In this document: positions 1-64,000 of the stretch, one piece after another | How the letters are laid out: the number at the start of each line of letters is the position of its first letter | Position numbering within the stretch: position 1 is the stretch's first letter | Assembly (NCBI RefSeq): GCF_040712075.1 | Contig: NZ_JBFCVL010000010.1 | Span: 62,001 to 126,000 of the forward strand | DNA from: Fodinicurvata sp. EGI_FJ10296 | GTDB lineage: Bacteria > Pseudomonadota > Alphaproteobacteria > DSM-16000 > Inquilinaceae | Direction of reading: 5' to 3' | DNA length: 64,000 bases | Program-made: the position numbers and the translations under genes | The notes under the pieces: model-generated | Database searches by the model: none | The model's input: only the letters and a program-made list of their open reading frames with translations | Told to the model about the DNA's origin: nothing

Positions 1-600
1 ACAGCCGGACATGTGATCTTCGAGGGTGAAGACATCACACGCACGGGCCTGAGTGCCCGTGTCAAACTCGGGATCGCGCGTTCCTACCAGAAGACGAACA
101 TTTTCCCGCGGCTTTCAGTCCGACAGAACATCCTGGCGGCCGCCTATCGAGCCAAGGGCGTGGGTTGGACGTCGATGTTCGGACGGCGAAAGGAAGTCGA
201 GGCGGCCGAAGCTCTGGCGGATCGGATACTCGGTGAGCTTGATCTGGCCGATCAGGCGCACAAGGAAGCGCAGACCCTTCCCTATGGGGCGCAACGCCTG
301 ATCGATATCGGCATCGCGCTCGCGTGCGAGCCAAGCCTGCTGCTGCTGGACGAACCGACGAGTGGCCTGTCGTCAGGCGAATTACAGAAGACGATCGCCT
401 TCATCAGTGACCTGAAATCCCGCTACTCCATTCTCCTGATCGAACACAATATGGACCTCGTTCTGGAATTCGCCGACGGCATTACCGTGCTCAACTTCGG
501 CCATGTGATCGCAAGGGGAAATGCCGCTGAAATTTCGGCGGATGAGGGAGTTCAGGAAGCGTATTTCGGACGAAGTGTCAGCCCTGAAGGTGTCGCATGA
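1..600 (+). CDS. livG: LivG-type ABC transporter ATP-binding protein (5' truncated by window edge)
   Basis: This is one of two cytoplasmic ATPases of a branched-chain amino-acid or amide ABC importer. The frame is open from base 1, so the start codon and Walker A lie upstream. What remains shows a LivG-style signature loop (LPYGAQR, where most ABC proteins have LSGGQ), Walker B with D-loop (LLLLDEPTSGLS) and the H-loop histidine in LIEHNMDLV. Its stop codon overlaps the start of livF by 4 bp (ATGA), which indicates translational coupling. The substrate is not determined by this subunit. Family assignment is firm; the methionine 13 bases into the window is not the true start. Confidence 0.93.
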   Translation, partial: TAGHVIFEGEDITRTGLSARVKLGIARSYQKTNIFPRLSVRQNILAAAYRAKGVGWTSMFGRRKEVEAAEALADRILGELDLADQAHKEAQTLPYGAQRLIDIGIALACEPSLLLLDEPTSGLSSGELQKTIAFISDLKSRYSILLIEHNMDLVLEFADGITVLNFGHVIARGNAAEISADEGVQEAYFGRSVSPEGVA

Positions 601-1301
601 CCGGCCTTACCCTGTCCGGCGTCCATGCCTATTACGGCAAGAGCCACATCCTTCACGGCATCGACCTTACGCTGGATCCGGGCGAGGTCGTGGCCCTGCT
701 CGGGCGCAACGGCGCCGGCAAGACGACCACTATTCGAACCATCGCCGGATTGCTGCCCACCGCCGAAGGGCAGATTACCTTCGATGGCCGCGTTATTACG
801 AATCTGCGGGCGGATACGATCGCGCGATCGGGCCTGATAACCGTGCCCGAAACGCGGGATATCTTCGCGACCCTGACTGTTCGCGACAACCTGATGCTGG
901 CGGCCCGCAGGACCAGCGCGGGTGCCGGCGCCATGGAACGCGTCCTGGATACATTTCCGATCATCAGGCCACTGCTGAAACGGCTCGGCGGTCATCTCAG
1001 CGGTGGCGAACAGCAGATGGTGGCGATCGCCCGGGCCCTCCTGGCCGAACCCAAGGTCGTCATGCTCGACGAACCATCTCAGGGTCTGGCGCCGGTCATG
1101 GTCGATCTGGTTACCGATGTACTCACGACGCTGAAAAAGGAGAATATGTCGATGCTGCTCGTCGAGCAGAAGCTCGATGTGGCGATGGCGCTATGTGATC
1201 GCATCTACGTGCTCGATACCGGCCGCATCGCACACACCTGCTCGCGCAGCGAACTGGCCGATGCCCCGCAACTGGCGCAGCGGCATCTTGGCATTGGGTA
1301 A
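597..1301 (+). CDS. livF: LivF-type ABC transporter ATP-binding protein
   Basis: This is the second ATPase of the Liv-type importer, 234 aa, the usual LivF length. Walker A is GRNGAGKTTT near residue 37, the signature is LSGGEQQ near residue 135, and Walker B is VVMLDEPSQGL near residue 155. The H-loop position is in LLVEQKLD, with the Gln typical of LivF. It overlaps livG by 4 bp. It is expected to pair with LivG under the LivH/LivM membrane dimer encoded downstream. Nothing unusual is visible. Confidence 0.95.
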   Translation: MTGLTLSGVHAYYGKSHILHGIDLTLDPGEVVALLGRNGAGKTTTIRTIAGLLPTAEGQITFDGRVITNLRADTIARSGLITVPETRDIFATLTVRDNLMLAARRTSAGAGAMERVLDTFPIIRPLLKRLGGHLSGGEQQMVAIARALLAEPKVVMLDEPSQGLAPVMVDLVTDVLTTLKKENMSMLLVEQKLDVAMALCDRIYVLDTGRIAHTCSRSELADAPQLAQRHLGIG

Positions 1302-1309
1302 GATCAATC

Positions 1310-1459
1310 ATGGAATTACCAGAGAGACACCGGATCGCCGCAGCCATGGTCGTGCTGAATGACGGCGGCGGGTCGGATGGGTTGGAGGCATGCCCCGAAA
1401 GTGCCTGCTCACGCGTTATCGGCGGCACCGCACCGTATTGCCGTCGGATGGCCGAATAA
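1310..1459 (+). CDS. Possible 49-aa cysteine-containing small protein between livF and livK
   Basis: An ATG 8 bp after the livF stop opens a 49-codon frame that ends in TAA 15 bp before the binding-protein start, so it fills the intercistronic gap almost exactly. The product has three cysteines in its C-terminal half (C28, C33 and C44, in ACPESACS and APYCRRMAE), no signal peptide and no membrane segment. Upstream, GGGTAAG could serve as a weak ribosome site. I do not recognise the family. Placement and codon use fit a real small protein, possibly metal-binding, but the gap could also be untranslated spacer. Confidence 0.4.
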   Translation: MELPERHRIAAAMVVLNDGGGSDGLEACPESACSRVIGGTAPYCRRMAE

Positions 1460-1474
1460 TTCAAGGAGGCTCAA

Positions 1475-2710
1475 ATGACAGCCAGAAATGGCGTTTCAGG
1501 ACGTTGCGTTTCCAGACGGGGCGTAATGAAAGGGATGGGCGCCGCAGGCCTGGCGGCAGGCGCCCTCGGCACCTTCAGTCCGTCACGGCTTCTTGCCGGC
1601 GAAGGGCCGGTTACGATCCTTGGAATCATTCCGCAGACCGGTCCCTATGCGGCCGACGGGGAACAGATCATGCGCGGCCAGCAGATGGCGGTCGAGTCAT
1701 TCGGCGGCGAAATCCTGGGCCGGCCCATCAATTACATCATCCGGGACACCGGCAACGATTCCGGCATCGCCACCCGCCGGGTTGCGGAGGCGATCGAGAG
1801 CGAGAATGTCGTCGGCATTGTCGGCCCCTGGGCGGACGACGTCGCCCAGGCAGTGGCCGACGTGGCCCGGCGCGAAAAAGTCATTCACTACTGGAGCGGC
1901 GGGCCGGTGGAATGCCATCGCTACTGGTTCCAGTGGGCGCCGCCTTACTATACCGGCGTCAAGGGTTCCATGGACTACGCCATGCAGAAGAACCCCGACG
2001 GCAAACGCTGGTACATGCTCACCTCCGACTACGCTTTCGGCTGGACGATGGAGGAACTCGAAAAGAGGATCGGGGCCGACCACGATATCGAATGGGTCGG
2101 CGAATCCCGTCACGTGCTGGGCGAGCGTGAATTCTCCCGGTACATGGGTGAAATCATGGCCGCCAGTCCCGACGTTCTCGTGCTCAACAACTTCGGCCTC
2201 GATACCGCCCAGGCGATCCGCGAGGCCGTATCCTTCGGTCTTGGCCAATCCACCCAGATCCTGGTGCCCTGGGGCAGCGGAATCGAAGATTATCTGCGCC
2301 AGGACCCGTCGATCACCGAGGGCATCATCATCGGCAGCGCCTTCTATTTCACGGCGGAACCGGCGCGCGAGTTCTCCGATGCGTTCATCGATCTGCACGG
2401 TGCACCTCCGGGATATCCGGCAGGCAGTGGTTTTGCCGCCCTGGAAATCCTCCTGAAGGGTATCGAGCGCGCCGGCAGTTCCGATCCGGCCGAGGTCGTG
2501 CAGGCCCTGGAAGGCTGGGAATTCGACAGTGTCGTCGGGCCGACCCGCATCGATGCCGACACTCACCAGACCATTCGGCCCTTCTTCGTTACCGAGGGGA
2601 AAGCACCGGGCGACATGGAAGACGAGTTCGACGTGGCACGGGTCGTGAGTACGTCGAGCGAAATGCCGCCCGCCGAAGAACTGGGATGCGAGGATATCGG
2701 CGAACTCTGA
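1475..2710 (+). CDS. Periplasmic substrate-binding protein of Liv-type ABC transporter, Tat-exported
   Basis: This 411-aa protein belongs to the type I periplasmic binding-protein family (LivJ/LivK, UrtA, AmiC-like). The N-terminus carries a twin-arginine signal, SRRGVMKGMG, followed by a small-residue hydrophobic stretch, so export through Tat is likely. The mature part starts near VTILGIIPQTGPYA, the usual ligand-lobe opening, and continues with GIVGPWADD and TSDYAFGWTMEE typical of the family. AAGGAGG at 1463-1469 sits five bases before the ATG. The ligand could be a branched-chain amino acid, an amide or urea; no urea or amidase genes are adjacent. A strong stem-loop follows the gene. Confidence 0.92.
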   Translation: MTARNGVSGRCVSRRGVMKGMGAAGLAAGALGTFSPSRLLAGEGPVTILGIIPQTGPYAADGEQIMRGQQMAVESFGGEILGRPINYIIRDTGNDSGIATRRVAEAIESENVVGIVGPWADDVAQAVADVARREKVIHYWSGGPVECHRYWFQWAPPYYTGVKGSMDYAMQKNPDGKRWYMLTSDYAFGWTMEELEKRIGADHDIEWVGESRHVLGEREFSRYMGEIMAASPDVLVLNNFGLDTAQAIREAVSFGLGQSTQILVPWGSGIEDYLRQDPSITEGIIIGSAFYFTAEPAREFSDAFIDLHGAPPGYPAGSGFAALEILLKGIERAGSSDPAEVVQALEGWEFDSVVGPTRIDADTHQTIRPFFVTEGKAPGDMEDEFDVARVVSTSSEMPPAEELGCEDIGEL

Positions 2711-2722
2711 TCGCCTGAGCAC

Positions 2723-2758
2723 GGTTGCGGCGGCGCCGACGATGGCGCCGTCGCAACC
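2723..2758 (+). other. Stem-loop between the Liv binding-protein gene and livH
   Basis: The arms at 2723-2737 and 2744-2758 pair over 15 positions, with one G-U pair, around the loop GACGAT. No T-tract follows and livH begins 48 bp later on the same strand, so this looks like an intercistronic mRNA-stabilising or partial-terminator hairpin that would raise binding-protein output relative to the permeases. Confidence 0.7.
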
Positions 2759-2806
2759 CGGTTGGCGCTGGATTTCCCCGGATAACTCTTCAGGAAGCGG
2801 TCAGCG

Positions 2807-3673
2807 ATGGAATTGTACCTGATCAAGTCTCTCAACGGATTGACCACCGGCGCCCTCTACGCCATGACCGCATTCGGACTGACTTTCATCCTGGGAATGC
2901 TGAACATTCCCAATTTTGCCCATGGTGCGCTTTTTGCCCTCGGGGCCTATTTCGGCTTCACGGTGCTGGGTGTGACGGGGTCGTTCTGGCTGGCACTCAT
3001 CCTGGCGCCGCTGCTTATGGGGCTGGTTGGCGCCGCCCTTGAGCGGGGCCTCGCCCAACGTCTCTACGGCGACAATCCGGAAAACGAAACATACGTCCTG
3101 CTGGCTCTGTTCGCCATTGCCGTCATCATGCAGGAAGTCATCATCCTGATATGGGGCGCCTCCGGTCAAAGCGCCCTTCCCCCGCCGAGCCTCCTGGGCG
3201 CCGTTGATCTCGGGCCGATCTTTTTTCCGAAGTACAGGCTTTTCATCCTTGGCGTTGCGATCGTGGTGATCGCCTCGTGCTGGCTTCTGATCGAGCGCAC
3301 CTATTACGGCGCCCTGATCAAAGCGGCGATCGACAAGCGCGAAATGGTCATGCTGCTCGGCTACGATATCCGCATTCTCTTCGCCGTCAGCTTTGCCATC
3401 GGTACGATGCTCGCCGCCCTGGCGGGGGTCCTCAGCCTTCCGATCCGGGGCGTCCACCCCTTTATCGGCATGGACATTCTGGCCCTTTCCTTTGTCATCG
3501 TGGTCGTCGGCGGGCTCGGCAACCTCTATGGCGCCATTTTCGCCGGCATCCTGATCGGCCTGGTCCAGGAATTCGCGACCCTCATCCATCCACTGGCGCC
3601 CTGGATAAGCATCTATGGCGTGATGATGCTTGTGCTCCTGATCCGGCCGACCGGCCTTTTCGGGACCCGTTGA
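2807..3673 (+). CDS. livH: Branched-chain amino-acid/amide ABC transporter permease LivH
   Basis: This 288-aa inner-membrane permease of the LivH family has about eight hydrophobic helices. The start LIKSLNGLTTGALYAMTAFGLTFILGMLNIPNFAHGA is the family's opening block, and VVGGLGNLYGAIFAGILIGL near the C-terminus is the cytoplasmic loop that contacts the ATPases. It ends one base before livM begins, so the two permeases are probably translated together. No defects are visible. Confidence 0.94.
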   Translation: MELYLIKSLNGLTTGALYAMTAFGLTFILGMLNIPNFAHGALFALGAYFGFTVLGVTGSFWLALILAPLLMGLVGAALERGLAQRLYGDNPENETYVLLALFAIAVIMQEVIILIWGASGQSALPPPSLLGAVDLGPIFFPKYRLFILGVAIVVIASCWLLIERTYYGALIKAAIDKREMVMLLGYDIRILFAVSFAIGTMLAALAGVLSLPIRGVHPFIGMDILALSFVIVVVGGLGNLYGAIFAGILIGLVQEFATLIHPLAPWISIYGVMMLVLLIRPTGLFGTR

Positions 3674-4678
3674 ATGTCTGAGGAAAAGGTGCAGCCGATG
3701 GGCGACGGTACGCAGGAAGAATCAGGGCGGGACGGTTCACGCCTCTACGTGGTGCTGGGCACGCTGGCCGTGCTCGCCGGCGTGGTCCTGCTTCCGCAGA
3801 TCATTTCGATGTCTCTGGCCATCGACATCGTCATCCTTGCCATTGCCGCGACGGCCTTCAACCTGATGCTGGGTTACACCGGCCTTTTATCATTCGGCCA
3901 ATCGGCCTTCTTTGCCATCGGGGGGTTCGCGGCGGGCAACGTACTGCTGCACCTCGGCGCCTCCGCCGTGCCGGCGATCCTGACCGGCGCACTTGGCGGC
4001 GCCATCGGATCGGCGCTGGTCGGGCTGCTGACCCTGCGGCTGCGGAACGTCTATTTCATCCTCATGACCCTGGCCTTCGCGCAGCTCGTCTACTTCGTCT
4101 CGCTGTCATGGCGTGAAGTTACGGGCGGATCGTCGGGCCTGCGCGGATTCAACCGCCCGGACCTCGATCTCGGCGTGATGACGATCCCGCTGGACAGCAC
4201 GATCGCCGTCTACGTCCTTGTCGTCGTCATATTCCTTTTGTGTCTGGGAATCTTCTATCGCCTGGTGACCTCACCTGTCGGCCTTGTCCTGCGCGGCATC
4301 CGGGACAATCAGGAGCGTGTGGAGGCTATCGGCTATTCCGTGGGCCACTACAAGCTGCTGTGTTTTTCCGTGGCGGGCGCCATGACCGGCGTTGCCGGCG
4401 CGCTCTACGCCATTCAGTGGCAGATCGTGCCCATTAGTATTGCGAGCATGAACCAGTCCGCTGCCATCGTATTCATGTCGATCCTCGGCGGCGTGGGCCA
4501 TCCGCTCGGTCCCGTGCTGGGGGCAGTCATCTATACCTGGCTGGCCGACGTCATCTCGATCTACTGGGCCCGCTGGCCGATTCTGTTCGGCCTGTTCATC
4601 ATCGTCATCGTCCTCTTCCTGCGTGGGGGGATGACCGAAGGCATAAGACGGCTTTTTTCACTGGTCCGGGGACGTTAA
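3674..4678 (+). CDS. livM: Branched-chain amino-acid/amide ABC transporter permease LivM
   Basis: This is the second membrane subunit, 334 aa. It has a short polar N-terminus, then helices beginning at LYVVLGTLAVLAGVVLL. The LivM signature block AATAFNLMLGYTGLLSFGQSAFFAIGG is present, as is the ATPase-coupling loop SILGGVGHPLGPVLGAV near residue 275. It directly abuts livH and is the last gene of the operon; the next gene is convergent. No clear rho-independent terminator is visible in the 27 bp between them. Confidence 0.94.
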   Translation: MSEEKVQPMGDGTQEESGRDGSRLYVVLGTLAVLAGVVLLPQIISMSLAIDIVILAIAATAFNLMLGYTGLLSFGQSAFFAIGGFAAGNVLLHLGASAVPAILTGALGGAIGSALVGLLTLRLRNVYFILMTLAFAQLVYFVSLSWREVTGGSSGLRGFNRPDLDLGVMTIPLDSTIAVYVLVVVIFLLCLGIFYRLVTSPVGLVLRGIRDNQERVEAIGYSVGHYKLLCFSVAGAMTGVAGALYAIQWQIVPISIASMNQSAAIVFMSILGGVGHPLGPVLGAVIYTWLADVISIYWARWPILFGLFIIVIVLFLRGGMTEGIRRLFSLVRGR

Positions 4679-4705
4679 CCATCCACCACAAGATGGGATC
4701 CAACA

Positions 4706-5329
4706 CTAGAACAGCCCGACGACAAGGCCGGCAGCGCCGGCGATGATCGCGAGCCCGAAGATCGCGATCAGGCCGTCGGCCGTGACGATCGCCAGGGCAA
4801 ACAGCGAAACGGCTGCACCCAGAATCGTCGACGACATCGGCACCAGTTCCAGAAACGGCATCGCCAGCCCGCATAACATGCAGATCGACTGCGGCACCCA
4901 GGACAACGGCGGCCGGACCAGCCACGACAAGCGTTGACGCGTCAGACGGTCGACGAAACCCGCCGGCCTGTCGAGCACCGAAAGCGCCTTGTCGAGGCGC
5001 TCCCGGGCGACGCGACGCTGCATGATCCAGCCCGGCAGCCACACATGGTCGCGGCCGAACACCATCTGCACCGCGATCAGGGCAATGCTCAGCCCGATGA
5101 TGGACGACAGGCCCGGAATCGCACTCAGCGGCGTCACCACGACCAGCGCCGGCACCAACAGCAGCGGCCCGAACGACCGCCGCCCCAACGCCTCGACCAC
5201 ATCGCGCACGCTGGGTTCTCCATCGCCGCCGGCCCGCCGGACACGGTCGAGAATTTCACCGAGCGTGTGCTGGGCAAGCGGCTTGCCGACCACCGGGAGC
5301 CGTTGGGCCTGGTTTCCCGAGGCGTTCAT
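4706..5329 (-). CDS. ExoD-family exopolysaccharide-synthesis-type membrane protein
   Basis: This 207-aa protein matches the ExoD family: an N-terminal cytoplasmic part (TLGEILDRVRRAGGDGEPSVRDVVEALGRRSFGPLLLVPALVVVTPLSAIPG), then GLSIALIAVQMVFGRDHVWLPGWI and two C-terminal hydrophobic hairpins. ExoD was described in rhizobia as affecting exopolysaccharide production and alkali tolerance, but its molecular activity is unknown. It is convergent with livM and lies 73 bp from the end of the Crp/Fnr gene on the same strand, so it could be a second cistron of that regulator's transcript. Confidence 0.85.
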   Translation of the reverse strand: MNASGNQAQRLPVVGKPLAQHTLGEILDRVRRAGGDGEPSVRDVVEALGRRSFGPLLLVPALVVVTPLSAIPGLSSIIGLSIALIAVQMVFGRDHVWLPGWIMQRRVARERLDKALSVLDRPAGFVDRLTRQRLSWLVRPPLSWVPQSICMLCGLAMPFLELVPMSSTILGAAVSLFALAIVTADGLIAIFGLAIIAGAAGLVVGLF

Positions 5330-5402
5330 TGCCGGTTACCGATCCCCGGCCGCCAGAAGTCGCCCACCTTCCGAAACTCCGTCATCCTCGTCGTTCTCCG
5401 TA

Positions 5403-6107
5403 TCACTCGGAATCCAGCAACCTGTCGAGAGCGAATGCGTCGCGGAACAGGTCTGGATCTTCAATGCTGACCGTCTGTCCGCTGATGGTCACCCCGTATT
5501 GCTTGAGGGTTCCGAAGGCACGGGACAGGTTCTCCGGCGTCATCCCCAGCCGCCCCGCAAGGGTGCGTTTATCGTACGGAAGCTGGAACCGCTTCTTTAC
5601 CCCTTCGGTTTCCGACAACAGCAATAGATAGGACCCCGTTCGCTGAACGGAAGTCCGCAGCTTGAGATTCTTGACCTGCCGAACCATGACGCGGAACTGA
5701 CGGGCAAGGGCCAGCATCATCGCGACGGCGAGATCGTTGTCTTCATGGATGATCTGGCGCAGGACGTCCGACGGCACCATCAGGATGCGCGACCGCGCCA
5801 GAACGCGTGCACCCATCAGATAGGGCATGCCCGTGACCGCGGCAGCGAGAATGAAGGTATCGACCGGCTCGACGACTTCCATGGTCGAGGTGCGATTGTC
5901 GTCGCCGGTATGAGCGAACAGCGCGACCGATCCTTCGATGAGCACATGCAGGAAATCGGGATTGTCACCCTGACCAAACAGAACCGTGTGCCGGGGAAAG
6001 GTCTGAAGAAATCCGGCATCGGTCAGACGCTTCAGCCGGTCCGGTCCGACATTCTCGAACATGGACAGCGCCACGATTGCTTCGAATTCGTGATCCGCTA
6101 TCGGCAT
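5403..6107 (-). CDS. Crp/Fnr-family transcriptional regulator without cysteines (DNR/NnrR/FixK-like)
   Basis: This 234-aa regulator has a cyclic-nucleotide-type sensor barrel (residues about 15-120), a dimerisation helix (about 125-150) and a winged HTH (about 165-225). The recognition helix TPENLSRAF carries Glu192, Ser195 and Arg196, the E-x2-S-R pattern by which FNR-type proteins read TTGAT half-sites. There is no cysteine anywhere, so it cannot bind the FNR iron-sulfur cluster; a DNR/NnrR-like haem/NO sensor or a FixK-like constitutive form is more likely. It is divergent from narK1-narGHJI and has a perfect FNR-type box in its own promoter. GGTGAGAA precedes the ATG. Confidence 0.9.
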   Translation of the reverse strand: MPIADHEFEAIVALSMFENVGPDRLKRLTDAGFLQTFPRHTVLFGQGDNPDFLHVLIEGSVALFAHTGDDNRTSTMEVVEPVDTFILAAAVTGMPYLMGARVLARSRILMVPSDVLRQIIHEDNDLAVAMMLALARQFRVMVRQVKNLKLRTSVQRTGSYLLLLSETEGVKKRFQLPYDKRTLAGRLGMTPENLSRAFGTLKQYGVTISGQTVSIEDPDLFRDAFALDRLLDSE

Positions 6108-6152
6108 TTCTCACCCCCCCTCGGTCATGGCTGCGAGTCGGTACCATATCGA

Positions 6153-6158
6153 GTTATC
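6153..6158 (-). promoter_or_regulatory. Candidate -10 element for the Crp/Fnr gene
   Basis: The minus strand reads GATAAC, 31 bp centre-to-centre downstream of the box at 6180-6193. That spacing is what a class II FNR promoter (activator centred at -41.5) would show. Confidence 0.45.
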
Positions 6159-6179
6159 AGTCTGCCACACCGACATCAA

Positions 6180-6193
6180 TTGATAATTATCAA
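6180..6193. promoter_or_regulatory. Perfect FNR/DNR-type box, regulator-proximal
   Basis: The sequence is TTGATAATTATCAA, an exact match to the TTGAT-N4-ATCAA consensus and fully palindromic. Its centre lies 79 bp upstream of the regulator's start codon, which suggests positive autoregulation. Confidence 0.88.
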
Positions 6194-6272
6194 TTCAACA
6201 CATGACTGAAGTCATTTTCAAGAACTAACAGAATCAAAGTGAAGTTGATCTGGCGGTCTCTTGATACCTCTT

Positions 6273-6286
6273 TTGATCTGGATCAA
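6273..6286. promoter_or_regulatory. Perfect FNR/DNR-type box, narK1-proximal
   Basis: The sequence is TTGATCTGGATCAA, again an exact TTGAT-N4-ATCAA. Its centre is about 146 bp upstream of the narK1 start. If it acts at -41.5, transcription would begin near 6321 and leave a leader of about 105 nt; TGTGAT at 6306-6311 is a weak possible -10. Confidence 0.85.
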
Positions 6287-6425
6287 TTCCCACTCCGGAT
6301 ACTCCTGTGATCGTCTCTCGGCATGTCGGTCGCGGCTATTGATTTCACCGTGATCGATCCATGGCAGCGCCGCCGAATAGCGGTGTCTGGCGCCAGATTT
6401 GAGACCGGGACAGGAGTCGGTGGCG

Positions 6426-7838
6426 ATGAATACCCTGGAGGGTGTGACTCCAACACAGCAGCAGAAGACCCTGACCCTCAGCACCGTCGGGTTCACGATC
6501 TGCTTTGCGGTCTGGACCATATTTTCGATCATCGGCATTCAGATCCAACAGGAACTGGGGCTGAACGAGACGCAGTTCGCGCTGCTGGTCAGCCTTCCCA
6601 TTCTGACCGGCTCCCTGAGCCGGCTGGGCCTGGGCATGCTGGCGGACCGTTTCGGCGGCCGGCCGGTCATGACGCTGGTCATGCTGGCCGCCGCGCTGGC
6701 CACCGGGCTGCTGACGGTGGCCGGCAGCTACGGCGCCTATCTGGCCGCCGCCCTTGGGGTCGGCCTGGCCGGCGGGGCATTTTCGGTCGGCGTGGCCTAT
6801 CTGTCACGCTGGTACCCGAGAGATCGCCAGGGCACCGCGCTCGGCATCTTCGGTCTGGGCAATGTCGGCGCTGCCGTCACCAAGTTCATCGCTCCCTTCG
6901 TCATGGTCGCCTGGGGCTGGACCGCCGTTGCCCAGATCTGGGCCGTGGTTCTGGCTGCCATGGCGGTGACGTTCTGGCTGACCGCCGATGACGACCCGGT
7001 CATCAGGCACCGCCGGGCGACGGGCGAGAAACCGCCCTCGGCCGGGATGCAGCTCAGCCCACTCGTGAAGCTGCAGGTCTGGAGGTTCGCGATCTATTAC
7101 TTCTTCGTATTCGGCGCTTTCGTTGCCCTGGCGCTGTGGCTGCCGCGCTATTACGTCGAGGTCTACGGCCTCGATATCCGGCTCGCCGGAACCCTGGCGG
7201 CGACGTTCTCGCTCGCCGCGTCCGTCTTCCGCGCCTATGGCGGCTATCTGTCGGACAAGTACGGTGCGCGCCGGATCATGTACTGGACCTTCGGCGTCGC
7301 CCTGGTCTGCACGTTCCTGCTGTCCTATCCACCAACGGACTATGCCGTTCACGGCGTCGACGGCCCGATCGAGTTCAGCCTGGCCATGGGGTTGGTGCCG
7401 TTCACCGTCATTCTGTTCGCGCTGGGCTTTGCCATGTCGCTGGGCAAGGCGGCCGTCTTCAAGCACATCCCCGTCTACTACCCGGACAATGTCGGTTCGG
7501 TCGGCGGCATTGTCGGCCTGGTCGGCGGCCTCGGCGGCTTCGTCCTGCCCATGGTGTTCGGCGTGGTCAACGACATCACCGGCATCTGGACCAGCAGTTT
7601 CATGATCCTGTTTCTGCTCGCCGGCACCGCTCTTACCTGGATGCATCTGGCGATCCTGCGCATGGAAAGGGCCTCGGCGCCGCAACTGGCCGGGCTGCCT
7701 CAACTGCCCGAGTTCCAGGGCATGCGCGAGGACCGGCGCGCCGGCACCGTCGGCCCCGGCCCCGGAACCAAATCGACCGCCGACCACCATTCCGACCACG
7801 ATACCGGCACGCGCCCGGCCACAGGAGCCACGACATGA
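6426..7838 (+). CDS. narK1: NarK1-type nitrate/nitrite transporter (MFS)
   Basis: This 470-aa 12-helix major-facilitator protein of the nitrate/nitrite porter family is probably the proton-coupled NarK1 type. The nitrate-signature motifs are GIFGLGNVGAAVTKF and GSVGGIVGLVGGLGGFVLP, and the MFS loop motif GMLADRFGGRPV follows helix 2. I place the start at ATG 6426 because AGGAG at 6412-6416 is well spaced for it; an upstream TTG at 6399 would overlap that ribosome site. The stop overlaps the next gene's ATG by 4 bp. The C-terminal tail is hydrophilic and His/Asp/Thr-rich. Confidence 0.9.
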   Translation: MNTLEGVTPTQQQKTLTLSTVGFTICFAVWTIFSIIGIQIQQELGLNETQFALLVSLPILTGSLSRLGLGMLADRFGGRPVMTLVMLAAALATGLLTVAGSYGAYLAAALGVGLAGGAFSVGVAYLSRWYPRDRQGTALGIFGLGNVGAAVTKFIAPFVMVAWGWTAVAQIWAVVLAAMAVTFWLTADDDPVIRHRRATGEKPPSAGMQLSPLVKLQVWRFAIYYFFVFGAFVALALWLPRYYVEVYGLDIRLAGTLAATFSLAASVFRAYGGYLSDKYGARRIMYWTFGVALVCTFLLSYPPTDYAVHGVDGPIEFSLAMGLVPFTVILFALGFAMSLGKAAVFKHIPVYYPDNVGSVGGIVGLVGGLGGFVLPMVFGVVNDITGIWTSSFMILFLLAGTALTWMHLAILRMERASAPQLAGLPQLPEFQGMREDRRAGTVGPGPGTKSTADHHSDHDTGTRPATGATT

Positions 7839-9220
7839 CCGCCACCCAATCCCTGTCGGCCGACGGACGCGTGATCCGGCACTGGGCCCCGGAAGACGAC
7901 TCATTCTGGGAGCGCGAGGGACGCCGGGTCGCCCGGCGCAATCTGTGGATATCCATCCCTGCCCTGTTCCTGGCCTTTGCCGTCTGGATGATCTGGAGCG
8001 TGGTGGCAGCATTCATGCCGGCCGCCGGTTTCGATTTCACCACCGGCCAGCTCTTCTGGCTGGCGGCGTTGCCGGGCCTGTCGGGCGCCACCTTTCGGGT
8101 CTTCTATTCCTTCATGGTGCCGATCTTCGGTGGCCGCAAATGGACGACGATATCGACCGCGTCACTGCTGATACCGGCGCTGGGGATCGGGTTCGCGCTG
8201 CAGAACCCCGATACGCCCTACTGGATTTTCCTGATCCTGTCGCTGGCGTGCGGGTTCGGCGGCGGCAACTTTGCCTCGTCCATGGCCAATATCAGCTTTT
8301 TCTTTCCCAAGCGGGAAAAGGGCAACGCGCTGGCCCTGAACGCCGGTCTTGGCAATCTGGGCGTCAGCGGTCTGCAATTCGCCGCACCCCTGGTCATCAC
8401 GGCCGCGGTATTCGGCGCGATCGGTGGCCCGCCGGCGGTAGATAGCGGCGATTCAACGATCTGGTTGCAGAACGCGGCCTTTATCTGGGTGCCGTTCATC
8501 GTGCTGTCGTCGATTGCCGCCTGGTTCGGCATGAACGATCTGGCCAGCGCCAAAGCCTCGTTCGCCGATCAGGCCGCCATTTTCCGCCGCAAGCACAACT
8601 GGGTTATGTGCTGGCTCTATGTCGGCACCTTCGGCTCGTTCATCGGCTATTCCGCTGCGCTGCCGCTGCTCGCCCGCACCCAGTTTCCCGACGTGGAATC
8701 GCTGCAGATCGCCTTTATCGGCCCCCTGCTCGGCGCCCTGACGCGCGCCGGCAGCGGCTGGATCGCCGACCGGTTCGGCGGCGGCCGGGTGACCCTGTGG
8801 GTATTCGTCGGCATGGCGCTGGGCGTCGTCGGCGTCATCTTCTTCGTCAATGCCGGCATGTTCTGGGGCTTCTTCCTGACCTTCCTGGTGCTGTTCTCGC
8901 TGACGGGCGTCGGCAACGCGTCCACCTTCCAGATGATCCCGGTCATCTTCCTGACCGAGCGGACGCGGGCGATGGCCGGCACCGCCACCGACGCCGACGA
9001 AATTCGCCGCACCGCCGATCGAGAGTCCGCGGCGACAATCGGTTTCACCTCGGCCATCGCCGCCTATGGCGCCTTCTTCATTCCGCAGGGCTTCGGCACA
9101 TCACTGGCGCTGACCGGATCACCCGAAGCCGCGCTGATCGCCTTTCTGGCCTTCTATGCGACCTGCATCGCCGTGACCTGGTGGTTCTACACACGCAAAA
9201 ACGCGGAGATCCCATGCTGA
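7835..9220 (+). CDS. narK2: NarK2-type nitrate/nitrite antiporter (MFS)
   Basis: This 461-aa transporter resembles E. coli NarK. It has the polar N-terminus WEREGRRVARRNLWISIPALFLAFAVWMIWSVV and the nitrate-signature LNAGLGNLGVSGLQF. The C-terminal half has GFTSAIAAYGAFFIPQGFG, a divergent second signature. The start ATG at 7835 overlaps the narK1 stop by 4 bp; the reading frame stays open far upstream inside narK1, but that part is only a shadow frame. In some denitrifiers the two NarK domains are fused into one protein; here they are separate but coupled. Confidence 0.9.
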   Translation: MTATQSLSADGRVIRHWAPEDDSFWEREGRRVARRNLWISIPALFLAFAVWMIWSVVAAFMPAAGFDFTTGQLFWLAALPGLSGATFRVFYSFMVPIFGGRKWTTISTASLLIPALGIGFALQNPDTPYWIFLILSLACGFGGGNFASSMANISFFFPKREKGNALALNAGLGNLGVSGLQFAAPLVITAAVFGAIGGPPAVDSGDSTIWLQNAAFIWVPFIVLSSIAAWFGMNDLASAKASFADQAAIFRRKHNWVMCWLYVGTFGSFIGYSAALPLLARTQFPDVESLQIAFIGPLLGALTRAGSGWIADRFGGGRVTLWVFVGMALGVVGVIFFVNAGMFWGFFLTFLVLFSLTGVGNASTFQMIPVIFLTERTRAMAGTATDADEIRRTADRESAATIGFTSAIAAYGAFFIPQGFGTSLALTGSPEAALIAFLAFYATCIAVTWWFYTRKNAEIPC

Positions 9221-9296
9221 GCCGTCATCCGCGACCGCTGCCGGCATTCCGGCCCCCATTCTGGCCCCCATTCAGACCGACTCAGGAGATCCTTCT

Positions 9297-12200
9297 ATGA
9301 GCCATATCCTCGACCGTCTGACCTTTCTGACCCGGAAGGACGAACCATTCTCCGACGGCCATGGCATCACGACCACCGAAGGCCGGGGTTGGGAAGACAG
9401 CTATCGCAAACGCTGGCAGCACGACAAGGTCGTGCGCTCGACCCATGGCGTGAACTGCACGGGGTCGTGCTCGTGGAAGATCTATGTCAAGGGCGGCATC
9501 GTCACCTGGGAAACCCAGCAGACCGACTATCCCCGCACGCGCCCCGACCTGCCCAACCACGAACCGCGCGGCTGCGCCCGGGGCGCCAGCTATTCCTGGT
9601 ATCTTTATTCCGGCTCGCGGGTGAAATATCCACTGATCCGGTCGCGGCTGCTGCGCCACTGGCGCGCGGCGCGGGCCACGAACACGCCGGTCTCCGCCTG
9701 GGCGTCGATCGTGGAGGACCCGGCCAAGCGGCAGGATTATATCAAGATGCGTGGTCATGGCGGTCTCGTCCGCGCGTCCTGGGACGAGGTCAACGAGATC
9801 ATCGCCTCGGCCAACGCCTATACGGCGAAAAAGCACGGGCCGGACCGGATCTTCGGCTTCTCGCCGATCCCGGCGATGTCGATGATTTCCTATGCCGCGG
9901 GCGCGCGCTACCTGTCGCTGATCGGCGGCGTGTGCGGGTCGTTCTACGACTGGTATTGCGACCTGCCACCGGCCAGCCCGCAAACCTGGGGCGAGCAGAC
10001 CGACGTTCCGGAATCCGCCGACTGGTACAATGCCGGTTTCCTGATGCTATGGGGCTCGAACGTGCCGCAGACGCGCACGCCCGACGCCCATTTCTATACC
10101 GAGGTCCGGTACAAGGGCACCAAATCGGTCGTCGTGTCGCCGGATTATTCCGAAGCGTCGAAATTCGCCGATCTTTGGCTGAACCCCAAACAGGGCACGG
10201 ATGCTGCGCTGGCGTTGGCGATGGGCCATGTCGTGCTCAAGGAGTATCACGTCGAACGGCAGGCAAAGTATTTCGATGACTACGCCCGCCAGTACACCGA
10301 TATGCCGATGCTGGTGAAGCTGACCAAACGCGACGGCCGGTATATCGCCGAAGGGCTGCTGCGCGCCGGCGAGTTCGCCGACGGCCTGGGCGAGACGAAC
10401 AACCCCGACTGGAAAACCGTCGGCATCGACGAGGTCAGCGGGTCCCTGGTCGCGCCGCACGGCTCGATCGGCTATCGCTGGGGAGAAAAGGGCAAATGGA
10501 ATCTCGAAGAGAAGGATTCCGGCGGCCGGGACATCCGGCTGGCGCTGTCGCTGGCCGACGCCCATGACGAGATGGCGACCGTCGGCTTCCCCTATTTCGG
10601 CGGCCGCGCGACCGAGAATTTCACCGCTACCGACCACGGCGAGATCCTCGACCGCAACGTCCCTGTCCGCCGGGTGACGCTGAAGGACGGCGAGACGCTG
10701 GTCGCCACGGTCTTCGACCTGCATTGCGCAAACTACGGCATTGACCGCGGTTTCGGCGGTGCGAATGTCGCGGCCTCCTTCGACGAGGACGTGCCGTTCA
10801 CGCCGGCATGGGCAGAGAAGATCACCGGCCTGTCGCGCGACAAGATCATCCATGTGGCGCGCGAATTCGCAACCAATGCTGAAAAGACCAATGGACGGTC
10901 GATGGTCATCCTCGGCGCAGGGCTGAACCACTGGTACCACATGGATATGAGCTACCGGGGGATCATCAATCTCCTGGTCATGTGCGGCTGTATCGGCCAA
11001 TCGGGCGGCGGCTGGTCGCATTATGTCGGTCAGGAAAAGCTGCGCCCGCAACTGGGCTGGCTGCCGCTGGCCTTCGGGCTCGACTGGTCGCGGCCGCCGC
11101 GCCAGATGAACTCGACCAGTTTCTGGTATGCCCATACCGACCAGTGGCGGTACGAGAAACTCGACGTCGACGAGATCCTGTCGCCGACCGCGCCGGAAGG
11201 CGACTGGTCGGGTTCGCTGATCGACTACAATATCCGCGCCGAGCGAATGGGATGGCTGCCATCGGCTCCGCAACTGAAACAGAATCCGCTGACCGTCGCC
11301 GCCATGGCGGCCGAAGCGGGACTGGATCCGAAAGACTACGTCGCGCAGGCGCTGAAAAGCGGTGATCTGGAAATGTCGTGCCAGGATCCGGACGATCCGG
11401 CCAACTGGCCGCGCAATCTGTTCGTCTGGCGCTCGAACCTGCTGGGATCGTCCGGCAAGGGGCACGAATACTTTCTGAAGCATCTTCTGGGCACGACCCA
11501 CGGCGTGCTGGGCAAGGATCTGGGTGTCGAGGGCCAGGCCAAATCGGACGAGGCCAAGTGGCACGAGCATGCGCCGGAAGGAAAGCTCGACCTGCTGGTG
11601 ACGCTGGACTTCCGGATGTCCACCACCTGCGTGTTGTCGGACATCGTGCTGCCGGTGGCCACCTGGTACGAGAAGAACGACCTGAACACGTCGGACATGC
11701 ACCCGTTCATCCATCCGCTGACGGCGGCGACCGATCCGGTCTGGGAATGCAAGAGCGACTGGGACATCTATCGCAATCTGGCGCAGAAGTTCTCGGAAGT
11801 CGCGCCAGAAGTGCTGGGCGTCGAGAAGGATGTCGTTCTCACGCCGATCCTGCACGACACACCGGGGGAGATCGCCCAGCCCTATGACGTGCGCGACTGG
11901 AAACGCGGCGAGGTCGACCCGATCCCGGGCCGGACGATGCCGCAGGTCACCGTCGTCGAGCGCGATTACGCCAACATCTACAAGAAGTTCACCGCCGTCG
12001 GGCCGCTGCTCGACACCCTCGGCAATGGCGGCAAGGGCATCACCTGGAAAACCGAAGCCGAAGTCGGCGATCTGGGCGATCTGAATGGCCGGGTGACGGA
12101 GGAAGGCGTCACCAAAGGCCGACCGCGCATCGTCACCGACATCGACGCGACCGAGGTCGTCCTGATGCTGGCGCCGGAGACCAACGGCCATGTCGCGGTC

Positions 12201-13037
12201 AAGGCATGGCAGGCGCTGACCGACATCACCGGGCGCGAACACACCCATCTTGCGCGCTCGAAGCAGGACGAGAAGATCCGTTTTCGCGATATCACGGCAC
12301 AGCCGCGCAAGATCATCTCGTCGCCGACCTGGTCGGGGCTGGAATCCGAAGAGGTCTGCTATAACGCCGGCTACACCAATGTCCACGAGTTGATCCCGTG
12401 GCGCACCCTGACAGGCCGTCAGCAGCTGTATCAGGATCACCGCTGGATGCTGGCATTCGGGGAAGCCATGTGCACCTGGAAGCCGCCGATCGACCTGAAA
12501 ACGGTCGAGCGCATTCGCGGCACGGTGCCCAACGGCAACGGCGAAGTCGTGCTGAATTTCATCACGCCGCACCAGAAATGGGGCATCCACTCCACCTATT
12601 CCGACAATCTGCTGATGCTGACCCTGAACCGCGGCGGGCCGGTGATCTGGATTTCGGAAACCGACGCCAAATCGGCCGGCATCGTCGATAACGACTGGGT
12701 CGAAGTCTACAACACCAACGGCGCCCTGACCGCCCGCGCGGTGGTCTCGCAGCGCGTCAATCCGGGCATGGTCATGATGTACCACGCCCAGGAAAAGATC
12801 GTGAATACGCCCGGTTCCGAGATCACCGGACAGCGCGGCGGCATTCACAACTCTGTCACCCGGACCACGCTCAAGCCCACGCACATGATCGGCGGCTACG
12901 CCCAGCAATCCTACGGCTTCAACTATTACGGCACCGTCGGATCGAACCGGGACGAGTTCGTCATCGTGCGCAAGATGGACAAGATCGACTGGCTCGAAGG
13001 CCCCTACGAAGACAGCAAGAAGGATGCGGCGGAATGA
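9297..13037 (+). CDS. narG: Respiratory nitrate reductase alpha subunit NarG
   Basis: This is the catalytic molybdenum subunit (1246 aa), which reduces nitrate to nitrite on the cytoplasmic face of the membrane. The FS0 cluster ligands are His50, Cys54, Cys58 and Cys93, and the molybdenum-ligand aspartate is Asp222 in the block YDWYCDLPPASPQTWGEQTD. The N-terminus has no signal peptide, as expected for a cytoplasm-facing NarG. CAGGAG lies nine bases before the ATG. Its stop overlaps the narH start by 4 bp. All diagnostic residues are present and full length is retained. Confidence 0.98.
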   Translation: MSHILDRLTFLTRKDEPFSDGHGITTTEGRGWEDSYRKRWQHDKVVRSTHGVNCTGSCSWKIYVKGGIVTWETQQTDYPRTRPDLPNHEPRGCARGASYSWYLYSGSRVKYPLIRSRLLRHWRAARATNTPVSAWASIVEDPAKRQDYIKMRGHGGLVRASWDEVNEIIASANAYTAKKHGPDRIFGFSPIPAMSMISYAAGARYLSLIGGVCGSFYDWYCDLPPASPQTWGEQTDVPESADWYNAGFLMLWGSNVPQTRTPDAHFYTEVRYKGTKSVVVSPDYSEASKFADLWLNPKQGTDAALALAMGHVVLKEYHVERQAKYFDDYARQYTDMPMLVKLTKRDGRYIAEGLLRAGEFADGLGETNNPDWKTVGIDEVSGSLVAPHGSIGYRWGEKGKWNLEEKDSGGRDIRLALSLADAHDEMATVGFPYFGGRATENFTATDHGEILDRNVPVRRVTLKDGETLVATVFDLHCANYGIDRGFGGANVAASFDEDVPFTPAWAEKITGLSRDKIIHVAREFATNAEKTNGRSMVILGAGLNHWYHMDMSYRGIINLLVMCGCIGQSGGGWSHYVGQEKLRPQLGWLPLAFGLDWSRPPRQMNSTSFWYAHTDQWRYEKLDVDEILSPTAPEGDWSGSLIDYNIRAERMGWLPSAPQLKQNPLTVAAMAAEAGLDPKDYVAQALKSGDLEMSCQDPDDPANWPRNLFVWRSNLLGSSGKGHEYFLKHLLGTTHGVLGKDLGVEGQAKSDEAKWHEHAPEGKLDLLVTLDFRMSTTCVLSDIVLPVATWYEKNDLNTSDMHPFIHPLTAATDPVWECKSDWDIYRNLAQKFSEVAPEVLGVEKDVVLTPILHDTPGEIAQPYDVRDWKRGEVDPIPGRTMPQVTVVERDYANIYKKFTAVGPLLDTLGNGGKGITWKTEAEVGDLGDLNGRVTEEGVTKGRPRIVTDIDATEVVLMLAPETNGHVAVKAWQALTDITGREHTHLARSKQDEKIRFRDITAQPRKIISSPTWSGLESEEVCYNAGYTNVHELIPWRTLTGRQQLYQDHRWMLAFGEAMCTWKPPIDLKTVERIRGTVPNGNGEVVLNFITPHQKWGIHSTYSDNLLMLTLNRGGPVIWISETDAKSAGIVDNDWVEVYNTNGALTARAVVSQRVNPGMVMMYHAQEKIVNTPGSEITGQRGGIHNSVTRTTLKPTHMIGGYAQQSYGFNYYGTVGSNRDEFVIVRKMDKIDWLEGPYEDSKKDAAE

Positions 13038-14563
13038 AAATCCGTGCTCAAGTCGCCATGGTACTGAACCTGGACAAATGCATCGGGTGTCATACCTGCT
13101 CCGTCACCTGCAAGAACGTCTGGACCAGCCGCGAAGGCATGGAATACGCGTGGTTCAACAACGTCGAGACCAAGCCCGGCATCGGCTACCCCAAGGAATG
13201 GGAAAACCAGAAGAAATGGAACGGCGGCTGGGTCCGGACGTCCGGAGGCAAGATCCATCCCAAACAGGGATCGAAATGGCGGATATTGGCCAAGATCTTC
13301 GCCAACCCCGACCTGCCGGAAATCGACGACTATTACGAGCCGTTCACCTTCGATTACGAACACCTGCAATCGTCCAAGGAGACGCAGGCATTCCCGACCG
13401 CCCGGCCGCGATCGCTGATCACCGGCGAGCGGATGGAAAAGATCGAATGGGGGCCGAACTGGGAGGAGATCCTGGGCGGTGAATTCGCCAAACGCTCGAA
13501 GGACGTGAATTTCGAAGGCGTTCAGAAGGAGATCTACGGCGAATTCGAAAACACCTTCATGATGTATCTGCCGCGCCTGTGCGAGCATTGCCTCAATCCG
13601 AGCTGCGTCGCCTCGTGCCCGTCGGGCGCCATCTACAAGCGCGAGGAAGACGGCATCGTCCTGATCGATCAGGAGAAATGCCGCGGTTGGCGCATGTGCG
13701 TGTCGGGCTGTCCCTACAAGAAGATCTATTACAACTGGGCGTCGGGCAAATCCGAGAAATGCATCTTCTGTTATCCGCGCATCGAGGCCGGCCAGCCGAC
13801 GGTGTGCTCGGAGACCTGCGTCGGACGGATCCGCTATCTGGGCGTCATCCTCTATGACGCCGACGGCATCGAGCACGCCGCATCCGCCGCCAACGAACAG
13901 GACCTGTATGAAGAGCAGCTGAAGCTGTTCAAGGATCCGAACGACCCGGCCGTGATCGAGCAGGCCCGCCACGACGGCGTACCCGAAGCGTGGCTGGAAG
14001 CGGCCAAACGGTCGCCGATCTGGAAGATGGCCATGGACTGGAAGGTGGCCTTCCCGCTGCATCCGGAATACCGGACGCTGCCGATGGTCTGGTACGTCCC
14101 GCCGCTGTCGCCGATCCAGTCGGCGGCCGAAGCCGGCAAGATGGGCACCGACGGCGGCATGCCCGATGTCCGCTCGTTACGCATTCCGTTGAAGTACCTC
14201 GCCAATTTGCTGACCGCGGGCAAGGAAGAGCCGATCGCCCTGTGCCTGGAACGGATGCTGGCCATGCGGGGATACATGCGGGCCAAAACCGTGGACGGTG
14301 TCATCGACGAAAGCATCGCCGAACGGGTCGGCCTGAAGGCGCAGGACATCGAGGACATGTACCAGTTGATGGCGATCGCCAACTACGAAGACCGGTTCGT
14401 CATTCCAACCACGCACCGCGAAGTCGACAGCGATGCCTATGACATGCGCGGCAGTTGCGGCTTCTCGTTCGGTAACAACTGCTCCAGCGGGGCCAGCGAC
14501 GCGACCATGTTCTTCGGCGGTCCCAAGCGCAAGCGTGCCACATCGCCGATGGAGGTGTCGTGA
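13034..14563 (+). CDS. narH: Respiratory nitrate reductase beta subunit NarH
   Basis: This 509-aa iron-sulfur electron-transfer subunit links NarI haems to NarG. The first cysteine group is Cys16, 19, 22 and 26. The later groups include CEHCLNPSCVASCP and CRGWRMCVSGCP, where a tryptophan replaces one cysteine as in the [3Fe-4S] site of characterised NarH proteins. A further group is CIFCYPRIEAGQPTVC. It is coupled to narG and narJ by 4-bp overlaps at both ends. Confidence 0.98.
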   Translation: MKIRAQVAMVLNLDKCIGCHTCSVTCKNVWTSREGMEYAWFNNVETKPGIGYPKEWENQKKWNGGWVRTSGGKIHPKQGSKWRILAKIFANPDLPEIDDYYEPFTFDYEHLQSSKETQAFPTARPRSLITGERMEKIEWGPNWEEILGGEFAKRSKDVNFEGVQKEIYGEFENTFMMYLPRLCEHCLNPSCVASCPSGAIYKREEDGIVLIDQEKCRGWRMCVSGCPYKKIYYNWASGKSEKCIFCYPRIEAGQPTVCSETCVGRIRYLGVILYDADGIEHAASAANEQDLYEEQLKLFKDPNDPAVIEQARHDGVPEAWLEAAKRSPIWKMAMDWKVAFPLHPEYRTLPMVWYVPPLSPIQSAAEAGKMGTDGGMPDVRSLRIPLKYLANLLTAGKEEPIALCLERMLAMRGYMRAKTVDGVIDESIAERVGLKAQDIEDMYQLMAIANYEDRFVIPTTHREVDSDAYDMRGSCGFSFGNNCSSGASDATMFFGGPKRKRATSPMEVS

Positions 14564-15291
14564 TGATCAGGACATTCAAGGCCCTGTCCGCCCTGCTGAG
14601 CTATCCCTCGACCGAATTGCAGCAGGCGATCCCGGATATCCGCGCCGTTCTGCAGCAGGAGGGACTGGCCGACGCGGCCGACCGGGCGGCGCTGGAGCCG
14701 CTGTTGTCGGACATCGAGAGCAGCGACATCTACGAGCTGCAGGAACGCTATACGTTCCTTTTCGACCGGACCCGGTCATTGTCGCTGCACCTGTTCGAGC
14801 ATGTGCATGGCGAAAGCCGGGACCGGGGCCAGGCCATGGTCGATCTGGGCCAGCATTACGAGGAACACGGTTTCGTCCCGGCCACCAACGAGCTGCCGGA
14901 CTATCTGCCGATGTTCCTGGAATTTCTGGCTGTGGTCCCGATCGACAGGGCGCGGGTGCTGCTGGCCGATCCGCTGGAGATACTGGCCGCGCTGGATGAC
15001 CGGCTGGCCAAGCGCGAAACGCCGTACCGGGCGATCTTCCGGACTCTGCTGACCATCGCCCGGCGCCCAGCCAACGAGGAAGTGCTCGACGCGTTACGGG
15101 CCGAAAACGATACGGCGGCCGACGATCTCGACGCGATCGATCGCGAATGGGAAGAGGCGGCCGTGACCTTTGGTCCCGACTCCATGCCAGGCTCAACAGA
15201 AGGCGGATGCGGCGCATCGCGGCTTCAGACCCGGCTGCGGGCGGATATGCGCGATCCGCGTTTGGCCCCGCCCCCCACCCGCGCACGTTGA
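14560..15291 (+). CDS. narJ: Nitrate reductase assembly chaperone NarJ
   Basis: This 243-aa cytoplasmic chaperone binds apo-NarG and is needed for molybdenum cofactor insertion and membrane attachment. The conserved opening is FKALSALLSYPS; the region LFDRTRSLSLHLFEHVHGESRDRGQAMVDL is the family hallmark. A GTG at 14560 overlaps the narH stop (GTGA) and is immediately followed by an ATG at 14563, so either may be used. The C-terminal 30 residues are Pro/Arg-rich and less conserved. Confidence 0.95.
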   Translation: MMIRTFKALSALLSYPSTELQQAIPDIRAVLQQEGLADAADRAALEPLLSDIESSDIYELQERYTFLFDRTRSLSLHLFEHVHGESRDRGQAMVDLGQHYEEHGFVPATNELPDYLPMFLEFLAVVPIDRARVLLADPLEILAALDDRLAKRETPYRAIFRTLLTIARRPANEEVLDALRAENDTAADDLDAIDREWEEAAVTFGPDSMPGSTEGGCGASRLQTRLRADMRDPRLAPPPTRAR

Positions 15292-15360
15292 CGGCACGCA
15301 CCGCCGATGCCGATTCCCCGTCCGTCACCAAACGGGCGGGGTCTATCAGGAGACAAAGCC

Positions 15361-16134
15361 ATGTCCGGCTATTTCAATACCTTCTTCTTCGGGATCTTTC
15401 CCTATATCGCGCTGGCCGTATTCGTCGTCGGGTCGATCATCCGGTTCGACCGCGAACCCTATTCCTGGCGCGCGCAATCCAGCCAGTTCCTGCGCCGCAA
15501 GCAACTGATCTGGGGGTCGGTTCTCTTCCATGCCGGCATCCTGTTCCTGTTCTTCGGGCATTTCATCGGCCTTCTGACGCCGCATTTCTTCTACAGCTAT
15601 GTCATCACGGCCGAGAACAAAGCGATGCTTGCGATCGTCGCCGGTGGAACGGCCGGCGTTGCCTGCTTCATCGGCCTTACGATGTTGCTGCACCGGCGTC
15701 TGTTCGACAGCCGCATCCGCAAGACCAGCACCGTGATGGATATCGCTATACTGATCATTCTATGGTTGCAGCTGTCGCTGGGTCTCATTTCGGTCCCTTA
15801 TTCGCTGAGCCATGACGACAAGTCAGAGGTCATGCTGCGCGCATCGGAATGGGCGCAGCGGACGCTGACCTTTCGCATCGACGGCACGGCCGACCTGATC
15901 CAGGGACTGGAATGGCCCTATCAGGTTCATATCATCCTGGGGCTGTTCATCTTTCTGTTGTTCCCGTTCAGCCGTCTGGTCCATATCTGGAGTGCACCGA
16001 TCTGGTATCTGGGGCGGCGCGGCTATCAGGTCGTCCGGACCGCCAATCCCGACCATTCCGGCGGTCAGGCGCAACGCCCCTCGCCGGGTTCGCGTCCTGC
16101 CGAGACGTCCCGCCCCACGCAACCAGCGGAGTGA
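15361..16134 (+). CDS. narI: Respiratory nitrate reductase gamma subunit NarI (cytochrome b)
   Basis: This 257-aa membrane subunit oxidises quinol and carries two b haems. The histidines in the expected helices are His57 and His67 (FHAGILFLFFGHF) and His190 and His208 (QVHIILG, RLVHIW). I start it at ATG 15361 because CAGGAGA lies just upstream and the family begins with MSGYFNTFFFGIFPYIA; a longer frame from 15307 adds a non-homologous tail. The C-terminal 40 residues are a Pro/Arg/Ser-rich extension. Confidence 0.96.
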   Translation: MSGYFNTFFFGIFPYIALAVFVVGSIIRFDREPYSWRAQSSQFLRRKQLIWGSVLFHAGILFLFFGHFIGLLTPHFFYSYVITAENKAMLAIVAGGTAGVACFIGLTMLLHRRLFDSRIRKTSTVMDIAILIILWLQLSLGLISVPYSLSHDDKSEVMLRASEWAQRTLTFRIDGTADLIQGLEWPYQVHIILGLFIFLLFPFSRLVHIWSAPIWYLGRRGYQVVRTANPDHSGGQAQRPSPGSRPAETSRPTQPAE

Positions 16135-16137
16135 CAG

Positions 16138-16980
16138 ATGCAACTGTTCGATGCCAACGATCTGGCCGCGGCGGCACTGCCGCCGGCGCCAACGGTGCGG
16201 GTGAACGGCGTGGAGATCGAGAAAACCGCGATCACGCGCGAGATCCAGCACCACCCGGCGCCATCCGCCAGCGACGCCATGCAGGCGGCGACCCATGCGC
16301 TGGTGGTCCGCGAATTGCTGCTGCAGCAGGCCGACCGTCTGGAAATCAGCGCCGACCCGCAGACAGACGACGACGGACGCCGCGAGACCGATGACGATTC
16401 GCGCATCCGGCAATTGCTGGACCGGGAGGTGACGGTACCCGCGCCGACCGAAGCCGAATGCCGGCGCTACTACGACGTCAACCGAAGCCGGTTCTCAAGC
16501 CCCGACATCTACGAGCCGGCGCATATCCTGTTTCCGGCCCGCGTCTCGGACGGACAAGCCTATCAAGCCGCCATCGCCGCCGCGGCCGCGGCAATCGAGG
16601 AACTGACGGCACAGCCCGAGCGTTTCGAAACCATGGCCCGCGACCTGTCCGCCTGCCCCTCGGCGTCCTCGGGCGGCAATCTCGGCCAGATCACCCAGGG
16701 TCAGACGACACCGGAATTCGAGGAAGCGGTCATGGCGATGACACCCGGCACGATCGCGAAGGAGCCCGTGATGTCGAAATACGGCGTCCATGTCATACGG
16801 CTCGACCGGCGCATCGACGGCCAGCAACTTCCCTTCGATCTGGTAAAGGACGAAATCGCCGACTATCTGGCCGACCGCGTGTTCCAGCGCGCTGTCCACC
16901 AATACATCTCGATCCTGGCGGGTCAGGCCGCAATCGAAGGTGTCGACCTGGAGGCGGCGACCAGCCCGTTGGTCCAATGA
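16138..16980 (+). CDS. Parvulin-type peptidyl-prolyl isomerase of the nar operon
   Basis: This 280-aa protein begins 3 bp after narI. The N-terminal half resembles SurA/NifM-like chaperone helices. The parvulin domain spans about residues 120-225 (EPAHILFPARV, SACPSASSGGNLGQITQGQTTPEFEEAVMAM, SKYGVHVIRLDRR). No signal peptide or membrane segment is present, so it should act in the cytoplasm, which fits a role in folding NarGHI or a cofactor-insertion step. A parvulin after narI recurs in proteobacterial nar operons, but its client has not been shown here. Confidence 0.85.
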   Translation: MQLFDANDLAAAALPPAPTVRVNGVEIEKTAITREIQHHPAPSASDAMQAATHALVVRELLLQQADRLEISADPQTDDDGRRETDDDSRIRQLLDREVTVPAPTEAECRRYYDVNRSRFSSPDIYEPAHILFPARVSDGQAYQAAIAAAAAAIEELTAQPERFETMARDLSACPSASSGGNLGQITQGQTTPEFEEAVMAMTPGTIAKEPVMSKYGVHVIRLDRRIDGQQLPFDLVKDEIADYLADRVFQRAVHQYISILAGQAAIEGVDLEAATSPLVQ

Positions 16981-17297
16981 CCATGGCGCAGGACGCGTCG
17001 ATGCCGATGCTGGGCGACCTGATCGAGATGGCCGAGACGGGGCCTGCCCTGGCCGCGGCGCTTGCCGCCGCCGGACAAGCGCCCCTGATCGACCGCATCA
17101 ACGTGGCGGCCGAGCGGCTGGGGCTGGCACCGGAGGACTTCGCCCGCCTCGCCATCCGGCGATTCAGCGAGCGGGCAGACGACGAGCAATGGGTCCGGGT
17201 CATGGGGGTCGCCGGACGCGACAACCGGCCCGGCGCCGCCCTGATTGCGGCAATTCTGCACACGGCAGTCAACGATGCCGAAGCATTGTCCTCGTGA
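16977..17297 (+). CDS. Conserved-looking 106-aa protein of unknown function in the nar operon
   Basis: The start ATG overlaps the parvulin stop by 4 bp (ATGA). The product is small, soluble and mostly helical in appearance (MLGDLIEMAETGPALAAALAAAGQ, RLGLAPEDFARLAIRRFSERADDEQWVRVMGV). It lacks cysteines, a signal peptide and membrane segments. I do not recognise its family. Operon position and coupling suggest a nitrate-reductase or molybdenum-cofactor role; a helical adaptor or chaperone is possible. Confidence 0.75.
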   Translation: MTMAQDASMPMLGDLIEMAETGPALAAALAAAGQAPLIDRINVAAERLGLAPEDFARLAIRRFSERADDEQWVRVMGVAGRDNRPGAALIAAILHTAVNDAEALSS

Positions 17298-17397
17298 TGC
17301 CCGCTTCTCGTAACAGGGCCGCTCGCAACCCGGGCGCCCGTGATGCTAATATCGGCCAACGCGGCCGGCCGCCGCTCCGGACGAAAGGAGCCAGATC

Positions 17398-18711
17398 ATG
17401 GTGATATGCCCGCCGGCGATCGATCCGGCCGACGAGATGTCGGGCCCGCGCGCTGTCCCACAGGATGATTGCACTGGTGCAAGCGGCCCGCAAAACCGGC
17501 TGATGCCGTTCGACGACGCTTTGGCGACCGGTCTGGGTCTGGCGGCACGACCGGTTCCGATGGAGACGGTCGCGCTGTCCGATGCGGTCGGACGCGTCCT
17601 GGCCGGGCGCGCCTGCGCCGGGTCACCGATGCCGGCTTTCGATCACGCCGCGATGGATGGCTATGCCGTGCGTTATTCCGATCTGGCCGGACCCGGCCCC
17701 TGGACGCTGGAGCTGAACGGACGGGCGGCGGCCGGGGACGCGCCGTTGCCGGCGGACGCGGTCGCGACCGGTGCGGCCGTGCGCATCCTGACAGGCGCGC
17801 CAATACCCGCTGGCCTCGACACCGTCATCATGCAGGAGCACGCCGCGCGAAGCGGCAACCGGGTCACGATTGCTGATCGGCCCCGCCAGGGCGCCAATAT
17901 CCGCCTGACGGGCGAGGACGCCGCCATCGGCGCCACGGTCGTCGCCGAAGGCACGCTGCTGGGCGTGCGGGAGATCGCCGCTCTGGCCTCGATCGGCGAG
18001 GCAGCGGTCGATGTGCGGCGCAAACTGCGCATCGCCTGGTTTTCCAGCGGCAGCGAATTGCGCGAGCCCGGCGAGCCGCTGGCCCCGGGTCAGATCCACG
18101 ATGCCAACCGCTATACCCTGCTCGCCGCGCTGGACCAGCCGTGGATCGACCGCCTCGACCTGGGCACGGTGCCCGACACACCCCGGGCGCTGACCGATGC
18201 GCTGATCGATGCCAGCCACCGCGCCGATATGGTCGTTTCCACGGGCGGCGTTTCGGTCGGCGACGAAGATCATATGCCAAGCGTGTTCCGTGAGGCCGGC
18301 GGCGACATCCGGGCCATGCGGATCGCCATGAAGCCGGGCAAGCCGCTGGCGATCGGACGCATGAACGACGCCGTCTATCTGGGCCTGCCCGGCAACCCGG
18401 TGGCCGCATTCGTCGGGTGGCTGACCATCGGCGCGCCCATGGCCCGGCTGATGGCGGGCTTCGCCGATGTCCGCCCGCCCCGCCATTTCGCCCGACTGGC
18501 CGCCGCCTCCTCGCGCCGGCCGGGGCGCCGGGAATTTCGCCCGGCCCGGATCACCGGCCGCGACGACAACGGCGTGCCACGGATCGAACTGCTGGGCAGC
18601 AGCTTTTCCGCCCGGATCGGGTTGCTGTGCGCCGCCGATGGGCTGGCCGTTCTGCCCGCAGACGCCGAAACGCTGGATGCCGACACCGTGGTCGAATTCA
18701 TCTGGCTCTGA
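17398..18711 (+). CDS. moeA: Molybdopterin molybdotransferase MoeA
   Basis: This 437-aa enzyme inserts molybdenum into adenylylated molybdopterin, the last common step of cofactor synthesis needed by NarG. Conserved blocks are FDHAAMDGYAVR, RILTGAPIPAGLDTVIMQE, VVSTGGVSVGDEDHMP, MKPGKPLAIG and GLPGNPVAAFV. The start ATG 17398 has AAAGGAG eight to nine bases upstream, and the first 35 residues are a non-conserved extension. It closes the nar gene run, 100 bp after the preceding gene, and is convergent with the LysR gene. No other moa or mob genes are in the window. Confidence 0.95.
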   Translation: MVICPPAIDPADEMSGPRAVPQDDCTGASGPQNRLMPFDDALATGLGLAARPVPMETVALSDAVGRVLAGRACAGSPMPAFDHAAMDGYAVRYSDLAGPGPWTLELNGRAAAGDAPLPADAVATGAAVRILTGAPIPAGLDTVIMQEHAARSGNRVTIADRPRQGANIRLTGEDAAIGATVVAEGTLLGVREIAALASIGEAAVDVRRKLRIAWFSSGSELREPGEPLAPGQIHDANRYTLLAALDQPWIDRLDLGTVPDTPRALTDALIDASHRADMVVSTGGVSVGDEDHMPSVFREAGGDIRAMRIAMKPGKPLAIGRMNDAVYLGLPGNPVAAFVGWLTIGAPMARLMAGFADVRPPRHFARLAAASSRRPGRREFRPARITGRDDNGVPRIELLGSSFSARIGLLCAADGLAVLPADAETLDADTVVEFIWL

Positions 18712-18730
18712 CGCATCGGCTTGGCCGACC

Positions 18731-19642
18731 TCAGGCGGGCCGCTCGATCCTGGAAGCGACCGGATAGCTGTTCAAGGTCTCTTCGAGCATGCCGATGAAT
18801 TCGACCGAACCGCGCGACCGGGACCGGCCGGCCGCGGAAAGCACGCCGAAGGTAAAGGGCACTTCCGGCTCGAACGGGCGGATCTCGACGTCCCGGTTCT
18901 CGCAGTAAAGCGCGGTGAACGGATCGAACACGGCAACACCCAGCCCCAGTTCGACCAGCCGGCAGGCCACGATCGAAAGCGGCGTCTCGATCTGAATGGC
19001 GATGTCGATGCCGGCGGATTGAATGATGGTTTCCAGGTGCTGACGCAGACTGGACGCGGTCAACGATATCAGCTTTTCGTCGGCGAGATCCCGGGCACGA
19101 ATGCACTGTTTGGCGGTCAGCGGGTGTCCCCTGGACAATGCGCAGACGGCGGCGGCCGTTACGGACATTTCCACCCGGACACCGCGCACGTCGAAGGGCG
19201 GCGCGGCCAGCCCCAGCTCGCAATGCTGCGAAATGATCCATTCCACGACCTGTTGTGAACTTCGCGCATGCAGAGCCAGCCGCGCTTGTGGATGCTGGCC
19301 CTGGAAACTGGCGATCGTCTGCGGGACCAGATCAAGACACAGGCCGGGCATCGCTGCGATGGTCAATCGTGCCTCGCGGAAATTGCTGAGATCGCGGGCG
19401 AATTCGAAAAGCCGCTCCAGGCTCTTGTAGGACCGCTCCACCTCTTCGAACATCTGGATCGCTTCCGGCGTCGGCGACACCCGGCCGTGGCGGCGTTCGA
19501 ACAGCGGAAATGGCAGCGATGCTTCGAGATCGCTGATCAGCCGGCTGACGGACGGCTGGGATATCCGGAGGTATTCCGCCGCTTCGGTCATCGTTCGCGC
19601 CGCCATCACCGCCCGAAACGCCTCGATCTGCCGGTGTCTCAT
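18731..19642 (-). CDS. LysR-family transcriptional regulator
   Basis: This 303-aa LysR-type regulator has an N-terminal winged HTH (QIEAFRAVMAARTMTEAAEYLRISQPSVSRLISDLEASL) and a C-terminal effector domain (about residues 90-290). It is divergent from the flavoenzyme/TTT operon that starts at 19791 and probably regulates it in response to a pathway metabolite. GAGGCGAAAC precedes the ATG. A 7-bp inverted repeat just upstream is a good candidate operator. Confidence 0.9.
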   Translation of the reverse strand: MRHRQIEAFRAVMAARTMTEAAEYLRISQPSVSRLISDLEASLPFPLFERRHGRVSPTPEAIQMFEEVERSYKSLERLFEFARDLSNFREARLTIAAMPGLCLDLVPQTIASFQGQHPQARLALHARSSQQVVEWIISQHCELGLAAPPFDVRGVRVEMSVTAAAVCALSRGHPLTAKQCIRARDLADEKLISLTASSLRQHLETIIQSAGIDIAIQIETPLSIVACRLVELGLGVAVFDPFTALYCENRDVEIRPFEPEVPFTFGVLSAAGRSRSRGSVEFIGMLEETLNSYPVASRIERPA

Positions 19643-19660
19643 GTTTCGCCTCTTTCATTA

Positions 19661-19678
19661 TAATATTTCTGAATATTA
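19661..19678. promoter_or_regulatory. Inverted-repeat operator candidate for the LysR regulator
   Basis: TAATATT-TCTG-AATATTA is a perfect 7-bp inverted repeat, 19 bp upstream of the lysR start and about 115 bp from the divergent operon start. Its AT-rich dyad character fits a LysR (T-N11-A class) binding site. Confidence 0.6.
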
Positions 19679-19790
19679 AGCCGAACAATCTCGATTGGAC
19701 ACTATGAAGTCGATTCGATTGTATGTGGCCATGAAAAAATGCGTCCGGATTGCGGACCCGGTGAGGGCAATTGAGGCACAGGGAAGGCCA

Positions 19791-20903
19791 ATGAGTATCA
19801 GCACAACAGCCGATGCCGTTATCGTGGGCGGCGGGCTCGTCGGTGTGGCCATAGCCTATGGCCTCGTCCAGCGCGGGCTCGATGTCGTCATTCTAGACGA
19901 AGGCGATGTCGCCTTCCGGGCATCTCGCGGCAATTTCGGCCTGGTCTGGGTTCAGAGCAAGGGCGTCGGCATGCCGGCCTATGCGCAATGGACCCGCCGC
20001 TCGTCGGATCTGTGGCCGGAATTCGCCGAGACGGTCCGTGAGGACACCGGCATCGACCTGCAGTTCAGCCGCAACGGCGGCTATCAGTTCTGCCTTTCGG
20101 AAAAGGAATTCCAGGACCGCGTGCGCATGATGGATACGCTGGTCGAGGCCTCCGGCGGAACCTTTACTTATGAAATGATGCGGCGCGGCGAACTGGCCGA
20201 CCGGTTACCCGAGCTTGGCCCCGATGTCGTCGGTGCCTCGTTCTCGCCCCATGACGGTCATGTGAACTCGCTGCGGCTGTTCCGCGCCATGCATGTCGGG
20301 TTTCAGAAACACGGCGGCACCTACACCCCGAACAGCCGGGTCACCGACATCACCCGCGACGGCGACGGATTTCGCATCGCCACCGAAAAGGGCGACATTT
20401 ACCGCTCGGCCCGCGTCGTACTGGCAGCGGGCAATGCCACGCGCGAATTGGCGCCCATGGTCGGGTTGGAAGCGCCGGTATCGCCCCAGAAGGGCCAGAT
20501 CCTGGTGACGGCAAAGACCTCGCCGTTTCTCGACTGCCCCACTGCCCAGCTTCGCCAGACGGGCGAGGGCAGCGTACTGATCGGCGATTCCAAGGAGGAA
20601 TCGGGCTTCGAGGACATGACCTCGCCGGAGACCATCAAGATGCTGGCCGACCGCGCCGTGGCGACCTTTCCGGCACTGCAAAAGGTGCGGGTTGTGCGGT
20701 CCTGGGCGGCTTTGCGGGTCATGACGCCCGATGGCTTTCCGGTATACGGCCAATCCGAAACCCATCCGGGCGCCTTTGTCGCCTGCCTGCACAGTGGCGT
20801 GACGCTGGCGGCCGCCCATGTCGGGCCGATGGCCGACGCGATCGCCGGTGGCGGCCTTCCGCCGTCGTTCGAATCCTTCAGCGCGGACCGATTCAATGTT
20901 TAA
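19791..20903 (+). CDS. DAO-family FAD-dependent oxidoreductase (catalytic subunit of a heterotrimeric amine/amino-acid dehydrogenase)
   Basis: This 370-aa flavoenzyme has an N-terminal Rossmann FAD motif (AVIVGGGLVGVAIAYGLVQRGLDVVILDE). A later block, VVRSWAALRVMTPDGFPVYGQ, resembles glycine oxidase and sarcosine/opine dehydrogenase beta subunits. I start at ATG 19791, preceded by GGGAAGG; the frame stays open further upstream. The next two genes encode a small 2Fe-2S protein and a BFD-containing FAD protein, which is the arrangement of HcnABC, opine oxidases (OoxAB/NoxAB) and D-hydroxyproline dehydrogenase. The substrate is therefore a secondary amine or amino acid, not resolvable further. 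Confidence 0.85.
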   Translation: MSISTTADAVIVGGGLVGVAIAYGLVQRGLDVVILDEGDVAFRASRGNFGLVWVQSKGVGMPAYAQWTRRSSDLWPEFAETVREDTGIDLQFSRNGGYQFCLSEKEFQDRVRMMDTLVEASGGTFTYEMMRRGELADRLPELGPDVVGASFSPHDGHVNSLRLFRAMHVGFQKHGGTYTPNSRVTDITRDGDGFRIATEKGDIYRSARVVLAAGNATRELAPMVGLEAPVSPQKGQILVTAKTSPFLDCPTAQLRQTGEGSVLIGDSKEESGFEDMTSPETIKMLADRAVATFPALQKVRVVRSWAALRVMTPDGFPVYGQSETHPGAFVACLHSGVTLAAAHVGPMADAIAGGGLPPSFESFSADRFNV

Positions 20904-21195
20904 GCGGCACTACTCCGATCCGGACGTTCCAACGGTCACGATCCGCTTCGAAGGCGAGGCGATCGAAGCGCGCGCGACCGACACCGTCGCGGCGGCCTTG
21001 CTGATTGCCGGCGTGACCGCGACCCGCACGACGCCGGTCACCGGTCAGCCGCGCGCACCCTATTGCATGATGGGGGTGTGCTTCGACTGCCTGATGGTCA
21101 TCGACGGCGAGGGCGATCGCCAGGCCTGCCTGGTGCCGGTCGCCGAGGGCATGACTGTTTCCCGCCAGAACCGCACGATCGAGGTGGTCCGATGA
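20896..21195 (+). CDS. Small (2Fe-2S)-binding subunit of the flavin dehydrogenase
   Basis: This 99-aa ferredoxin-like protein has the cluster pattern C-x4-C-x2-C (CMMGVCFDC) with a fourth cysteine 13 residues later (QAC). It starts at ATG 20896, overlapping the preceding stop by 8 bp, and its end overlaps the next gene by 4 bp. Proteins of this type (HcnA-like, SoxA N-terminal-like) carry electrons between the two flavoprotein subunits. Confidence 0.88.
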   Translation: MFKRHYSDPDVPTVTIRFEGEAIEARATDTVAAALLIAGVTATRTTPVTGQPRAPYCMMGVCFDCLMVIDGEGDRQACLVPVAEGMTVSRQNRTIEVVR

Positions 21196-22670
21196 CCGAC
21201 AGCTATGATCTCGTCGTGATCGGCGCCGGTCCGGCCGGTCTGTCCGCGGCGACCGAAGGTGCCGCCCGCGGCCTTTCCGTTCTGCTGCTTGACGAGCAGC
21301 CGGGTCCTGGCGGCCAGATCTATCGCGCGTCCGAAACCAGTCCACTGGCCGGGCGCGGCGTACTCGGACCGGAGTATGAGCGGGGCCGGGACCTGGCCGC
21401 GGCTTTTCGCGCCAGCGCCGCCGAATACAGCCCCCGCTCGACGGTGACCGACATCACCCGCGACGGATGGGTCGGGATCGATTGTGACGGCGCGATCCGC
21501 TATGTGCACGGCCGCCGGATTCTGATCGCGACCGGCGCCATGGAACGCCCGTTCCCCATTCGGGGCTGGACCCTGCCCGGCGTGATGACGGCCGGCGCCG
21601 CGCAGACGCTTTTGAAATCCGCCGGCGCCGTGCCGGGATCGCGCACCGTCATGGCGGGCAGCGGGCCGCTATTGTATCTGCTGGCCTGGCAGATCCTGCA
21701 GACCGGCCAGCCGTTGCACGCCATTCTGGATACCGCCGCCCCGTCGAAGACATCGCTGGCGGTTCTCTCCAAACTCCCCGGCGCGATGCGCAAGCCGTCC
21801 TATCTGGTCAAGGGGCTGCGCCTGCTGGCCGCGATCAAGCGGTCCGGCGTGCGCCATGTGCAGGGTGTGACAGGCCTGTCGGCCGAGGGCGACGGCGCCC
21901 TGAACGGTGTCACATTCGAACGCGGCGGCAAAAGCGAACGGCTCGACGCCGACCTTTTGCTGCTGCATCAGGGGGTGGTTCCGAACATTCAGTTGACCCA
22001 GGCATTGCGCTGCGATCACCGCTGGGACGACGGCCAGTTGTGCTGGCGTCCGGTGACGGATGACTGGGGCGTGACCTCTGTCGCCAACATCGCCGTTGCC
22101 GGCGACGGCGGCGGCATCGGCGGCGCTGTTGCGGCTGAATATGCCGGGCGCGTTGCGGCAATCGGCGCGGCCATCGATGCCGGCCGGGTGGACTCAGACG
22201 CCGGCGCGCAGGCAGCCCAACCCCTTCGCGCCGCTTTGGCCCGCGATCTTGCCGCGCGGCCATTGCTCGACGCGCTTTATCGTCCGGCCGACGGCTTCCG
22301 CGTTCCCGAAGACGATGCCGTCGTTGCCTGCCGGTGCGAGGAAGTAACCATCGGAGAAATCCGCAAAGCGGCCAGGATGGGGGCAACCGGCCCGAACCAG
22401 CTCAAGGCGTTTCTTCGCGCGGGCATGGGCGCTTGCCAGGGCCGTCTCTGCGGCTTGACCGTTTCGGAAACCATCGCCCGCGAACGCGGCCAGTCGCCAG
22501 CCGAAACCGGCTACTACCGTATCAGACCCCCCTTCAAACCCGTCACGCTGGGGGCTCTGGCGTCGATGAGCCTTCCGCGCACAACCGGTTATGAAAATCC
22601 GGAAGAACCGGCGAACCCGGAAAAATCGGCAGAAACGCCATCCCCAACCGAATTCCGAACAGGGACATGA
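21192..22670 (+). CDS. FAD/NAD(P)-binding oxidoreductase with BFD-like [2Fe-2S] domain (HcnB/OoxA-like)
   Basis: This 492-aa protein has an N-terminal FAD site (DLVVIGAGPAGLSAATEGAARGLSVLLLDEQPGPGGQIYR), a second dinucleotide fold around residues 150-180, and a C-terminal BFD-type cluster (VACRCEEVTIGEIRKAARMGA... CQGRLCG). It is the electron-accepting subunit of the heterotrimer with the two preceding genes. The last 35 residues are a Pro/Glu-rich tail of low complexity. The start at 21192 overlaps the ferredoxin stop (ATGA). Confidence 0.87.
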   Translation: MTDSYDLVVIGAGPAGLSAATEGAARGLSVLLLDEQPGPGGQIYRASETSPLAGRGVLGPEYERGRDLAAAFRASAAEYSPRSTVTDITRDGWVGIDCDGAIRYVHGRRILIATGAMERPFPIRGWTLPGVMTAGAAQTLLKSAGAVPGSRTVMAGSGPLLYLLAWQILQTGQPLHAILDTAAPSKTSLAVLSKLPGAMRKPSYLVKGLRLLAAIKRSGVRHVQGVTGLSAEGDGALNGVTFERGGKSERLDADLLLLHQGVVPNIQLTQALRCDHRWDDGQLCWRPVTDDWGVTSVANIAVAGDGGGIGGAVAAEYAGRVAAIGAAIDAGRVDSDAGAQAAQPLRAALARDLAARPLLDALYRPADGFRVPEDDAVVACRCEEVTIGEIRKAARMGATGPNQLKAFLRAGMGACQGRLCGLTVSETIARERGQSPAETGYYRIRPPFKPVTLGALASMSLPRTTGYENPEEPANPEKSAETPSPTEFRTGT

Positions 22671-22680
22671 AAAGGAAAAC

Positions 22681-23664
22681 ATGATGAACAAGATGATTTT
22701 GAAAGCCTCCGTCGCCGCCGCGATCCTGGCTGTCTCGGGCGGAGCCGCCCAGGCGGAATGGCCGGAAGAAGCCGTGCGCCTCGTCATTTCATTCTCGCCC
22801 GGCGGCGGAATGGACCAGAGCGTGCTGCCCTTGAAGCCGCTGCTCGAAGAAGACCTCGGCCAGACATTCCTGTACGATTACCGGCCCGGCGCCAGCGGCC
22901 GGATCGGGTTCGAATATGTCTATATGAATGGCGAAGACGGCTACACGGTCAGCGCCCTCAGCGAACCGCATTTCACCAACACCACGATCTTCGACGAACC
23001 GCGCTACACCATTGAAGATCTGGTGCCGGTGGGACTTTTCATGCGCGACGTGCCGGTCTGGTTCGTGCGCAATGACTCGCCCTATCAGGACATGAACGAT
23101 CTGATCGAGGCCGCGCGTGAGATGCCGGGCGAAATTACGGTCGCAACCGGCAGCTTCACCGGCGAACAGTACCTGACGGTCGCCATTCTGGAAGAACAGG
23201 CCGATGTTCAGTTCCGGGCCGTCAATGTTCAGGGCGGCGCGCCGGTGATGAGTAACGTCCTGGGCGGACACATGGATGTCGGTGTTTCCCGTCCGGCCTC
23301 CATCGCCGGGATCGCGGATGAGGTCCGTGCGCTCGGTGTCGTCTCACCGGAACGCAACAACATCTTCCCCGACGCGCCGACCTTCGACGAACAACTGCCG
23401 GAAGAATACGATATTCCGCATTTCAGCTCGTCGCGCGGTTTCGCCGTCCATCGGCAGTTCGCGGAAGAGAACCCGGAAGGTTTCGCACGTCTGGAACAGG
23501 CGCTGCATGATGCCGTGCATTCCGACGCCTATGGCGAGGCGCTCGATCGCATGGGCCTCGATCTCGAATGGGTGCCGTCCGAGGCGGCCCAGGAAGAGAT
23601 TCTCGCGACTGCCCGCATGATGGAACAGTATCGCGAACTGGTCGTGGCAGCGCAGGACCGCTGA
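22681..23664 (+). CDS. tctC: Tripartite tricarboxylate transporter substrate-binding protein, TctC family (cluster 1)
   Basis: This periplasmic binding protein of about 327 aa belongs to the Bug/TctC family. It has a signal peptide with Ala-x-Ala cleavage (GGAAQA before EWPEE). The family opening VRLVISFSPGGGMDQSVLPL forms the ligand loop, with DYRPGASGRIGFEYV next. It starts at ATG ATG (22681 or 22684) after AAAAGGA, 10 bp after the flavoenzyme stop. Bug-family proteins bind carboxylates and amino-acid-like ligands. A long stem-loop follows the gene. Confidence 0.92.
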   Translation: MMNKMILKASVAAAILAVSGGAAQAEWPEEAVRLVISFSPGGGMDQSVLPLKPLLEEDLGQTFLYDYRPGASGRIGFEYVYMNGEDGYTVSALSEPHFTNTTIFDEPRYTIEDLVPVGLFMRDVPVWFVRNDSPYQDMNDLIEAAREMPGEITVATGSFTGEQYLTVAILEEQADVQFRAVNVQGGAPVMSNVLGGHMDVGVSRPASIAGIADEVRALGVVSPERNNIFPDAPTFDEQLPEEYDIPHFSSSRGFAVHRQFAEENPEGFARLEQALHDAVHSDAYGEALDRMGLDLEWVPSEAAQEEILATARMMEQYRELVVAAQDR

Positions 23665-23672
23665 TCGGATTA

Positions 23673-23726
23673 GCGGGCGGGGTGCCGGCACAGCCAACCG
23701 CAGCGCACCGCCGTCCCCCCGCCCGC
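23673..23726 (+). other. Stem-loop between tctC and tctB of cluster 1
   Basis: The arm GCGGGCGGGG at 23673-23682 pairs perfectly with CCCCGCCCGC at 23717-23726. A second palindrome, GTGCCGGCAC, lies inside the loop. No T-tract follows and tctB starts 29 bp later, so it is more likely an mRNA-processing or stability element than a full terminator. Confidence 0.65.
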
Positions 23727-23754
23727 GATCGTTCCCCCGCCGAAAGGTCTGACC

Positions 23755-24159
23755 ATGGCTTTCCTTCGAGAAGCACTGATGCCGCTCGTGGTGCTTGCGT
23801 TCATCGTGGCCTATGTGAGCCTGACGCAGAACAAGCCGGCCGAGAGCACGATTTTCCCCTACACGATCATGATTTTCATTGGCGCGCTTGCCATTGGCAT
23901 ACTTGCGTCATCATGGAAACTGAAAGATTTCTATCGTGTCGCCAATGAAGAGAAGTCTCGGGCACCGCTCGTATTCGCCCTGTCTTTGCTCTTCATTGTC
24001 GGTTTCGTCTATCTCGGCTTCTCCATCGCGGCGCTGGCCTTTCTCGTCGTCTCACTGATCGCCCTGGGCACCAGACCCATTCCATCGATCATTATCTCCG
24101 TCATCCTGACCGGCGGGATCTATCTCCTGTTCGCGATCGGGCTCGGCGTCAGCTTGTAG
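23755..24159 (+). CDS. tctB: Tripartite tricarboxylate transporter small membrane subunit, TctB family (cluster 1)
   Basis: This 134-aa protein has about four hydrophobic helices (LVVLAFIVAYVSL, IFPYTIMIFIGALAIGILA, PLVFALSLLFIVGFVYLGFSIAALAFLVV, ISVILTGGIYLLFAIGL). Sequence conservation in TctB is low, so the assignment rests on size, topology and the position between tctC and tctA. AAAGG precedes the ATG. Confidence 0.85.
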   Translation: MAFLREALMPLVVLAFIVAYVSLTQNKPAESTIFPYTIMIFIGALAIGILASSWKLKDFYRVANEEKSRAPLVFALSLLFIVGFVYLGFSIAALAFLVVSLIALGTRPIPSIIISVILTGGIYLLFAIGLGVSL

Positions 24160-24179
24160 TCCCGGGAAAGGCTTTACGA

Positions 24180-25697
24180 ATGCTGGAAATAATCGGCGAT
24201 CTCAGTTTCACGACCTTTCTCGTGACCCTTGCCGGCATTGTGGTCGGCATGTTCTTCGGTGCATTGCCGGGGTTCGGCGGCAGCGCCTCGATGGCCATCG
24301 TGCTGCCGATCGCCATCGCCATGTCACCGCTGAATGCCATGGTCTTCCTCATCGGGATTTATGCCGGTGGTCATTATGGCGGCGGAATACCCTCTGTCCT
24401 TATCGGCGTGCCCGGCGATGCCGGTGCGGCGGCGACGGTCTTCGACGGCTTCCAGATGACGCGCAACGGCCGCGCCTCGGAGGCGCTGGCGATGCTGGCA
24501 ATGGGCTCGGCGCTGGCAGGTATTTTCAGTGTCATCGCCTTTCTGATCTTCGCACCCATGCTGGCCCGGGCGGCATTGAGCTTCGGACCGCCGGAACTGT
24601 TCATGCTGGTCATCTTCGGCCTGTCGATCCTCGGCTCGATCGATCCGTCGAAAATGCTGAAGACACTGTTTGCAGGTTCGCTGGGCCTCGCCCTGGCGAC
24701 GGTCGGCGTCGATCCCTACTGGGCCGAGCCGCGCATGGTATTCAACATTCCGCAGCTTTACGACGGCCTGCCGTTCATCCCCGCGCTGCTGGGTTTGTTC
24801 TGCATCGCCCAGATGCTTGTCCTGATCGACGAGCGCCATCTGGTCCATACCAATCGCGACGTCGCCAGCCCCTCGTTCGGCAAGACGCTGAAAGGCATGG
24901 TCGAGGTCTTCCGCTATTGGAAGGCACTACTGATCGGGGCACTGTCGGGGACGTTCATCGGCGCGCTGCCGGGCGCCGGCGCAACGATCGCGGCCTTCGT
25001 CGCCTATAACCTGACCAAGAATGTCTCCAAGACACCCGAGACATTCGGCAAGGGCAACCCCGAGGGACTGGTTGCGCCGGAATCCGCCAACAACGCCATT
25101 GTCGGCGGTTCGCTGATCCCGACCTTTGCCCTGGGCATCCCGGGCTCCGGCGCGGCGGCCGTGCTGATGGGCGTCATGATGTATATGGGCCTGCGACCCG
25201 GCCCGCGTCTCTTCGTCGAGCAATTCCCGCTGATCCAGACGCTTGTCGTCTACTTGCTGCTCGGCTGCGTGCTGATGATCGTCATCGGCGCGGTTGCGGC
25301 CGGCACATTCTACAAGCTGACACGCATACCGCTGCGCATCCTGGTACCCTGCGTCATCGTCGCGGCATCTGTCGGCGCCTATGCCTATCGCGGCGAAATC
25401 TTCGACCTGGGTGTCATGATGGGCTTCGGTCTGCTCGGCTATCTCCTGCAAAAGCGCCAGTATCCGCTGAGCGCGGTCGTGCTCGGCCTCGTGCTGGGGC
25501 CGATGGCCGAACAGTATTTCGTCCAGAGCCTCGCGATGACCTCCTGGGATTTCACCGTATTCTTCACGCGGCCGATCACCATGGGTCTCTGGGTGCTGAT
25601 CATCGGGTCGATCGTTTCGTCGATCGTCCTGTACCGCAAGACGAAGAAATCGGATGCCGCTATCAAGGCGGCTTCCACTGCTGAACAAGGCAGTTGA
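24180..25697 (+). CDS. tctA: Tripartite tricarboxylate transporter large membrane subunit, TctA family (cluster 1)
   Basis: This 505-aa permease has about twelve helices. The TctA repeat motifs are GMFFGALPGFGGSASMAIVLP near residue 24 and GTFIGALPGAGATIAAFVAYN near residue 260, and the conserved segment EGLVAPESANNAIVGGSLIPTFALGIPGSGAAAVLMG is present. It forms a secondary transporter with TctB and TctC. Its neighbours suggest import of the compound degraded by the Ntn hydrolase and flavoenzymes of this operon. Confidence 0.94.
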   Translation: MLEIIGDLSFTTFLVTLAGIVVGMFFGALPGFGGSASMAIVLPIAIAMSPLNAMVFLIGIYAGGHYGGGIPSVLIGVPGDAGAAATVFDGFQMTRNGRASEALAMLAMGSALAGIFSVIAFLIFAPMLARAALSFGPPELFMLVIFGLSILGSIDPSKMLKTLFAGSLGLALATVGVDPYWAEPRMVFNIPQLYDGLPFIPALLGLFCIAQMLVLIDERHLVHTNRDVASPSFGKTLKGMVEVFRYWKALLIGALSGTFIGALPGAGATIAAFVAYNLTKNVSKTPETFGKGNPEGLVAPESANNAIVGGSLIPTFALGIPGSGAAAVLMGVMMYMGLRPGPRLFVEQFPLIQTLVVYLLLGCVLMIVIGAVAAGTFYKLTRIPLRILVPCVIVAASVGAYAYRGEIFDLGVMMGFGLLGYLLQKRQYPLSAVVLGLVLGPMAEQYFVQSLAMTSWDFTVFFTRPITMGLWVLIIGSIVSSIVLYRKTKKSDAAIKAASTAEQGS

Positions 25698-25716
25698 GGC
25701 ATAAGGAGAACGACAG

Positions 25717-27438
25717 GTGGCGATGGCTTCTTCCCATCGGGCGCGGATCATCGGCACGCGGCACATGGTTGCCGCGGGCCACTATCTTGCCGCCCAATCT
25801 GCCCTCCAGATTCTGGAGGCCGGCGGCAACGCGGTGGATGCGGCCGTCTCCGGCGGCATCGCGCTCGGCATCCTGCAGAGCGAGTATGTCGGCTTCGGCG
25901 GCGTTGCGCCGATGATGATCCATATGGCCGACCGTAACGAGACCGTGACGATCAGCGGACTCGGCCACTGGCCCCGGGCCGCCAGTCTCGACGTCTTCAC
26001 GAACGAGTATGGCGGCGTCATGCCCAAGGGATTGCTGCGCACGGTCGTGCCGGCTGCCCCCGACGCCTGGATCACGGCACTGGAACGATACGGCACGATG
26101 TCGTATGGCGATGTCGCGGCGGCGGCTCTGCGTTATGCCGCCGAGGGCTTCGCTGCACCGTCTCTGATGTGTGCGATCATCGACAAGGCGCAGGCGGATT
26201 ACCGGCTCTGGGATGCCAATGCAGCGATCTATCTGCCCGGCGGCAAGCCGCCCGCTCCCGGGGATCTGTTCGTACAGAGCGATCTGGCCGGCGTCATCGC
26301 CCATATGATCGATGAAGAAAAAGCCGCTGCCGGTCGTGGCCGGGCCGCCGGCCTGAGCGCCGCGCGCAATGCCTTTTACCGCGGCGACATCGCCCGCACG
26401 ATGGTCGACTATCACATTGCCAATGATGGCTGGCTGCGCAGCGAGGACCTCGCCGGCTTCAGTGTCGATGTCGAGAAAGCCCGCGTCCTCGAAGTCGGTG
26501 GGACGGAGCTCTGCTATTGCGGTGCCTGGTGCCAGGGACCGCTGCTTGCCGAAACGCTGGCGATGCTCGACGGCGTCGATCTGACGACACTGGGCGGTCA
26601 CAACGCACCCGGCTACATCCACTATCTGACCGAAGTGCTGAAACTCGGCTATGCCGATCGGCATCATTATTTCGGCGATCCCAAATTCGTTGATGTGCCG
26701 CTGGATACGCTGACCAGCGCCGACTACGCCCGCTCCCGCCGTGGGGCGATCGATCCGGCCCGCGCCTTCGACGGCATGCCGCCCCCCGGCCGGATACCGG
26801 GCTTCCAACCGGCTTCTGTCCAAAAGGGCGGCGAGGACGATTTCGCGGGGCAACTGGATACGTCCTATATCGCCGTCGTCGACCGGCACGGCAACGCCGT
26901 CTCGGCCACGCCGAGCGACGGCTCGGCCGCTGCGCCCGTCATTCCCGGGCTGGGCTTCGTGCCGTCGTCGCGGGGGTCGCAATCCTGGACCGATCCGAAG
27001 CTTCCCTCGGTCATGGGGCCGGGCCGACGACCGCGGCTGACGCCCAGCCCGGCGATCATCCGCAGGCAGGGCGAATGGATCATGCCGATCGGCTCGCCGG
27101 GCAACGACGTTCAGCCCCAGGCGATGCTGCAGGTTTTCCTGAACATGACGCTGTGGGGCATGACGCCCCAGACGGCCATCGACCAGCCGCGCTTCGCCAC
27201 ATTCAGCTATCCGCGCTCGTCCAGCCCGCATTCGTATGACCCGGGCATGATGAACCTGGAGGCCGATATCGGCGACGAGACGGCCGACGCCCTACGCGGG
27301 CTCGGCCACGACGTCAGGATCTGGCCGGAATGGGAGTATCAGGCCGGCGGCGTCTGTACCGTTCGTGCCGACATGCAAACGGGCATGATGGAAGGCGGCA
27401 GCGACCCGAGGCGTCCGACCGGCGTCGCCACGATCTGA
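25717..27438 (+). CDS. Gamma-glutamyltranspeptidase-like Ntn hydrolase (cluster 1)
   Basis: This 573-aa protein has the GGT fold: ILEAGGNAVDAAVSGGIALGI near residue 32 and the nucleophile block DTSYIAVVDRHGNAVSATPSD, with Thr382 as the predicted autocleavage residue. It departs from true GGTs in the pocket. The RExAP block that holds the alpha-carboxylate is replaced by GLGHWPRAAS (about 81-90), and PLSSMSP is replaced by PRLTPSP (439-445). There is no signal peptide, so it is cytoplasmic. GTG 25717 has AAGGAG eight bases upstream. I infer an amidohydrolase on a non-glutamyl substrate. It is clearly paralogous to the protein at 49142-50875. Confidence 0.85.
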   Translation: MAMASSHRARIIGTRHMVAAGHYLAAQSALQILEAGGNAVDAAVSGGIALGILQSEYVGFGGVAPMMIHMADRNETVTISGLGHWPRAASLDVFTNEYGGVMPKGLLRTVVPAAPDAWITALERYGTMSYGDVAAAALRYAAEGFAAPSLMCAIIDKAQADYRLWDANAAIYLPGGKPPAPGDLFVQSDLAGVIAHMIDEEKAAAGRGRAAGLSAARNAFYRGDIARTMVDYHIANDGWLRSEDLAGFSVDVEKARVLEVGGTELCYCGAWCQGPLLAETLAMLDGVDLTTLGGHNAPGYIHYLTEVLKLGYADRHHYFGDPKFVDVPLDTLTSADYARSRRGAIDPARAFDGMPPPGRIPGFQPASVQKGGEDDFAGQLDTSYIAVVDRHGNAVSATPSDGSAAAPVIPGLGFVPSSRGSQSWTDPKLPSVMGPGRRPRLTPSPAIIRRQGEWIMPIGSPGNDVQPQAMLQVFLNMTLWGMTPQTAIDQPRFATFSYPRSSSPHSYDPGMMNLEADIGDETADALRGLGHDVRIWPEWEYQAGGVCTVRADMQTGMMEGGSDPRRPTGVATI

Positions 27439-27503
27439 CGCCCTCGGCCCTTTTCACCAAACTCACGACACCCTGAAACTCGAAACCGATTGGAAAACGA
27501 CCC

Positions 27504-27851
27504 ATGACCAAGAGAATTGAAAAGACGAAGATCATGCACCGCGTCGTCGAACATGGCGGCGTGCTGTATTTCGGCGGCCTGGTGGCCGACGACATGACAC
27601 TGGGCATGGGCGACCAGACCCGCCAGATCTGTGCGAAGCTGGACAAGCTTCTGGCGGCTGCCGGCTCGGACAAGACCAAACTGCTGACAGCCCAGATCTA
27701 TGTCACCGACATGGGCGGCAAGAACGACATGAACACCGCCTGGCTGGAATGGCTGGACGATGCCCATCTGCCGTCGCGCGCCACCATCGGCGTTGCCAGC
27801 CTCGGCAGCCCGGAAACGCTGATCGAAGTCGTCGTCACGGCCTCGACCTGA
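27504..27851 (+). CDS. RidA-family enamine/imine deaminase-type protein (cluster 1)
   Basis: This 115-aa RidA (YjgF/YER057c/UK114) family member keeps the family's arginine (PSRATIGVASL) and the glutamate in ETLIEVVV, both expected of imine-hydrolysing RidA proteins. These enzymes hydrolyse reactive enamines/imines released by amino-acid-oxidising flavoenzymes, and a DadA-like flavoenzyme follows 15 bp downstream. That pairing supports a function in the same pathway. It is short but complete. Confidence 0.88.
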   Translation: MTKRIEKTKIMHRVVEHGGVLYFGGLVADDMTLGMGDQTRQICAKLDKLLAAAGSDKTKLLTAQIYVTDMGGKNDMNTAWLEWLDDAHLPSRATIGVASLGSPETLIEVVVTAST

Positions 27852-27866
27852 TCGGGCGGGGCCATC

Positions 27867-29153
27867 ATGTCCGGTTCGGATAACACCGCCGCCGATACCG
27901 TCACCGTCATCGGTGCCGGGGTGGTCGGCCTCGCCTGCGCGGTCTGCCTGCAGCGCCAGGGATACCGCGTCAGCCTGATCGACCGCGACGAGCCGGCCTC
28001 CGGCGCGTCGGCGGGGAATGCCGGATCGATCAGTACCGGATCGGTCGTTCCCGTGGCGCTGCCGGGGATGGCGCATCAGATACCGTCCTGGTTGTTCGAC
28101 CGGGACGGTCCTCTTTCGGTCCGCTGGTCATATCTTCCCCGCGCCGCACCGTGGCTGCTGCGATGGCTGCGGTCAGCGCGGGAAGAACCGGTTCGCCGGG
28201 CGGCCGTGGCGCTGGCCACACTCACCCTGTCATCGGTCGACAACTGGTCCGACATCCTCGATCCCGAGGATCGCGCCCGGTTCCTGCGCCGGCAAGGCCA
28301 GCTACTCGTCTCGCGTTCCGCCGACCCCTCACCGGGCGACCTGTTCGCGCAACGGCTGAGGGAAGAAAACGGCGTCGATCTGGCTGTCCTCGGCGCCGAC
28401 GAGATCAGGCAGATGGAGCCCGAACTGGCGTCCGACTTCAAGCGCGGCCTTTACGTTGCCGACAGCGGCCACAGCACTGACCCGCAACGGATGGCGCTTC
28501 GGCTCTACGCCTATTTTCTGGCGGCTGGCGGCACATTCATGAACGCCGATGTCGTCGCCCTGGAGAGTGCCAAGGACGGCACGGTGGTATCGGCCGTAAC
28601 GTCTGGAGGCCGCCTGGCCACCGACCGCATCGTGGTTGCTGCGGGGGCTTACAGCAACAGGCTGGCATCGACCATCGGCGACGCCATTCCCCTGGAAACC
28701 GAGCGCGGCTATCACTGCATGCTGCCCGATCCGGGCATCGATGTGCGGCGGCCGGTCTCGGATATGGATCGAAAGTTCTTCGCCACCGGTATGGAGGACG
28801 GTGTTCGCATCGCCGGGACCGTCGAGATCGCCGGGGTGGATGCCGCGCCCAACCACGACCGCGCACGGTTGCTGATGCGTCAGGGACGCGAGATGTTTCC
28901 CAGGCTGTCAACCGACCAGCACCGGTACTGGATGGGACGCCGCCCGTCGATTCCCGACAGCATGCCGGTCATCGGGCCCTCACCCTCGCGCCCCAATGTC
29001 TGGTACGCGTTCGGTCACGGCCATATCGGCCTGACGACGGCGCCAATCACCGGGCGCATAATCGCCGCACTGATCGCCGGCGCGGCGCCGCCCGTCGACC
29101 CGAGCCCCTTCAGCGTCGACCGGTTTCGATCACGGACCGTCAATCGGCCGTAA
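27867..29153 (+). CDS. DadA-like FAD-dependent D-amino-acid dehydrogenase/oxidase family protein (cluster 1)
   Basis: This 428-aa flavoenzyme has the N-terminal motif VTVIGAGVVGLACAVCLQRQGYRVSLIDRDEPASGASAGNAGSIS, the DadA-type second block ETERGYHCMLPD and the C-terminal MGRRPSIPDSMPVIGPSP. It should oxidise an amine or amino acid to an imine. It is the last gene of the plus-strand operon that starts at 19791 and overlaps the convergent pentapeptide gene by 14 bp. The closest relative in the window is the protein at 50905-52188. The true substrate is unknown; D-amino acids are only the family default. Confidence 0.85.
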   Translation: MSGSDNTAADTVTVIGAGVVGLACAVCLQRQGYRVSLIDRDEPASGASAGNAGSISTGSVVPVALPGMAHQIPSWLFDRDGPLSVRWSYLPRAAPWLLRWLRSAREEPVRRAAVALATLTLSSVDNWSDILDPEDRARFLRRQGQLLVSRSADPSPGDLFAQRLREENGVDLAVLGADEIRQMEPELASDFKRGLYVADSGHSTDPQRMALRLYAYFLAAGGTFMNADVVALESAKDGTVVSAVTSGGRLATDRIVVAAGAYSNRLASTIGDAIPLETERGYHCMLPDPGIDVRRPVSDMDRKFFATGMEDGVRIAGTVEIAGVDAAPNHDRARLLMRQGREMFPRLSTDQHRYWMGRRPSIPDSMPVIGPSPSRPNVWYAFGHGHIGLTTAPITGRIIAALIAGAAPPVDPSPFSVDRFRSRTVNRP

Positions 29154-29700
29154 TGCACCGCCCGATCGAGCCGTCATCGCAGACGGTCCCATCGACCCAG
29201 ATCGCGCCACTGAGATCGGTGCCCGTCCACTCGACCTGTGAGATGTTGGCATCGGTCAGATTGGCGCCCGTCAAATTGGCGTGGCGCAGGCCGGCCTCGA
29301 CCATATTCGCGTTGGACAAATTGGCACCGGCGAGGCTCGCCCGGGACAACAGCGCATCGCGCAAGTCGGCTCCGGACAGGTCGGCGCCGGCGAGATTGGC
29401 CCGGTAAAGGTCCGCACCGGAAAGATTGGCACCGGACAGATCGGCCCCGGCGAAGTCGACTTCCGACATCCGCTGCCCTGACAGGTCGGCTCCCGCCAGG
29501 TCCTCACCGGCACAGTTCGGCTGGAATGCGGCAGGGTCGCACGCATCCGAGGCGTGGGCAGCAATTCCGACGGAAAAAGCCTTGCCCCCGCCAGTGAAAT
29601 CGCTACCGAAACCGGCAAGAACGACGACCGCTGAACCAACGGTTAGAAGCGTGCGGGAGACGGCTCTGCCGCATGCTGACGAGACCCAATGTGGAATCAA
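29140..29700 (-). CDS. Exported pentapeptide-repeat protein
   Basis: This 186-aa protein has a hydrophobic N-terminal export segment (TLLTVGSAVVVLAGF) followed by about 18 tandem A(D/N)LSG-type pentapeptides between residues 65 and 165, which should fold into a right-handed beta-helix. Two cysteines precede the repeats (ACDPAAFQPNC) and two follow (VCDDGSIGRC), which could form disulfides in the periplasm. The start is a TTG at 29700 with GAAAGG ten bases upstream; no ATG is available. Function is unknown. Its 3' end overlaps the convergent flavoenzyme gene by 14 bp. Confidence 0.8.
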   Translation of the reverse strand: MIPHWVSSACGRAVSRTLLTVGSAVVVLAGFGSDFTGGGKAFSVGIAAHASDACDPAAFQPNCAGEDLAGADLSGQRMSEVDFAGADLSGANLSGADLYRANLAGADLSGADLRDALLSRASLAGANLSNANMVEAGLRHANLTGANLTDANISQVEWTGTDLSGAIWVDGTVCDDGSIGRCITAD

Positions 29701-30023
29701 TACCAGGTTACCTTTCGGTCGTTCGATGCCGCCGCGCCGTTGGATGACCGGTCGGCGCCGCTGAATTCGGCCGGATCATAGGCCATTCTTCAATCCCGTT
29801 TCGATCTTCCGGCCTGAACTCGTCGAAAATAAGTCATGAGTTTGGCCCACCCATTTTCCTCTACCGTACTCACACAACGAGATCGATAACAGAAATGGTA
29901 ATTTCCACACCCTGATCGTCCCGGGGATTGCCCCGGAGACAGTCCCAGGGAGTAGCACTGTCGGTATCAAGGTGGTATCAGACTGATAGAAAATAGACGT
30001 TGGATGCATTTTTGGAGCCCCGA
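29701..30023. promoter_or_regulatory. Intergenic region upstream of nsrR
   Basis: This 323-bp region has no convincing gene. It contains a hairpin, CCGGGG-ATTG-CCCCGG, at 29921-29936. Two direct repeats of GGTATCA (29963-29969 and 29974-29980) sit 11 bp apart, one helical turn. A NsrR-type half-site at 30002-30012 ends 11 bp before the nsrR start. The left part should hold the pentapeptide gene promoter. Confidence 0.55.
30002..30012 (+). promoter_or_regulatory. NsrR half-site candidate upstream of nsrR
   Basis: GGATGCATTTT resembles the NsrR half-site AAGATGCATTT and lies just before the nsrR start codon, which suggests autorepression. The second half is not conserved. Confidence 0.4.
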
Positions 30024-30461
30024 ATGCGACTGGCCATGCATACCGATTTTTCGCTTCGGGTCCTGATCTATCTCGCGCTGACGCAGGACCGACGGGCGAC
30101 GATCGACGAAATCGCCGATGCTTACGACATCTCTCGCAATCACCTGATGAAAGTGGTTCACAACCTGGCCAAGGCGGGACGGATCGAGACGACGCGCGGC
30201 CGATCCGGCGGGATGAAGCTCGCGACAGCGCCCGAGGCGATCAATATCGGCCAGGTCGTCCGAAATGCTGAGGGCGACACCACCCTGGTGGAATGCTTCG
30301 GTCCCGGCAACACCTGCTGCATCGCCCCGGTCTGTACTTTGCGCATGGCCCTGTCCGAGGCACAGGAAGCGTTTTTCACCGTGCTCGACCAGTACACGCT
30401 TGCCGATCTGGCGCGGCCGTCGCGTTCGCTCGCCCGGCTGCTCGCCATCCCGACGGTTTAG
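30024..30461 (+). CDS. nsrR: Nitric-oxide-sensing repressor NsrR (Rrf2 family)
   Basis: This 145-aa Rrf2 regulator has the N-terminus MRLAMHTDFSLRVLIYLA and helix ISRNHLMKVVHNLAKAG typical of NsrR. The cluster-binding loop is ECFGPGNTCCIAPVC, with Cys91, Cys98/99 and Cys104. NsrR carries an iron-sulfur cluster that is destroyed by NO, which relieves repression. I start at ATG 30024 by family alignment; a TTG at 30000 would add eight non-homologous residues. The adjacent nnrS with an NsrR-type palindrome in its promoter supports the assignment. Confidence 0.92.
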   Translation: MRLAMHTDFSLRVLIYLALTQDRRATIDEIADAYDISRNHLMKVVHNLAKAGRIETTRGRSGGMKLATAPEAINIGQVVRNAEGDTTLVECFGPGNTCCIAPVCTLRMALSEAQEAFFTVLDQYTLADLARPSRSLARLLAIPTV

Positions 30462-30505
30462 ACGCAACTTGCTCATTGCGCTATCGCGCATCGGCTGTCA
30501 TCATA

Positions 30506-30528
30506 AAGATGTATTTATTTTACATCTT
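30506..30528. promoter_or_regulatory. NsrR operator upstream of nnrS
   Basis: Arms AAGATGTA (30506-30513) and TACATCTT (30521-30528) form a perfect inverted repeat across a 7-bp AT-only spacer. This fits the 11-1-11 NsrR consensus. It is centred 68 bp before the nnrS start and lies between nsrR and nnrS. Confidence 0.88.
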
Positions 30529-30584
30529 ATGGCGGGACGGACAAGATCCCATCATGCCGTACGAGATTAGCGACGGGTATCGAA

Positions 30585-31787
30585 ATGGCCACGACCACAA
30601 CCGCCGAAGCGCGGCGCACCTATGCGGGACCGGCACTGTTCGGCTTCGGATTTCGCCCCTTCTTCCTGCTGGCCGCTATCTGGGCGGTCGTTTCGATGAT
30701 CCTCTGGATCGGCATGCTTTCGGGTCATCTGGCACCGCCGAGCCACCTGTCGATGATCGATTGGCACGTCCATTCGTTGCTGTTCGGCTTCGTTCCATCG
30801 GTCATCGCCGGATTTCTCATGACGGCGATCCCCAACTGGACCGGCCGGATGCCGGTCTATGGCTGGCCGCTGGCGCTATTGGCGGGCCTTTGGCTGGCCG
30901 GCCGCGCGGCGTTACTGGTTTCGGCGGCGATCGGACCCGTTCCGGCCATCGTCATCGACCTTTCCTTCCTGGCCGCTCTGGCCGCCGTCGCCGGGCGCGA
31001 GATCGCCGCCGGGCGCAACTGGCGCAATCTCAAGGTGCTGGTCCCGGTTCTGGTATTGCTGATCGCCAACGGCATCTTCCACGTCGAGGCCCTGGGGGGC
31101 GCGGCCGCGAGTGGATTGGGAATGCGCCTGGGGCTGTCGGCGGCACTCTTTCTGATCATGCTCGTCGGCGGCCGCATCATTCCAAGTTTCACGCGCAACT
31201 GGCTCGCCCAGCACAATCCCGGGCGCCTGCCGGTCCCGTTCGGGCGGTTTGATGCCGCTGCGCTGGCGACCGCGCTTGTCGCGCTGAGCCTGTGGGTCGC
31301 CGTCCCCGCATCCCTGGTAACGGCGCTCGCCTGCGCCGCCGCCGGCATTCTGCACACATACCGACTGGTTCGCTGGGCCGGCCACAGGACCGCGCGGGAG
31401 CCGCTGCTGCTCGTCCTGCACATTGCCTATGCCTTCGTACCGGCGGGATTCCTGCTGACGGGGCTGGCCGGTCTCGCCCCCGCGTCGATCGGTGCCAGTA
31501 CAGCGTTGCACGCCTGGACGGCCGGAGCGGTCGGCCTGATGACACTTTCGGTCATGATCCGCGCGACGCGGGGCCATAGCGGACGGGCCCTTACCGCCCC
31601 GCCCGGCACGGTACTGATCCTGGGCGCTGTTCTGGGCGGCGCCCTGTTGCGGATCGCCGCGCCCTATCTGCCGGTCGACTACCAGACGGCGATCGCCGTC
31701 AGCGGAACCATCTGGGTGGCAGGCTTCGGCGGATTCGTTCTTGTCTATTGGACCGCGTTGTGTCGGCGCCCATTGCCGACACAGTAG
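30585..31787 (+). CDS. nnrS: NnrS family haem-copper membrane protein (NO/nitrosative-stress response)
   Basis: This 400-aa polytopic membrane protein of the NnrS family has about twelve helices. The N-terminal block ALFGFGFRPFFLLAA and the histidine-containing MIDWHVHSLLFGFVPSVIAGFLMTAIPNWTG are diagnostic, as is LIMLVGGRIIPSFTRNWL. NnrS proteins protect against nitric oxide and are controlled by NO regulators. The NsrR palindrome upstream indicates derepression by NO, which fits the nitrate-reducing lifestyle shown by the nar operon. Confidence 0.93.
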   Translation: MATTTTAEARRTYAGPALFGFGFRPFFLLAAIWAVVSMILWIGMLSGHLAPPSHLSMIDWHVHSLLFGFVPSVIAGFLMTAIPNWTGRMPVYGWPLALLAGLWLAGRAALLVSAAIGPVPAIVIDLSFLAALAAVAGREIAAGRNWRNLKVLVPVLVLLIANGIFHVEALGGAAASGLGMRLGLSAALFLIMLVGGRIIPSFTRNWLAQHNPGRLPVPFGRFDAAALATALVALSLWVAVPASLVTALACAAAGILHTYRLVRWAGHRTAREPLLLVLHIAYAFVPAGFLLTGLAGLAPASIGASTALHAWTAGAVGLMTLSVMIRATRGHSGRALTAPPGTVLILGAVLGGALLRIAAPYLPVDYQTAIAVSGTIWVAGFGGFVLVYWTALCRRPLPTQ

Positions 31788-31816
31788 CGGGGCGCCAATA
31801 TACCATGGCAGTCGCG

Positions 31817-31842
31817 CTCGACAACCCCATATGGTTGTCGAG
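31817..31842. terminator. Perfect 10-bp inverted repeat between nnrS and tspO
   Basis: CTCGACAACC and GGTTGTCGAG pair around the 6-nt loop CCATAT. It starts 29 bp after the nnrS stop and ends 26 bp before tspO. It lacks a T-tract, so it may be a factor-assisted terminator or an operator for tspO. Confidence 0.5.
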
Positions 31843-31868
31843 ATATCGCCTGCACCCGTACCTGCCGG

Positions 31869-32411
31869 ATGAGCGCCATGACCTCGACCACGAACCGCTC
31901 CGGACCCGCCACCGACCGTCGCTGGGGCGCCGGAGCCGACGCTGCCGCCGCCGTTCTTGCGCCGCTCGTTCTTGCCGGTCTTGGCGCGGTTTCCGGAATC
32001 GTTGGCAACGAAGGTTCCATGGCCTGGTATCAGTCGTTGAACCAACCGTGGTTCACGCCACCGGGCGCAGCCTTTGGAATCGCCTGGACGATCCTCTATA
32101 TTCTAATGGGAATAGCGTTCTGGCGCGTCATCCGCCTGGCGCCCGGCGCCGAGCGGGATGGACCGCGCCGCCGGGCGATCGGGCTCTTCCTCGTCCAGCT
32201 TGCTCTGAACCTGGTCTGGAATCCGGCCTTTTTCCTGCTGCAGAGCCCGCTGGTCGGTGTCATCCTGATCGTGCCGCTATTGGTCCTGATCGCGCTGACC
32301 GTTCACGCATTCCGGCGTGTCGACCGTCTGGCTGCCGCCCTGCTGCTCCCCTACCTCGCGTGGGTCACTTTTGCAACAGTGCTCTCAGTATCGATTCTCG
32401 TCATGAACTGA
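31869..32411 (+). CDS. tspO: TspO/MBR family tryptophan-rich membrane protein
   Basis: This 180-aa protein has a polar N-terminus of about 20 residues and then five helices. TspO hallmarks are MAWYQSLNQPWFTPPGAAFGIAWTILYILMGIAFWRV, ALNLVWNPAFF and LLLPYLAWVTFATVLS. TspO binds tetrapyrroles and in alphaproteobacteria modulates oxygen- and light-responsive gene expression. Its position after nnrS is consistent with haem or porphyrin handling during redox stress. The ATG at 31869 could be replaced by one at 31878. Confidence 0.9.
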   Translation: MSAMTSTTNRSGPATDRRWGAGADAAAAVLAPLVLAGLGAVSGIVGNEGSMAWYQSLNQPWFTPPGAAFGIAWTILYILMGIAFWRVIRLAPGAERDGPRRRAIGLFLVQLALNLVWNPAFFLLQSPLVGVILIVPLLVLIALTVHAFRRVDRLAAALLLPYLAWVTFATVLSVSILVMN

Positions 32412-32521
32412 CGACACTCGGCGCAGCATCGGCGTTGCGTCAGCCACGCCAGACCCGGAACAATAGGCTGCGCAGCCTGTTTCACGACAGCGACCGCAGT
32501 TGCACCGGAAGGAGGCGCGGA

Positions 32522-32590
32522 ATGCGCGATCCCCATCCTGAATTTGCCCGCGCGAGTCAGCATCCGCCAGTGAAACGGGTGCAGGCATGA
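32522..32590 (+). CDS. 22-codon leader ORF coupled to the YihY gene
   Basis: A short frame begins MRDPHPEFARA and ends in TGA overlapping the ATG of the next gene (ATGA). A strong AGGAGG lies six bases before its ATG, whereas the downstream gene has no good ribosome site of its own. It probably works as a translational-coupling leader; whether the peptide itself has a role is unknown. Confidence 0.55.
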   Translation: MRDPHPEFARASQHPPVKRVQA

Positions 32591-33603
32591 CGAATCCTGA
32601 CATCATCGAACAGCGGGCCACTCAGGCGGGCCGGGGGCGGGAAGCAAAGAGGCCCGGGGAAATACCCTGGGCGGGGTGGAAAGACATCGTGCGGCGCGTC
32701 ATCAAAGAGATGATCGAAGATCGGATCATGCTCGTCGCTGCAGGCATCACTTTCTTTCTGGTTCTGGCGCTGTTTCCGGCGCTGGCCGCCATCGTCTCAC
32801 TCTACGGGCTATTCGCGGACCCTGCGGGTGTGACCGCCAGTCTCAGCTACGTCGAAGGAGTCCTGCCGGAACCCGGGATCGAACTGATCCGGAGCCAATT
32901 GACCGATCTGGCATCGCAAAACCGCCAGGCCGTGGGCCTGGGCTTTCTTGCCTCCTTCGCGATCGCCTTCTGGAGCGCGAACAACGGGGTCAAGGCGCTG
33001 TTCGAGGGCATGAATGTCGCCTACAACGAAAAGGAAAAGCGCGGCTTTCTAAAGCTGACGGCCCTTTCCTTCGTCTTCACGATCGGGGCCATGCTTCTGT
33101 TCATCCTGCTCTTCGCGATCGTGGGCGTCATCCCGGCCGTGCTGGGCTTTGTTGATCTCGGTGCCGTGACGGACATTCTCGTGCGCGTCGGCCGCTGGGC
33201 GCTGATGGTTCTGTTGGTGATCGTCGCTATCGGCCTGCTCTACAAATTCGGCCCCAGCCGGGCAAAGCCGCAGGTGCGGTGGATCAGTACGGGCGGAATT
33301 CTCGCCAGTATCGTGTGGATCGTGGTTTCGATCGGTTTTTCGTTCTACCTGCAGAATTTCGCAAACTACAACGCCACATATGGTTCGCTGGGTGCGGCGA
33401 TCGGCTTCATGGTCTGGATCTGGATCTCGGTGCTGATCGTGCTCGTCGGCGCGGAACTCAATGGCGAGATGGAAATGCAGACGGCCGAAGATACGACGAC
33501 CGGCGCGCCGGAGCCGATCGGCAGACGCGGCGCCGTCGTCTCGGATTCACTCGGCGCCGCCTCTGGCGAGGAAAGCGACGGCGGAACCAGGCCCCGGTCC
33601 TGA
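32587..33603 (+). CDS. YihY/virulence factor BrkB family inner-membrane protein
   Basis: This 338-aa membrane protein has six helices. The family opening is IKEMIEDRIMLVAAGITFFLVLALFPALAAIVSLYGLFADP; other conserved stretches are SFAIAFWSANNGVKALFEGMNVAYNEKEKRGF, FGPSRAKPQVRWISTGGILASIVWI and YGSLGAAIGFMVWIWISVLIVLVGAELNGEME. The molecular function of the family is not established. The polar C-terminal tail is about 45 residues. Its start overlaps the leader ORF stop, so its translation probably depends on the leader. Confidence 0.9.
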   Translation: MTNPDIIEQRATQAGRGREAKRPGEIPWAGWKDIVRRVIKEMIEDRIMLVAAGITFFLVLALFPALAAIVSLYGLFADPAGVTASLSYVEGVLPEPGIELIRSQLTDLASQNRQAVGLGFLASFAIAFWSANNGVKALFEGMNVAYNEKEKRGFLKLTALSFVFTIGAMLLFILLFAIVGVIPAVLGFVDLGAVTDILVRVGRWALMVLLVIVAIGLLYKFGPSRAKPQVRWISTGGILASIVWIVVSIGFSFYLQNFANYNATYGSLGAAIGFMVWIWISVLIVLVGAELNGEMEMQTAEDTTTGAPEPIGRRGAVVSDSLGAASGEESDGGTRPRS

Positions 33604-33883
33604 TCGTTGAATGATCACGTTTGATTGGCCTCGGCGGATTCCAGTTCTTCGATCACATCGTCAACCACAAGATACTGCGCCCCCATCAGACCCGGATTGG
33701 ACCATGGATCATGCGAACGGGCAGATACTCCAGGCGCTGCAAGGCGGTCTTCAATCCGACGTCACGCCGGCGATGATGGTCCATATGATCGTGCTTCCGT
33801 CGATCGCGAAAGGCGGCGGGAGTCTCCGATTACGAACTCGACCCGCCCGTCGACCGACACACACCATCGTCCAAAACGCCAAT
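33604..33883. other. Intergenic region between the YihY gene and the second LysR gene
   Basis: Both neighbours end here, so this is a convergent 280-bp gap. I see no hairpin with a T-tract. On the minus strand two short frames lie end to end (one ending LEYLPVRMIHGPIRV, the next starting MGAQYLVVDDVIEELESAE), which could be the eroded end of a former gene. I cannot name it. Confidence 0.35.
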
Positions 33884-34804
33884 TCAAGACAGCATGCGCA
33901 TCGGGAACGGGGACGTTGCGTGGCGCTCTCGGCAAACTTCCTTCAAGACCGTGCTGAACCTTCGCGCCAGAAGACTTTTCGGTTGCAGTGCAGGAAAAGC
34001 CACTCGCGCAATTAATGGAATCGGCGGCGAGAACGGGCGAACGACGACATCCGGCACTGATTTGCCGAAGAGCGGAAAGGGATCGATCAATCCGATCCCG
34101 ACACCGGCGGATACCAGGGCCAACGCCGTAGCGGTCTGGTTCACGAACAGCATGCCGTCGGCCACGACACGATGCTGCCGGAATGTTTCCTTGATCATCC
34201 ACCCGATGGACGTGTCGTAATTGAAAGTGACGACCGTTTCATCGGCCAGGTCAGCGGGTGTTACGACCTCCTTTTCCGCCAGCTTGCTCTCTCGTCCGAC
34301 CAGGCAAACAACTTCCGAACTGCAAACTTCTTCGCTGTCGACCTTGGCGCCGTCGGCAAGGGTGTGGAAAAATGCCAGATCCACGTCCCCTTGGCGCACC
34401 AGTTCGACCAACTGCCGGGATGGAAGGGCACTGATCTCGACCTGAACCTTGGGGTGATCACGACGAAACACGGCAGTGACGTCGGCAACGATGGATGTCG
34501 CCAGCGTTGACAGGGTTGCAATCTGCAGACGCCCAGCGCGAAGATCGCGCAATTCGCTAACGAAATGGTCCAACCCCTCGAACCTGCCAAAAATCTCCTG
34601 CGCCCTGATCTCCAGAGCTTCGGCCTCGGCACTGGGGTAAAGTCGGCCATTGGCGTGCCGGAACAGCGGCAAGCCCGTCTCAATCGCCAGATACCGCAGC
34701 GCCTTGCTGACAGCTGGCTGCGAAATGTGGAGAACGCGGGCAGCCCCTGTGACCGAACCTGTACGCATCACGGCGTGGAATATCTGAAGCTGCCGGAAAT
34801 TCAC
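33884..34804 (-). CDS. LysR-family transcriptional regulator (downstream of hyuB)
   Basis: This 306-aa regulator has the HTH MNFRQLQIFHAVMRTGSVTGAARVLHISQPAVSKALRYLAIETGLPLF and an effector domain from about residue 90. Its effector region has the RLQIATLSTLATSIVADVTAVF and VSAGVGIGLIDPF segments seen in regulators of opine and amino-acid catabolism (OccR/NocR/ArgP-like). It is on the same strand as, and 224 bp downstream of, the hyuB gene, and probably controls that TRAP/Hyu operon. Confidence 0.88.
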   Translation of the reverse strand: MNFRQLQIFHAVMRTGSVTGAARVLHISQPAVSKALRYLAIETGLPLFRHANGRLYPSAEAEALEIRAQEIFGRFEGLDHFVSELRDLRAGRLQIATLSTLATSIVADVTAVFRRDHPKVQVEISALPSRQLVELVRQGDVDLAFFHTLADGAKVDSEEVCSSEVVCLVGRESKLAEKEVVTPADLADETVVTFNYDTSIGWMIKETFRQHRVVADGMLFVNQTATALALVSAGVGIGLIDPFPLFGKSVPDVVVRPFSPPIPLIARVAFPALQPKSLLARRFSTVLKEVCRERHATSPFPMRMLS

Positions 34805-34930
34805 CCGTGCGTGCTCCGGCTTTCATGGGCGGACAGCCCGCCGCATCACCTCAAGTCGAAATGTTAATCGACCCATGCAGTTTCAATCAAGCGGATTGGC
34901 ACCGAGGCCAGACCCGTTCCAGAGCCGCAT

Positions 34931-34940
34931 CCCCCCCCCC
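34931..34940. repeat. Homopolymeric C10 tract
   Basis: Ten consecutive C residues lie in the gap between the lysR start and the end of hyuB. Such tracts are prone to slippage. It is outside any coding frame, upstream of lysR on the minus strand. Confidence 0.9.
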
Positions 34941-34952
34941 ACCTCACCCATT

Positions 34953-34990
34953 CCCATTGCCGAAAATCGGGCCCATTGCCGAAAATCGGG
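34953..34990. repeat. Two tandem copies of a 19-bp unit
   Basis: The unit CCCATTGCCGAAAATCGGG occurs at 34953-34971 and 34972-34990 without any mismatch. Each copy carries the inverted repeat CCGAAAATCGG, so the pair could form two adjacent small hairpins between hyuB and lysR. Confidence 0.85.
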
Positions 34991-34994
34991 CTGC

Positions 34995-35010
34995 GGGCCG
35001 GCGCCGGCCC
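34995..35010. terminator. 16-bp GC palindrome after hyuB
   Basis: GGGCCGGCGCCGGCCC is a perfect palindrome 19 bp beyond the hyuB stop on the minus strand. It lacks a T-tract but may contribute to termination together with the neighbouring tandem hairpins. Confidence 0.4.
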
Positions 35011-35028
35011 ATCGAACCGGGGCGCGGC

Positions 35029-36723
35029 CTATGCCGGCGTTACCGGCGCGTCAGTGTCCAACCCATAGAATGCTGCGGCCGATTCACTGACCTTGCCGTT
35101 TTCGATATCGGCGATCACCAGCCTGCGATCGCGCTCGCGCGGATCGCCGTACCCCCCGCCGCCGGCAGTCTCTACAACCAGGCGGTCTCCTGAATTCACG
35201 CGCGTTACGGTCTTGGATTCGATGACTTCGATGCTGCCATCGCTGCGGTAAAGCGTCGAGCGCGACATCGCCCCCGCCTGACCCGACCCGGCGCCGGCCG
35301 CTCCTGTGTAGTGGCGCTCCCCCCTATGGGTGAAAGCGACGTTGTCCGCCAGAAACCGATACTCGCGAATGACGCCCAACCCGCCGCGCCCTTTGCCGGG
35401 ACCGCCGGAATCGGGGCGGAGCTCGAACCGCTCGACCCGGATCGGTGCCTCCAGCGCCATCGCCTCGACGGGCATGTTCATGCTGTTCGTGCCATCGGTC
35501 TGGATGCAGTCCACACCGTCGCTCTTCAGGCTGCCGCCGGAACCGCCAGCCACCAGTTCGCTGACGATGAAGGGCGTGCCGTCCTGTCTTACACCGCCGT
35601 AAGCCATCATTAATGACAGACCGGCCGAAGATGCCGGCGCGATATCGGGAATGGTGTCGGCAAGCGCGGCGATGAATGCGCCGCACAGACGTTTGATCGT
35701 CGGAGTGCGTGCGTTGACGGCGGCAGGCTGTCTGGGGTTGACGATGCTTCCCTCGGGCAAATGCAGCGAGACGGGAACGAAGCAGCCGCCATTGGTTGGA
35801 ATATGCGCGCCTGTCAGGGCACGCGTGACATAGTACGCCGCCGCTCGGGCGCCGGAAGGAACGCAGTTTATCGGGCCCCGGACCTGATCGTTGGTACCGG
35901 TCAAATCGAAATGAATGCGACCGTCGCCGATGGTGACGGCCACCTCGACCCTGACACGCTTGTCGAGGTCGACTCCATCGTTGTCGAGCCAGTCAACATA
36001 TCTGAAAGTCCCTTCGGGAAGCCGCCGCAAGGCCTCGACCGTCATCTTTTCGGAACGATCCAGCAATTCGGAGAACATCTGCTCCAGCGCCGGGGCGGTA
36101 TAGCGGTCGATCAATTCCCCGAGCCGACGGGCGCCGACGGTACAGGCCGCCAACTGGGCATGGAGGTCGCCCATGAACACGTCCGACATACGGATATTGA
36201 GACGCAGGATCTTCTCCAGCGTCTCGTTGACCTGGCCGCGATCGATGTACTTGACCGGCGGGAGCCGTAGCCCCTCCTGATAGATTTCCGTCGCATTGGT
36301 GGGAATCGAGCCCGGCGACATGCCCCCCATATCCTGATGGTGCACGGTCGTGACACTGAACGCGACCACCCGCCCGGCGGCGAAGACCGGCAGGAACAAG
36401 GTAATGTCAGGCAGATGGGTTCCGCCGCAATAAGGGTCGTTCAGAAGATACACGTCCCCTTCGGCCATGGTGCTCGTCGGATAGACCTCGATCACGGCGC
36501 CGAGCGCCGGAATCATCGTCGCCAGGTGGATCGGAATCGCCGAGGCCTGAGCCAGCGTGGCACCGTCGGCCGTGAACAGTGCCGCGGAACAATCCATCCC
36601 TTCCTTCACGATCGGAGAGAACGAACTGCGCAACAATGTCAGTTGCATCTCGTTGGCGATGCCGTCGAGCTTGTTCCGCACGACTTCAAGGGTGATCGGG
36701 TCGAGACCGTTTTCGATTTCCAT
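35029..36723 (-). CDS. Hydantoinase B/oxoprolinase family subunit (TRAP cluster A)
   Basis: This 564-aa HyuB-type protein begins DPITLEVVRNKLDGIANEMQLTLLRSSFSPIVKEGMDCSAALF, the standard family opening. It includes LNDPYCGGTHLPDITLF, AFSVTTVHHQDMGGMSPGS and the C-terminal glycine-rich VETAGGGGYGDPRERD. HyuA and HyuB together hydrolyse cyclic amides (hydantoins, 5-oxoproline) in an ATP-dependent way, or form carboxylase relatives. Its ATG overlaps the HyuA stop by one base (TAATG), so the subunits are coupled. Confidence 0.92.
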   Translation of the reverse strand: MEIENGLDPITLEVVRNKLDGIANEMQLTLLRSSFSPIVKEGMDCSAALFTADGATLAQASAIPIHLATMIPALGAVIEVYPTSTMAEGDVYLLNDPYCGGTHLPDITLFLPVFAAGRVVAFSVTTVHHQDMGGMSPGSIPTNATEIYQEGLRLPPVKYIDRGQVNETLEKILRLNIRMSDVFMGDLHAQLAACTVGARRLGELIDRYTAPALEQMFSELLDRSEKMTVEALRRLPEGTFRYVDWLDNDGVDLDKRVRVEVAVTIGDGRIHFDLTGTNDQVRGPINCVPSGARAAAYYVTRALTGAHIPTNGGCFVPVSLHLPEGSIVNPRQPAAVNARTPTIKRLCGAFIAALADTIPDIAPASSAGLSLMMAYGGVRQDGTPFIVSELVAGGSGGSLKSDGVDCIQTDGTNSMNMPVEAMALEAPIRVERFELRPDSGGPGKGRGGLGVIREYRFLADNVAFTHRGERHYTGAAGAGSGQAGAMSRSTLYRSDGSIEVIESKTVTRVNSGDRLVVETAGGGGYGDPRERDRRLVIADIENGKVSESAAAFYGLDTDAPVTPA

Positions 36724-38783
36724 TACGCTTTTCCCTCGTTTGGCATCGCCGTAAGGACCAGAATGCTCCCTTCCCCGACCTTTCCGCGCCAGCCGGGTTC
36801 GACCAGCGTGGTCGTGTCGTTCTGTTCGATAATGGCCGGACCGTCGAACTCGTCTCCGACATTGAGCCGGTCGCGATCGTAGACGTCAGCCTGCACACGA
36901 CCCTGAGCAACGATGATCTCCCGGCGCCCTTTATGGGCGTTGCCGTCGGCCCGCTTGAGCGTTCCGGGCTCGGCGATGCGCGTATCCGCCCGATGAACGG
37001 TGCGCAAATTGACGATTTTGGCGGGAGAGCGGGTGTGGTGGCCATATTGACGTTCGTGGAGGGCGCAGAAATCTTCGAAAAGACGATCGAGTGGCGCGTC
37101 GGCATCGAGTTGGAGCGGAACCTCCATGTAGTGCGCCTGGCCGACATAGCAGACATCGGCATAGTAGCTCTTGGCGACCCTATCGATGGGAGCCTGCTCC
37201 TGGGCCATCAGCTCGGCGCATTCGGCGTCGATCCGCTCCAGCGCGGCATGGACCGGGTCCATGGTAAGGTCGGCCAACGCATTGGGGAACGCCGCCGACA
37301 CCTCATGCTCGGTGATCGCCGAAAGGAGCCCGCTTGCCGACAGGACACCGGGATTGCGCGGAACCACAACGGCGCCAATGCCCAGTTCTCCCGCCAGGGC
37401 CGTGGCATGCAGCGGGCCCGCCCCGCCCAGGGCAACGAGTGCGAACTGGCGGGGATCGATGCCGCGGCTGATCGATACCAGGCGGATGCCCTCGGCCATC
37501 TGGGCATTCACGACGCGGTGGATGCCGAGGGCCGCGTGTTCCGGCGACATACCCAAGGGCTCGGCCACGGCGGTCCTGATGACCGCCCGCGCTCTGTCCT
37601 GATCCAGCTTGAGGCTGCCGCCGGCGAAGTACCCCGGATCGATATACCCAAGCGCGACGGAAGCGTCGGTGACCGTCGCCCACTCGCCGCCCCGGCCATA
37701 ACACGCCGGGCCCGGATCGGCGCCGGCGGATTTCGGACCGACACGCAGCCCGCCGGCCTCATCGATCCAGGCGATGCTGCCGCCGCCGGCCCCGATGGCA
37801 TTGACGTCCACCATCGGCACGCGGATCGCGTATGTGTCGAGATTGCCTTCAGGCCGGACCAGGGGCTGGCCGTCGAAGATCAAGGCAATATCGGAACTCG
37901 TACCGCCGATGTCGACGGTGATCAGATCCTTCAGTCCCGCCTCGGCACCGGCCGCGCATGCACCGATGACACCGGCGGCGGGTCCGGACAGGAACAGCCG
38001 CACCGGGCGTCGACGCGCGATGACCGACGAACAGACGCCGCCACGCGATTGCATGATCTGAAGCGGCGCGGGTGCGCCCGCGCTCTTCAGGTCATCCTCC
38101 ATCCCGGCGAGATATCTGTCGAGCCGCGGCTTGATATAGGCGTCGAAGGCCGTCACGCAGGTGCGTTCGTATTCGCGAAACGCCGGGTCGACGTCCGACG
38201 ACAACGATATCATGATTTCCGGATGGCGCTGCGCGATGAAGGCGGCCGCCTGGCGTTCATGCACCGGGTTGGCGAACGAGAAGAGAAAGCAGATCGCAAT
38301 CGCGTCGACGTCCTGCGCAACCAGATGCGCGACCGCCGCCGCCAGCGACGCCTCGTCCAGTGGCTTCTCGACCTCTCCCGTTGGGCCGATGGATTCCAGG
38401 ACGCCGCGGCGCCGCGCGCCGGGAACCAGGAAACCCGGCGTTTCCGGACGCAGGATAAGATCATAGATCTGGGTGCGGTTCTGGCGACCGATCTCCAGGA
38501 CGTCCTTGAACCCTTCGGTCGTCAGAAGGCCGATACGTGCTCCCTTGCGCTCCAGAACGGCATTGGTCGCAACAGTGGTACCGTGAACGAAACGAACAAT
38601 CTGCGGGGCGTCGATTCCCCAATCGTCAAGCACCTGGTCAAGGATTCGGCGAACGGCCGCGCCCGGATCCTCCGGTGTCGACGGCACCTTCGTCAGGTGC
38701 ACCGCCCCGTCGCTGCCATATGCAACGACATCGGTGAATGTGCCGCCTGTGTCTATACCGATAGAGTAAGTTGGAGACGTCAT
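36723..38783 (-). CDS. Hydantoinase A/oxoprolinase family subunit (TRAP cluster A)
   Basis: This 686-aa HyuA-type ATP-binding subunit has the actin-like phosphate motif SIGIDTGGTFTDVVAY, the block HGTTVATNAVLERKGARIGLLTTEGF, TVDIGGTSSDIAL near residue 300 and GGAGPLHATALAGELGI near residue 460. It partners with the following hyuB. Its start overlaps the acyl-CoA synthetase stop by 4 bp. Possible substrates include 5-oxoproline, hydantoins or related lactams; carboxylase-type HyuA relatives also exist. Confidence 0.92.
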   Translation of the reverse strand: MTSPTYSIGIDTGGTFTDVVAYGSDGAVHLTKVPSTPEDPGAAVRRILDQVLDDWGIDAPQIVRFVHGTTVATNAVLERKGARIGLLTTEGFKDVLEIGRQNRTQIYDLILRPETPGFLVPGARRRGVLESIGPTGEVEKPLDEASLAAAVAHLVAQDVDAIAICFLFSFANPVHERQAAAFIAQRHPEIMISLSSDVDPAFREYERTCVTAFDAYIKPRLDRYLAGMEDDLKSAGAPAPLQIMQSRGGVCSSVIARRRPVRLFLSGPAAGVIGACAAGAEAGLKDLITVDIGGTSSDIALIFDGQPLVRPEGNLDTYAIRVPMVDVNAIGAGGGSIAWIDEAGGLRVGPKSAGADPGPACYGRGGEWATVTDASVALGYIDPGYFAGGSLKLDQDRARAVIRTAVAEPLGMSPEHAALGIHRVVNAQMAEGIRLVSISRGIDPRQFALVALGGAGPLHATALAGELGIGAVVVPRNPGVLSASGLLSAITEHEVSAAFPNALADLTMDPVHAALERIDAECAELMAQEQAPIDRVAKSYYADVCYVGQAHYMEVPLQLDADAPLDRLFEDFCALHERQYGHHTRSPAKIVNLRTVHRADTRIAEPGTLKRADGNAHKGRREIIVAQGRVQADVYDRDRLNVGDEFDGPAIIEQNDTTTLVEPGWRGKVGEGSILVLTAMPNEGKA

Positions 38784-40867
38784 CGGTTGCCTTCCATCAT
38801 GCTTGCAGTCGCCGGCCAGAGGGCGACAACCGCATCGACGGCGACGGCTGTGCTTTCACCGACGATGACGGGATTGAGGTCAATGCTTTCTATGCGGTCA
38901 CGGCCTGCAACGGCCAACTGCGACAGGGCCGTGATCGCGTGGCGAAGCGCCGTTCGATCGAGGACTTTCCCGGTGCGGTAACCCGACAGGATGCCCTTCG
39001 GGTCAACGGCGTCGATCATTTCATCCGCTCTCTCCGGGTCGATGGGGGCCAGTTCGATATGGGGAGGCCGCATGGCTTCGGCGTATAGCCCGCCGAAGCC
39101 GAGGATGACGGCCGGGCCGAGTCCGTGATCGTTCTTGACGCCGAGCAGCAGTTCGACCCCCTTTGCCATGCGCTGGACACCGAACCCGGCAAGCCCGGTG
39201 ACGCCAGCCGCCATATCGCGTCCGGCCGCCTCGACGGCTTCGGCGTCGCCTAGGCCGACGCGAACCATTCCGGCTTCGGATTTGTGCGCGACGCCGGCGG
39301 CGACACCCTTGAGCACGACAGGGTAGCCCAGGACCCCGGCTTGCGCCGCCGCGGTGGCGGGATCGGAGGCAAACAGTTCTTCCGCCAGGGGAATATCGAA
39401 TTCGCGCAGCAGTGACTTGGCGGTGGCATCATCGAGCAGGCCGCCCTCGTCGGGCAGAGGCACGGCCAGCGGCATTGGCTGAGGGGTTCGAGGCAATGGG
39501 CGGCGCATCAGATCGGCATGATGATAAAGACCGGCAAGGGCCGAAGTCGCGGCCGTGAGGGTATCGAAAACGATGACGCCGTCGCTGCGCAGCGACCGGA
39601 TAACCGACTCCGTCGCTTTGCCGCCTTGCCAGCAGACAAGGTGCGGTTTCTCGTTGTAGGCCGAAACGTCGCGTTGAAGCTTGTGGCCCTCTGCCTGGTA
39701 CATATACATGGTTTCGGCATACAACGTCGCACCCACGTTCGGATCATCCTGAAATGCAAGCAGCGATGCCCGTGAATGGGGCGCATTGTTCCCTGGCGGT
39801 CCACTGGCGGAATCATGTGGATTGCCCACGCGGGGAACCGGCGTTTCCGCCAGTATCCTGTCGACGGTCGCCGGTTCCGGATCGGCGATGGGGACACCGG
39901 CCCGGCTCAGCGCATCGGCTACGATGGTGCAATAGCCGCCGGATTGGGAAACGGCGGCCACTCCCCGGTCGGGCGTCACTCTGTGATCCGCGAGCACCCG
40001 GGCCGTCATCAAGAGGTCATCGACGTCATGGACCCGAACGATGCCGTGACGCCGGAAAGCCGCATTCTCAAGCGCCAGATCTCCGGCGATCGCGCCGCTA
40101 TGGGTCAATGCCGACAGGGCCCCGCGCTCCGACGAACCGCCCTTCAACAGAAGAAACGGCTTGTCGCGTTCGCGGGCACGGTCGGCCAGCCGAAACAGTC
40201 GTTGCGGATCGACAAGCTTTTCCGCATAGGCTGCAATGCAGTCGGTCTCCGGGTCATCCAAAAGGTACTCGACATAGTCCGCGAGGTTCAGGTCCCATTC
40301 GGCGCCACTGGAAACCAGGGTGGAGAAACCGCCCCCGAACTGGTGGCTGCGGTCGAGCGCGGAGGAGAGTACGCCGCCGCTCTGACTGACGAGACCGATG
40401 TTTCCTTTGGGCGCCGGTCCGGCCAGGACGCCGCTGCTCATGGTCATCGACAGGTTGTTGCCGGGACGAATGACGCCGACGCACACGGGACCGACGATCC
40501 GCGGCCCCCCGTCCGCGAGAAGCCCGCGCAAACGTCGCTCGTCAGCTTGGCGATCCGCACTATCGGGCGCGATCAGGTCGCCGAGCGCTATGGCGTAATC
40601 GACGCCCTTGTCGGCGCATTGGCGCATCAATTCCGGGATTCGCGCCGGTCCGACAAGAATGACGACGACGTCGACCGGTCCGGGAACACTGGAAAGATCC
40701 GAATGGCATGGCAGCCCGAAAATCGTGTCATATTTGGGATTAACCGGCCAGATATGACCGGCGAATCCAGAATCGATCGCGTATTTCAGAACACGTCCGT
40801 TGTACTTTTCCGTATCGGGTGTTGCGCCAACGAACGCCACGCCACGCGGTTCGAATAACGTCTTCAC
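38780..40867 (-). CDS. ADP-forming acetate--CoA ligase / acyl-CoA synthetase family protein
   Basis: This 695-aa single-chain enzyme has an N-terminal CoA-binding Rossmann domain (LFEPRGVAFVGATPDTEKYNGRVLKYAIDSGF), a succinyl-CoA ligase-like middle (IGLVSQSGGVLSSALD) and a C-terminal ATP-grasp domain (DDATAKSLLREFDIPLAEELFASD... GYPVVLKGVAAGVAHKSEAGMVRVGL). It activates or releases a carboxylic acid with CoA and ATP/ADP. The start is GTG 40867 after AAAGGTGA. In this operon it would handle the acid produced by the hydantoinase-type or amidohydrolase step. Confidence 0.9.
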   Translation of the reverse strand: MKTLFEPRGVAFVGATPDTEKYNGRVLKYAIDSGFAGHIWPVNPKYDTIFGLPCHSDLSSVPGPVDVVVILVGPARIPELMRQCADKGVDYAIALGDLIAPDSADRQADERRLRGLLADGGPRIVGPVCVGVIRPGNNLSMTMSSGVLAGPAPKGNIGLVSQSGGVLSSALDRSHQFGGGFSTLVSSGAEWDLNLADYVEYLLDDPETDCIAAYAEKLVDPQRLFRLADRARERDKPFLLLKGGSSERGALSALTHSGAIAGDLALENAAFRRHGIVRVHDVDDLLMTARVLADHRVTPDRGVAAVSQSGGYCTIVADALSRAGVPIADPEPATVDRILAETPVPRVGNPHDSASGPPGNNAPHSRASLLAFQDDPNVGATLYAETMYMYQAEGHKLQRDVSAYNEKPHLVCWQGGKATESVIRSLRSDGVIVFDTLTAATSALAGLYHHADLMRRPLPRTPQPMPLAVPLPDEGGLLDDATAKSLLREFDIPLAEELFASDPATAAAQAGVLGYPVVLKGVAAGVAHKSEAGMVRVGLGDAEAVEAAGRDMAAGVTGLAGFGVQRMAKGVELLLGVKNDHGLGPAVILGFGGLYAEAMRPPHIELAPIDPERADEMIDAVDPKGILSGYRTGKVLDRTALRHAITALSQLAVAGRDRIESIDLNPVIVGESTAVAVDAVVALWPATASMMEGNR

Positions 40868-41024
40868 GAGTCACCTTTCTTTTTTACAGTGACCCCATTT
40901 TTTCCGCTCATCGCGTCATCCATTTGCGTGAGCGGTGCAACAGGGGCTCCGCGGCACCGGTCTTGTGACGAGCAGGCGGGGCATGGTGTGGTGTGCCCCG
41001 CCGACCGCGAGACAGAACTCGCCT
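40868..41024. other. Gap between the amidohydrolase-like gene and the acyl-CoA synthetase gene
   Basis: This 157-bp spacer is mostly non-coding. It contains a perfect 9-bp stem hairpin (GGCGGGGCA at 40975-40983 with TGCCCCGCC at 40994-41002) just past the amidohydrolase stop, without a T-tract. The part nearest the synthetase carries T- and C-rich tracts. Confidence 0.5.
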
Positions 41025-41882
41025 TCAATCGACCCCAAGCAGCCGAGCCGCGTTTTCATACATCCATTTGCGCTGAACGGCTTCTTTTAGCGGCAAGGCC
41101 TTCAATTCGGCCACCGCCCGTTCGATCGGTTGCATAGGAAACGATGTTCCGAACACCATTTGATCTTGAAGTATTGAATTTCCGTATTGAAGAAGCGCTT
41201 CATACCCCGAATTTTGGACAGCCAAATATTTGGGCCGAACGGCGGAAATGCCGATAAAGACGTTTCTGTGACGCCATGCGACGGCGACCAGTTCGTGGCA
41301 CCACGGCCAACCCGGGGGCGAAGCGATAACTTTTAGCTCAGGAAAGGTGACCATCACCTCATCAAGAAACATCGGCCGCCCGTGCTCCATCAAACAATCA
41401 GTCGAGAAATTGGTCCCGACATGAATATTAACGGGCACACCCAACTCGACACATTTTGCGTAAAGTGGAAATATTTTTTTATCATTGGCAGGAAGTCGGT
41501 GCTCGAAACATTGCAGATTAAGCCCCTGTAGGCCAAGCTCTTTTACTGCATACTCCAGCTCGCGGACAGCTGCAGAACCCTTATGCGGGTCAACGCCGGC
41601 GTAGCCGATGAACCTCGCTCCCTGGTTTCTGCAGAATTCCGAAATATCTTCGTTAGACGCTTTTATACCGAACGTTGTTTCTACGTCTTTTGCCTTTACC
41701 ACTACGTAGTCGGCATCAAGTTTGTCATAAATGTCCAGGTACTCTTGCAGGGCGTCCGTTTCTACCTGGTTTTTTACTGCCTGTTCGCTCTGCTCATACA
41801 CCCGGCGGTAGTTCGCCAAATGAGAAGCGTTCGGATCGAACGCAGGAATAGGCGGTCGACTGTTGAAATCGATAAGGGCCAT
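41025..41882 (-). CDS. Amidohydrolase-2 (decarboxylase-like) fold protein lacking canonical metal ligands
   Basis: This 285-aa protein follows the amidohydrolase-2 outline: ARFIGYAGVDPHKG, FPLYAKCVELGVPVNIHVGTNF, FPELKVIASPPGWPWCHELVAVA, MVFGTSFPMQPIERAV. The usual metal sites are changed. The N-terminal HxH is NSR (IDFNSRPP), the histidine of the late aHxG block is replaced (ASPPGW), and the aspartate of GSDxP is serine (GTSFP). Only the middle His (NIHVG) remains. The gene has visibly lower G+C and more varied codons than its neighbours, a sign of transfer. It may be a metal-free lyase or binding protein. Confidence 0.8.
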   Translation of the reverse strand: MALIDFNSRPPIPAFDPNASHLANYRRVYEQSEQAVKNQVETDALQEYLDIYDKLDADYVVVKAKDVETTFGIKASNEDISEFCRNQGARFIGYAGVDPHKGSAAVRELEYAVKELGLQGLNLQCFEHRLPANDKKIFPLYAKCVELGVPVNIHVGTNFSTDCLMEHGRPMFLDEVMVTFPELKVIASPPGWPWCHELVAVAWRHRNVFIGISAVRPKYLAVQNSGYEALLQYGNSILQDQMVFGTSFPMQPIERAVAELKALPLKEAVQRKWMYENAARLLGVD

Positions 41883-41929
41883 TTCAGCATTTCCATTTTA
41901 ACAACAAAAAGCATCTCGTCGGGAAACCG

Positions 41930-43774
41930 TCATCTCTCCGGTTCACCCATCGCGGTCCGGATCATGGTTCCGCTGAAGGACGCGAGCTTCGCCAGGATCA
42001 GGACGACCCCTAGCGATACCAATATCGTCGTCACCACCGATATTGCCGAGCCTCGCAACAGCAGCTCAGGAGCGTAGACGAAGGCAAAAGGCAGGAGAAA
42101 AGCCGGGAACCCTATCCGGAATGCTTCGAATCCCGTTCGCCATGGATCGGCTTGGGCGATCGACGCCGCGGCATAAGCAGCCAGAGCAATCGGTGGCGTA
42201 ATATTGGAAAGCATTCCGAAATAGAGGACGAAGAAGTGCGCGGAAATCAGGTCGGCGCCCAGATTCACCAGCGCCGGCACGCACAATACAGCGACAATGA
42301 CATAAACCGATGTCGTCGTCATGCCCATGCCCATGACCAGCGCCGCCAGCATCGTGAATACAAGGCCGAGGAACAGGCTTTCGCCGGCCACGAGTGTTAT
42401 GAACGACGTCAGTTTGACGCCGAGGCCTGTCAATGTGATCGTCCCCATGATGAAACCGGCCGCCGCACAGGCCATAACCGTGGGCACCGCTATGCGCACC
42501 GACAGCTCAAGAGCTGCAAGAAAATCGCGCACGTTCATTCGCGTATCGGGCCGCAGCATCACCAGGACGAACAGCGCAAGCGTGGCGTAGCTTGCCGCAT
42601 AGGCAGGCGTATATCCCTGGCTCAGATACCAGATCAGAACGACGATCGGCAGCAGCAGATGGCCGCGCCTCAGCAGGACCTCGCTCACGATCGGCAGGGA
42701 TTCCGCCGGGTGGCCGACGAGCCCCATGCGCTTGGCTTCAAAATGAACAATAAGAGTACAGCAAATATAGTAAAGAATCGCCGGCCAGATTGCGTAAAGA
42801 ATTATCTGCGAGTAGTCAGTACGGGTGTATTCGGCCATGATGAAGGCCGCAGCCCCCATGATCGGCGGCATGAAGGCGCCGCCCGTCGAGGCCACTGCTT
42901 CGACGGCCGCGGCGAATGTCGGGCGGTACCCGACCTTCTTCATCAACGGAATTGTGATTGCACCCGTCGAAACCACGTTGGCAACTGGCGCACCGGACAA
43001 GGATCCCATGAAGCAGGACGACCATACCGCCGCTTTCGCCGGCCCGCCTGAATACCGGCCTGCGAGGCCGAATGCGAGATCGGTGAAGAAGTTTCCAGCA
43101 CCCGATCGCAAAAGAAAGGCGGCAAAAATCAGGAAAAGCATCACATAGGTCGCCGTCACCGCGATCGGCAGGCCATAAACCCCGGCGCTTTCGACGAACA
43201 ATACGCCTGTTACCCTGTGATGCGAGAAACCACGGTGCTCGAACAGGCCAGGGAAGTAGTTTCCATAATATGCGTAGAAGATGAAGAGCAGAGTGAGAAT
43301 CGTCAGAGTCCAACCAAGCGTTCGGCGGACACCCTCAAGCACAAGAAAGGCCAGTATGGGAAAAATGATCTGGTCTGTGGCGTTGGGCCAACCGACACGC
43401 GCGGTTATGTCGGGGAACTGCCTGTAGATAACGATCGACATCACGACGGCCGTTGCAAGGCAACCGGCGTCATAAGCGCCCGCCAGTCGCCGTTGCCACG
43501 GCGAGGCGGGCGGCGTTTTGCAGCACGGGACCAGCAGATAGGCCAGAACGAGCATCGCGCTTAGATGCGTGCTGCGGAAGAGGAGAGCTTCCGGCGTGCC
43601 GAAAAATCCCGCGTTGAGGTGGTAAAGGGCCAGACCGACACCGATGGCTGCCACGGCCGAGGCCCGCCACCACGCAAGCCCCCGCACCTGGCCTTCGATG
43701 AGATCGTCGATCCCGACGCGGCTTTGATCTGCTATCGGCTTTAACAGGCCGAACAGAAATCGATTGTTCAGCAC
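41930..43774 (-). CDS. TRAP transporter fused 4TM/12TM permease, TAXI-associated (cluster A)
   Basis: This 614-aa membrane protein fuses the small (DctQ-like) and large (DctM-like) TRAP subunits. It has an N-terminal group of helices (VAAIGVGLALYHLNAGFFGTPEALLFR...) and a DctM core with GAGNFFTDLAFGLAGRYSGGPAKAAVWSSCFMGSLSGAPVANVVSTGAITIPLMKKVGY and the second-half motif VMGMGMTTTSVYVIVAVLCVPAL. It works with the TAXI binding protein encoded upstream. The start is GTG 43774 after GGAGGGG. Confidence 0.92.
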   Translation of the reverse strand: MLNNRFLFGLLKPIADQSRVGIDDLIEGQVRGLAWWRASAVAAIGVGLALYHLNAGFFGTPEALLFRSTHLSAMLVLAYLLVPCCKTPPASPWQRRLAGAYDAGCLATAVVMSIVIYRQFPDITARVGWPNATDQIIFPILAFLVLEGVRRTLGWTLTILTLLFIFYAYYGNYFPGLFEHRGFSHHRVTGVLFVESAGVYGLPIAVTATYVMLFLIFAAFLLRSGAGNFFTDLAFGLAGRYSGGPAKAAVWSSCFMGSLSGAPVANVVSTGAITIPLMKKVGYRPTFAAAVEAVASTGGAFMPPIMGAAAFIMAEYTRTDYSQIILYAIWPAILYYICCTLIVHFEAKRMGLVGHPAESLPIVSEVLLRRGHLLLPIVVLIWYLSQGYTPAYAASYATLALFVLVMLRPDTRMNVRDFLAALELSVRIAVPTVMACAAAGFIMGTITLTGLGVKLTSFITLVAGESLFLGLVFTMLAALVMGMGMTTTSVYVIVAVLCVPALVNLGADLISAHFFVLYFGMLSNITPPIALAAYAAASIAQADPWRTGFEAFRIGFPAFLLPFAFVYAPELLLRGSAISVVTTILVSLGVVLILAKLASFSGTMIRTAMGEPER

Positions 43775-43844
43775 GCAGACCCCTCCCCTGCAGGCTCGAA
43801 GCTATGCCGGAATTGCAGCCGACCGGTACGCTGACGAAGAGGAG

Positions 43845-44831
43845 TCAGTTCGGCAGTTCAAGACCTATTTCTTCGTAGTATCGTCTTGCACCAGGGTGTA
43901 TTTCACCGTCGGCAAGACCGGTCAGTGCCGTTTCGGTCGCCACGAAGTCGAGTGTCGGGGCGGCCTGCATCAATGACTCGCGATTTTCCAGTGTCGTCCT
44001 GACAAATTCATAGACAACGTCCGGGTCATAATCCTTGTGGGCGATCGCGATGGTCACGTCGCCGATCGTGGCGATATCTTCGTCGGGATTGATGTCATAC
44101 GTTCCCGCCGGAATTTGAGCCAGAAACAGGCCGGGAATGTTTTCGAGAATCGGCTCGGCGATTTCTTCCGGCACGGGCAATAGCCGAAGCGGGCGGCTGT
44201 TGTGCGTGTTGATCCACAAGGCCGTAGGATATCCCTGGAATGCGGCAATGAAATCGGTCTGCCTATCGGCCATACCGCGTTGCATGTCGTCGTACCCGAC
44301 ATGCTCGACCTTGCCGCCGTTGGCGATGATATCGTCATAACTGATGTCGTATTGGGCAAGAATTTCCATCGTCATGGTATTGGTGGCCCAGCTCTGGAGT
44401 CCGGGCATGATGGCCTTGTCAGCCAGGTCGGCATAGGACTCGATGTCGGATTCCGCGGCAACGCCGCCGTGGTAAACGACCTGCGCCAACGCCATCACGA
44501 AACGGCTGTCGGGCCATTCGCGCTCGAAGGGGTGACTGCCCTGCAAGGCTCCGTGCCAGGACGAGGCATACGTCATGGCCATGTCGGTGTCCTGGCCGAA
44601 ACTGGCGGCACGGGCGTTTTCCAGCGCGCCTCCAGGGGCAACAGTAACACTGAGGTCGGAATTGGCTTGCTGCATTGCGTTCGTGATGGCCACGCCCGCC
44701 GGATACCAGGAACCGGTGGGGCTGCCGGACTGAATCGTCAGATTCTGTGCATGAGCATGGGCAGCGAAGCCAACGCAGGTCAAAGCCGTGGTTACGGCGG
44801 CCAGGCGGCGGAAATCGAGGAAATTGCGCAT
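43845..44831 (-). CDS. TAXI-family TRAP transporter solute-binding protein (cluster A)
   Basis: This 328-aa periplasmic binding protein begins MRNFLDFRRLAAVTTALT and has a signal peptide ending near AHAHAQ. The TAXI family opening LTIQSGSPTGSWYPAGVAITNAMQQ follows, then VTVAPGGALENARAASFGQDTDMAMTYAS. The start at 44831 has TCTGGAGA upstream; a longer open frame extends towards 45041 but is not homologous. TAXI ligands include amino acids and dicarboxylates such as glutamate and 2-oxoglutarate. Confidence 0.9.
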   Translation of the reverse strand: MRNFLDFRRLAAVTTALTCVGFAAHAHAQNLTIQSGSPTGSWYPAGVAITNAMQQANSDLSVTVAPGGALENARAASFGQDTDMAMTYASSWHGALQGSHPFEREWPDSRFVMALAQVVYHGGVAAESDIESYADLADKAIMPGLQSWATNTMTMEILAQYDISYDDIIANGGKVEHVGYDDMQRGMADRQTDFIAAFQGYPTALWINTHNSRPLRLLPVPEEIAEPILENIPGLFLAQIPAGTYDINPDEDIATIGDVTIAIAHKDYDPDVVYEFVRTTLENRESLMQAAPTLDFVATETALTGLADGEIHPGARRYYEEIGLELPN

Positions 44832-44899
44832 GATTTCGTCTCCAGAATGAAGCCTGAATTCTTTTGATTTGTTATGGGCTATAGTGATTTGTAATTCGT

Positions 44900-44916
44900 C
44901 GGTATGTCCAATACCG
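44900..44916. promoter_or_regulatory. CGGTAT-N5-ATACCG inverted repeat upstream of TRAP cluster A
   Basis: The 6-bp arms are perfect. The same GGTAT/ATACC arms, with a 3-bp spacer, occur between iclR and tctB at 45970-45982, so both may be bound by the adjacent IclR protein. Confidence 0.5.
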
Positions 44917-44931
44917 TTTTTTCCGCCACGA

Positions 44932-44948
44932 CATAACCTGAGGTTATG
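44932..44948. promoter_or_regulatory. CATAACC-TGA-GGTTATG palindrome upstream of TRAP cluster A
   Basis: This 17-bp dyad with perfect 7-bp arms is centred about 109 bp upstream of the TAXI gene start. It is a candidate operator for an unidentified regulator. Confidence 0.55.
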
Positions 44949-44977
44949 CGCCGCATGCGGACCGGCTGGTCGACATC

Positions 44978-45005
44978 CGTCCCGAAGCTTCGGGACGAGG
45001 TCCCG
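44978..45005. terminator. Alternating GTCCCG/CGGGAC palindromes after iclR
   Basis: A 20-bp perfect palindrome, CGTCCCGAAGCTTCGGGACG, spans 44978-44997. Its right arm can instead pair with GTCCCG at 45000-45005 across GAG. It lies 61 bp past the iclR stop on that strand, so it may end the iclR transcript; the two folds are mutually exclusive. Confidence 0.5.
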
Positions 45006-45065
45006 ACAACATTGAACCGCTCCAGTGGTTTCTCGGAGCACATCGACGGAAGAAATTTTCCGGGA

Positions 45066-45884
45066 TCAGCGAAGGGTTTTGGAAATAGCCGCAGCGATCT
45101 CCATGACCACGGGCGCCAGAACTTTCGTCGCATCCGCGATCTTCCAGCGCAGAAGTGAAACGGCGATGTTTACCGACCCCACCACATCGCCGTCCCTGTC
45201 GATCACGGCCGATGCAATCGAGACTTCGCCGGTGAAGGCTTCCTGCTCCGCCAGCGCATAGCCTCGGTCGTGGGCCGCGATCAGCTTGGCAACGAGCTCA
45301 TCGATATCCGTGACTGTATATGGCGTGCGCGCTTCCAGCGGCGCGGAACCAAGGATAGACATCGCCCGATCGCGCGGCATCCGGGACAGCATGGCCTGTC
45401 CCGGCGCCGTGCAGAACACCGGAAGACGTGATCCGATCGCAATATCCGAAGTGATGATGTTACGGCTTGGGAAACGGGCGACATAAATGATGTCCGTTCC
45501 GTCCATTTCCGTCAGATTGACGGTCTCATCCGTCAACTTGTTGGCTTCCAGCAGGTACGGAAACGCCTTTTCCGCCAACCCTCCACTGCGCAAATACCCA
45601 CCGGCGAAACTAAGTATTTTGGGCGCCAACAGGTATCGGCGCGTTGTCTCGTCCTTCTTGATGTATCCGAGAGCTGACAGCGTATAGATTATCCTCTGAG
45701 CGCCGCTTCTACCGATACCAGACTGCCTGGAAATTTCCGTCAAGCTCATCGGGGACCGGTGCTCTCCCAATACCTCCAATATTTTCAGGCCTTTGGCGAG
45801 ACCGCCAACGAAAAGCCTCTCATCTATATTTTCGCCGGATTTCGCCAGCGATTCCGGCGGCTCTTTCGGGTTGTCAGCGGCCAT
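45066..45884 (-). CDS. IclR-family transcriptional regulator
   Basis: This regulator of about 272 aa has an N-terminal winged HTH (GLAKGLKILEVLGEHRSPMSLTEISRQSGIGRSGAQRIIYTLSALGYIKKD) and an IclR effector domain (about residues 105-265, with VNLTEMDGTDIIYVARFPS and PVFCTAPGQAMLSRMPRDRA). I prefer ATG 45884, which gives the usual short N-terminus; a GTG at 45935 would add 17 residues. It is divergent from the second TctBAC operon and precedes the TRAP operon on its own strand, so it may control both. Confidence 0.88.
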   Translation of the reverse strand: MAADNPKEPPESLAKSGENIDERLFVGGLAKGLKILEVLGEHRSPMSLTEISRQSGIGRSGAQRIIYTLSALGYIKKDETTRRYLLAPKILSFAGGYLRSGGLAEKAFPYLLEANKLTDETVNLTEMDGTDIIYVARFPSRNIITSDIAIGSRLPVFCTAPGQAMLSRMPRDRAMSILGSAPLEARTPYTVTDIDELVAKLIAAHDRGYALAEQEAFTGEVSIASAVIDRDGDVVGSVNIAVSLLRWKIADATKVLAPVVMEIAAAISKTLR

Positions 45885-45969
45885 CGTTTCCCCGCGCCCT
45901 TGGTGTTCATACAACCGTCGCAAAATGTTTGACACACCCCGCGAACCGTGTAGCCTATATACAATAAAA

Positions 45970-45982
45970 GGTATCGCATACC
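45970..45982. promoter_or_regulatory. GGTAT-CGC-ATACC operator candidate between iclR and tctB
   Basis: This is a 13-bp dyad with perfect 5-bp arms in the divergent gap, 43 bp before the tctB start. TATATA and TACAAT lie just upstream (45956-45965), so a bound regulator would overlap the promoter. Confidence 0.55.
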
Positions 45983-46024
45983 AATAACTCTTCGGCAGAT
46001 GAAGGATTTGGGGGGCTTTTCGTA

Positions 46025-46498
46025 TTGAGTGTCACCGCTAAAGACATCATGACAGCCCTTATGCTGATGGCCTTCGCCGGCTTTGGCTGGCAGCAGACTC
46101 AGGGCCTGTCAGCAGAGGCCGCTATGTTCCCGCGTCTGGCGCTGGGGACACTGGCGGCACTGAGCGGCGCATATTTGCTTCGGACGCTTGCATATGCAGG
46201 CATCGGAATCGGAGCTCGAAGAAAAGAAATCAGGGAAGAGGGTGCGTTCTTCACAAACCCCTACCGGTTTTTCGTTTGCTTAGGGTTGATATTAGCATAC
46301 ATCGCAATCTTCCCGACTATTGGCTATTTTATTTCTACATTTATATTTATTCCTCTATTTGTGCTTGGCATTGGGGCCGGACGTCCGGTTGTGGCGATAA
46401 TTTCTTCCTTGGGATTTGTAATTTTTACCTACTTCGTGTTCGTGGTTCTGCTGAACCGGCACTTGCCCAACGACTTTATCATTGATTTTTTATTTTAG
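46025..46498 (+). CDS. tctB: Tripartite tricarboxylate transporter small membrane subunit, TctB family (cluster 2)
   Basis: This 157-aa protein has four helices (IMTALMLMAFAGFGW, LALGTLAALSGAYLL, FFVCLGLILAYIAIFPTIGYFISTFIFIPLFVLGI, AIISSLGFVIFTYFVFVVLL). It begins at TTG 46025, with GGGGGG nine bases upstream; the next in-frame ATG is at 46049. The second half is markedly AT-rich compared with the rest of the operon. It precedes tctA, so the order here is BAC rather than the CBA of cluster 1. Confidence 0.82.
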   Translation: MSVTAKDIMTALMLMAFAGFGWQQTQGLSAEAAMFPRLALGTLAALSGAYLLRTLAYAGIGIGARRKEIREEGAFFTNPYRFFVCLGLILAYIAIFPTIGYFISTFIFIPLFVLGIGAGRPVVAIISSLGFVIFTYFVFVVLLNRHLPNDFIIDFLF

Positions 46499-46507
46499 GC
46501 GCGGATC

Positions 46508-48031
46508 ATGATCGAGATTTTCATCCACGCCTTTCTATCACTCCTGACGCTGGAAATTTTTGCGGCGATGATCGTCGGCACGCTCGCCGGCGTTGTTGTC
46601 GGCGCCATGCCGGGACTGACCACGACAGTCGGACTCGCGGTACTCATTCCGTTTACATTCGGCATCAGCCCACCGGTGGCGCTCGGCCTCATGGCGGGGA
46701 TCTACAACGGTTCCACCTATGGCGGCGCCATTCCGGCGATACTGCTCAACATTCCGGGAACGCCAGCGGCCGTGGCGACGACCTTCGATGGTTTCCCGAT
46801 GTCGCAATCCGGCAAATCGGCGGATGCACTGAAGATCGCCTGCTATTCATCAGCACTGGGCGCAATGCTGTCGGCCGTGGCTTTGATGGTGCTGGCGCCA
46901 CCTTTGTCGCTTCTGACACTGGCATTCGGTCCGGCCGAATACTTCTGGGTCGCGGTCCTCGGCCTCGTCACGATTTCGGTTCTTCTGGGTGCCGACCCCT
47001 TGAAAGGCCTGATCTCCGCTGCGTTGGGTCTTTTCATCGCCTCGGTCGGTATGGATCAGATGACCGGGCGCATGCGCTTCACCTTTGGCCGCCTGGAACT
47101 GGTCGACGGCATAAACATCGTCGTGGTGCTGGTGGGGCTGTTTGCCCTGCCACGGGTTTTCCGGATGGCGGAGGACGCCATCAATGTCGGTATCACCAAG
47201 GACGTGCTCAAGCTGAAAGGTTCCGGGTCCGCCCTTGGCGGACTGGGTTATCTGATCCCGACCTGGCTCAAGTCCGGCGTTATCGGCATCATTATCGGGA
47301 TTCTGCCGGGGGCCGGCGGCAATATCGCCGCGTTTCTCGCTTATAACGAAGCCAAACGGGTCGGCAAGGACGACGCCATCGAATTTGGCAAGGGCAATCC
47401 CAAAGGCGTCGCCGCGGCCGAAGCCGGCAACAGTTCGGACAACGGCGCATCGCTGATCCCGACCCTTACGCTGGGTGTCCCGGGTAATTCCATTGCCGCG
47501 CTGATCATGGGGGGACTGCTCGTCCACGGGCTTCAGCCCGGGCCGTCACTTTTCCGCGATAACCCGGACATCGTGTACGGATTCATGATCCAGATGCTGC
47601 TGACATCGATGCTGCTTTTCGTCGTCGGCGGCATGGTGGCAACAAGGATATTTGCCCAGGCGCTTCGAATTCCACAGACGATCCTCGCACCGATGATCGT
47701 CGGACTGATGGTTCTCGGCGTCTACACGGTCAACAATGCGACTTTCGATCTCTATCTGATGCTCGGATTTGGCTTGCTCGGCTACTTCATGAACAAGAGA
47801 GGCTTTCCTCTGGCTCCGCTTGTCCTTGGCGTAATCCTGGGAGGCCTTGCCGAGCAGAGCCTGAAGACAGCCCTTCGGATTTCCCGCGGTGATTGGAGCA
47901 TTCTCGTCTCCAATTCGATCTCGCAAATCATCATAGCGATCATTCTCCTTGCGCTGCTTACCCCCGTCTGGCGTTGGGCGCGTGCGAAGTTCGCAGACCG
48001 CAGCGCGCGTGAGGCCCGTTACTCCCCCTAG
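46508..48031 (+). CDS. tctA: Tripartite tricarboxylate transporter large membrane subunit, TctA family (cluster 2)
   Basis: This 507-aa permease starts 9 bp after tctB. The TctA repeats are GVVVGAMPGLTTTVGLAVLIPFTFG near residue 30 and GIIIGILPGAGGNIAAFLAYNEAKR near residue 255, and KGVAAAEAGNSSDNGASLIPTLTLGVPGNSIAALIMGGLLVHGLQPGP is present. It is full length and intact, and pairs with the TctB before and TctC after. Confidence 0.93.
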   Translation: MIEIFIHAFLSLLTLEIFAAMIVGTLAGVVVGAMPGLTTTVGLAVLIPFTFGISPPVALGLMAGIYNGSTYGGAIPAILLNIPGTPAAVATTFDGFPMSQSGKSADALKIACYSSALGAMLSAVALMVLAPPLSLLTLAFGPAEYFWVAVLGLVTISVLLGADPLKGLISAALGLFIASVGMDQMTGRMRFTFGRLELVDGINIVVVLVGLFALPRVFRMAEDAINVGITKDVLKLKGSGSALGGLGYLIPTWLKSGVIGIIIGILPGAGGNIAAFLAYNEAKRVGKDDAIEFGKGNPKGVAAAEAGNSSDNGASLIPTLTLGVPGNSIAALIMGGLLVHGLQPGPSLFRDNPDIVYGFMIQMLLTSMLLFVVGGMVATRIFAQALRIPQTILAPMIVGLMVLGVYTVNNATFDLYLMLGFGLLGYFMNKRGFPLAPLVLGVILGGLAEQSLKTALRISRGDWSILVSNSISQIIIAIILLALLTPVWRWARAKFADRSAREARYSP

Positions 48032-48104
48032 AGTTTTGCAGAATCCGATCAATAGCCAGTACCAATTCCGTCAAATCAATGTCCACTTAACAGGGAGCAC
48101 TAAA

Positions 48105-49079
48105 ATGAAAATATCGAAACCATACCTCCTGGCCGGGGCCGCCGTCCTCAGCCTCGGGATCATGAGCGCGGGCAATGCCCAGGCAGAATATCCGGATCGC
48201 ACGATCTCCCTTATGGTCGGCTTCTCCGCCGGTGGCCCGGTTGATATCACGGCCCGCCAGGTCCAGCCTTTTCTGGAAAAGCATCTTGGCGGCGCGAACA
48301 TCGCCGTCATCAACCGGCCCGGCGCATCGAGTGCCCTGATGCAGCAGGAAGTCGCAAATTCTGACCCCGATGGCTACACTCTCGCCCTGGCCTCGATGCC
48401 GGGCATGGTTGCGGCCCTTTTCGGCGGCGATGCGGAATATTCGATCGACGACTTCGACTATCTCGGCACTTTCACCTCCGAGCCGCACAGCCTGATCGTC
48501 GGCACGGACACGCCCTACGAGGACCTTGACGACCTCGTGGAGCAAGTTCGCCAGGAGCCGCAATCCGTCACCATGGGCGGTGCAGGCCTGGGCTCGGCGG
48601 CACATCTGGCTCTTCTCGTCTTCGAACGTGAAGCTGGCGTCCGATTCAACTTCATTCCCGGCCCCGGCGCGGCGGAGATGCGCAACCAGATCATGGGCGG
48701 CCATATCGACGGCGGCCTGACCGCTGTTGGCGGCGGCGCCCAAATGCATGAAGAAGGCCAGGGTCGGGTCCTGGGCGTCATGGGCGCCGAGCGGTTCGAA
48801 CTCGCGCCTGATCTGCCGACCTTTGTCGAGCAGGGATACGATGTCGAATGGGGCGCCGTGCGCGGCCTTGCGGCACCGGCCGGCCTGCCGGACGATGTCC
48901 GTGAAAAGCTCATCACCGCAATCGAAGCCACCCTGGCCGATCCGGAATTCATTGAACTGACGCAGCGCGACCGGCAGATGATCTACTATCTGGATGCCGA
49001 GGAATTCGCACAACTGGCACGGACCCAGTACGACAATCTGCAGGGAATCTGGGACGAGGAACCCTGGATCGAACAGTAA
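48105..49079 (+). CDS. tctC: Tripartite tricarboxylate transporter substrate-binding protein, TctC family (cluster 2)
   Basis: This 324-aa Bug/TctC protein begins MKISKPYLLAGAAVLSLG and has a signal peptide cut after AQA before EYPDR. The ligand loop block is ISLMVGFSAGGPVDITARQVQPFLEKHLG, followed by VINRPGASSALMQQEVANSDPDGYTLALAS. The start at 48105 follows CAGGGAG; a longer open frame upstream overlaps tctA and is not homologous. A stem-loop follows before the Ntn hydrolase gene. Confidence 0.92.
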   Translation: MKISKPYLLAGAAVLSLGIMSAGNAQAEYPDRTISLMVGFSAGGPVDITARQVQPFLEKHLGGANIAVINRPGASSALMQQEVANSDPDGYTLALASMPGMVAALFGGDAEYSIDDFDYLGTFTSEPHSLIVGTDTPYEDLDDLVEQVRQEPQSVTMGGAGLGSAAHLALLVFEREAGVRFNFIPGPGAAEMRNQIMGGHIDGGLTAVGGGAQMHEEGQGRVLGVMGAERFELAPDLPTFVEQGYDVEWGAVRGLAAPAGLPDDVREKLITAIEATLADPEFIELTQRDRQMIYYLDAEEFAQLARTQYDNLQGIWDEEPWIEQ

Positions 49080-49102
49080 TACCTGGCATAATTAACGCAG
49101 TT

Positions 49103-49137
49103 GAGCGGCCGCGCATTTGTTGATGCGCGTGCCGCTC
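49103..49137 (+). other. Stem-loop between tctC of cluster 2 and the Ntn hydrolase gene
   Basis: The arms 49103-49116 and 49123-49137 pair over 14 positions with one bulged T around the loop TTGTTG. It ends only 4 bp before the first candidate ATG (49142) and would hide the ribosome-binding region of that start. Confidence 0.7.
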
Positions 49138-49141
49138 TTGA

Positions 49142-50875
49142 ATGGGATTTTCCGGTATGGCAACCATGAGCGCGGCTTTGAACTGTCGCCCGAGTATTTC
49201 CGGACATCGCTACATGGTCGCGGCGGGGCATCATCTCGCCAGCATGGCCGGGTCGGAAGTGCTTCGCGCGGGCGGCAATGCGATCGACGCCGGCGTTGCC
49301 GCCGGAATCGCACTGGGCGTTCTGGAGAGCGAATTCGTCAGCGTCGCGGGCGTGGCGCCGATCATCCTGTACTCTGCCGAAAAAGACGAAATGGTCACCA
49401 TCAGCGGTCTCGGTGGCTGGCCCAGCGCCGCGCGGCGTGAGCAGCTGGCCATCGAATGGGGCGGACTTATTCCAGCCGGCGTCCAGCGCACCGTGGTACC
49501 GGCGGCACCGGATGCCTGGATCACGGCACTGGAAAAATACGGCACCATGGGATTTGCGGATACCGCGGCCTACGCGATCGAGTTCGCTGCCCGGGGTTTC
49601 CCGATGTACCCGATGATGGCCGACCGCATCGAAAAGTATCGTGACTCCTATTCCCGATTCCCCACAAACAGGGAAATCTATCTGCCCAATGGCCGGGTAC
49701 CGGCGATCGGCGACCAGTTCGTTCAGTCGGATCTCGCGTCCAGCCTTCAGTTTCTGGCCGATGAAGACCGGGCCGCAGCGGCAAAGGGCGGGCGACTGGC
49801 CGGACTTCAGGCAGCGCGGGATGCCTTTTATCGCGGCGACATCGCGAAGAAGATCATCGCTTTCCACCAGTCCGAAGGCGGCCTGCTGTCCGCAGACGAT
49901 CTGGCGAATTTCTCTGTTGAGATCGAGAAATCCACTCAAATCCGGTTCAGTGATTGGGAAGTCCATGGTTGCGGCCCGTGGTGCCAGGGTCCGATGCTGC
50001 TTCAGGCTCTCAAGATAATCGAGGGTTTCGATATCAAGAGCATGGGCCACAACTCGCCGGAATACCTGCATGTCATCGTCGAGGCGTTGAAGCTTGCCGC
50101 GGGCGACCGGGAACGCTATCTGGGCGACCCGAAATTCGTCGACGTTCCGATGGCGAAGCTGCTTTCCGACGACTATCTGACAGCACGCAGAAAAATGATC
50201 GACCCTGAGCGCGCCTTCCCGGACATGCCGCCGGGCGGGCTGGACGGTCAGGGCGAAAGCCTGGTCGCCGGGGACTTCAACACCGGTTCATCGATGGACA
50301 CGAGCTACGTTTGCGTCGTCGACAAGGCCGGCAACGTGTTTTCCGCGACGCCCAGCGATGCCTCCTATAACGCGCCGGTCGTTCCGGGCCTCGGCTTCAT
50401 CGTCTCATCCCGTGGCCAGCAGTCGTGGCTCGAGGCGGATCATCCATCCTCTCTGGAACCCGGCAAGCGTCCGCGTCTCACGCCGAATCCGGCAATCGCG
50501 GTCCACGGGAACAGGATGGTGCCGTTCGGTTCGCCCGGCGGCGACGTGCAGACTCAGGCGATGCTTCAGGCTTTTCTGAATTTCGCCGTCTTCGGCAACG
50601 ATCTGCAGACGTCGGTTGAATTGCCGCGTGTCGCTTCGTATTCCTTCCCGTCGTCATTCACGCCGCATAAATCCGAACCGGGCGTATTGCGGATCGAAAG
50701 CCGCATTGCGCAAGACGTCTGCGACCGGCTTTCGGATCTGGGACACAAGGTTGAACGCTGGCCGGACTATACCTGGCTGGCAGGCAGCGTTTCCATGATC
50801 GACGGCAACCGGGACAGCGGTCGGATCGATGGCGCATCCGACCCACGCCGCGTGGGCTATGCCATCGGCTGGTAA
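49142..50875 (+). CDS. Gamma-glutamyltranspeptidase-like Ntn hydrolase (cluster 2)
   Basis: This 577-aa protein is a paralog of the one at 25717-27438. It shares YMVAAGHHLAS, VLRAGGNAIDAGVAAGIALGVLESE and the nucleophile block MDTSYVCVVDKAGNVFSATPSDAS (predicted Thr387). The RExAP motif is again absent (GLGGWPSAARRE, 89-100) and PRLTPNP (444-450) replaces PLSSMSP. No signal peptide is visible. The start could be ATG 49142 or 49157; neither has a good ribosome site, and a hairpin sits directly upstream. I infer a cytoplasmic amidohydrolase in the same type of pathway as cluster 1. Confidence 0.84.
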   Translation: MGFSGMATMSAALNCRPSISGHRYMVAAGHHLASMAGSEVLRAGGNAIDAGVAAGIALGVLESEFVSVAGVAPIILYSAEKDEMVTISGLGGWPSAARREQLAIEWGGLIPAGVQRTVVPAAPDAWITALEKYGTMGFADTAAYAIEFAARGFPMYPMMADRIEKYRDSYSRFPTNREIYLPNGRVPAIGDQFVQSDLASSLQFLADEDRAAAAKGGRLAGLQAARDAFYRGDIAKKIIAFHQSEGGLLSADDLANFSVEIEKSTQIRFSDWEVHGCGPWCQGPMLLQALKIIEGFDIKSMGHNSPEYLHVIVEALKLAAGDRERYLGDPKFVDVPMAKLLSDDYLTARRKMIDPERAFPDMPPGGLDGQGESLVAGDFNTGSSMDTSYVCVVDKAGNVFSATPSDASYNAPVVPGLGFIVSSRGQQSWLEADHPSSLEPGKRPRLTPNPAIAVHGNRMVPFGSPGGDVQTQAMLQAFLNFAVFGNDLQTSVELPRVASYSFPSSFTPHKSEPGVLRIESRIAQDVCDRLSDLGHKVERWPDYTWLAGSVSMIDGNRDSGRIDGASDPRRVGYAIGW

Positions 50876-50904
50876 TCACCCCATCATATATACCAGGTCT
50901 TCCA

Positions 50905-52188
50905 ATGTCAGGATTTTCGTCAGCGCCGGAGGCCTCGCCTTTGCGTCAGATCGTCATCATAGGCGCCGGAGCCGTCGGCGCCGCCACGGCCCTGAACTTG
51001 AGGCGCAAGGGGTTCGAGACGACGATCGTCGACTCTCAGCCCCCCGGTCATGGCTGCTCATTCGGCAATGCGGGCGCCATCTCGCCCGGATCCGTCGCGC
51101 CGATCGCGCTGCCGGGAATGTTCCAGCAGGTTCCGAAATGGCTGATCGATCCGCTCGGTCCCTTGTTCGTGCGCTGGCGCTATCTGCCTCAAGCGGCGCC
51201 ATGGCTGATGCGGTGGGTGGCCGCGAGCCGGATGGCGGCCGTCGATCGAGCATCCGACGGTTTGAGGCCGCTCGTCGGCACAGCCTTCAACGAGTATGAA
51301 ATGCTTCTGGGCGCATCGGCGTTCCAGACATTGTTCCGCCGTCAGGGGCAGCTTTATGTGTGGGAATCCGACACCCCCTCGAAGTCGGAAACCGTCGGTC
51401 ACCAACTCAGGGCACGGCATGGAATCGAATGCCATTGGCTGAGGCCCGAAGAAATCCGTCAGTACGAGCCGGGTCTCGCGCCCATATTCGCGCGTGGGCT
51501 GTTTCTGCCGAACAACGGCCATACGATTCAACCGCTGTCGCTCGTCGAAACCATGATCGAGCAATATCTGGCCGAGGGAGGCAAGGTAGAGCGAGGGCAC
51601 GTTGCCGACATCCGGCCACACGACTACGGCACGGTCACGGTCCACCTGGACGACGGCCGGAGCATCGATGCCGCCCGCGCGGTTCTGGCGGCGGGCGCAT
51701 GGTCGGCGCGGATCGCCAAACGGCTCGGCGTTCGTATTCCGCTGGAAACCGAGCGCGGATATCACGTCATGCTGCCCCATGACGCCGCACTTGTCCGTCG
51801 TCCGATCATGAATGCGGATCGGGGCTTCATCGTCAGCCCCATGAGCGACGGCATGCGGGTTGCGGGCACGGTGGAGATCGCGGGCGTCGACGCGCCGCCC
51901 GACTATAGACGCGCTCAATCCCTGCTTCACCACGCAAGGGCCATGTTCCCCGACCTGCGCGGCGACGAGTCCAGCGTGTGGATGGGACGCCGCCCATCGC
52001 TGCCGGACAGCATCCCCGTCATCGGCCCGTGCCCCACCGCCCCCTCGGTCGTCTTCGCATTCGGCCATGGGCATCTGGGCATTACCGGCGCGGCGATGAC
52101 GGGCCGGTTGGTCTCGGAAATCATCAACAACGAACCCACCGCCATCGACATCGCCCCTTACCGGCCGGAGCGGTTTACCGGCGGATAG
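50905..52188 (+). CDS. DadA-like FAD-dependent oxidoreductase (cluster 2)
   Basis: This 427-aa flavoenzyme is paralogous to the protein at 27867-29153. Shared blocks include IVIIGAGAVGAATALNLRRKGFETTIVD, GNAGAISPGSVAPIALPGMFQQVPKWL, WRYLPQAAPWLMRWV, ETERGYHVMLP and MGRRPSLPDSIPVIGPCP. It should oxidise an amine or amino acid to an imine. It ends the plus-strand operon starting at 46025. The matching RidA protein for this cluster is on the opposite strand at 53977-54333. Confidence 0.85.
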   Translation: MSGFSSAPEASPLRQIVIIGAGAVGAATALNLRRKGFETTIVDSQPPGHGCSFGNAGAISPGSVAPIALPGMFQQVPKWLIDPLGPLFVRWRYLPQAAPWLMRWVAASRMAAVDRASDGLRPLVGTAFNEYEMLLGASAFQTLFRRQGQLYVWESDTPSKSETVGHQLRARHGIECHWLRPEEIRQYEPGLAPIFARGLFLPNNGHTIQPLSLVETMIEQYLAEGGKVERGHVADIRPHDYGTVTVHLDDGRSIDAARAVLAAGAWSARIAKRLGVRIPLETERGYHVMLPHDAALVRRPIMNADRGFIVSPMSDGMRVAGTVEIAGVDAPPDYRRAQSLLHHARAMFPDLRGDESSVWMGRRPSLPDSIPVIGPCPTAPSVVFAFGHGHLGITGAAMTGRLVSEIINNEPTAIDIAPYRPERFTGG

Positions 52189-52209
52189 GGACGCACACTT
52201 GCCGGCGGT

Positions 52210-53160
52210 TCAGTAGCCCCGCGTCCGGTCGATCTGCTTCAGGAGTTTTTCGCCGGCGGCGAACCGCCTGACATTCTCCAGAAATACCGGCACTGCGTCC
52301 TCCGGAATGATCGGGCCGGACATATGCGGCGTAATGATCAGGTTCTCCAGGTCCCAGAGTTCACTGTCCGGGGACAGTGGCTCCTGCTCGAAGACATCGA
52401 GCACGGCGCCGTTTATAACACCGGTTCGCAACGCATGAGCCAGCGCCACCTCGTCGACACTGGTGCCGCGCCCGATATTGATGAAGCAGGCGGTGCGCTT
52501 CATCGTGGCGAAGGTATCGGCATTGAACAGATGACGGGTTTGCGGTGTCGCCGGCAGCACGGACACAAGAAAGTCCGTGACGCTCAGAAAATCGTCGAAC
52601 TCCTCATCCCCGCAATAGACATGGTCGACGAAGGGCACGTCGCGAAGGGTCGATCGGCGCCATCCGACGACCCGCATCCCGTTTTCGGTCATCCGGCGGG
52701 CGACAAGACTGCCGATATCGCCAAGTCCTGCCACGCCAACGACTTTATCGGTGGTGAGATCGGTTCGAACCGGCTTCCAGGCGCGGCGCTGCTGGTTGCG
52801 CATGCACAGATGCAGGCGCTGACTCAAGGCAAATACCGCCGCAACGACGTATTCGACCATTCTGGGCGCGAGGGCGGCGCCCTCGTTTCGTGTAAGCACG
52901 ATGTCGGTGGGCAGGTCGCCGCGAAAGGCCACATCGTCGACGCCGGCGCCAAGCTTGTGGATCCATCGCAGCGATCGTGCCTTTTGGAAGATGCTGTCAG
53001 GGAATTTCCAGCCGACCAGGATCTCGGCCTGCCCGGCAAAGGGCTCAGCTTCTTCGGCGGAGGATGCCGCATTGATCGTGGCGGCGGGCAAGGCCTCGGC
53101 GCAAAGCTGTCGATAACGGCGCGCCTCCTGGCCACCCGGTGTGAAAATCAGGATATTCAT
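52210..53160 (-). CDS. D-isomer-specific 2-hydroxyacid dehydrogenase (GhrA-like)
   Basis: This 316-aa NAD(P)-dependent dehydrogenase has the dinucleotide motif VVGVAGLGDIGSLVARRMTENGMRVVGWRR. Later blocks are LPATPQTRHLFNADTFATMKRTACFINIGRGTSVDEVAL and the C-terminal VLDVFEQEPLSPDSELWDLENLIITPHMSG, with the catalytic His in TPHMSG. It probably reduces a glyoxylate- or pyruvate-type 2-oxoacid, which could be the product of the flavoenzyme/RidA step. I start at ATG 53160; the open frame before it is not homologous. It is the last gene of the minus-strand operon. Confidence 0.88.
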   Translation of the reverse strand: MNILIFTPGGQEARRYRQLCAEALPAATINAASSAEEAEPFAGQAEILVGWKFPDSIFQKARSLRWIHKLGAGVDDVAFRGDLPTDIVLTRNEGAALAPRMVEYVVAAVFALSQRLHLCMRNQQRRAWKPVRTDLTTDKVVGVAGLGDIGSLVARRMTENGMRVVGWRRSTLRDVPFVDHVYCGDEEFDDFLSVTDFLVSVLPATPQTRHLFNADTFATMKRTACFINIGRGTSVDEVALAHALRTGVINGAVLDVFEQEPLSPDSELWDLENLIITPHMSGPIIPEDAVPVFLENVRRFAAGEKLLKQIDRTRGY

Positions 53161-53164
53161 CAGG

Positions 53165-53905
53165 TCACGTTCCGTTGGTGACGCGGCTTCGAGTGACCGC
53201 TTCCTCGGTGGGGTGGGGGGGATGGCCATCGCTCGTCGTTGCACGGATGTGGTCGACGAGACGCCGTCCCTCGCCGAGGCTGTGCTCTCGCATCAGGGCC
53301 TCGGCGGCGTCTTCGTCACCGGCACAAATGGCATCGACGATGGGTTTGTGCTGCGCCACGACATCCGCAGCCGCAGCTATCAGCGAGTTGGAGGATGCGA
53401 TCAGCAGCCGGACCTGCTGCTCGATCAACCGGTAATGCTTCATCAATTGGGCATTGCCCGAAAGTTCGATCAACAATTCATGCAGCGCAAAATCGGCTTC
53501 CGCCAACGCGGCCTTGTCGTCCTTGCGTGCGGCTTTCTCAAGGTTTCGCTGCGCCTTGCGAATACGCTCTATGTGCTCCGCCGTAACCTGAGACGCCGCC
53601 AGCCGCACCGCCAGCCCCTCAAGCGCACTGCGAAGGGTATAGAGATCCCACGCAGCCTCAGCCGTGAGTTCGGAGACCATCCATTTGGTATAGGCGACCT
53701 GGGTCACCAGCCCCTCATGAGCCAATTCGGCAAGCGCCCCGCGAATGGTGCTCCGGCTCAGCCCGACTTCCTCGGCGATCGCCGTCTCCACCAGGCGTTC
53801 GCCCGACGCCAGGTGACCGGACAAAATCTGTCCGCGAAGGTGATCGACGGCCTGTTTTCCGAGAGACTGGCGGCTGATTTTTCCCTTGGCCGCATTTGTC
53901 GGCAT
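53165..53905 (-). CDS. GntR-family (FCD domain) transcriptional regulator
   Basis: This 246-aa regulator has an N-terminal winged HTH (QAVDHLRGQILSGHLASGERLVETAIAEEVGLSRSTIRGALAELAHEGLV) and an all-helical FCD effector domain (about residues 95-225), with LRSALEGLAVRLAASQVT and the metal/ligand histidines in FALHELLIELSGN. ATG 53905 has AGGAGG eight bases upstream, better than the GTG at 53914. It lies inside the TRAP/Hyu operon and is the best candidate to bind the palindrome at 62277-62296. Confidence 0.9.
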   Translation of the reverse strand: MPTNAAKGKISRQSLGKQAVDHLRGQILSGHLASGERLVETAIAEEVGLSRSTIRGALAELAHEGLVTQVAYTKWMVSELTAEAAWDLYTLRSALEGLAVRLAASQVTAEHIERIRKAQRNLEKAARKDDKAALAEADFALHELLIELSGNAQLMKHYRLIEQQVRLLIASSNSLIAAAADVVAQHKPIVDAICAGDEDAAEALMREHSLGEGRRLVDHIRATTSDGHPPHPTEEAVTRSRVTNGT

Positions 53906-53976
53906 CCCGCTCACCTCCTCCTGGTCGATTTGCCGTCAATCCTCGCCCCGCTGGCGGCTCCGGCATCCCGTCGAGG

Positions 53977-54333
53977 TTAGGTGCCGGACCCCGGAAGAAC
54001 CGCCTGCGCCATCATTTCAACCAAAATTTCGGGACGCGCAAGGCTGGACTGCACAGTGGCGCGCGCCGGTGTCGCATCGGGGTCGACCCAATTTTCCCAG
54101 GCTTCGTTCATTGGCGCAAAATCGCCGATGTCTTTCAGCCAGATGTTGACGCTGACCAGATGGCGTTTGTCCGTCCCGGCTTCCTGCAGGTATTTGTCGA
54201 TCTGCTGCAGAATATCGTTCGTCTGGCCCGATACATCCTGTTCCTTATCGGCGGCGGTAAAGCCCGACATGAAAACGAAGCCATTGGCGATGACGGCCTT
54301 GCTCAGTCGGGCGTTTGAATCGATGCGTTTCAC
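53977..54333 (-). CDS. RidA-family protein (cluster 2)
   Basis: This 118-aa RidA family member has the core VIANGFVFMSGFTAADKEQDVSGQTNDILQQIDKYLQEAGTDKRHLVSVNIWL. The conserved arginine is in PARATVQSSLA and the glutamate in ILVEMMAQAVL. It should hydrolyse imines produced by a flavoenzyme such as the DadA-like protein at 50905. The start is GTG 54333 after GGAG. It lies between the esterase-like gene and gntR on the minus strand. Confidence 0.88.
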   Translation of the reverse strand: MKRIDSNARLSKAVIANGFVFMSGFTAADKEQDVSGQTNDILQQIDKYLQEAGTDKRHLVSVNIWLKDIGDFAPMNEAWENWVDPDATPARATVQSSLARPEILVEMMAQAVLPGSGT

Positions 54334-54377
54334 AGGGGAACTCCATGTTGATGGTTGGGACAGCGTTTGACTGTATC

Positions 54378-55310
54378 TCAGGAAAGGTGGGCTCTGATCC
54401 GCTCGCAGAGAACGTCGAATTCCTGCATTGCGGGCCTTGAGACAAAGCGTGCGCGCAGGAATCCGTGGATCATACCGTCGACAGTCCGGACTTCCGCCGG
54501 AATGCCGGCCGCGCTCAGTTTGCGGCCATAGTTGATGCCGTCGTCGCGAAGGGGATCGTACTGGGCATTCATGATCAATGCCGGCGGCAATCCGGTCAGG
54601 TCCTCGGCGCGGGCGGGGTAAGAAACGGGGTCACTTTCATCACCGCCCGGCATGTACTGCGACCAGTAGTAGCGCATGTCTTCTGTCGTCAGGAACGGTG
54701 AGTGGGCGTTTTCCTCGTAGGATCTGGTCGAAAAGTCGGGATCGATCGCCGGATAGAGCATGATCTGATACCGCAGACCTGGCACCCCTTCGCGTTTGAC
54801 CATCTGCGTCAGCGACGCGACCAGATGTCCGCCCGCGCTGTCGCCGGCGATGCCGATACGCTCCGGGTCGACGCCATGGAGCCGCCCCTCACCCCGCGCC
54901 CAATCCAGAACCCTGAAGCAGTCGATGACGGCGGCGGGATGCGGGTTCTCCGGCGCCCGGCGGTAATGCACCGCAATCACCTGAACCCCGGCGGCGTGGG
55001 CAATGCCCGCCGTCAGCCCGTCATGGGTGTCCAGGCTGCCCATTACCCAGCCGCCACCATGAAAATAGAGCAGGGTCGGCAACGGCCCTTCGACGGCGGG
55101 GCGATAGATGCGGATTGGAATTTCACGGCCCTGGTCCTGCACGTACCAGTTTCTGACGACGAGACCGTCGGGATACGGCGGCCGGCTGGCCGCGGCGTAG
55201 TTCTCGAAACGCAAGCGCCGTTCTTCCGGCGTCCCGGTCTTGGTCCCGGATGGGCCGACGGCACTGACGGCTGCGTCGATATATTCTGATATTCCTTCGG
55301 CGAACTTCAT
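54378..55310 (-). CDS. Alpha/beta hydrolase fold-3 (hormone-sensitive-lipase-like) protein
   Basis: This 310-aa hydrolase has the oxyanion-hole motif YFHGGGWVMGS near residue 86 and the nucleophile elbow GIAGDSAGGH near residue 158. The predicted catalytic Asp is in NAQYDPLRDDG and the His in GMIHGFL. It is a typical cytoplasmic esterase or amidase-type enzyme. ATG 55310 has GGAGAAACC upstream; the longer frame to 55427 overlaps hyuB and is not homologous. In this operon it may open a lactone or ester linked to the HyuAB step; the substrate is unknown. Confidence 0.9.
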   Translation of the reverse strand: MKFAEGISEYIDAAVSAVGPSGTKTGTPEERRLRFENYAAASRPPYPDGLVVRNWYVQDQGREIPIRIYRPAVEGPLPTLLYFHGGGWVMGSLDTHDGLTAGIAHAAGVQVIAVHYRRAPENPHPAAVIDCFRVLDWARGEGRLHGVDPERIGIAGDSAGGHLVASLTQMVKREGVPGLRYQIMLYPAIDPDFSTRSYEENAHSPFLTTEDMRYYWSQYMPGGDESDPVSYPARAEDLTGLPPALIMNAQYDPLRDDGINYGRKLSAAGIPAEVRTVDGMIHGFLRARFVSRPAMQEFDVLCERIRAHLS

Positions 55311-55344
55311 TCTGGTTTCTCCGGGGCGGGGCTGGGAAAACGGG

Positions 55345-56976
55345 TCATGCGGTGACCAGGCCGGTTTCCGCATCGGCGCGGATATGGGCCGGATCGCGCT
55401 CACTGGCATGGCCGTAGCCACCGCCACCGCCCGTACTGAGCACGAGCCGATCGCCGGCCCGCAGCATGATCGACCCTTTGGACGAGACGCTGATCACCTC
55501 GTCGCCGCGCAAGACCTCACATTTTCCGCACTGTCCCGGCTCACCGCCGAACGCGCCTTGTGCCGGAATCCGGAAGCGGTCGGCGTAGATCGAGAACTGA
55601 ACGTTGTCCCGCAGAATCTTGTAGGTCCTGACAAAGCCGAGCCCGCCGCGATACCGGCCGGACCCGGCGGAATCGGGCCGCAAACGGTATTCGACCACCC
55701 GGAAGAAATCGAAGTTCATGTCAAGGGCTTCGACCGGCACATTCGTGCAGTTCGAGAGCGGACCGGCCACCGCATCGCAGCCGTCGGCGCGGCCCGAAGC
55801 GCCGTATCCACCGTTGTGAACCTCCAGATAGACCTGGTAGCCGTTTTCACCGAGATGGCTGAGGCAGGTTGCGACCGTGGAGTCGTATCCGGGCGCGATC
55901 GTCATTTCCGGAACGGCTTGGCTGAGCGCCTGAAGCACCGCGTCATAGGCCCGGTAGGCCGCCTCCATCCGGGCCCGAACCGGCGCGGGCGGCCGAGGGT
56001 TCAACAATGATCCGAGAGGCGCCTTGATGCTGATCGCCCGGCGCGCGCCTTCGTTGAACGGCACATCGTATTCCGTCAGGATCGACTTCAGACAACTCAG
56101 CGTCGACGAGATGGTCGACGCCATCGGCGCGTTCATGTTCGTGCCGACCTGCGGCGAGGTCCCTTCGTAGTCGACCTCCAGATTCTGTCCGCTTACCGTC
56201 ACCTTTGCTTCGACATACAGCGGCTCGTCATTGACACCGTCATCGTCCACGGCATCGCGTCCGTGATAAACACCGTCCGGCACTGCCGAAATCGCAGCAC
56301 GGACCCGGCGCTCGGAATAGCCGATCATCTCGTCCATCACGCCCGTAACCAACGGGGCGCCGTATTTCCGGCACAGCTCCCTGACCCGGCGATCGCCGAC
56401 GCGCGTTGCCGCGATCTGTGCATTGATGTCGCCGATTGTCTGTTGCGGAACCCGGACATTGGCGGCGACCAGCCGCTCGAACATGCCGCCATTCCAATCG
56501 CGGCTGAGGCTGTAGCGCGAAGGCGGAATGACGAGACCTTCCTGATAGAAATCGGTGGCGGAGTTGTTCAGCCCCGGTGCACCACCCCCGATGTCCAGGT
56601 GATGGGCGACGGAAGCCGAGAATCCGACCAGCTTGTCGTCAAAGAAGATCGGCAGGAAAACGAAGATATCCTGGAGATGCTGTCCGCCCTCATAGGGGTG
56701 GTTGGATATGTAGAAATCGTCGGGCGTAAGCGTCTCGGGCGGATACAAGGCGGCACAGCCACGGAAGGTCTGCGACAGGGAATTCACGAGAATGGGGATG
56801 AGTTCGTCGCTCTGGGCGACGGCGGCGCCGGAGGCATCCATGATTCCGGTCGAGGCATCCTTGGCGTCTCGCACGATGCTGGAATAGGCCGAGCGGACCA
56901 GCTTCGCGCCCATTTCACGGGCAACGGCCATCATCGACTGGCTGATGACCGCATAGTCTACGGGTTCGATCTTCAT
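55345..56976 (-). CDS. Hydantoinase B/oxoprolinase family subunit (TRAP cluster B)
   Basis: This 543-aa HyuB begins MKIEPVDYAVISQSMMAVAREMGAKLVRSAYS, with SNHPYEGGQHLQDIFVFLPIFF, SVAHHLDIGG and the C-terminal LSTGGGGGYGHASERD. It starts 2 bp after the hyuA stop with ACGGAGG upstream. The opening differs from the DPITLEVVRNKL type of the other HyuB in this window, so the two pairs belong to separate subfamilies and are not recent duplicates. Confidence 0.92.
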   Translation of the reverse strand: MKIEPVDYAVISQSMMAVAREMGAKLVRSAYSSIVRDAKDASTGIMDASGAAVAQSDELIPILVNSLSQTFRGCAALYPPETLTPDDFYISNHPYEGGQHLQDIFVFLPIFFDDKLVGFSASVAHHLDIGGGAPGLNNSATDFYQEGLVIPPSRYSLSRDWNGGMFERLVAANVRVPQQTIGDINAQIAATRVGDRRVRELCRKYGAPLVTGVMDEMIGYSERRVRAAISAVPDGVYHGRDAVDDDGVNDEPLYVEAKVTVSGQNLEVDYEGTSPQVGTNMNAPMASTISSTLSCLKSILTEYDVPFNEGARRAISIKAPLGSLLNPRPPAPVRARMEAAYRAYDAVLQALSQAVPEMTIAPGYDSTVATCLSHLGENGYQVYLEVHNGGYGASGRADGCDAVAGPLSNCTNVPVEALDMNFDFFRVVEYRLRPDSAGSGRYRGGLGFVRTYKILRDNVQFSIYADRFRIPAQGAFGGEPGQCGKCEVLRGDEVISVSSKGSIMLRAGDRLVLSTGGGGGYGHASERDPAHIRADAETGLVTA

Positions 56977-56978
56977 CC

Positions 56979-58994
56979 TCAAAGCCTCCGTAAGACGAGG
57001 TTGTCGGCGTCGTCGACGACGGCGCTCCATCCGGGCGGCACGAAAGCTGTCGATGTGCTGTCCTCGATGACGGCGGCACCCTCCAGGCTCGTATTTCGGG
57101 CGAGAACCTTGCGGTTGACGAAACGACAGTCGACATGTCCGCCGCGATAGGCGATGCGACCTAGCTGATCATGGGCCACGCTGTCATCGACCTGACCGAT
57201 CGCCTGGCCTCGTCCACCGCTGGCTTTGCTGGCGCCGAACCGGAATGAAACGATCTCGATCGGCTTGTTGCCCGTGGTCGCGAAGCTGTACGCCTCTTCG
57301 TGGGCGACGTGGAACTTCTCCTTCAGGTCTTCTTCGGTCAGCGTATCAAGGTCTTTTGCGTCGATCGACGCGGGGATTTCGAACGCCTGGCCGACATGCC
57401 TCATCTCGATCGTCACGTCGTATTGAAGATCGCCGGTAATCCCCAGACCCTGGAAGTAGTCGACGCACCGCCGCTGCAGATCGCGGCAGACATCCCGGAC
57501 CTGAGACGGCGCCTCGGCGTCGACGCGTATGTTCCGGGTCAGGGTTTCAAAATGGACGGTATCGGAAACCAGCAGCCCGTAGGCCGAGATCACGCCGGCA
57601 CAGGGCGGCACGACAACGACATTGATGCCGAGATCCTCGGCGATTTCCGCAGCATGAAGCGGCCCGGCGCCGCCGAAGGGAACGAGCGCATAATCGCGGG
57701 GATCCCGGCCGCGTTCGGTTGAAATGATGCGCAGAGCCCCGACGATGTTGGCGTTGGCAACACGAATGGCGTTGTCGGAGAATTCGTGAACATCCTTACC
57801 GAGGACCTTTCCGACACTATCGAGTGCGTTTCGCGCGGCACCGGCGTCGAGCGTCATTCGGCCGCCGAGGCGGCTGTCGGCGCGGATCGTGCCGCGCACG
57901 ACATGGGCATCGGTCAGCGCCGGACGCTCGCCGCCCTGGCCATAGCACGCGGGGCCGGGTTTCGAACCGGCACTTTCCGGCCCGACACGCAGGACACCGC
58001 CGTCGTCGATCCAGATGATACTGCCGCCGCCTGCCCCGACGGTATTGATATCGAGCATGGGCGTCTTGATCGGCAGCCCGTCCAACCGCGATTCCGGTGA
58101 TAACGACGCCTTGCCGTCGGTAGTCAGGCAGACATCCGCGCTGGTTCCGCCGATGTCGAGCGTCATGATATTCGAAAAGCCGGAACGCTCGACCTGCCGC
58201 AATGCGCCGACGACGCCGGCTGCCGGTCCCGACAAAAGGGCGCTTATGGCGTTCTTGCGCATTGCATCGGCCGGGGCGATGCCGCCGTTGGATTGCATCA
58301 CCGAAAAGCGGCCGGTGAAACCACGCTTCGTCAATTCGCTTTCCAGCCGGCCCAGATAGGACGAGATCACCGGCTGAACATAGGCTGCAAGAGTGGCTGT
58401 CGTCGCCCGCTCATATTCCCGATACTCGCCGCTGACATCAGACGATATCGTCACCGGCAGATCGGGGAAATTCCTGTTCACGACCTCCCTGATCATCATT
58501 TCATGTCGCGAATTGGCATAGGAATTCAGCAAGCAGACGGCGACGGCGTCGTAAGTCCGGGCGCCGAGGAATCCGCACAAGCGCCGCTCGGCCTCGGCCT
58601 CGTCGAGTTCGGTCTCCACCGCGCCCGTGCTCAACACTCGTTCCGCGATACCCAGGATGTCCGGCCGTTTCACAACGGGCACGGGCTTCTGATAGAAGAG
58701 ATCGTAAATGCGATGACGGTCGTGGCGCTGGAGGAAAAGCAGATCCTCGAAGCCGGCAGTCACGACAAAAGCGACGCGGCCACCCTTCCGCTCCAGCACC
58801 GCATTGGTGGCGACGGTCGATCCGTGGACGATTTCGTCCACGGTGGAGAGATCGATTTTCGCCGCATCGAGCGCCTGCAATGCGCCCTCGTCGGGGCGAC
58901 CGCGAACGCTCGGCACCTTGCCGACACTCATCCGCCCTTCATCCAGAGCGACCAGATCGGTAAACGTACCGCCTACTTCAATACCCACCCGCAT
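56979..58994 (-). CDS. Hydantoinase A/oxoprolinase family subunit (TRAP cluster B)
   Basis: This 671-aa HyuA has the phosphate motif MRVGIEVGGTFTDLVAL, then GSTVATNAVLERKGGRVAFVVTAGFEDLL, TLDIGGTSADVCL near residue 280 and FGGAGPLHAAEIAEDLGINVVVVPP near residue 440. It forms the ATP-dependent partner of the downstream HyuB. GGAGAGTCCGGA precedes the ATG. The preceding gene on this strand is the TAXI binding protein, which links transport with ring-opening or carboxylation. Confidence 0.92.
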   Translation of the reverse strand: MRVGIEVGGTFTDLVALDEGRMSVGKVPSVRGRPDEGALQALDAAKIDLSTVDEIVHGSTVATNAVLERKGGRVAFVVTAGFEDLLFLQRHDRHRIYDLFYQKPVPVVKRPDILGIAERVLSTGAVETELDEAEAERRLCGFLGARTYDAVAVCLLNSYANSRHEMMIREVVNRNFPDLPVTISSDVSGEYREYERATTATLAAYVQPVISSYLGRLESELTKRGFTGRFSVMQSNGGIAPADAMRKNAISALLSGPAAGVVGALRQVERSGFSNIMTLDIGGTSADVCLTTDGKASLSPESRLDGLPIKTPMLDINTVGAGGGSIIWIDDGGVLRVGPESAGSKPGPACYGQGGERPALTDAHVVRGTIRADSRLGGRMTLDAGAARNALDSVGKVLGKDVHEFSDNAIRVANANIVGALRIISTERGRDPRDYALVPFGGAGPLHAAEIAEDLGINVVVVPPCAGVISAYGLLVSDTVHFETLTRNIRVDAEAPSQVRDVCRDLQRRCVDYFQGLGITGDLQYDVTIEMRHVGQAFEIPASIDAKDLDTLTEEDLKEKFHVAHEEAYSFATTGNKPIEIVSFRFGASKASGGRGQAIGQVDDSVAHDQLGRIAYRGGHVDCRFVNRKVLARNTSLEGAAVIEDSTSTAFVPPGWSAVVDDADNLVLRRL

Positions 58995-59044
58995 TCCGGA
59001 CTCTCCTGAGCATCATATGCGTGTTTTGGAAAACAACGGGCGCC

Positions 59045-60025
59045 TTAGCCTTCGACGGCGATACCGGCCTCTTCGTAGTATCTGAGCGCGCCATCGTGGA
59101 CGGGGATGACGACGCTTTTTCCGGCGTTTTCCGGCCCGAACTGGCCGGCGAGCGGATGCACCTCGGCCAGCTCTTCATTGTGTTCCATCAGCGCTCTGGT
59201 GATCTGATAGACGACCTCGTCATCGAGATCCGCCCGGCAGACGAGCACATTGGGAATGCCCAGGCTGCTCGTCTCTTCCTCGACCGAGTCATAGACACCG
59301 GCGGCCAGCGGCAGCGGGATCATGTAGGGTTCATTCTCGATGACTTCTTCGATGGCCTCAGCGCTGATATCCAGAAAGCGGATATCCTTGCCGGCTTCCA
59401 GATCCATGACGGCGCCGGTGGGAGCACCGCCCCAATAGACGGCCGCATCGATATTGTCGTCGCGCATGGACGTCATCAATTCGCCGATGCCGAGCACGAA
59501 CGGTGTGATCTCTGTCATTTCGAGCCCATAGGCCGCAGCGACCGGCGGGAACCACACGCGCGGGGTTTGACCCACGGCCAGGCCGACGCGCTTGCCTCGT
59601 AGATCAGCCACCGTCTCGACGTCGCCGTCGGCGTTGACGATCACCTGCAACGTCGAGGAATAGCCGCGCGTGACGTAGCGGATATTCTGCATCTGCTCGT
59701 CCTGAAACGGATCCAGAGCATTATAGGCCGCATAGGGAGTGTCGGCGGTCATCAGGCCGCAGTCCAGCGATCCCTGTTCCATCAGCCGGGTGTTTTCCGC
59801 GCCCCCGGAACTGACCTGTGCGGTGGCGACGACTCCGTCCGCGTGACGCTCGATGACCCGCGCCATCCCTGCGGCCGTGATGTAGTAGAGGCCGCCGGAA
59901 CTTCCGCCGCCGATGGATATCTGGACATCGGCTCTGGCATCAGCCGCCGATAGCCCGGCCGTTCCCGCGATCGCGCCTGCAATAGCGGCGACGGCAACGG
60001 CGTTGAGAAGTTTCTGCTTGTTCAT
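59045..60025 (-). CDS. TAXI-family TRAP transporter solute-binding protein (cluster B)
   Basis: This 326-aa periplasmic binding protein begins MNKQKLLNAVAVAAIAGAIA with signal cleavage near DARA before DVQIS. The TAXI opening is ISIGGGSSGGLYYITAAGMARVIERH, followed by VSSGGAENTRLMEQGSLDCGLMTADTPY. GGAAGGA precedes the ATG. It is distinct from the cluster A binding protein and is paired with the fused permease upstream. Confidence 0.9.
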   Translation of the reverse strand: MNKQKLLNAVAVAAIAGAIAGTAGLSAADARADVQISIGGGSSGGLYYITAAGMARVIERHADGVVATAQVSSGGAENTRLMEQGSLDCGLMTADTPYAAYNALDPFQDEQMQNIRYVTRGYSSTLQVIVNADGDVETVADLRGKRVGLAVGQTPRVWFPPVAAAYGLEMTEITPFVLGIGELMTSMRDDNIDAAVYWGGAPTGAVMDLEAGKDIRFLDISAEAIEEVIENEPYMIPLPLAAGVYDSVEEETSSLGIPNVLVCRADLDDEVVYQITRALMEHNEELAEVHPLAGQFGPENAGKSVVIPVHDGALRYYEEAGIAVEG

Positions 60026-60074
60026 TGAAGTAATCCTTCCTGTTCAGATGCATATTGGCGATCAGTGCCGTGAA

Positions 60075-62231
60075 CTATTGTAATGAGACGACGCTTCTGC
60101 GCGCCCTCATGGCCTGAGTTACGATTGTCAGTAGTATCAATGCCCCACCGGACAGATCCGTCATGAGTCCGTGGAAGATCAGCAGGAAGCCCGCCACACA
60201 CAGCAGCGCCCGCTCGATCAGGTTCATGCGCGCGATCAGGTACCCTTCCAGTCCGGCGGCCAACGCCGCCGCGCCGACAAAGGCAGTCAATGTCGCAAGC
60301 ACGATTTCGTACCATTGCCCCTGCATCAGCAGTTGCGGGCTGTAGATGATCATGAACGGGATGATGAAGCCGGCCAGCCCGAGTTTGAGCGCCGTCAGCC
60401 CCGTTTGCATCGGGTTGGCGCCGGATATCGCGCTCGCGGCATAGGCGGCAAGGGCGACAGGCGGCGTGATTGCCGAAATGATCCCGAAATAGAAGATGAA
60501 AAGGTGGGCGGCAATCGGCACGACGCCCATATTGATCAGGCTGGGCGCGACCAGGACCGACAGCACGATATAAGCGGCCACCGTCGGCAGCCCCATTCCC
60601 AGAATGAGCGAGGCCAGCGCCGTCAGAATCAACAGCACCGGCAGGCTTCCGCCGGAAAGATCGACCAGTACGCCCGACAGGCGAAGGCCGAGACCGGTCA
60701 GCATGAACATGCCGATGATGATCCCCGACATCGCACAAGCGGCCGCCACTTCGAGCGCGGCCATGGCGCCTTCACGCAAGCCGATGCCGCAGCGGCCGAT
60801 ATAGCCGTGCACGAATTGCGAGGCGGCATCGCGTCGGCGGCGGGTGAGAAACCACAAGGCGACCACAAGACCGATGTAGAAAAAGGCCACGACACGCCCG
60901 CCGAACAGATCCGCCCCCAGCAAGAACACCAGATGACCGGCCGCAACGGCCACACCGATGGTGAGCGCCAGTTTGCGCGGCAACAGGCTGACTTCGCGGC
61001 CGAAGAACAGCAGCAGATTGACGCCAATGGTATAAACGGCTGCCTTGAGCGGCGAGAACTGCGGCCCCGCCAGCAGATAGACCAGCGTCACCGGCACCAG
61101 GAACAGATACCCTCCGTTCAGGAGCACCGCTACGGGATCGGGCAGCTGGTCGCGGGGGGTGCCCCTCAGGCCGATCTTGGCGGCCCGAAGATCGACCGCC
61201 ACGAACAAGGTCGCGTAGTAGAGCAAAGCCGGTATCGCCGCGGCGACGGCGACATCGAGATAGGAAATGCCGAGAATTTCGGCAATGAGGAATGCCGCAG
61301 CGCCCATGATCGGTGGGACGAGTTGACCGCCCGTTGAAGAGACCGACTCTACCGCGCCGGAGAACCGCGCGTCGAACCCGCTGCGTTTCATCAATGGAAT
61401 GGTGAAAATTCCCGTGGCCGTAACATTCGCGATGGCGCTGCCGCTCACCATGCCGAACAGACTGCTGCCCGCAATTGCGACCTTTGCCGGCCCGCCTCTC
61501 GTTCGCCCGAAGAAGCCGTAAGCAAGATCGGTGAAGAACTGCCCGGCACCGGACACCTTCAACAACGCGCCAAGGATAATGAAAAGGACGATGAACGAGG
61601 AACTGACCTGGATCGGTATGCCGAACAGCCCCTCGGTGGTCAGGTAAAGCGTGTGGATGATCTGCTTGAAGCTGAATCCGCGATGAGCGATGACCGACGG
61701 CAGGTAGGGCCCGAGCCAGGCGTAAGCAATCGTGACCCCCGCCACGATCGGCAACGCCACTCCGACCAATCGCCGGGCTGCCTCGAAAACCGCGATGATC
61801 ATGAGGCCGCCGAAAATCAGGTCCGCCGTGTAGATCAGGCCCATTCGGAACGGAAGTTCCGCGTTTTCGCGGATAAGATACACTGTGGCACCAATGCAAA
61901 CGGCCGCCCAGGCGATGTCCATCAGGCTTGGCCGCGACTTGGCATGTTTCGACAGGAACGGACGCAGAAGGAAGGTCAGGACCAGCGCGATGCCCAAATG
62001 GGTCACGCGCTGAATGATGCCCTCCAGAGTGCCGAAGAACGCCGTATAAATATGAAATGTGGAAAAACCGATCGCGAGCGTCGAGGTCAGATACAGCCAG
62101 AATGGCGACAGTGTCGACAAACGCCGGACGAGTCCCCCCTCGGCGTCTTCGACAACCCTTGACTGTTCCGGCGATTGGGATTTTCCGGTTTCCGGTCGAG
62201 CTTCGGCATGCACTGGCAAAGTGACCTCCAT
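60075..62231 (-). CDS. TRAP transporter fused permease, TAXI-associated (cluster B)
   Basis: This fused TRAP permease of about 718 aa has N-terminal DctQ-like helices (SPFWLYLTSTLAIGFSTFHIYTAFF) and a DctM core (GAGQFFTDLAYGFFGRTRGGPAKVAIAGSSLFGMVSGSAIANVTATGIFTIPLMKRSGF and LILGMGLPTVAAYIVLSVLVAPSLINMGVVPIAAHLFIFYFGIISAITPPVALAAYAAS). It carries about 100 extra C-terminal residues with two or three more helices that the cluster A permease lacks. I choose ATG 62231; a TTG at 62291 would put the start inside the operator region. Confidence 0.9.
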   Translation of the reverse strand: MEVTLPVHAEARPETGKSQSPEQSRVVEDAEGGLVRRLSTLSPFWLYLTSTLAIGFSTFHIYTAFFGTLEGIIQRVTHLGIALVLTFLLRPFLSKHAKSRPSLMDIAWAAVCIGATVYLIRENAELPFRMGLIYTADLIFGGLMIIAVFEAARRLVGVALPIVAGVTIAYAWLGPYLPSVIAHRGFSFKQIIHTLYLTTEGLFGIPIQVSSSFIVLFIILGALLKVSGAGQFFTDLAYGFFGRTRGGPAKVAIAGSSLFGMVSGSAIANVTATGIFTIPLMKRSGFDARFSGAVESVSSTGGQLVPPIMGAAAFLIAEILGISYLDVAVAAAIPALLYYATLFVAVDLRAAKIGLRGTPRDQLPDPVAVLLNGGYLFLVPVTLVYLLAGPQFSPLKAAVYTIGVNLLLFFGREVSLLPRKLALTIGVAVAAGHLVFLLGADLFGGRVVAFFYIGLVVALWFLTRRRRDAASQFVHGYIGRCGIGLREGAMAALEVAAACAMSGIIIGMFMLTGLGLRLSGVLVDLSGGSLPVLLILTALASLILGMGLPTVAAYIVLSVLVAPSLINMGVVPIAAHLFIFYFGIISAITPPVALAAYAASAISGANPMQTGLTALKLGLAGFIIPFMIIYSPQLLMQGQWYEIVLATLTAFVGAAALAAGLEGYLIARMNLIERALLCVAGFLLIFHGLMTDLSGGALILLTIVTQAMRARRSVVSLQ

Positions 62232-62376
62232 GGATCGGTGCCGCAATGACGCCACACTCCGGCGGGCCTTGCAACAATTAAATGTTGACAATTAATCTTG
62301 GTCTCGCGACCTTTCATAATCTGCTGCGGCGCCCGTTTTCTCTGCTGCGGCCGTCGCGGTGAAGGGGAATGGTCGC
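62232..62376. promoter_or_regulatory. Divergent promoter region between TRAP cluster B and the DAO flavoenzyme
   Basis: This 145-bp divergent gap has a locally AT-rich core around 62270-62300 with a clear dyad, listed separately. No ORF is present. Confidence 0.6.
62277..62296. promoter_or_regulatory. 20-bp operator-like palindrome, candidate GntR/FCD site
   Basis: ATTAAATGT-TG-ACAATTAAT pairs at eight of nine positions per arm. The core TGT-N2-ACA resembles FCD-type GntR operators, and such a regulator is encoded at the other end of the operon (53165-53905). Confidence 0.6.
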
Positions 62377-63828
62377 GTGAACGTGGTCGAACTGAAGGCG
62401 CCTGTGGCTGGTCGAAGCCGATCCTGGTGGTTCCAGGATGCGCTACAGGATACCCAGGCCAACGGGGCCGTTGCGCCGGGGCCATCCAGCCCTCTCACCG
62501 GTGAAATCACGGCGGACGTCACAATCGTCGGCGGCGGATTTACCGGCCTTTGGACCGCCCTGGCGCTGAGCGACCGCGCACCGGACGTCAAGGTCGTCAT
62601 CCTCGAAGCCGATGTTTGCGGCAGCGGGGCCAGCGGCATGAACGGCGGCAAATGCCATGGCTATTGGGGCGCACTTCCCGGACTTGTCGGCAATCTCGGT
62701 GCCGACGATGCCTTGGCGGTCTGCCGCGCCTCATCGGCAGCCCAGGACGGCATCCGGGATTTCGTGACGTCATGCGGTGTCGATGTCTGGTGGCGGGAAG
62801 ACGGCCATGCGAAAGTGTCGACCTCGCCGGCTCAGGACAAATCGCTGGAAACCATTGTCCGCACCGCCGAGCGCCTGGGCGTACCGGACACGGCGGTACC
62901 GCTCGATCGGGATGCCATTCAGGCCATCTGCGGCGTTTCGGATTACCGCAAAGCGGTTTTCTTTCCCGAAGGCGCCAATCTTCATCCGGCAAGGCTGGTG
63001 ATGGCGCTCAAGCAGGAAGCCCTTGCCCGGGGTGTGAGAATTTTCGAGAAGAGTGCCGTCACAAAGGTCTCTGCCGGCTCTCCCGGGCGCGTGGAAACAG
63101 CAGGTGGCGCCGTCGTTTCCCGCGACATCGTGCTCGCCGCCAATACCGGCCTCGCCGGACTTCGCGGGATCCGGGACCATGTCTCCGTGTTTTCATCCTA
63201 TGCCGTAATGACCGATCCCGCGCCCGAAGAAATCGACGAGACCGGATGGAACAACGGTGTCGGTCTTTCGGATTTGCGGATGTTCATTCACTATTACCGC
63301 AAGACGCAGGACGGGCGCGTGCTGATGGGTTCCGGGTCAGGCCCGATTGCCTATGGCGGCCGCGACGGCGGCGATGCAATGTCGAATGACGCTCGTTCGA
63401 TCGAACGGGCGCGAGGCGGTATCCGGCGGCTATTGCCCGCCCTTTCCGAGGTCGGCATTGCTTCGGCCTGGGGCGGTGCGATCGATGTTGCGGCAGACCG
63501 CCTGCCGTTCTTCCGCACTTTCGCCGGCACCAGAATCCACTACGCCTGCGGATTCTCCGGTCACGGCGTCAATCCGTCATACATCGCAGGCCAGTGCCTG
63601 ACGTCGCTGATACTGAACGCCAGGGATTCTTGGAGCGCCCTGCCCTTTTGCACGCGGCCGCTGCCGAGCCTTCCGCCCGAGCCACTGCGCTATCTGGGTG
63701 GAAACCTCGTGCGGTGGGGCATCATGACCCGCGAGGATGCCGAGGATCGGCAGATCAGGGCGCCGCTGCTTGCACGCGCTGCGGCATCGCTTCCCCGCGT
63801 CATGGGCTTGAAGATCGGAGTGCGTTAG
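62377..63828 (+). CDS. DAO-family FAD-dependent oxidoreductase (gamma-glutamylputrescine-oxidase-like)
   Basis: This 483-aa flavoenzyme has an N-terminal extension with SRSWWFQDALQDT, as in PuuB-like oxidases. The FAD motif is VTIVGGGFTGLWTALALSDRAPDVKVVILEADVCGSGASGMNGGKCHG, and GGAIDVAADRLPFF and YACGFSGHGVNPSYIAGQ follow near the C-terminus. GTG 62377 has AAGGGG nine bases upstream, which I prefer over GTG 62359. It is divergent from TRAP cluster B and probably shares its operator. It would oxidise an amine or N-substituted amino acid. Confidence 0.85.
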   Translation: MNVVELKAPVAGRSRSWWFQDALQDTQANGAVAPGPSSPLTGEITADVTIVGGGFTGLWTALALSDRAPDVKVVILEADVCGSGASGMNGGKCHGYWGALPGLVGNLGADDALAVCRASSAAQDGIRDFVTSCGVDVWWREDGHAKVSTSPAQDKSLETIVRTAERLGVPDTAVPLDRDAIQAICGVSDYRKAVFFPEGANLHPARLVMALKQEALARGVRIFEKSAVTKVSAGSPGRVETAGGAVVSRDIVLAANTGLAGLRGIRDHVSVFSSYAVMTDPAPEEIDETGWNNGVGLSDLRMFIHYYRKTQDGRVLMGSGSGPIAYGGRDGGDAMSNDARSIERARGGIRRLLPALSEVGIASAWGGAIDVAADRLPFFRTFAGTRIHYACGFSGHGVNPSYIAGQCLTSLILNARDSWSALPFCTRPLPSLPPEPLRYLGGNLVRWGIMTREDAEDRQIRAPLLARAAASLPRVMGLKIGVR

Positions 63829-63943
63829 GGTCTCGGCGCGAAGTGATGACGCGGTCGGAGAAGATGGGATATTCGGCGATGAAACGACTACCGCTGCCTG
63901 TTCTGCAAACCGTCGCCGGGACACCGGCCCGTGGCGAAACGGT

Positions 63944-64000
63944 ATGACGGCAGCAGAGGACTTCGTCCAGGCCGGCGGGCTGGCTGCCGCATTCGTCAAT
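63944..64000 (+). CDS. Possible start of a gene running off the window (first 19 codons)
   Basis: An ATG at 63944 opens a frame beginning MTAAEDFVQAGGLAAAFVN that stays open to the last base. A weak purine-rich stretch (GGCGAAACGG) precedes it. It follows the flavoenzyme by 115 bp on the same strand. Too little is visible to name it. Confidence 0.3.
   Translation, partial: MTAAEDFVQAGGLAAAFVN

Follow-up and report, generated by a model that had tools for sequence, protein, structure and literature searches.

The closest described systems to the locus reported here are opine-catabolic gene sets and certain homologues of gamma-glutamyltransferase (GGT). The occ skeleton of pTiA8196 is made up of occR, a transporter, ooxB, a 2Fe-2S protein gene, ooxA, a RidA gene and ocd. 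The beta subunits NoxB and OoxB share 38% identity, according to the available part of PMC4575208. LmbA, Ant6 and LmbA2991 are C-C-bond-cleaving homologues of GGT, with an oxalyl-Thr intermediate having been proposed for LmbA and Ant6 and with the activity of LmbA2991 being about 37% of that of Ant6 (available part of PMC5519988). In E. coli GGT the mutation R114L left no detectable activity (available part of PMC8062742).

In the window, by which we mean the whole stretch of 64,000 nucleotides that was analysed, we hold with moderate confidence that one locus, called copy 1, is an opine-type catabolic operon in which a LysR regulator of the OccR kind accompanies OdhBCA, a tripartite tricarboxylate transporter (TTT), an LmbA-type GGT homologue, RidA and a DadA-like flavoenzyme. 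The likeness to occ is drawn because the trimer of pTiA8196 is likewise accompanied by LysR (OccR) and RidA genes.

Layout of the probable copy 1 operon

The features of copy 1 are as follows.

18731..19642, minus strand: divergent LysR-family regulator, OccR-like (Pfam LysR_substrate, HTH_1)
19661..19678, no strand: inverted repeat TAATATT-N4-AATATTA (T-N11-A form), candidate LysR operator (repeat search)
19791..20903, plus strand: OdhB, putative opine dehydrogenase beta subunit, OdhB/OoxB type 1, HcnC-like (PF01266, GxGxxG, Arg-x-Trp)
20896..21195, plus strand: OdhC, putative opine dehydrogenase gamma subunit, 2Fe-2S (PF13510)
21192..22670, plus strand: OdhA/OoxA, putative opine dehydrogenase alpha subunit, HcnB-like (PF07992, PF17806, PF04324)
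22681..23664, plus strand: TctC, TTT solute-binding protein (PF03401)
23755..24159, plus strand: TctB, TTT small membrane subunit (PF07331)
24180..25697, plus strand: TctA, TTT large membrane subunit (PF01970, 455.5 bits)
25717..27438, plus strand: GGT1, cytoplasmic LmbA-type GGT homologue, Ntn hydrolase (PF01019, 329 bits)
26857..26862, plus strand: predicted self-cleavage site Asp381-Thr382 of GGT1, nucleophile Thr382 (aligned to E. coli Thr391)
27504..27851, plus strand: RidA1, RidA-type imine deaminase (PF01042)
27867..29153, plus strand: DadA1, DadA-like flavoenzyme of the DAO family (PF01266)

The operon occupies 19791-29153 and, with the divergent LysR gene, the whole unit extends over 18731-29153. 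The gaps across the nine genes are at most 90 bp, the trimer genes even overlap in the order beta-gamma-alpha (20896 lies inside OdhB, which ends at 20903, and 21192 inside OdhC, which ends at 21195), and no plus-strand terminator-like site occurs between the plus-strand genes of copy 1 (9 sites on both strands, versus 7.0 +/- 3.3 in shuffles). Copy 1 is probably transcribed as one unit. It is noted that the OdhB start at 19791 is our choice, with an alternative TTG start open at 19695. The Tct, GGT-like, RidA and DadA-like genes that an earlier note had placed behind a flavin trimer and a divergent LysR gene are all present with matching family profiles, TctA, TctB and TctC giving a complete TTT set. 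The feature should begin earlier than the 22681 given there, because its unit includes the flavin trimer and LysR as well.

The LysR protein is 35.9% identical to OccR of pTiA8196 and 39.3% identical to the LysR adjoining an Azospirillum trimer. The inverted repeat is the sole match in the window at one mismatch or fewer, it has 0 occurrences in 100 shuffles, and 16 of the 18 bases of this candidate box recur in the interval that separates the LysR and OdhB genes of Natronohydrobacter (L009). The operon is likely to be under the control of this LysR protein.

The flavin trimer, the GGT homologue and their partner enzymes

The heterotrimeric flavin dehydrogenase of the earlier note is not a generic one, with identity and clade placing it in the OoxB-OoxC-OoxA type. 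OdhB is 45.5% identical to OoxB and 41.4% to NoxB, OdhC is 51.9% identical to the 2Fe-2S protein located between OoxB and OoxA, and OdhA is 46.0% identical to OoxA and 44.0% to NoxA. The 2Fe-2S motif of OdhC reads C-x4-C-x2-C-x12-C, type 1 requiring C-x4-C-x2-C-x11/12-C; GxGxxG is present in both OdhA and OdhB and R-x-W in OdhB. OdhA also has C-x-C ... C-x4-C, with a Cys spacing that differs from the NoxA spacing by no more than one residue and exceeds the range printed in the available part of PMC4575208. In the FastTree tree of beta subunits, OdhB lies in a single clade with OoxB and NoxB (18 of 41 rows, SH-like support 100). Judged from its sequence, the trimer is thus of the opine-dehydrogenase type by family and clade placement. 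Since the references of this tree do not include D-hydroxyproline dehydrogenase and HCN synthase, both having the same trimer architecture, a non-opine substrate is also possible. The kind of importer is not constant: among 40 trimer regions, sampled from 57 listed non-own places, 23 have one labelled within 6 kb, ABC in most and TAXI/TRAP in 3. At L095 and L237 the trimer operon has malate synthase G as its neighbour; glyoxylate as the product was rejected, this arrangement being confined to these two loci.

Gamma-glutamyl-amide catabolism, which the earlier note could suggest as the core idea, was rejected on the residues of both GGT proteins. GGT1, and likewise GGT2 of copy 2, has Leu, Asp, Arg, Gln and Leu where E. 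coli GGT has Arg114, Asn411, Gln430, Asp433 and Ser462, of which Arg114, Asp433 and Ser462 belong to the gamma-glutamyl binding pocket, so that GGT1 is not a gamma-glutamyl enzyme. The TIGR00066 scores of NCBIfam, 253.5 for GGT1 and 270.7 for GGT2, are both below the cut-off of 357.85 bits, and GGT1 has nothing in the alignment to match the signal-peptide stretch at the N-terminus of E. coli GGT. Among solved structures, the nearest by sequence is LmbA2991 (251.7 bits, with the best true GGT at 158.9), which is also the top Foldseek match (6j3a, TM 0.92, 34% identity) of the predicted GGT1 structure (pLDDT 93.8). Asp381-Thr382, kept in 44/44 and 38/38 sequences of two overlapping sets, corresponds to D420-T421 of LmbA2991 (available part of PMC5519988). 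The alignment also gives Arg419, Arg438, Arg440, Asp464, Gln466 and Gln468 as common to GGT1 and LmbA2991, while Gln422 and Leu441, invariant in 38/38 relatives, differ in LmbA2991. The fold matches also include HpxW, which has oxamate activity. Amide cleavage by GGT1 is possible, and we infer the bond that it would cut. The subfamily occurs in 33 of the 387 alphaproteobacterial genomes that were sampled, the present one included, with the best 3-5 candidates per genome scored, and the nearest annotated plasmid records name such proteins gamma-glutamyltransferase. A GGT1 relative in L012 adjoins a gene of the D-glutamate cyclase family.

RidA1 is 53.1% identical to the RidA behind ooxA on pTiA8196, and Arg105 and Glu120 of E. 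coli RidA, which we take to be the catalytic residues, are conserved in RidA1 and RidA2. In the PDB, RidA1 matches PA5083, presumably DguB; a dgu-like D-glutamate catabolism prompted by this match was set aside, as the literature search gave nothing related. For DadA1 the best NCBIfam model is NF001933, with 223.5 bits against a cut-off of 383. DadA1 clusters with DadAs located no more than about 1 kb from GGTs (L036, L044, L063) and with two more of its own genome. Its own genome has close DadA relatives next to HyuAB and TRAP genes (L098) and in the vicinity of a CN-hydrolase gene (L099). HyuA is present in 4 of 40 DadA-clade regions, these being the top 40 non-own places among the matches listed.

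Copy 2 and recurrence in other genomes

A related set lies further downstream in the window.

45066..45935, minus strand: divergent IclR regulator (PF01614, PF09339)
46025..46498, plus strand: TctB (PF07331)
46508..48031, plus strand: TctA (PF01970)
48105..49079, plus strand: TctC (PF03401; start chosen by us within the ORF 47949-49079)
49142..50875, plus strand: GGT2, of the same subfamily as GGT1 (PF01019)
50905..52188, plus strand: DadA2 (PF01266)
53977..54333, minus strand: RidA2, in a separate minus-strand run

Copy 2 thus consists of TctB-TctA-TctC-GGT-DadA (46025-52188), with a Tct gene order that differs from that of copy 1. The recurrence described in the earlier note stands for TctBAC, GGT and DadA, while RidA2 is not part of copy 2, because it sits in an opposite-strand hydantoinase run that goes from 58994 down to 52210 (HyuA-HyuB-hydrolase-RidA2-GntR-2-hydroxyacid dehydrogenase). 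The identities between the two copies are 49.6% for GGT, 45.1% for DadA, 35.8% for TctA, 35.1% for RidA, 30.6% for TctC and 29% over 48 aa for TctB. Since GGT1 and GGT2 belong to separate groups of the GGT tree and the TTT identities are low, a recent duplication of one module was rejected. As for recurrence with the same partners, both GGT modules are also found together in Natronohydrobacter (L009), but RidA does not hold as a shared partner.

Neighbourhoods were labelled by profiles built from genes of the window and of annotated plasmids, and the label counts cover those families. The class-wide searches behind the GGT, DadA and trimer samples scored the best 3-5 candidates of each genome. 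In 37 GGT regions sampled evenly across the alphaproteobacteria, TctC is within 5 kb in 1, RidA within 5 kb in 0, and no region has a close relative of DadA within 10 kb, so that a conserved set of TTT, GGT, RidA and DadA is not borne out. Among the 80 nearest GGT loci (best 80 of 483 relatives), TctC is within 5 kb in 28 and RidA in 3, and 4 have a close relative of DadA within 10 kb; the two sets overlap, with at least 5 contigs of equal length (67051, 53628, 162071, 212161 and 11412 nt). The association of GGT with TTT, RidA and DadA elsewhere, on which the earlier note had staked its pathway, is therefore real but narrow. DAO genes occur near GGT in 3/37 regions versus 2/26 controls and RidA in 0/37 versus 1/26, where 32 of the 37 control regions requested exist and the comparison covers the 26 that are 9 kb or longer.

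Trimer-type genes occur within 10 kb of GGT in three other genomes (3 of the same best 80 of 483: L009, L037 and L063). The pairing is rare, as trimer and GGT are joined in 0/40 trimer and 0/37 GGT regions of the even sample. The chance estimate gives P 0.0017 for two further loci with 0.06 expected, a value resting on an assumed genome size and on loci picked by similarity to the query. L009 keeps the order LysR, trimer, TTT, GGT, RidA of copy 1, where the trimer, TctC, TctA, GGT and RidA are 56-72% identical to their counterparts and TctB is 36% identical; its unit is without DadA, and behind RidA lies a further gene of the GGT family. The three GGT1 relatives that are closest differ in this respect: the one in L009 has the trimer, and those in L010 and L013 have none within the stretches covered. 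In L037 an alpha-subunit gene (51.8% identical to that of the window) precedes genes for a PF02317 octopine dehydrogenase, an amidohydrolase, a binding protein and a GGT that falls in the GGT1 group.

Proposed pathway and comparison with known systems

Based on the opine-type reading, TctCBA would import an acidic secondary-amine (opine-like) compound. The cytoplasmic GGT1 would self-cleave at Asp381-Thr382, after which Thr382 would remove an acyl group, most likely amide or lactam-derived. OdhBCA would then oxidise the secondary amine to an imine, which would break up into an amino acid and a 2-oxo acid, with the electrons passing to the respiratory chain; DadA1 would oxidise a freed amino acid, and RidA1 would hydrolyse the imines or enamines arising from the OdhBCA and DadA1 steps. 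We infer both this step order and the substrate class. The pathway type of the earlier note, namely import, amine oxidation and imine hydrolysis, is in keeping with the opine-type trimer, the kept RidA residues and the joint occurrence of the two GGT modules in L009, and its GGT step is unsupported for gamma-glutamyl compounds. The pathway gains a testable chemical class, the secondary-amine (opine-like) compounds, and the GGT-homologue subfamily a testable role. A further proposal, which we make tentatively and regard as less likely than not, is that the TTT imports a modified opine from which the LmbA-type Ntn hydrolase strips an acyl group (amide, lactam-derived or oxalyl) before the octopine-oxidase-type trimer splits the amine, which would be an undescribed branch of opine catabolism. 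If this is true, bacteria unrelated to crown galls would be using acylated or amidated opines, which would form an undescribed class. If GGT1 and the opine dehydrogenase share a compound, the whole subfamily would be misnamed in databases and a natural opine class uncatalogued.

Other readings of copy 1 can be considered. The trimer may be a bystander, with an imported amide (gamma-glutamyl or similar) cleaved by the GGT-like enzyme, the amine oxidised by DadA and the product cleared by RidA. The adjacency of the genes and the pairing of GGT with DadA, which recurs in copy 2 and, at distances of up to about 1 kb, in L036, L044 and L063, would be expected from this; however, the gamma-glutamyl pocket residues are replaced in both copies, R114L shows no detectable activity (available part of PMC8062742), RidA1 resembles the occ RidA, and the even sample has RidA and close DadA in 0/37 each, which makes it very unlikely. 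Alternatively, D-amino acids or lactams may be degraded with no opine involved, GGT or the hydantoinase opening an amide and the DadA-like enzyme and a D-HypDH-like trimer oxidising a D-amino or imino acid. The HyuAB, TRAP and CN-hydrolase surroundings of the own-genome DadA relatives (L098, L099), HyuA in 4/40 DadA-clade regions and the D-glutamate cyclase family gene in L012 are consistent with it, but OdhB, at 45.5% to OoxB where NoxB has 38% (available part of PMC4575208), is in one clade with both, and we consider this reading decidedly unlikely.

GGT1 may also act as proposed for LmbA, hydrolysing a C-C bond beside a 2-oxo acid via an oxalyl-Thr, on a cyclic imine or enamine made by the flavoenzymes. 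LmbA2991 is the nearest relative by sequence and fold, the Asp-Thr site and six pocket residues are common, and HpxW is among the fold matches; yet the identity is 34%, Gln422 and Leu441 differ, LmbA2991 has only about 37% of the Ant6 activity (available part of PMC5519988) and no substrate with a 2-oxo side chain is apparent, so that this chemistry seems unlikely. Finally, independent genes may have come together by chance in a catabolic island that has many transporter and flavoenzyme genes. This would agree with DAO (3/37 vs 2/26) and RidA (0/37 vs 1/26) being no commoner near even-sample GGTs than in controls, but hardly with the close spacing of the nine genes (90 bp or less), the order kept in L009 and the three further Odh-GGT loci, and it is highly improbable.

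The literature search found no paper uniting tripartite tricarboxylate, RidA and gamma-glutamyltransferase, from which we do not claim absence from print. For TTT, opine and catabolism, the match concerned, in its available part, a mannopine ABC operon; for RidA, octopine and opine, the papers with all three terms among the matches listed are unrelated by title.

Compared with E. coli Ggt, GGT1 has the Ntn fold and the catalytic Thr in common at 28-30% identity, but the gamma-glutamyl-binding residues, the lid loop and the signal peptide are absent. With LmbA2991 it shares the fold, the Asp-Thr site and the six pocket residues at 34% identity, Gln422 and Leu441 differing; the context of GGT1 is catabolic, whereas that of LmbA and Ant6 is biosynthetic. 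DadA1 has the DAO fold of DadA (NF001933), with a score under the model cut-off. The trimer has the same B-C-A order and cofactor motifs as OdhABC of Pseudomonas putida and Bradyrhizobium japonicum (available part of PMC4575208); the identities of 41-46% found for its beta and alpha subunits were measured against the Ti homologues. A second DAO directly behind OdhA is absent from copy 1, whereas 21 of the 40 sampled trimer regions have one within 6 kb of OdhB. In noc of pTiC58, hydantoinase A/B adjoins the flavin trimer, which we count as a likeness. No ornithine cyclodeaminase or arginase relative was found in the window at E <= 1e-10 with the pTi protein queries. Copy 1 and occ of pTiA8196 have in common the LysR regulator, the OoxB-2Fe-2S-OoxA order and the RidA gene; by contrast, copy 1 has TTT genes in place of the opine ABC permease of occ, and an extra GGT homologue and DadA-like enzyme. 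The octopine enzyme core is already known, and what differs here is the TTT importer, the added GGT homologue and the DadA-like flavoenzyme.

Gene layout of the two copies

The genes of copy 1 that were named in the earlier note, i.e., the heterotrimeric flavin dehydrogenase, TctCBA, GGT-like, RidA and DadA-like genes and the divergent LysR gene, are all present, in the following layout.

18731-19642, divergent from OdhB: LysR gene
19791-20903, plus strand: OdhB/HcnC-like gene (beta subunit)
20896-21195, plus strand: 2Fe-2S protein gene (OdhC, gamma subunit)
21192-22670, plus strand: OdhA/HcnB-like gene (alpha subunit)
between the OdhA/HcnB-like and GGT-family genes, plus strand: TctC, TctB and TctA, in that order (tripartite tricarboxylate transporter, TTT)
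25717-27438, plus strand: GGT-family protein (GGT1)
27504-27851, plus strand: RidA (RidA1)
27867-29153, plus strand: DadA-like flavoenzyme (DadA1)

The trimer genes overlap, the downstream gaps are in order 10, 90, 20, 19, 65 and 15 bp, and no terminator-like sites are present on the plus strand between the copy 1 genes, with the total found being about that of shuffled sequence; the genes are likely to form a single operon. The LysR-OdhB gap contains the repeat TAATATTTCTGAATATTA, which has its sole match in the 64 kb at no more than one mismatch there (0 in 100 shuffles), is absent at copy 2 by the same search, and retains 16 of its 18 bases at a comparable distance from LysR in the Natronohydrobacter locus L009. 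The repeat matches the T-N11-A form of LysR-type operators and fits a candidate operator of this type.

Copy 2 and the gene run facing it are as follows.

46025-52188: TctB-TctA-TctC-GGT2-DadA2 (copy 2), with a divergent IclR gene upstream
58994-52210, minus strand: HyuA-HyuB-hydrolase-RidA2-GntR-2-hydroxyacid dehydrogenase

RidA had been proposed as a partner common to both copies; since RidA2 lies within the minus-strand HyuA-HyuB run, it is better left out of the recurring partners. The identities between the copies are 49.6% for GGT and 45.1% for DadA, and are lower for TctA (35.8%), RidA (35.1%) and TctC (30.6%). In the GGT tree, GGT1 groups with L009, L010 and L013 (100/98) within an 11-row group that excludes GGT2, while the partner of GGT2 is the second GGT of L009 (100/99). 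Placed apart in the tree, GGT1 and GGT2 are old paralogues, not the products of a fresh duplication. L009 has both units inside 19 kb, with the available stretch stopping within the DadA gene of the second unit; its first unit has no DadA, and behind RidA there is instead another GGT-family gene (29% to GGT2).

It is also noted that the run at 52210-58994, with its alpha/beta hydrolase, forms a hydantoinase/oxoprolinase catabolic unit of its own that is oriented towards copy 2, and that the minus strand at 35032-45041 carries another HyuB and HyuA, an acyl-CoA-ligase-like ATP-grasp protein, an Amidohydro_2 protein and, onward, a 614-aa ORF and a binding protein, the profile of which picks out the gene annotated as TAXI in locus L091. 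The window resembles a catabolic island in which sets of an importer and an amidase recur. Elsewhere in the source genome, a third close DadA relative (46-47%) just beyond the window end (contig C10, L098:4445-12954) adjoins HyuA, HyuB, TRAP and LysR genes, i.e., the same oxidase type with another amide-opening enzyme, and a third subfamily GGT (49-51%; contig C6, L100:8073-13970) has a TRAP permease on one side and a 2-hydroxyacid dehydrogenase on the other, the latter occurring with a GGT in L022 too.

The flavin trimer and the GGT homologue

The copy 1 trimer is 45.5%, 51.9% and 46.0% identical to OoxB, the 2Fe-2S protein and OoxA of the pTiA8196 octopine oxidase, and 41.4/38.8/44.0% (beta/2Fe-2S/alpha) to the pTiC58 genes of the nopaline region, which are annotated FAD-dependent oxidoreductase, 2Fe-2S protein and NAD(P)/FAD oxidoreductase and are interpreted as noxB-C-A. 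The flavin opine dehydrogenase motifs defined in PMC4575208 are all found save the alpha Cys spacing, which differs by no more than one residue from the spacing in NoxA and is outside the range printed in that paper. In a FastTree tree of 41 rows, OoxB, NoxB and the beta subunit share a clade of 18 rows (SH-like support 100), to which neither the DadA group nor the second DAO genes belong. Judged from sequence, the trimer is probably of the opine type.

Aligned to E. coli Ggt, both GGT1 and GGT2 conserve Thr391 and have neither lid loop nor signal-peptide stretch, with Arg114 replaced by Leu, Asn411 by Asp, Gln430 by Arg, Asp433 by Gln, Ser462 by Leu and Ser463 by Thr; Arg114, Asn411, Gln430, Asp433 and Ser462 are among the gamma-glutamyl-binding residues. 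Given these replacements, neither copy would be a gamma-glutamyl enzyme. According to PMC8062742, R114L abolishes the activity of E. coli GGT. The predicted nucleophile of GGT1, Thr382, is preceded by Asp381, and the pair is invariant in 44/44 aligned sequences and 38/38 even-sample relatives, two sets that overlap; this Asp-Thr pair is also the self-cleavage site of LmbA2991 and Ant6 (PMC5519988). LmbA2991 (6j3a) is the closest solved structure both by sequence (251.7 bits, versus 158.9 for the best true GGT) and by fold (TM 0.92, 34% identity; predicted model, pLDDT 93.8). The predicted pocket residues Ser400, Asp401, Arg419, Gln422, Arg438, Arg440, Leu441, Thr442, Asp464, Gln466 and Gln468 are kept in all 38 relatives; by the printed alignment, LmbA2991 shares Arg419, Arg438, Arg440, Asp464, Gln466 and Gln468 with GGT1 and differs at Gln422 and Leu441. 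Arg419 and Arg440, both missing in E. coli GGT, suggest an acidic substrate.

Occurrence of the gene set in other genomes

The earlier note proposed TTT, GGT, RidA and DadA as partners in a repeated module. Of the best 80 of 483 loci, 45 have a labelled importer within 5 kb of a subfamily GGT; over the same distance, TctC occurs in 28, a DAO of any kind in 23 and RidA in 3. Within 10 kb by BLAST, close DadA relatives occur in four (L009, L036, L044, L063) and RidA in two. The subfamily is present in 33 of 387 alphaproteobacterial genomes, the source genome included (E <= 1e-140, even sample). In the 37 even-sample regions, which span 38 GGT places outside the source genome, compared with 26 control regions, an importer lies within 5 kb in 12/37 versus 3/26 (Fisher p 0.07), DAO in 3/37 versus 2/26 (p 1.0), TctC in 1/37 versus 0/26 and RidA in 0/37 versus 1/26; within 10 kb, close DadA and OdhA are found in none of the 37, one DadA-like gene at 35% (L105) being below the filter of the close-DadA count. 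From these two sets of neighbour counts, the four-gene set is an uncommon assembly and not a conserved unit.

What does recur is the link between Odh and GGT, with OdhA-type genes within 10 kb by BLAST in three of the 80 loci: L009 (56%), L037 (52%) and L063 (50%). The L037 contig, from a Rhodospirillales MAG, starts within the opine-dehydrogenase alpha gene. An octopine/nopaline dehydrogenase gene (PF02317, 54.2 bits against a cut-off of 30) begins 6 bp behind it, and next come the genes for an amidohydrolase, a binding protein and a GGT that belongs to the 11-row group of GGT1. The order in L063, a betaproteobacterial MAG, is GGT, TctC, DadA, MmgE/PrpD, TctC, OdhB-C-A, GGT. Trimer genes are present in 54 of the 387 genomes; if a genome is taken to be 4 Mb long, chance would yield about 0.06 such loci in 80, giving P of 0.0017 for two (L009 left out) and 0.00003 for three. 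These values are only rough because the loci were picked by similarity.

Among the other loci, a divergent pair recurs in MAGs mostly named Betaproteobacteria or Burkholderiales (14 loci: L025, L027, L028, L042, L066, L067, L069, L071, L074, L075, L076, L080, L086, L087). One strand carries TctC and a distantly related GGT-family gene (about 150-166 bits to GGT2), and the other a subfamily GGT followed by either one TctC gene or two. In L012 (4393-5208), the neighbours of a GGT1 relative (61%) are a nucleoside hydrolase gene and a member of the D-glutamate cyclase family (PF07286). An in-frame stop divides the GGT gene at L034:9860-11692 into two pieces (596 and 336 bits), so that either the sequence has an error there or the gene is broken.

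Proposed pathway and comparison with opine operons

We infer the order of the steps, the bond cut by GGT1 and the substrate as follows. TctCBA would import an acidic secondary-amine compound, and in the cytoplasm GGT1 would strip it of an acyl group. OdhBCA, by its family membership, would oxidise the secondary amine, DadA1 would oxidise a freed amino acid, and RidA1, which keeps Arg105 and Glu120, would as a family member clear the imines. The observation is real and coherent and more specific than could be seen in the earlier note, with its enzyme core already known; the suggested new part is the presence of GGT1 and TTT inside a putative opine operon.

The occ operon of pTiA8196 has the order occR, occQMPT, ooxB, 2Fe-2S, ooxA, RidA, ocd; the LysR of copy 1 is 35.9% identical to OccR and RidA1 is 53.1% identical to the occ RidA, while ornithine cyclodeaminase and arginase relatives are absent from the window, copy 1 included. 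Of the 40 even-sample trimer regions, 39 have B-C-A whole; within 6 kb, LysR accompanies it in 19, and 23 regions have a labelled importer, 21 a second DAO and 5 RidA; a GGT of the GGT1/GGT2 subfamily lies within 10 kb in none. RidA genes are found directly behind or near OoxBCA-type trimers in pTiA8196 (L252:11847-12191), L211, L220, L226, L237, L242, L093-L095 and L254; their presence in the five even-sample regions and in occ suggests that opine oxidation often uses a RidA. Malate synthase G near the LysR-ABC-OdhBCA-RidA operon in L095 (81-2210) and L237 hints that some members yield glyoxylate.

The importer differs among the sampled trimer operons, being of the polyamine-type or peptide-type ABC kind, or TAXI/TRAP in three. 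By this variation and by the likeness of its trimer to occ, copy 1 would be a variant of a known operon type, differing from it in that TTT is the importer and two enzymes are added. In the noc region hydantoinase A/B genes adjoin the flavin trimer, which gives at least one parallel case of an opine oxidase with an amide-opening enzyme as its neighbour.
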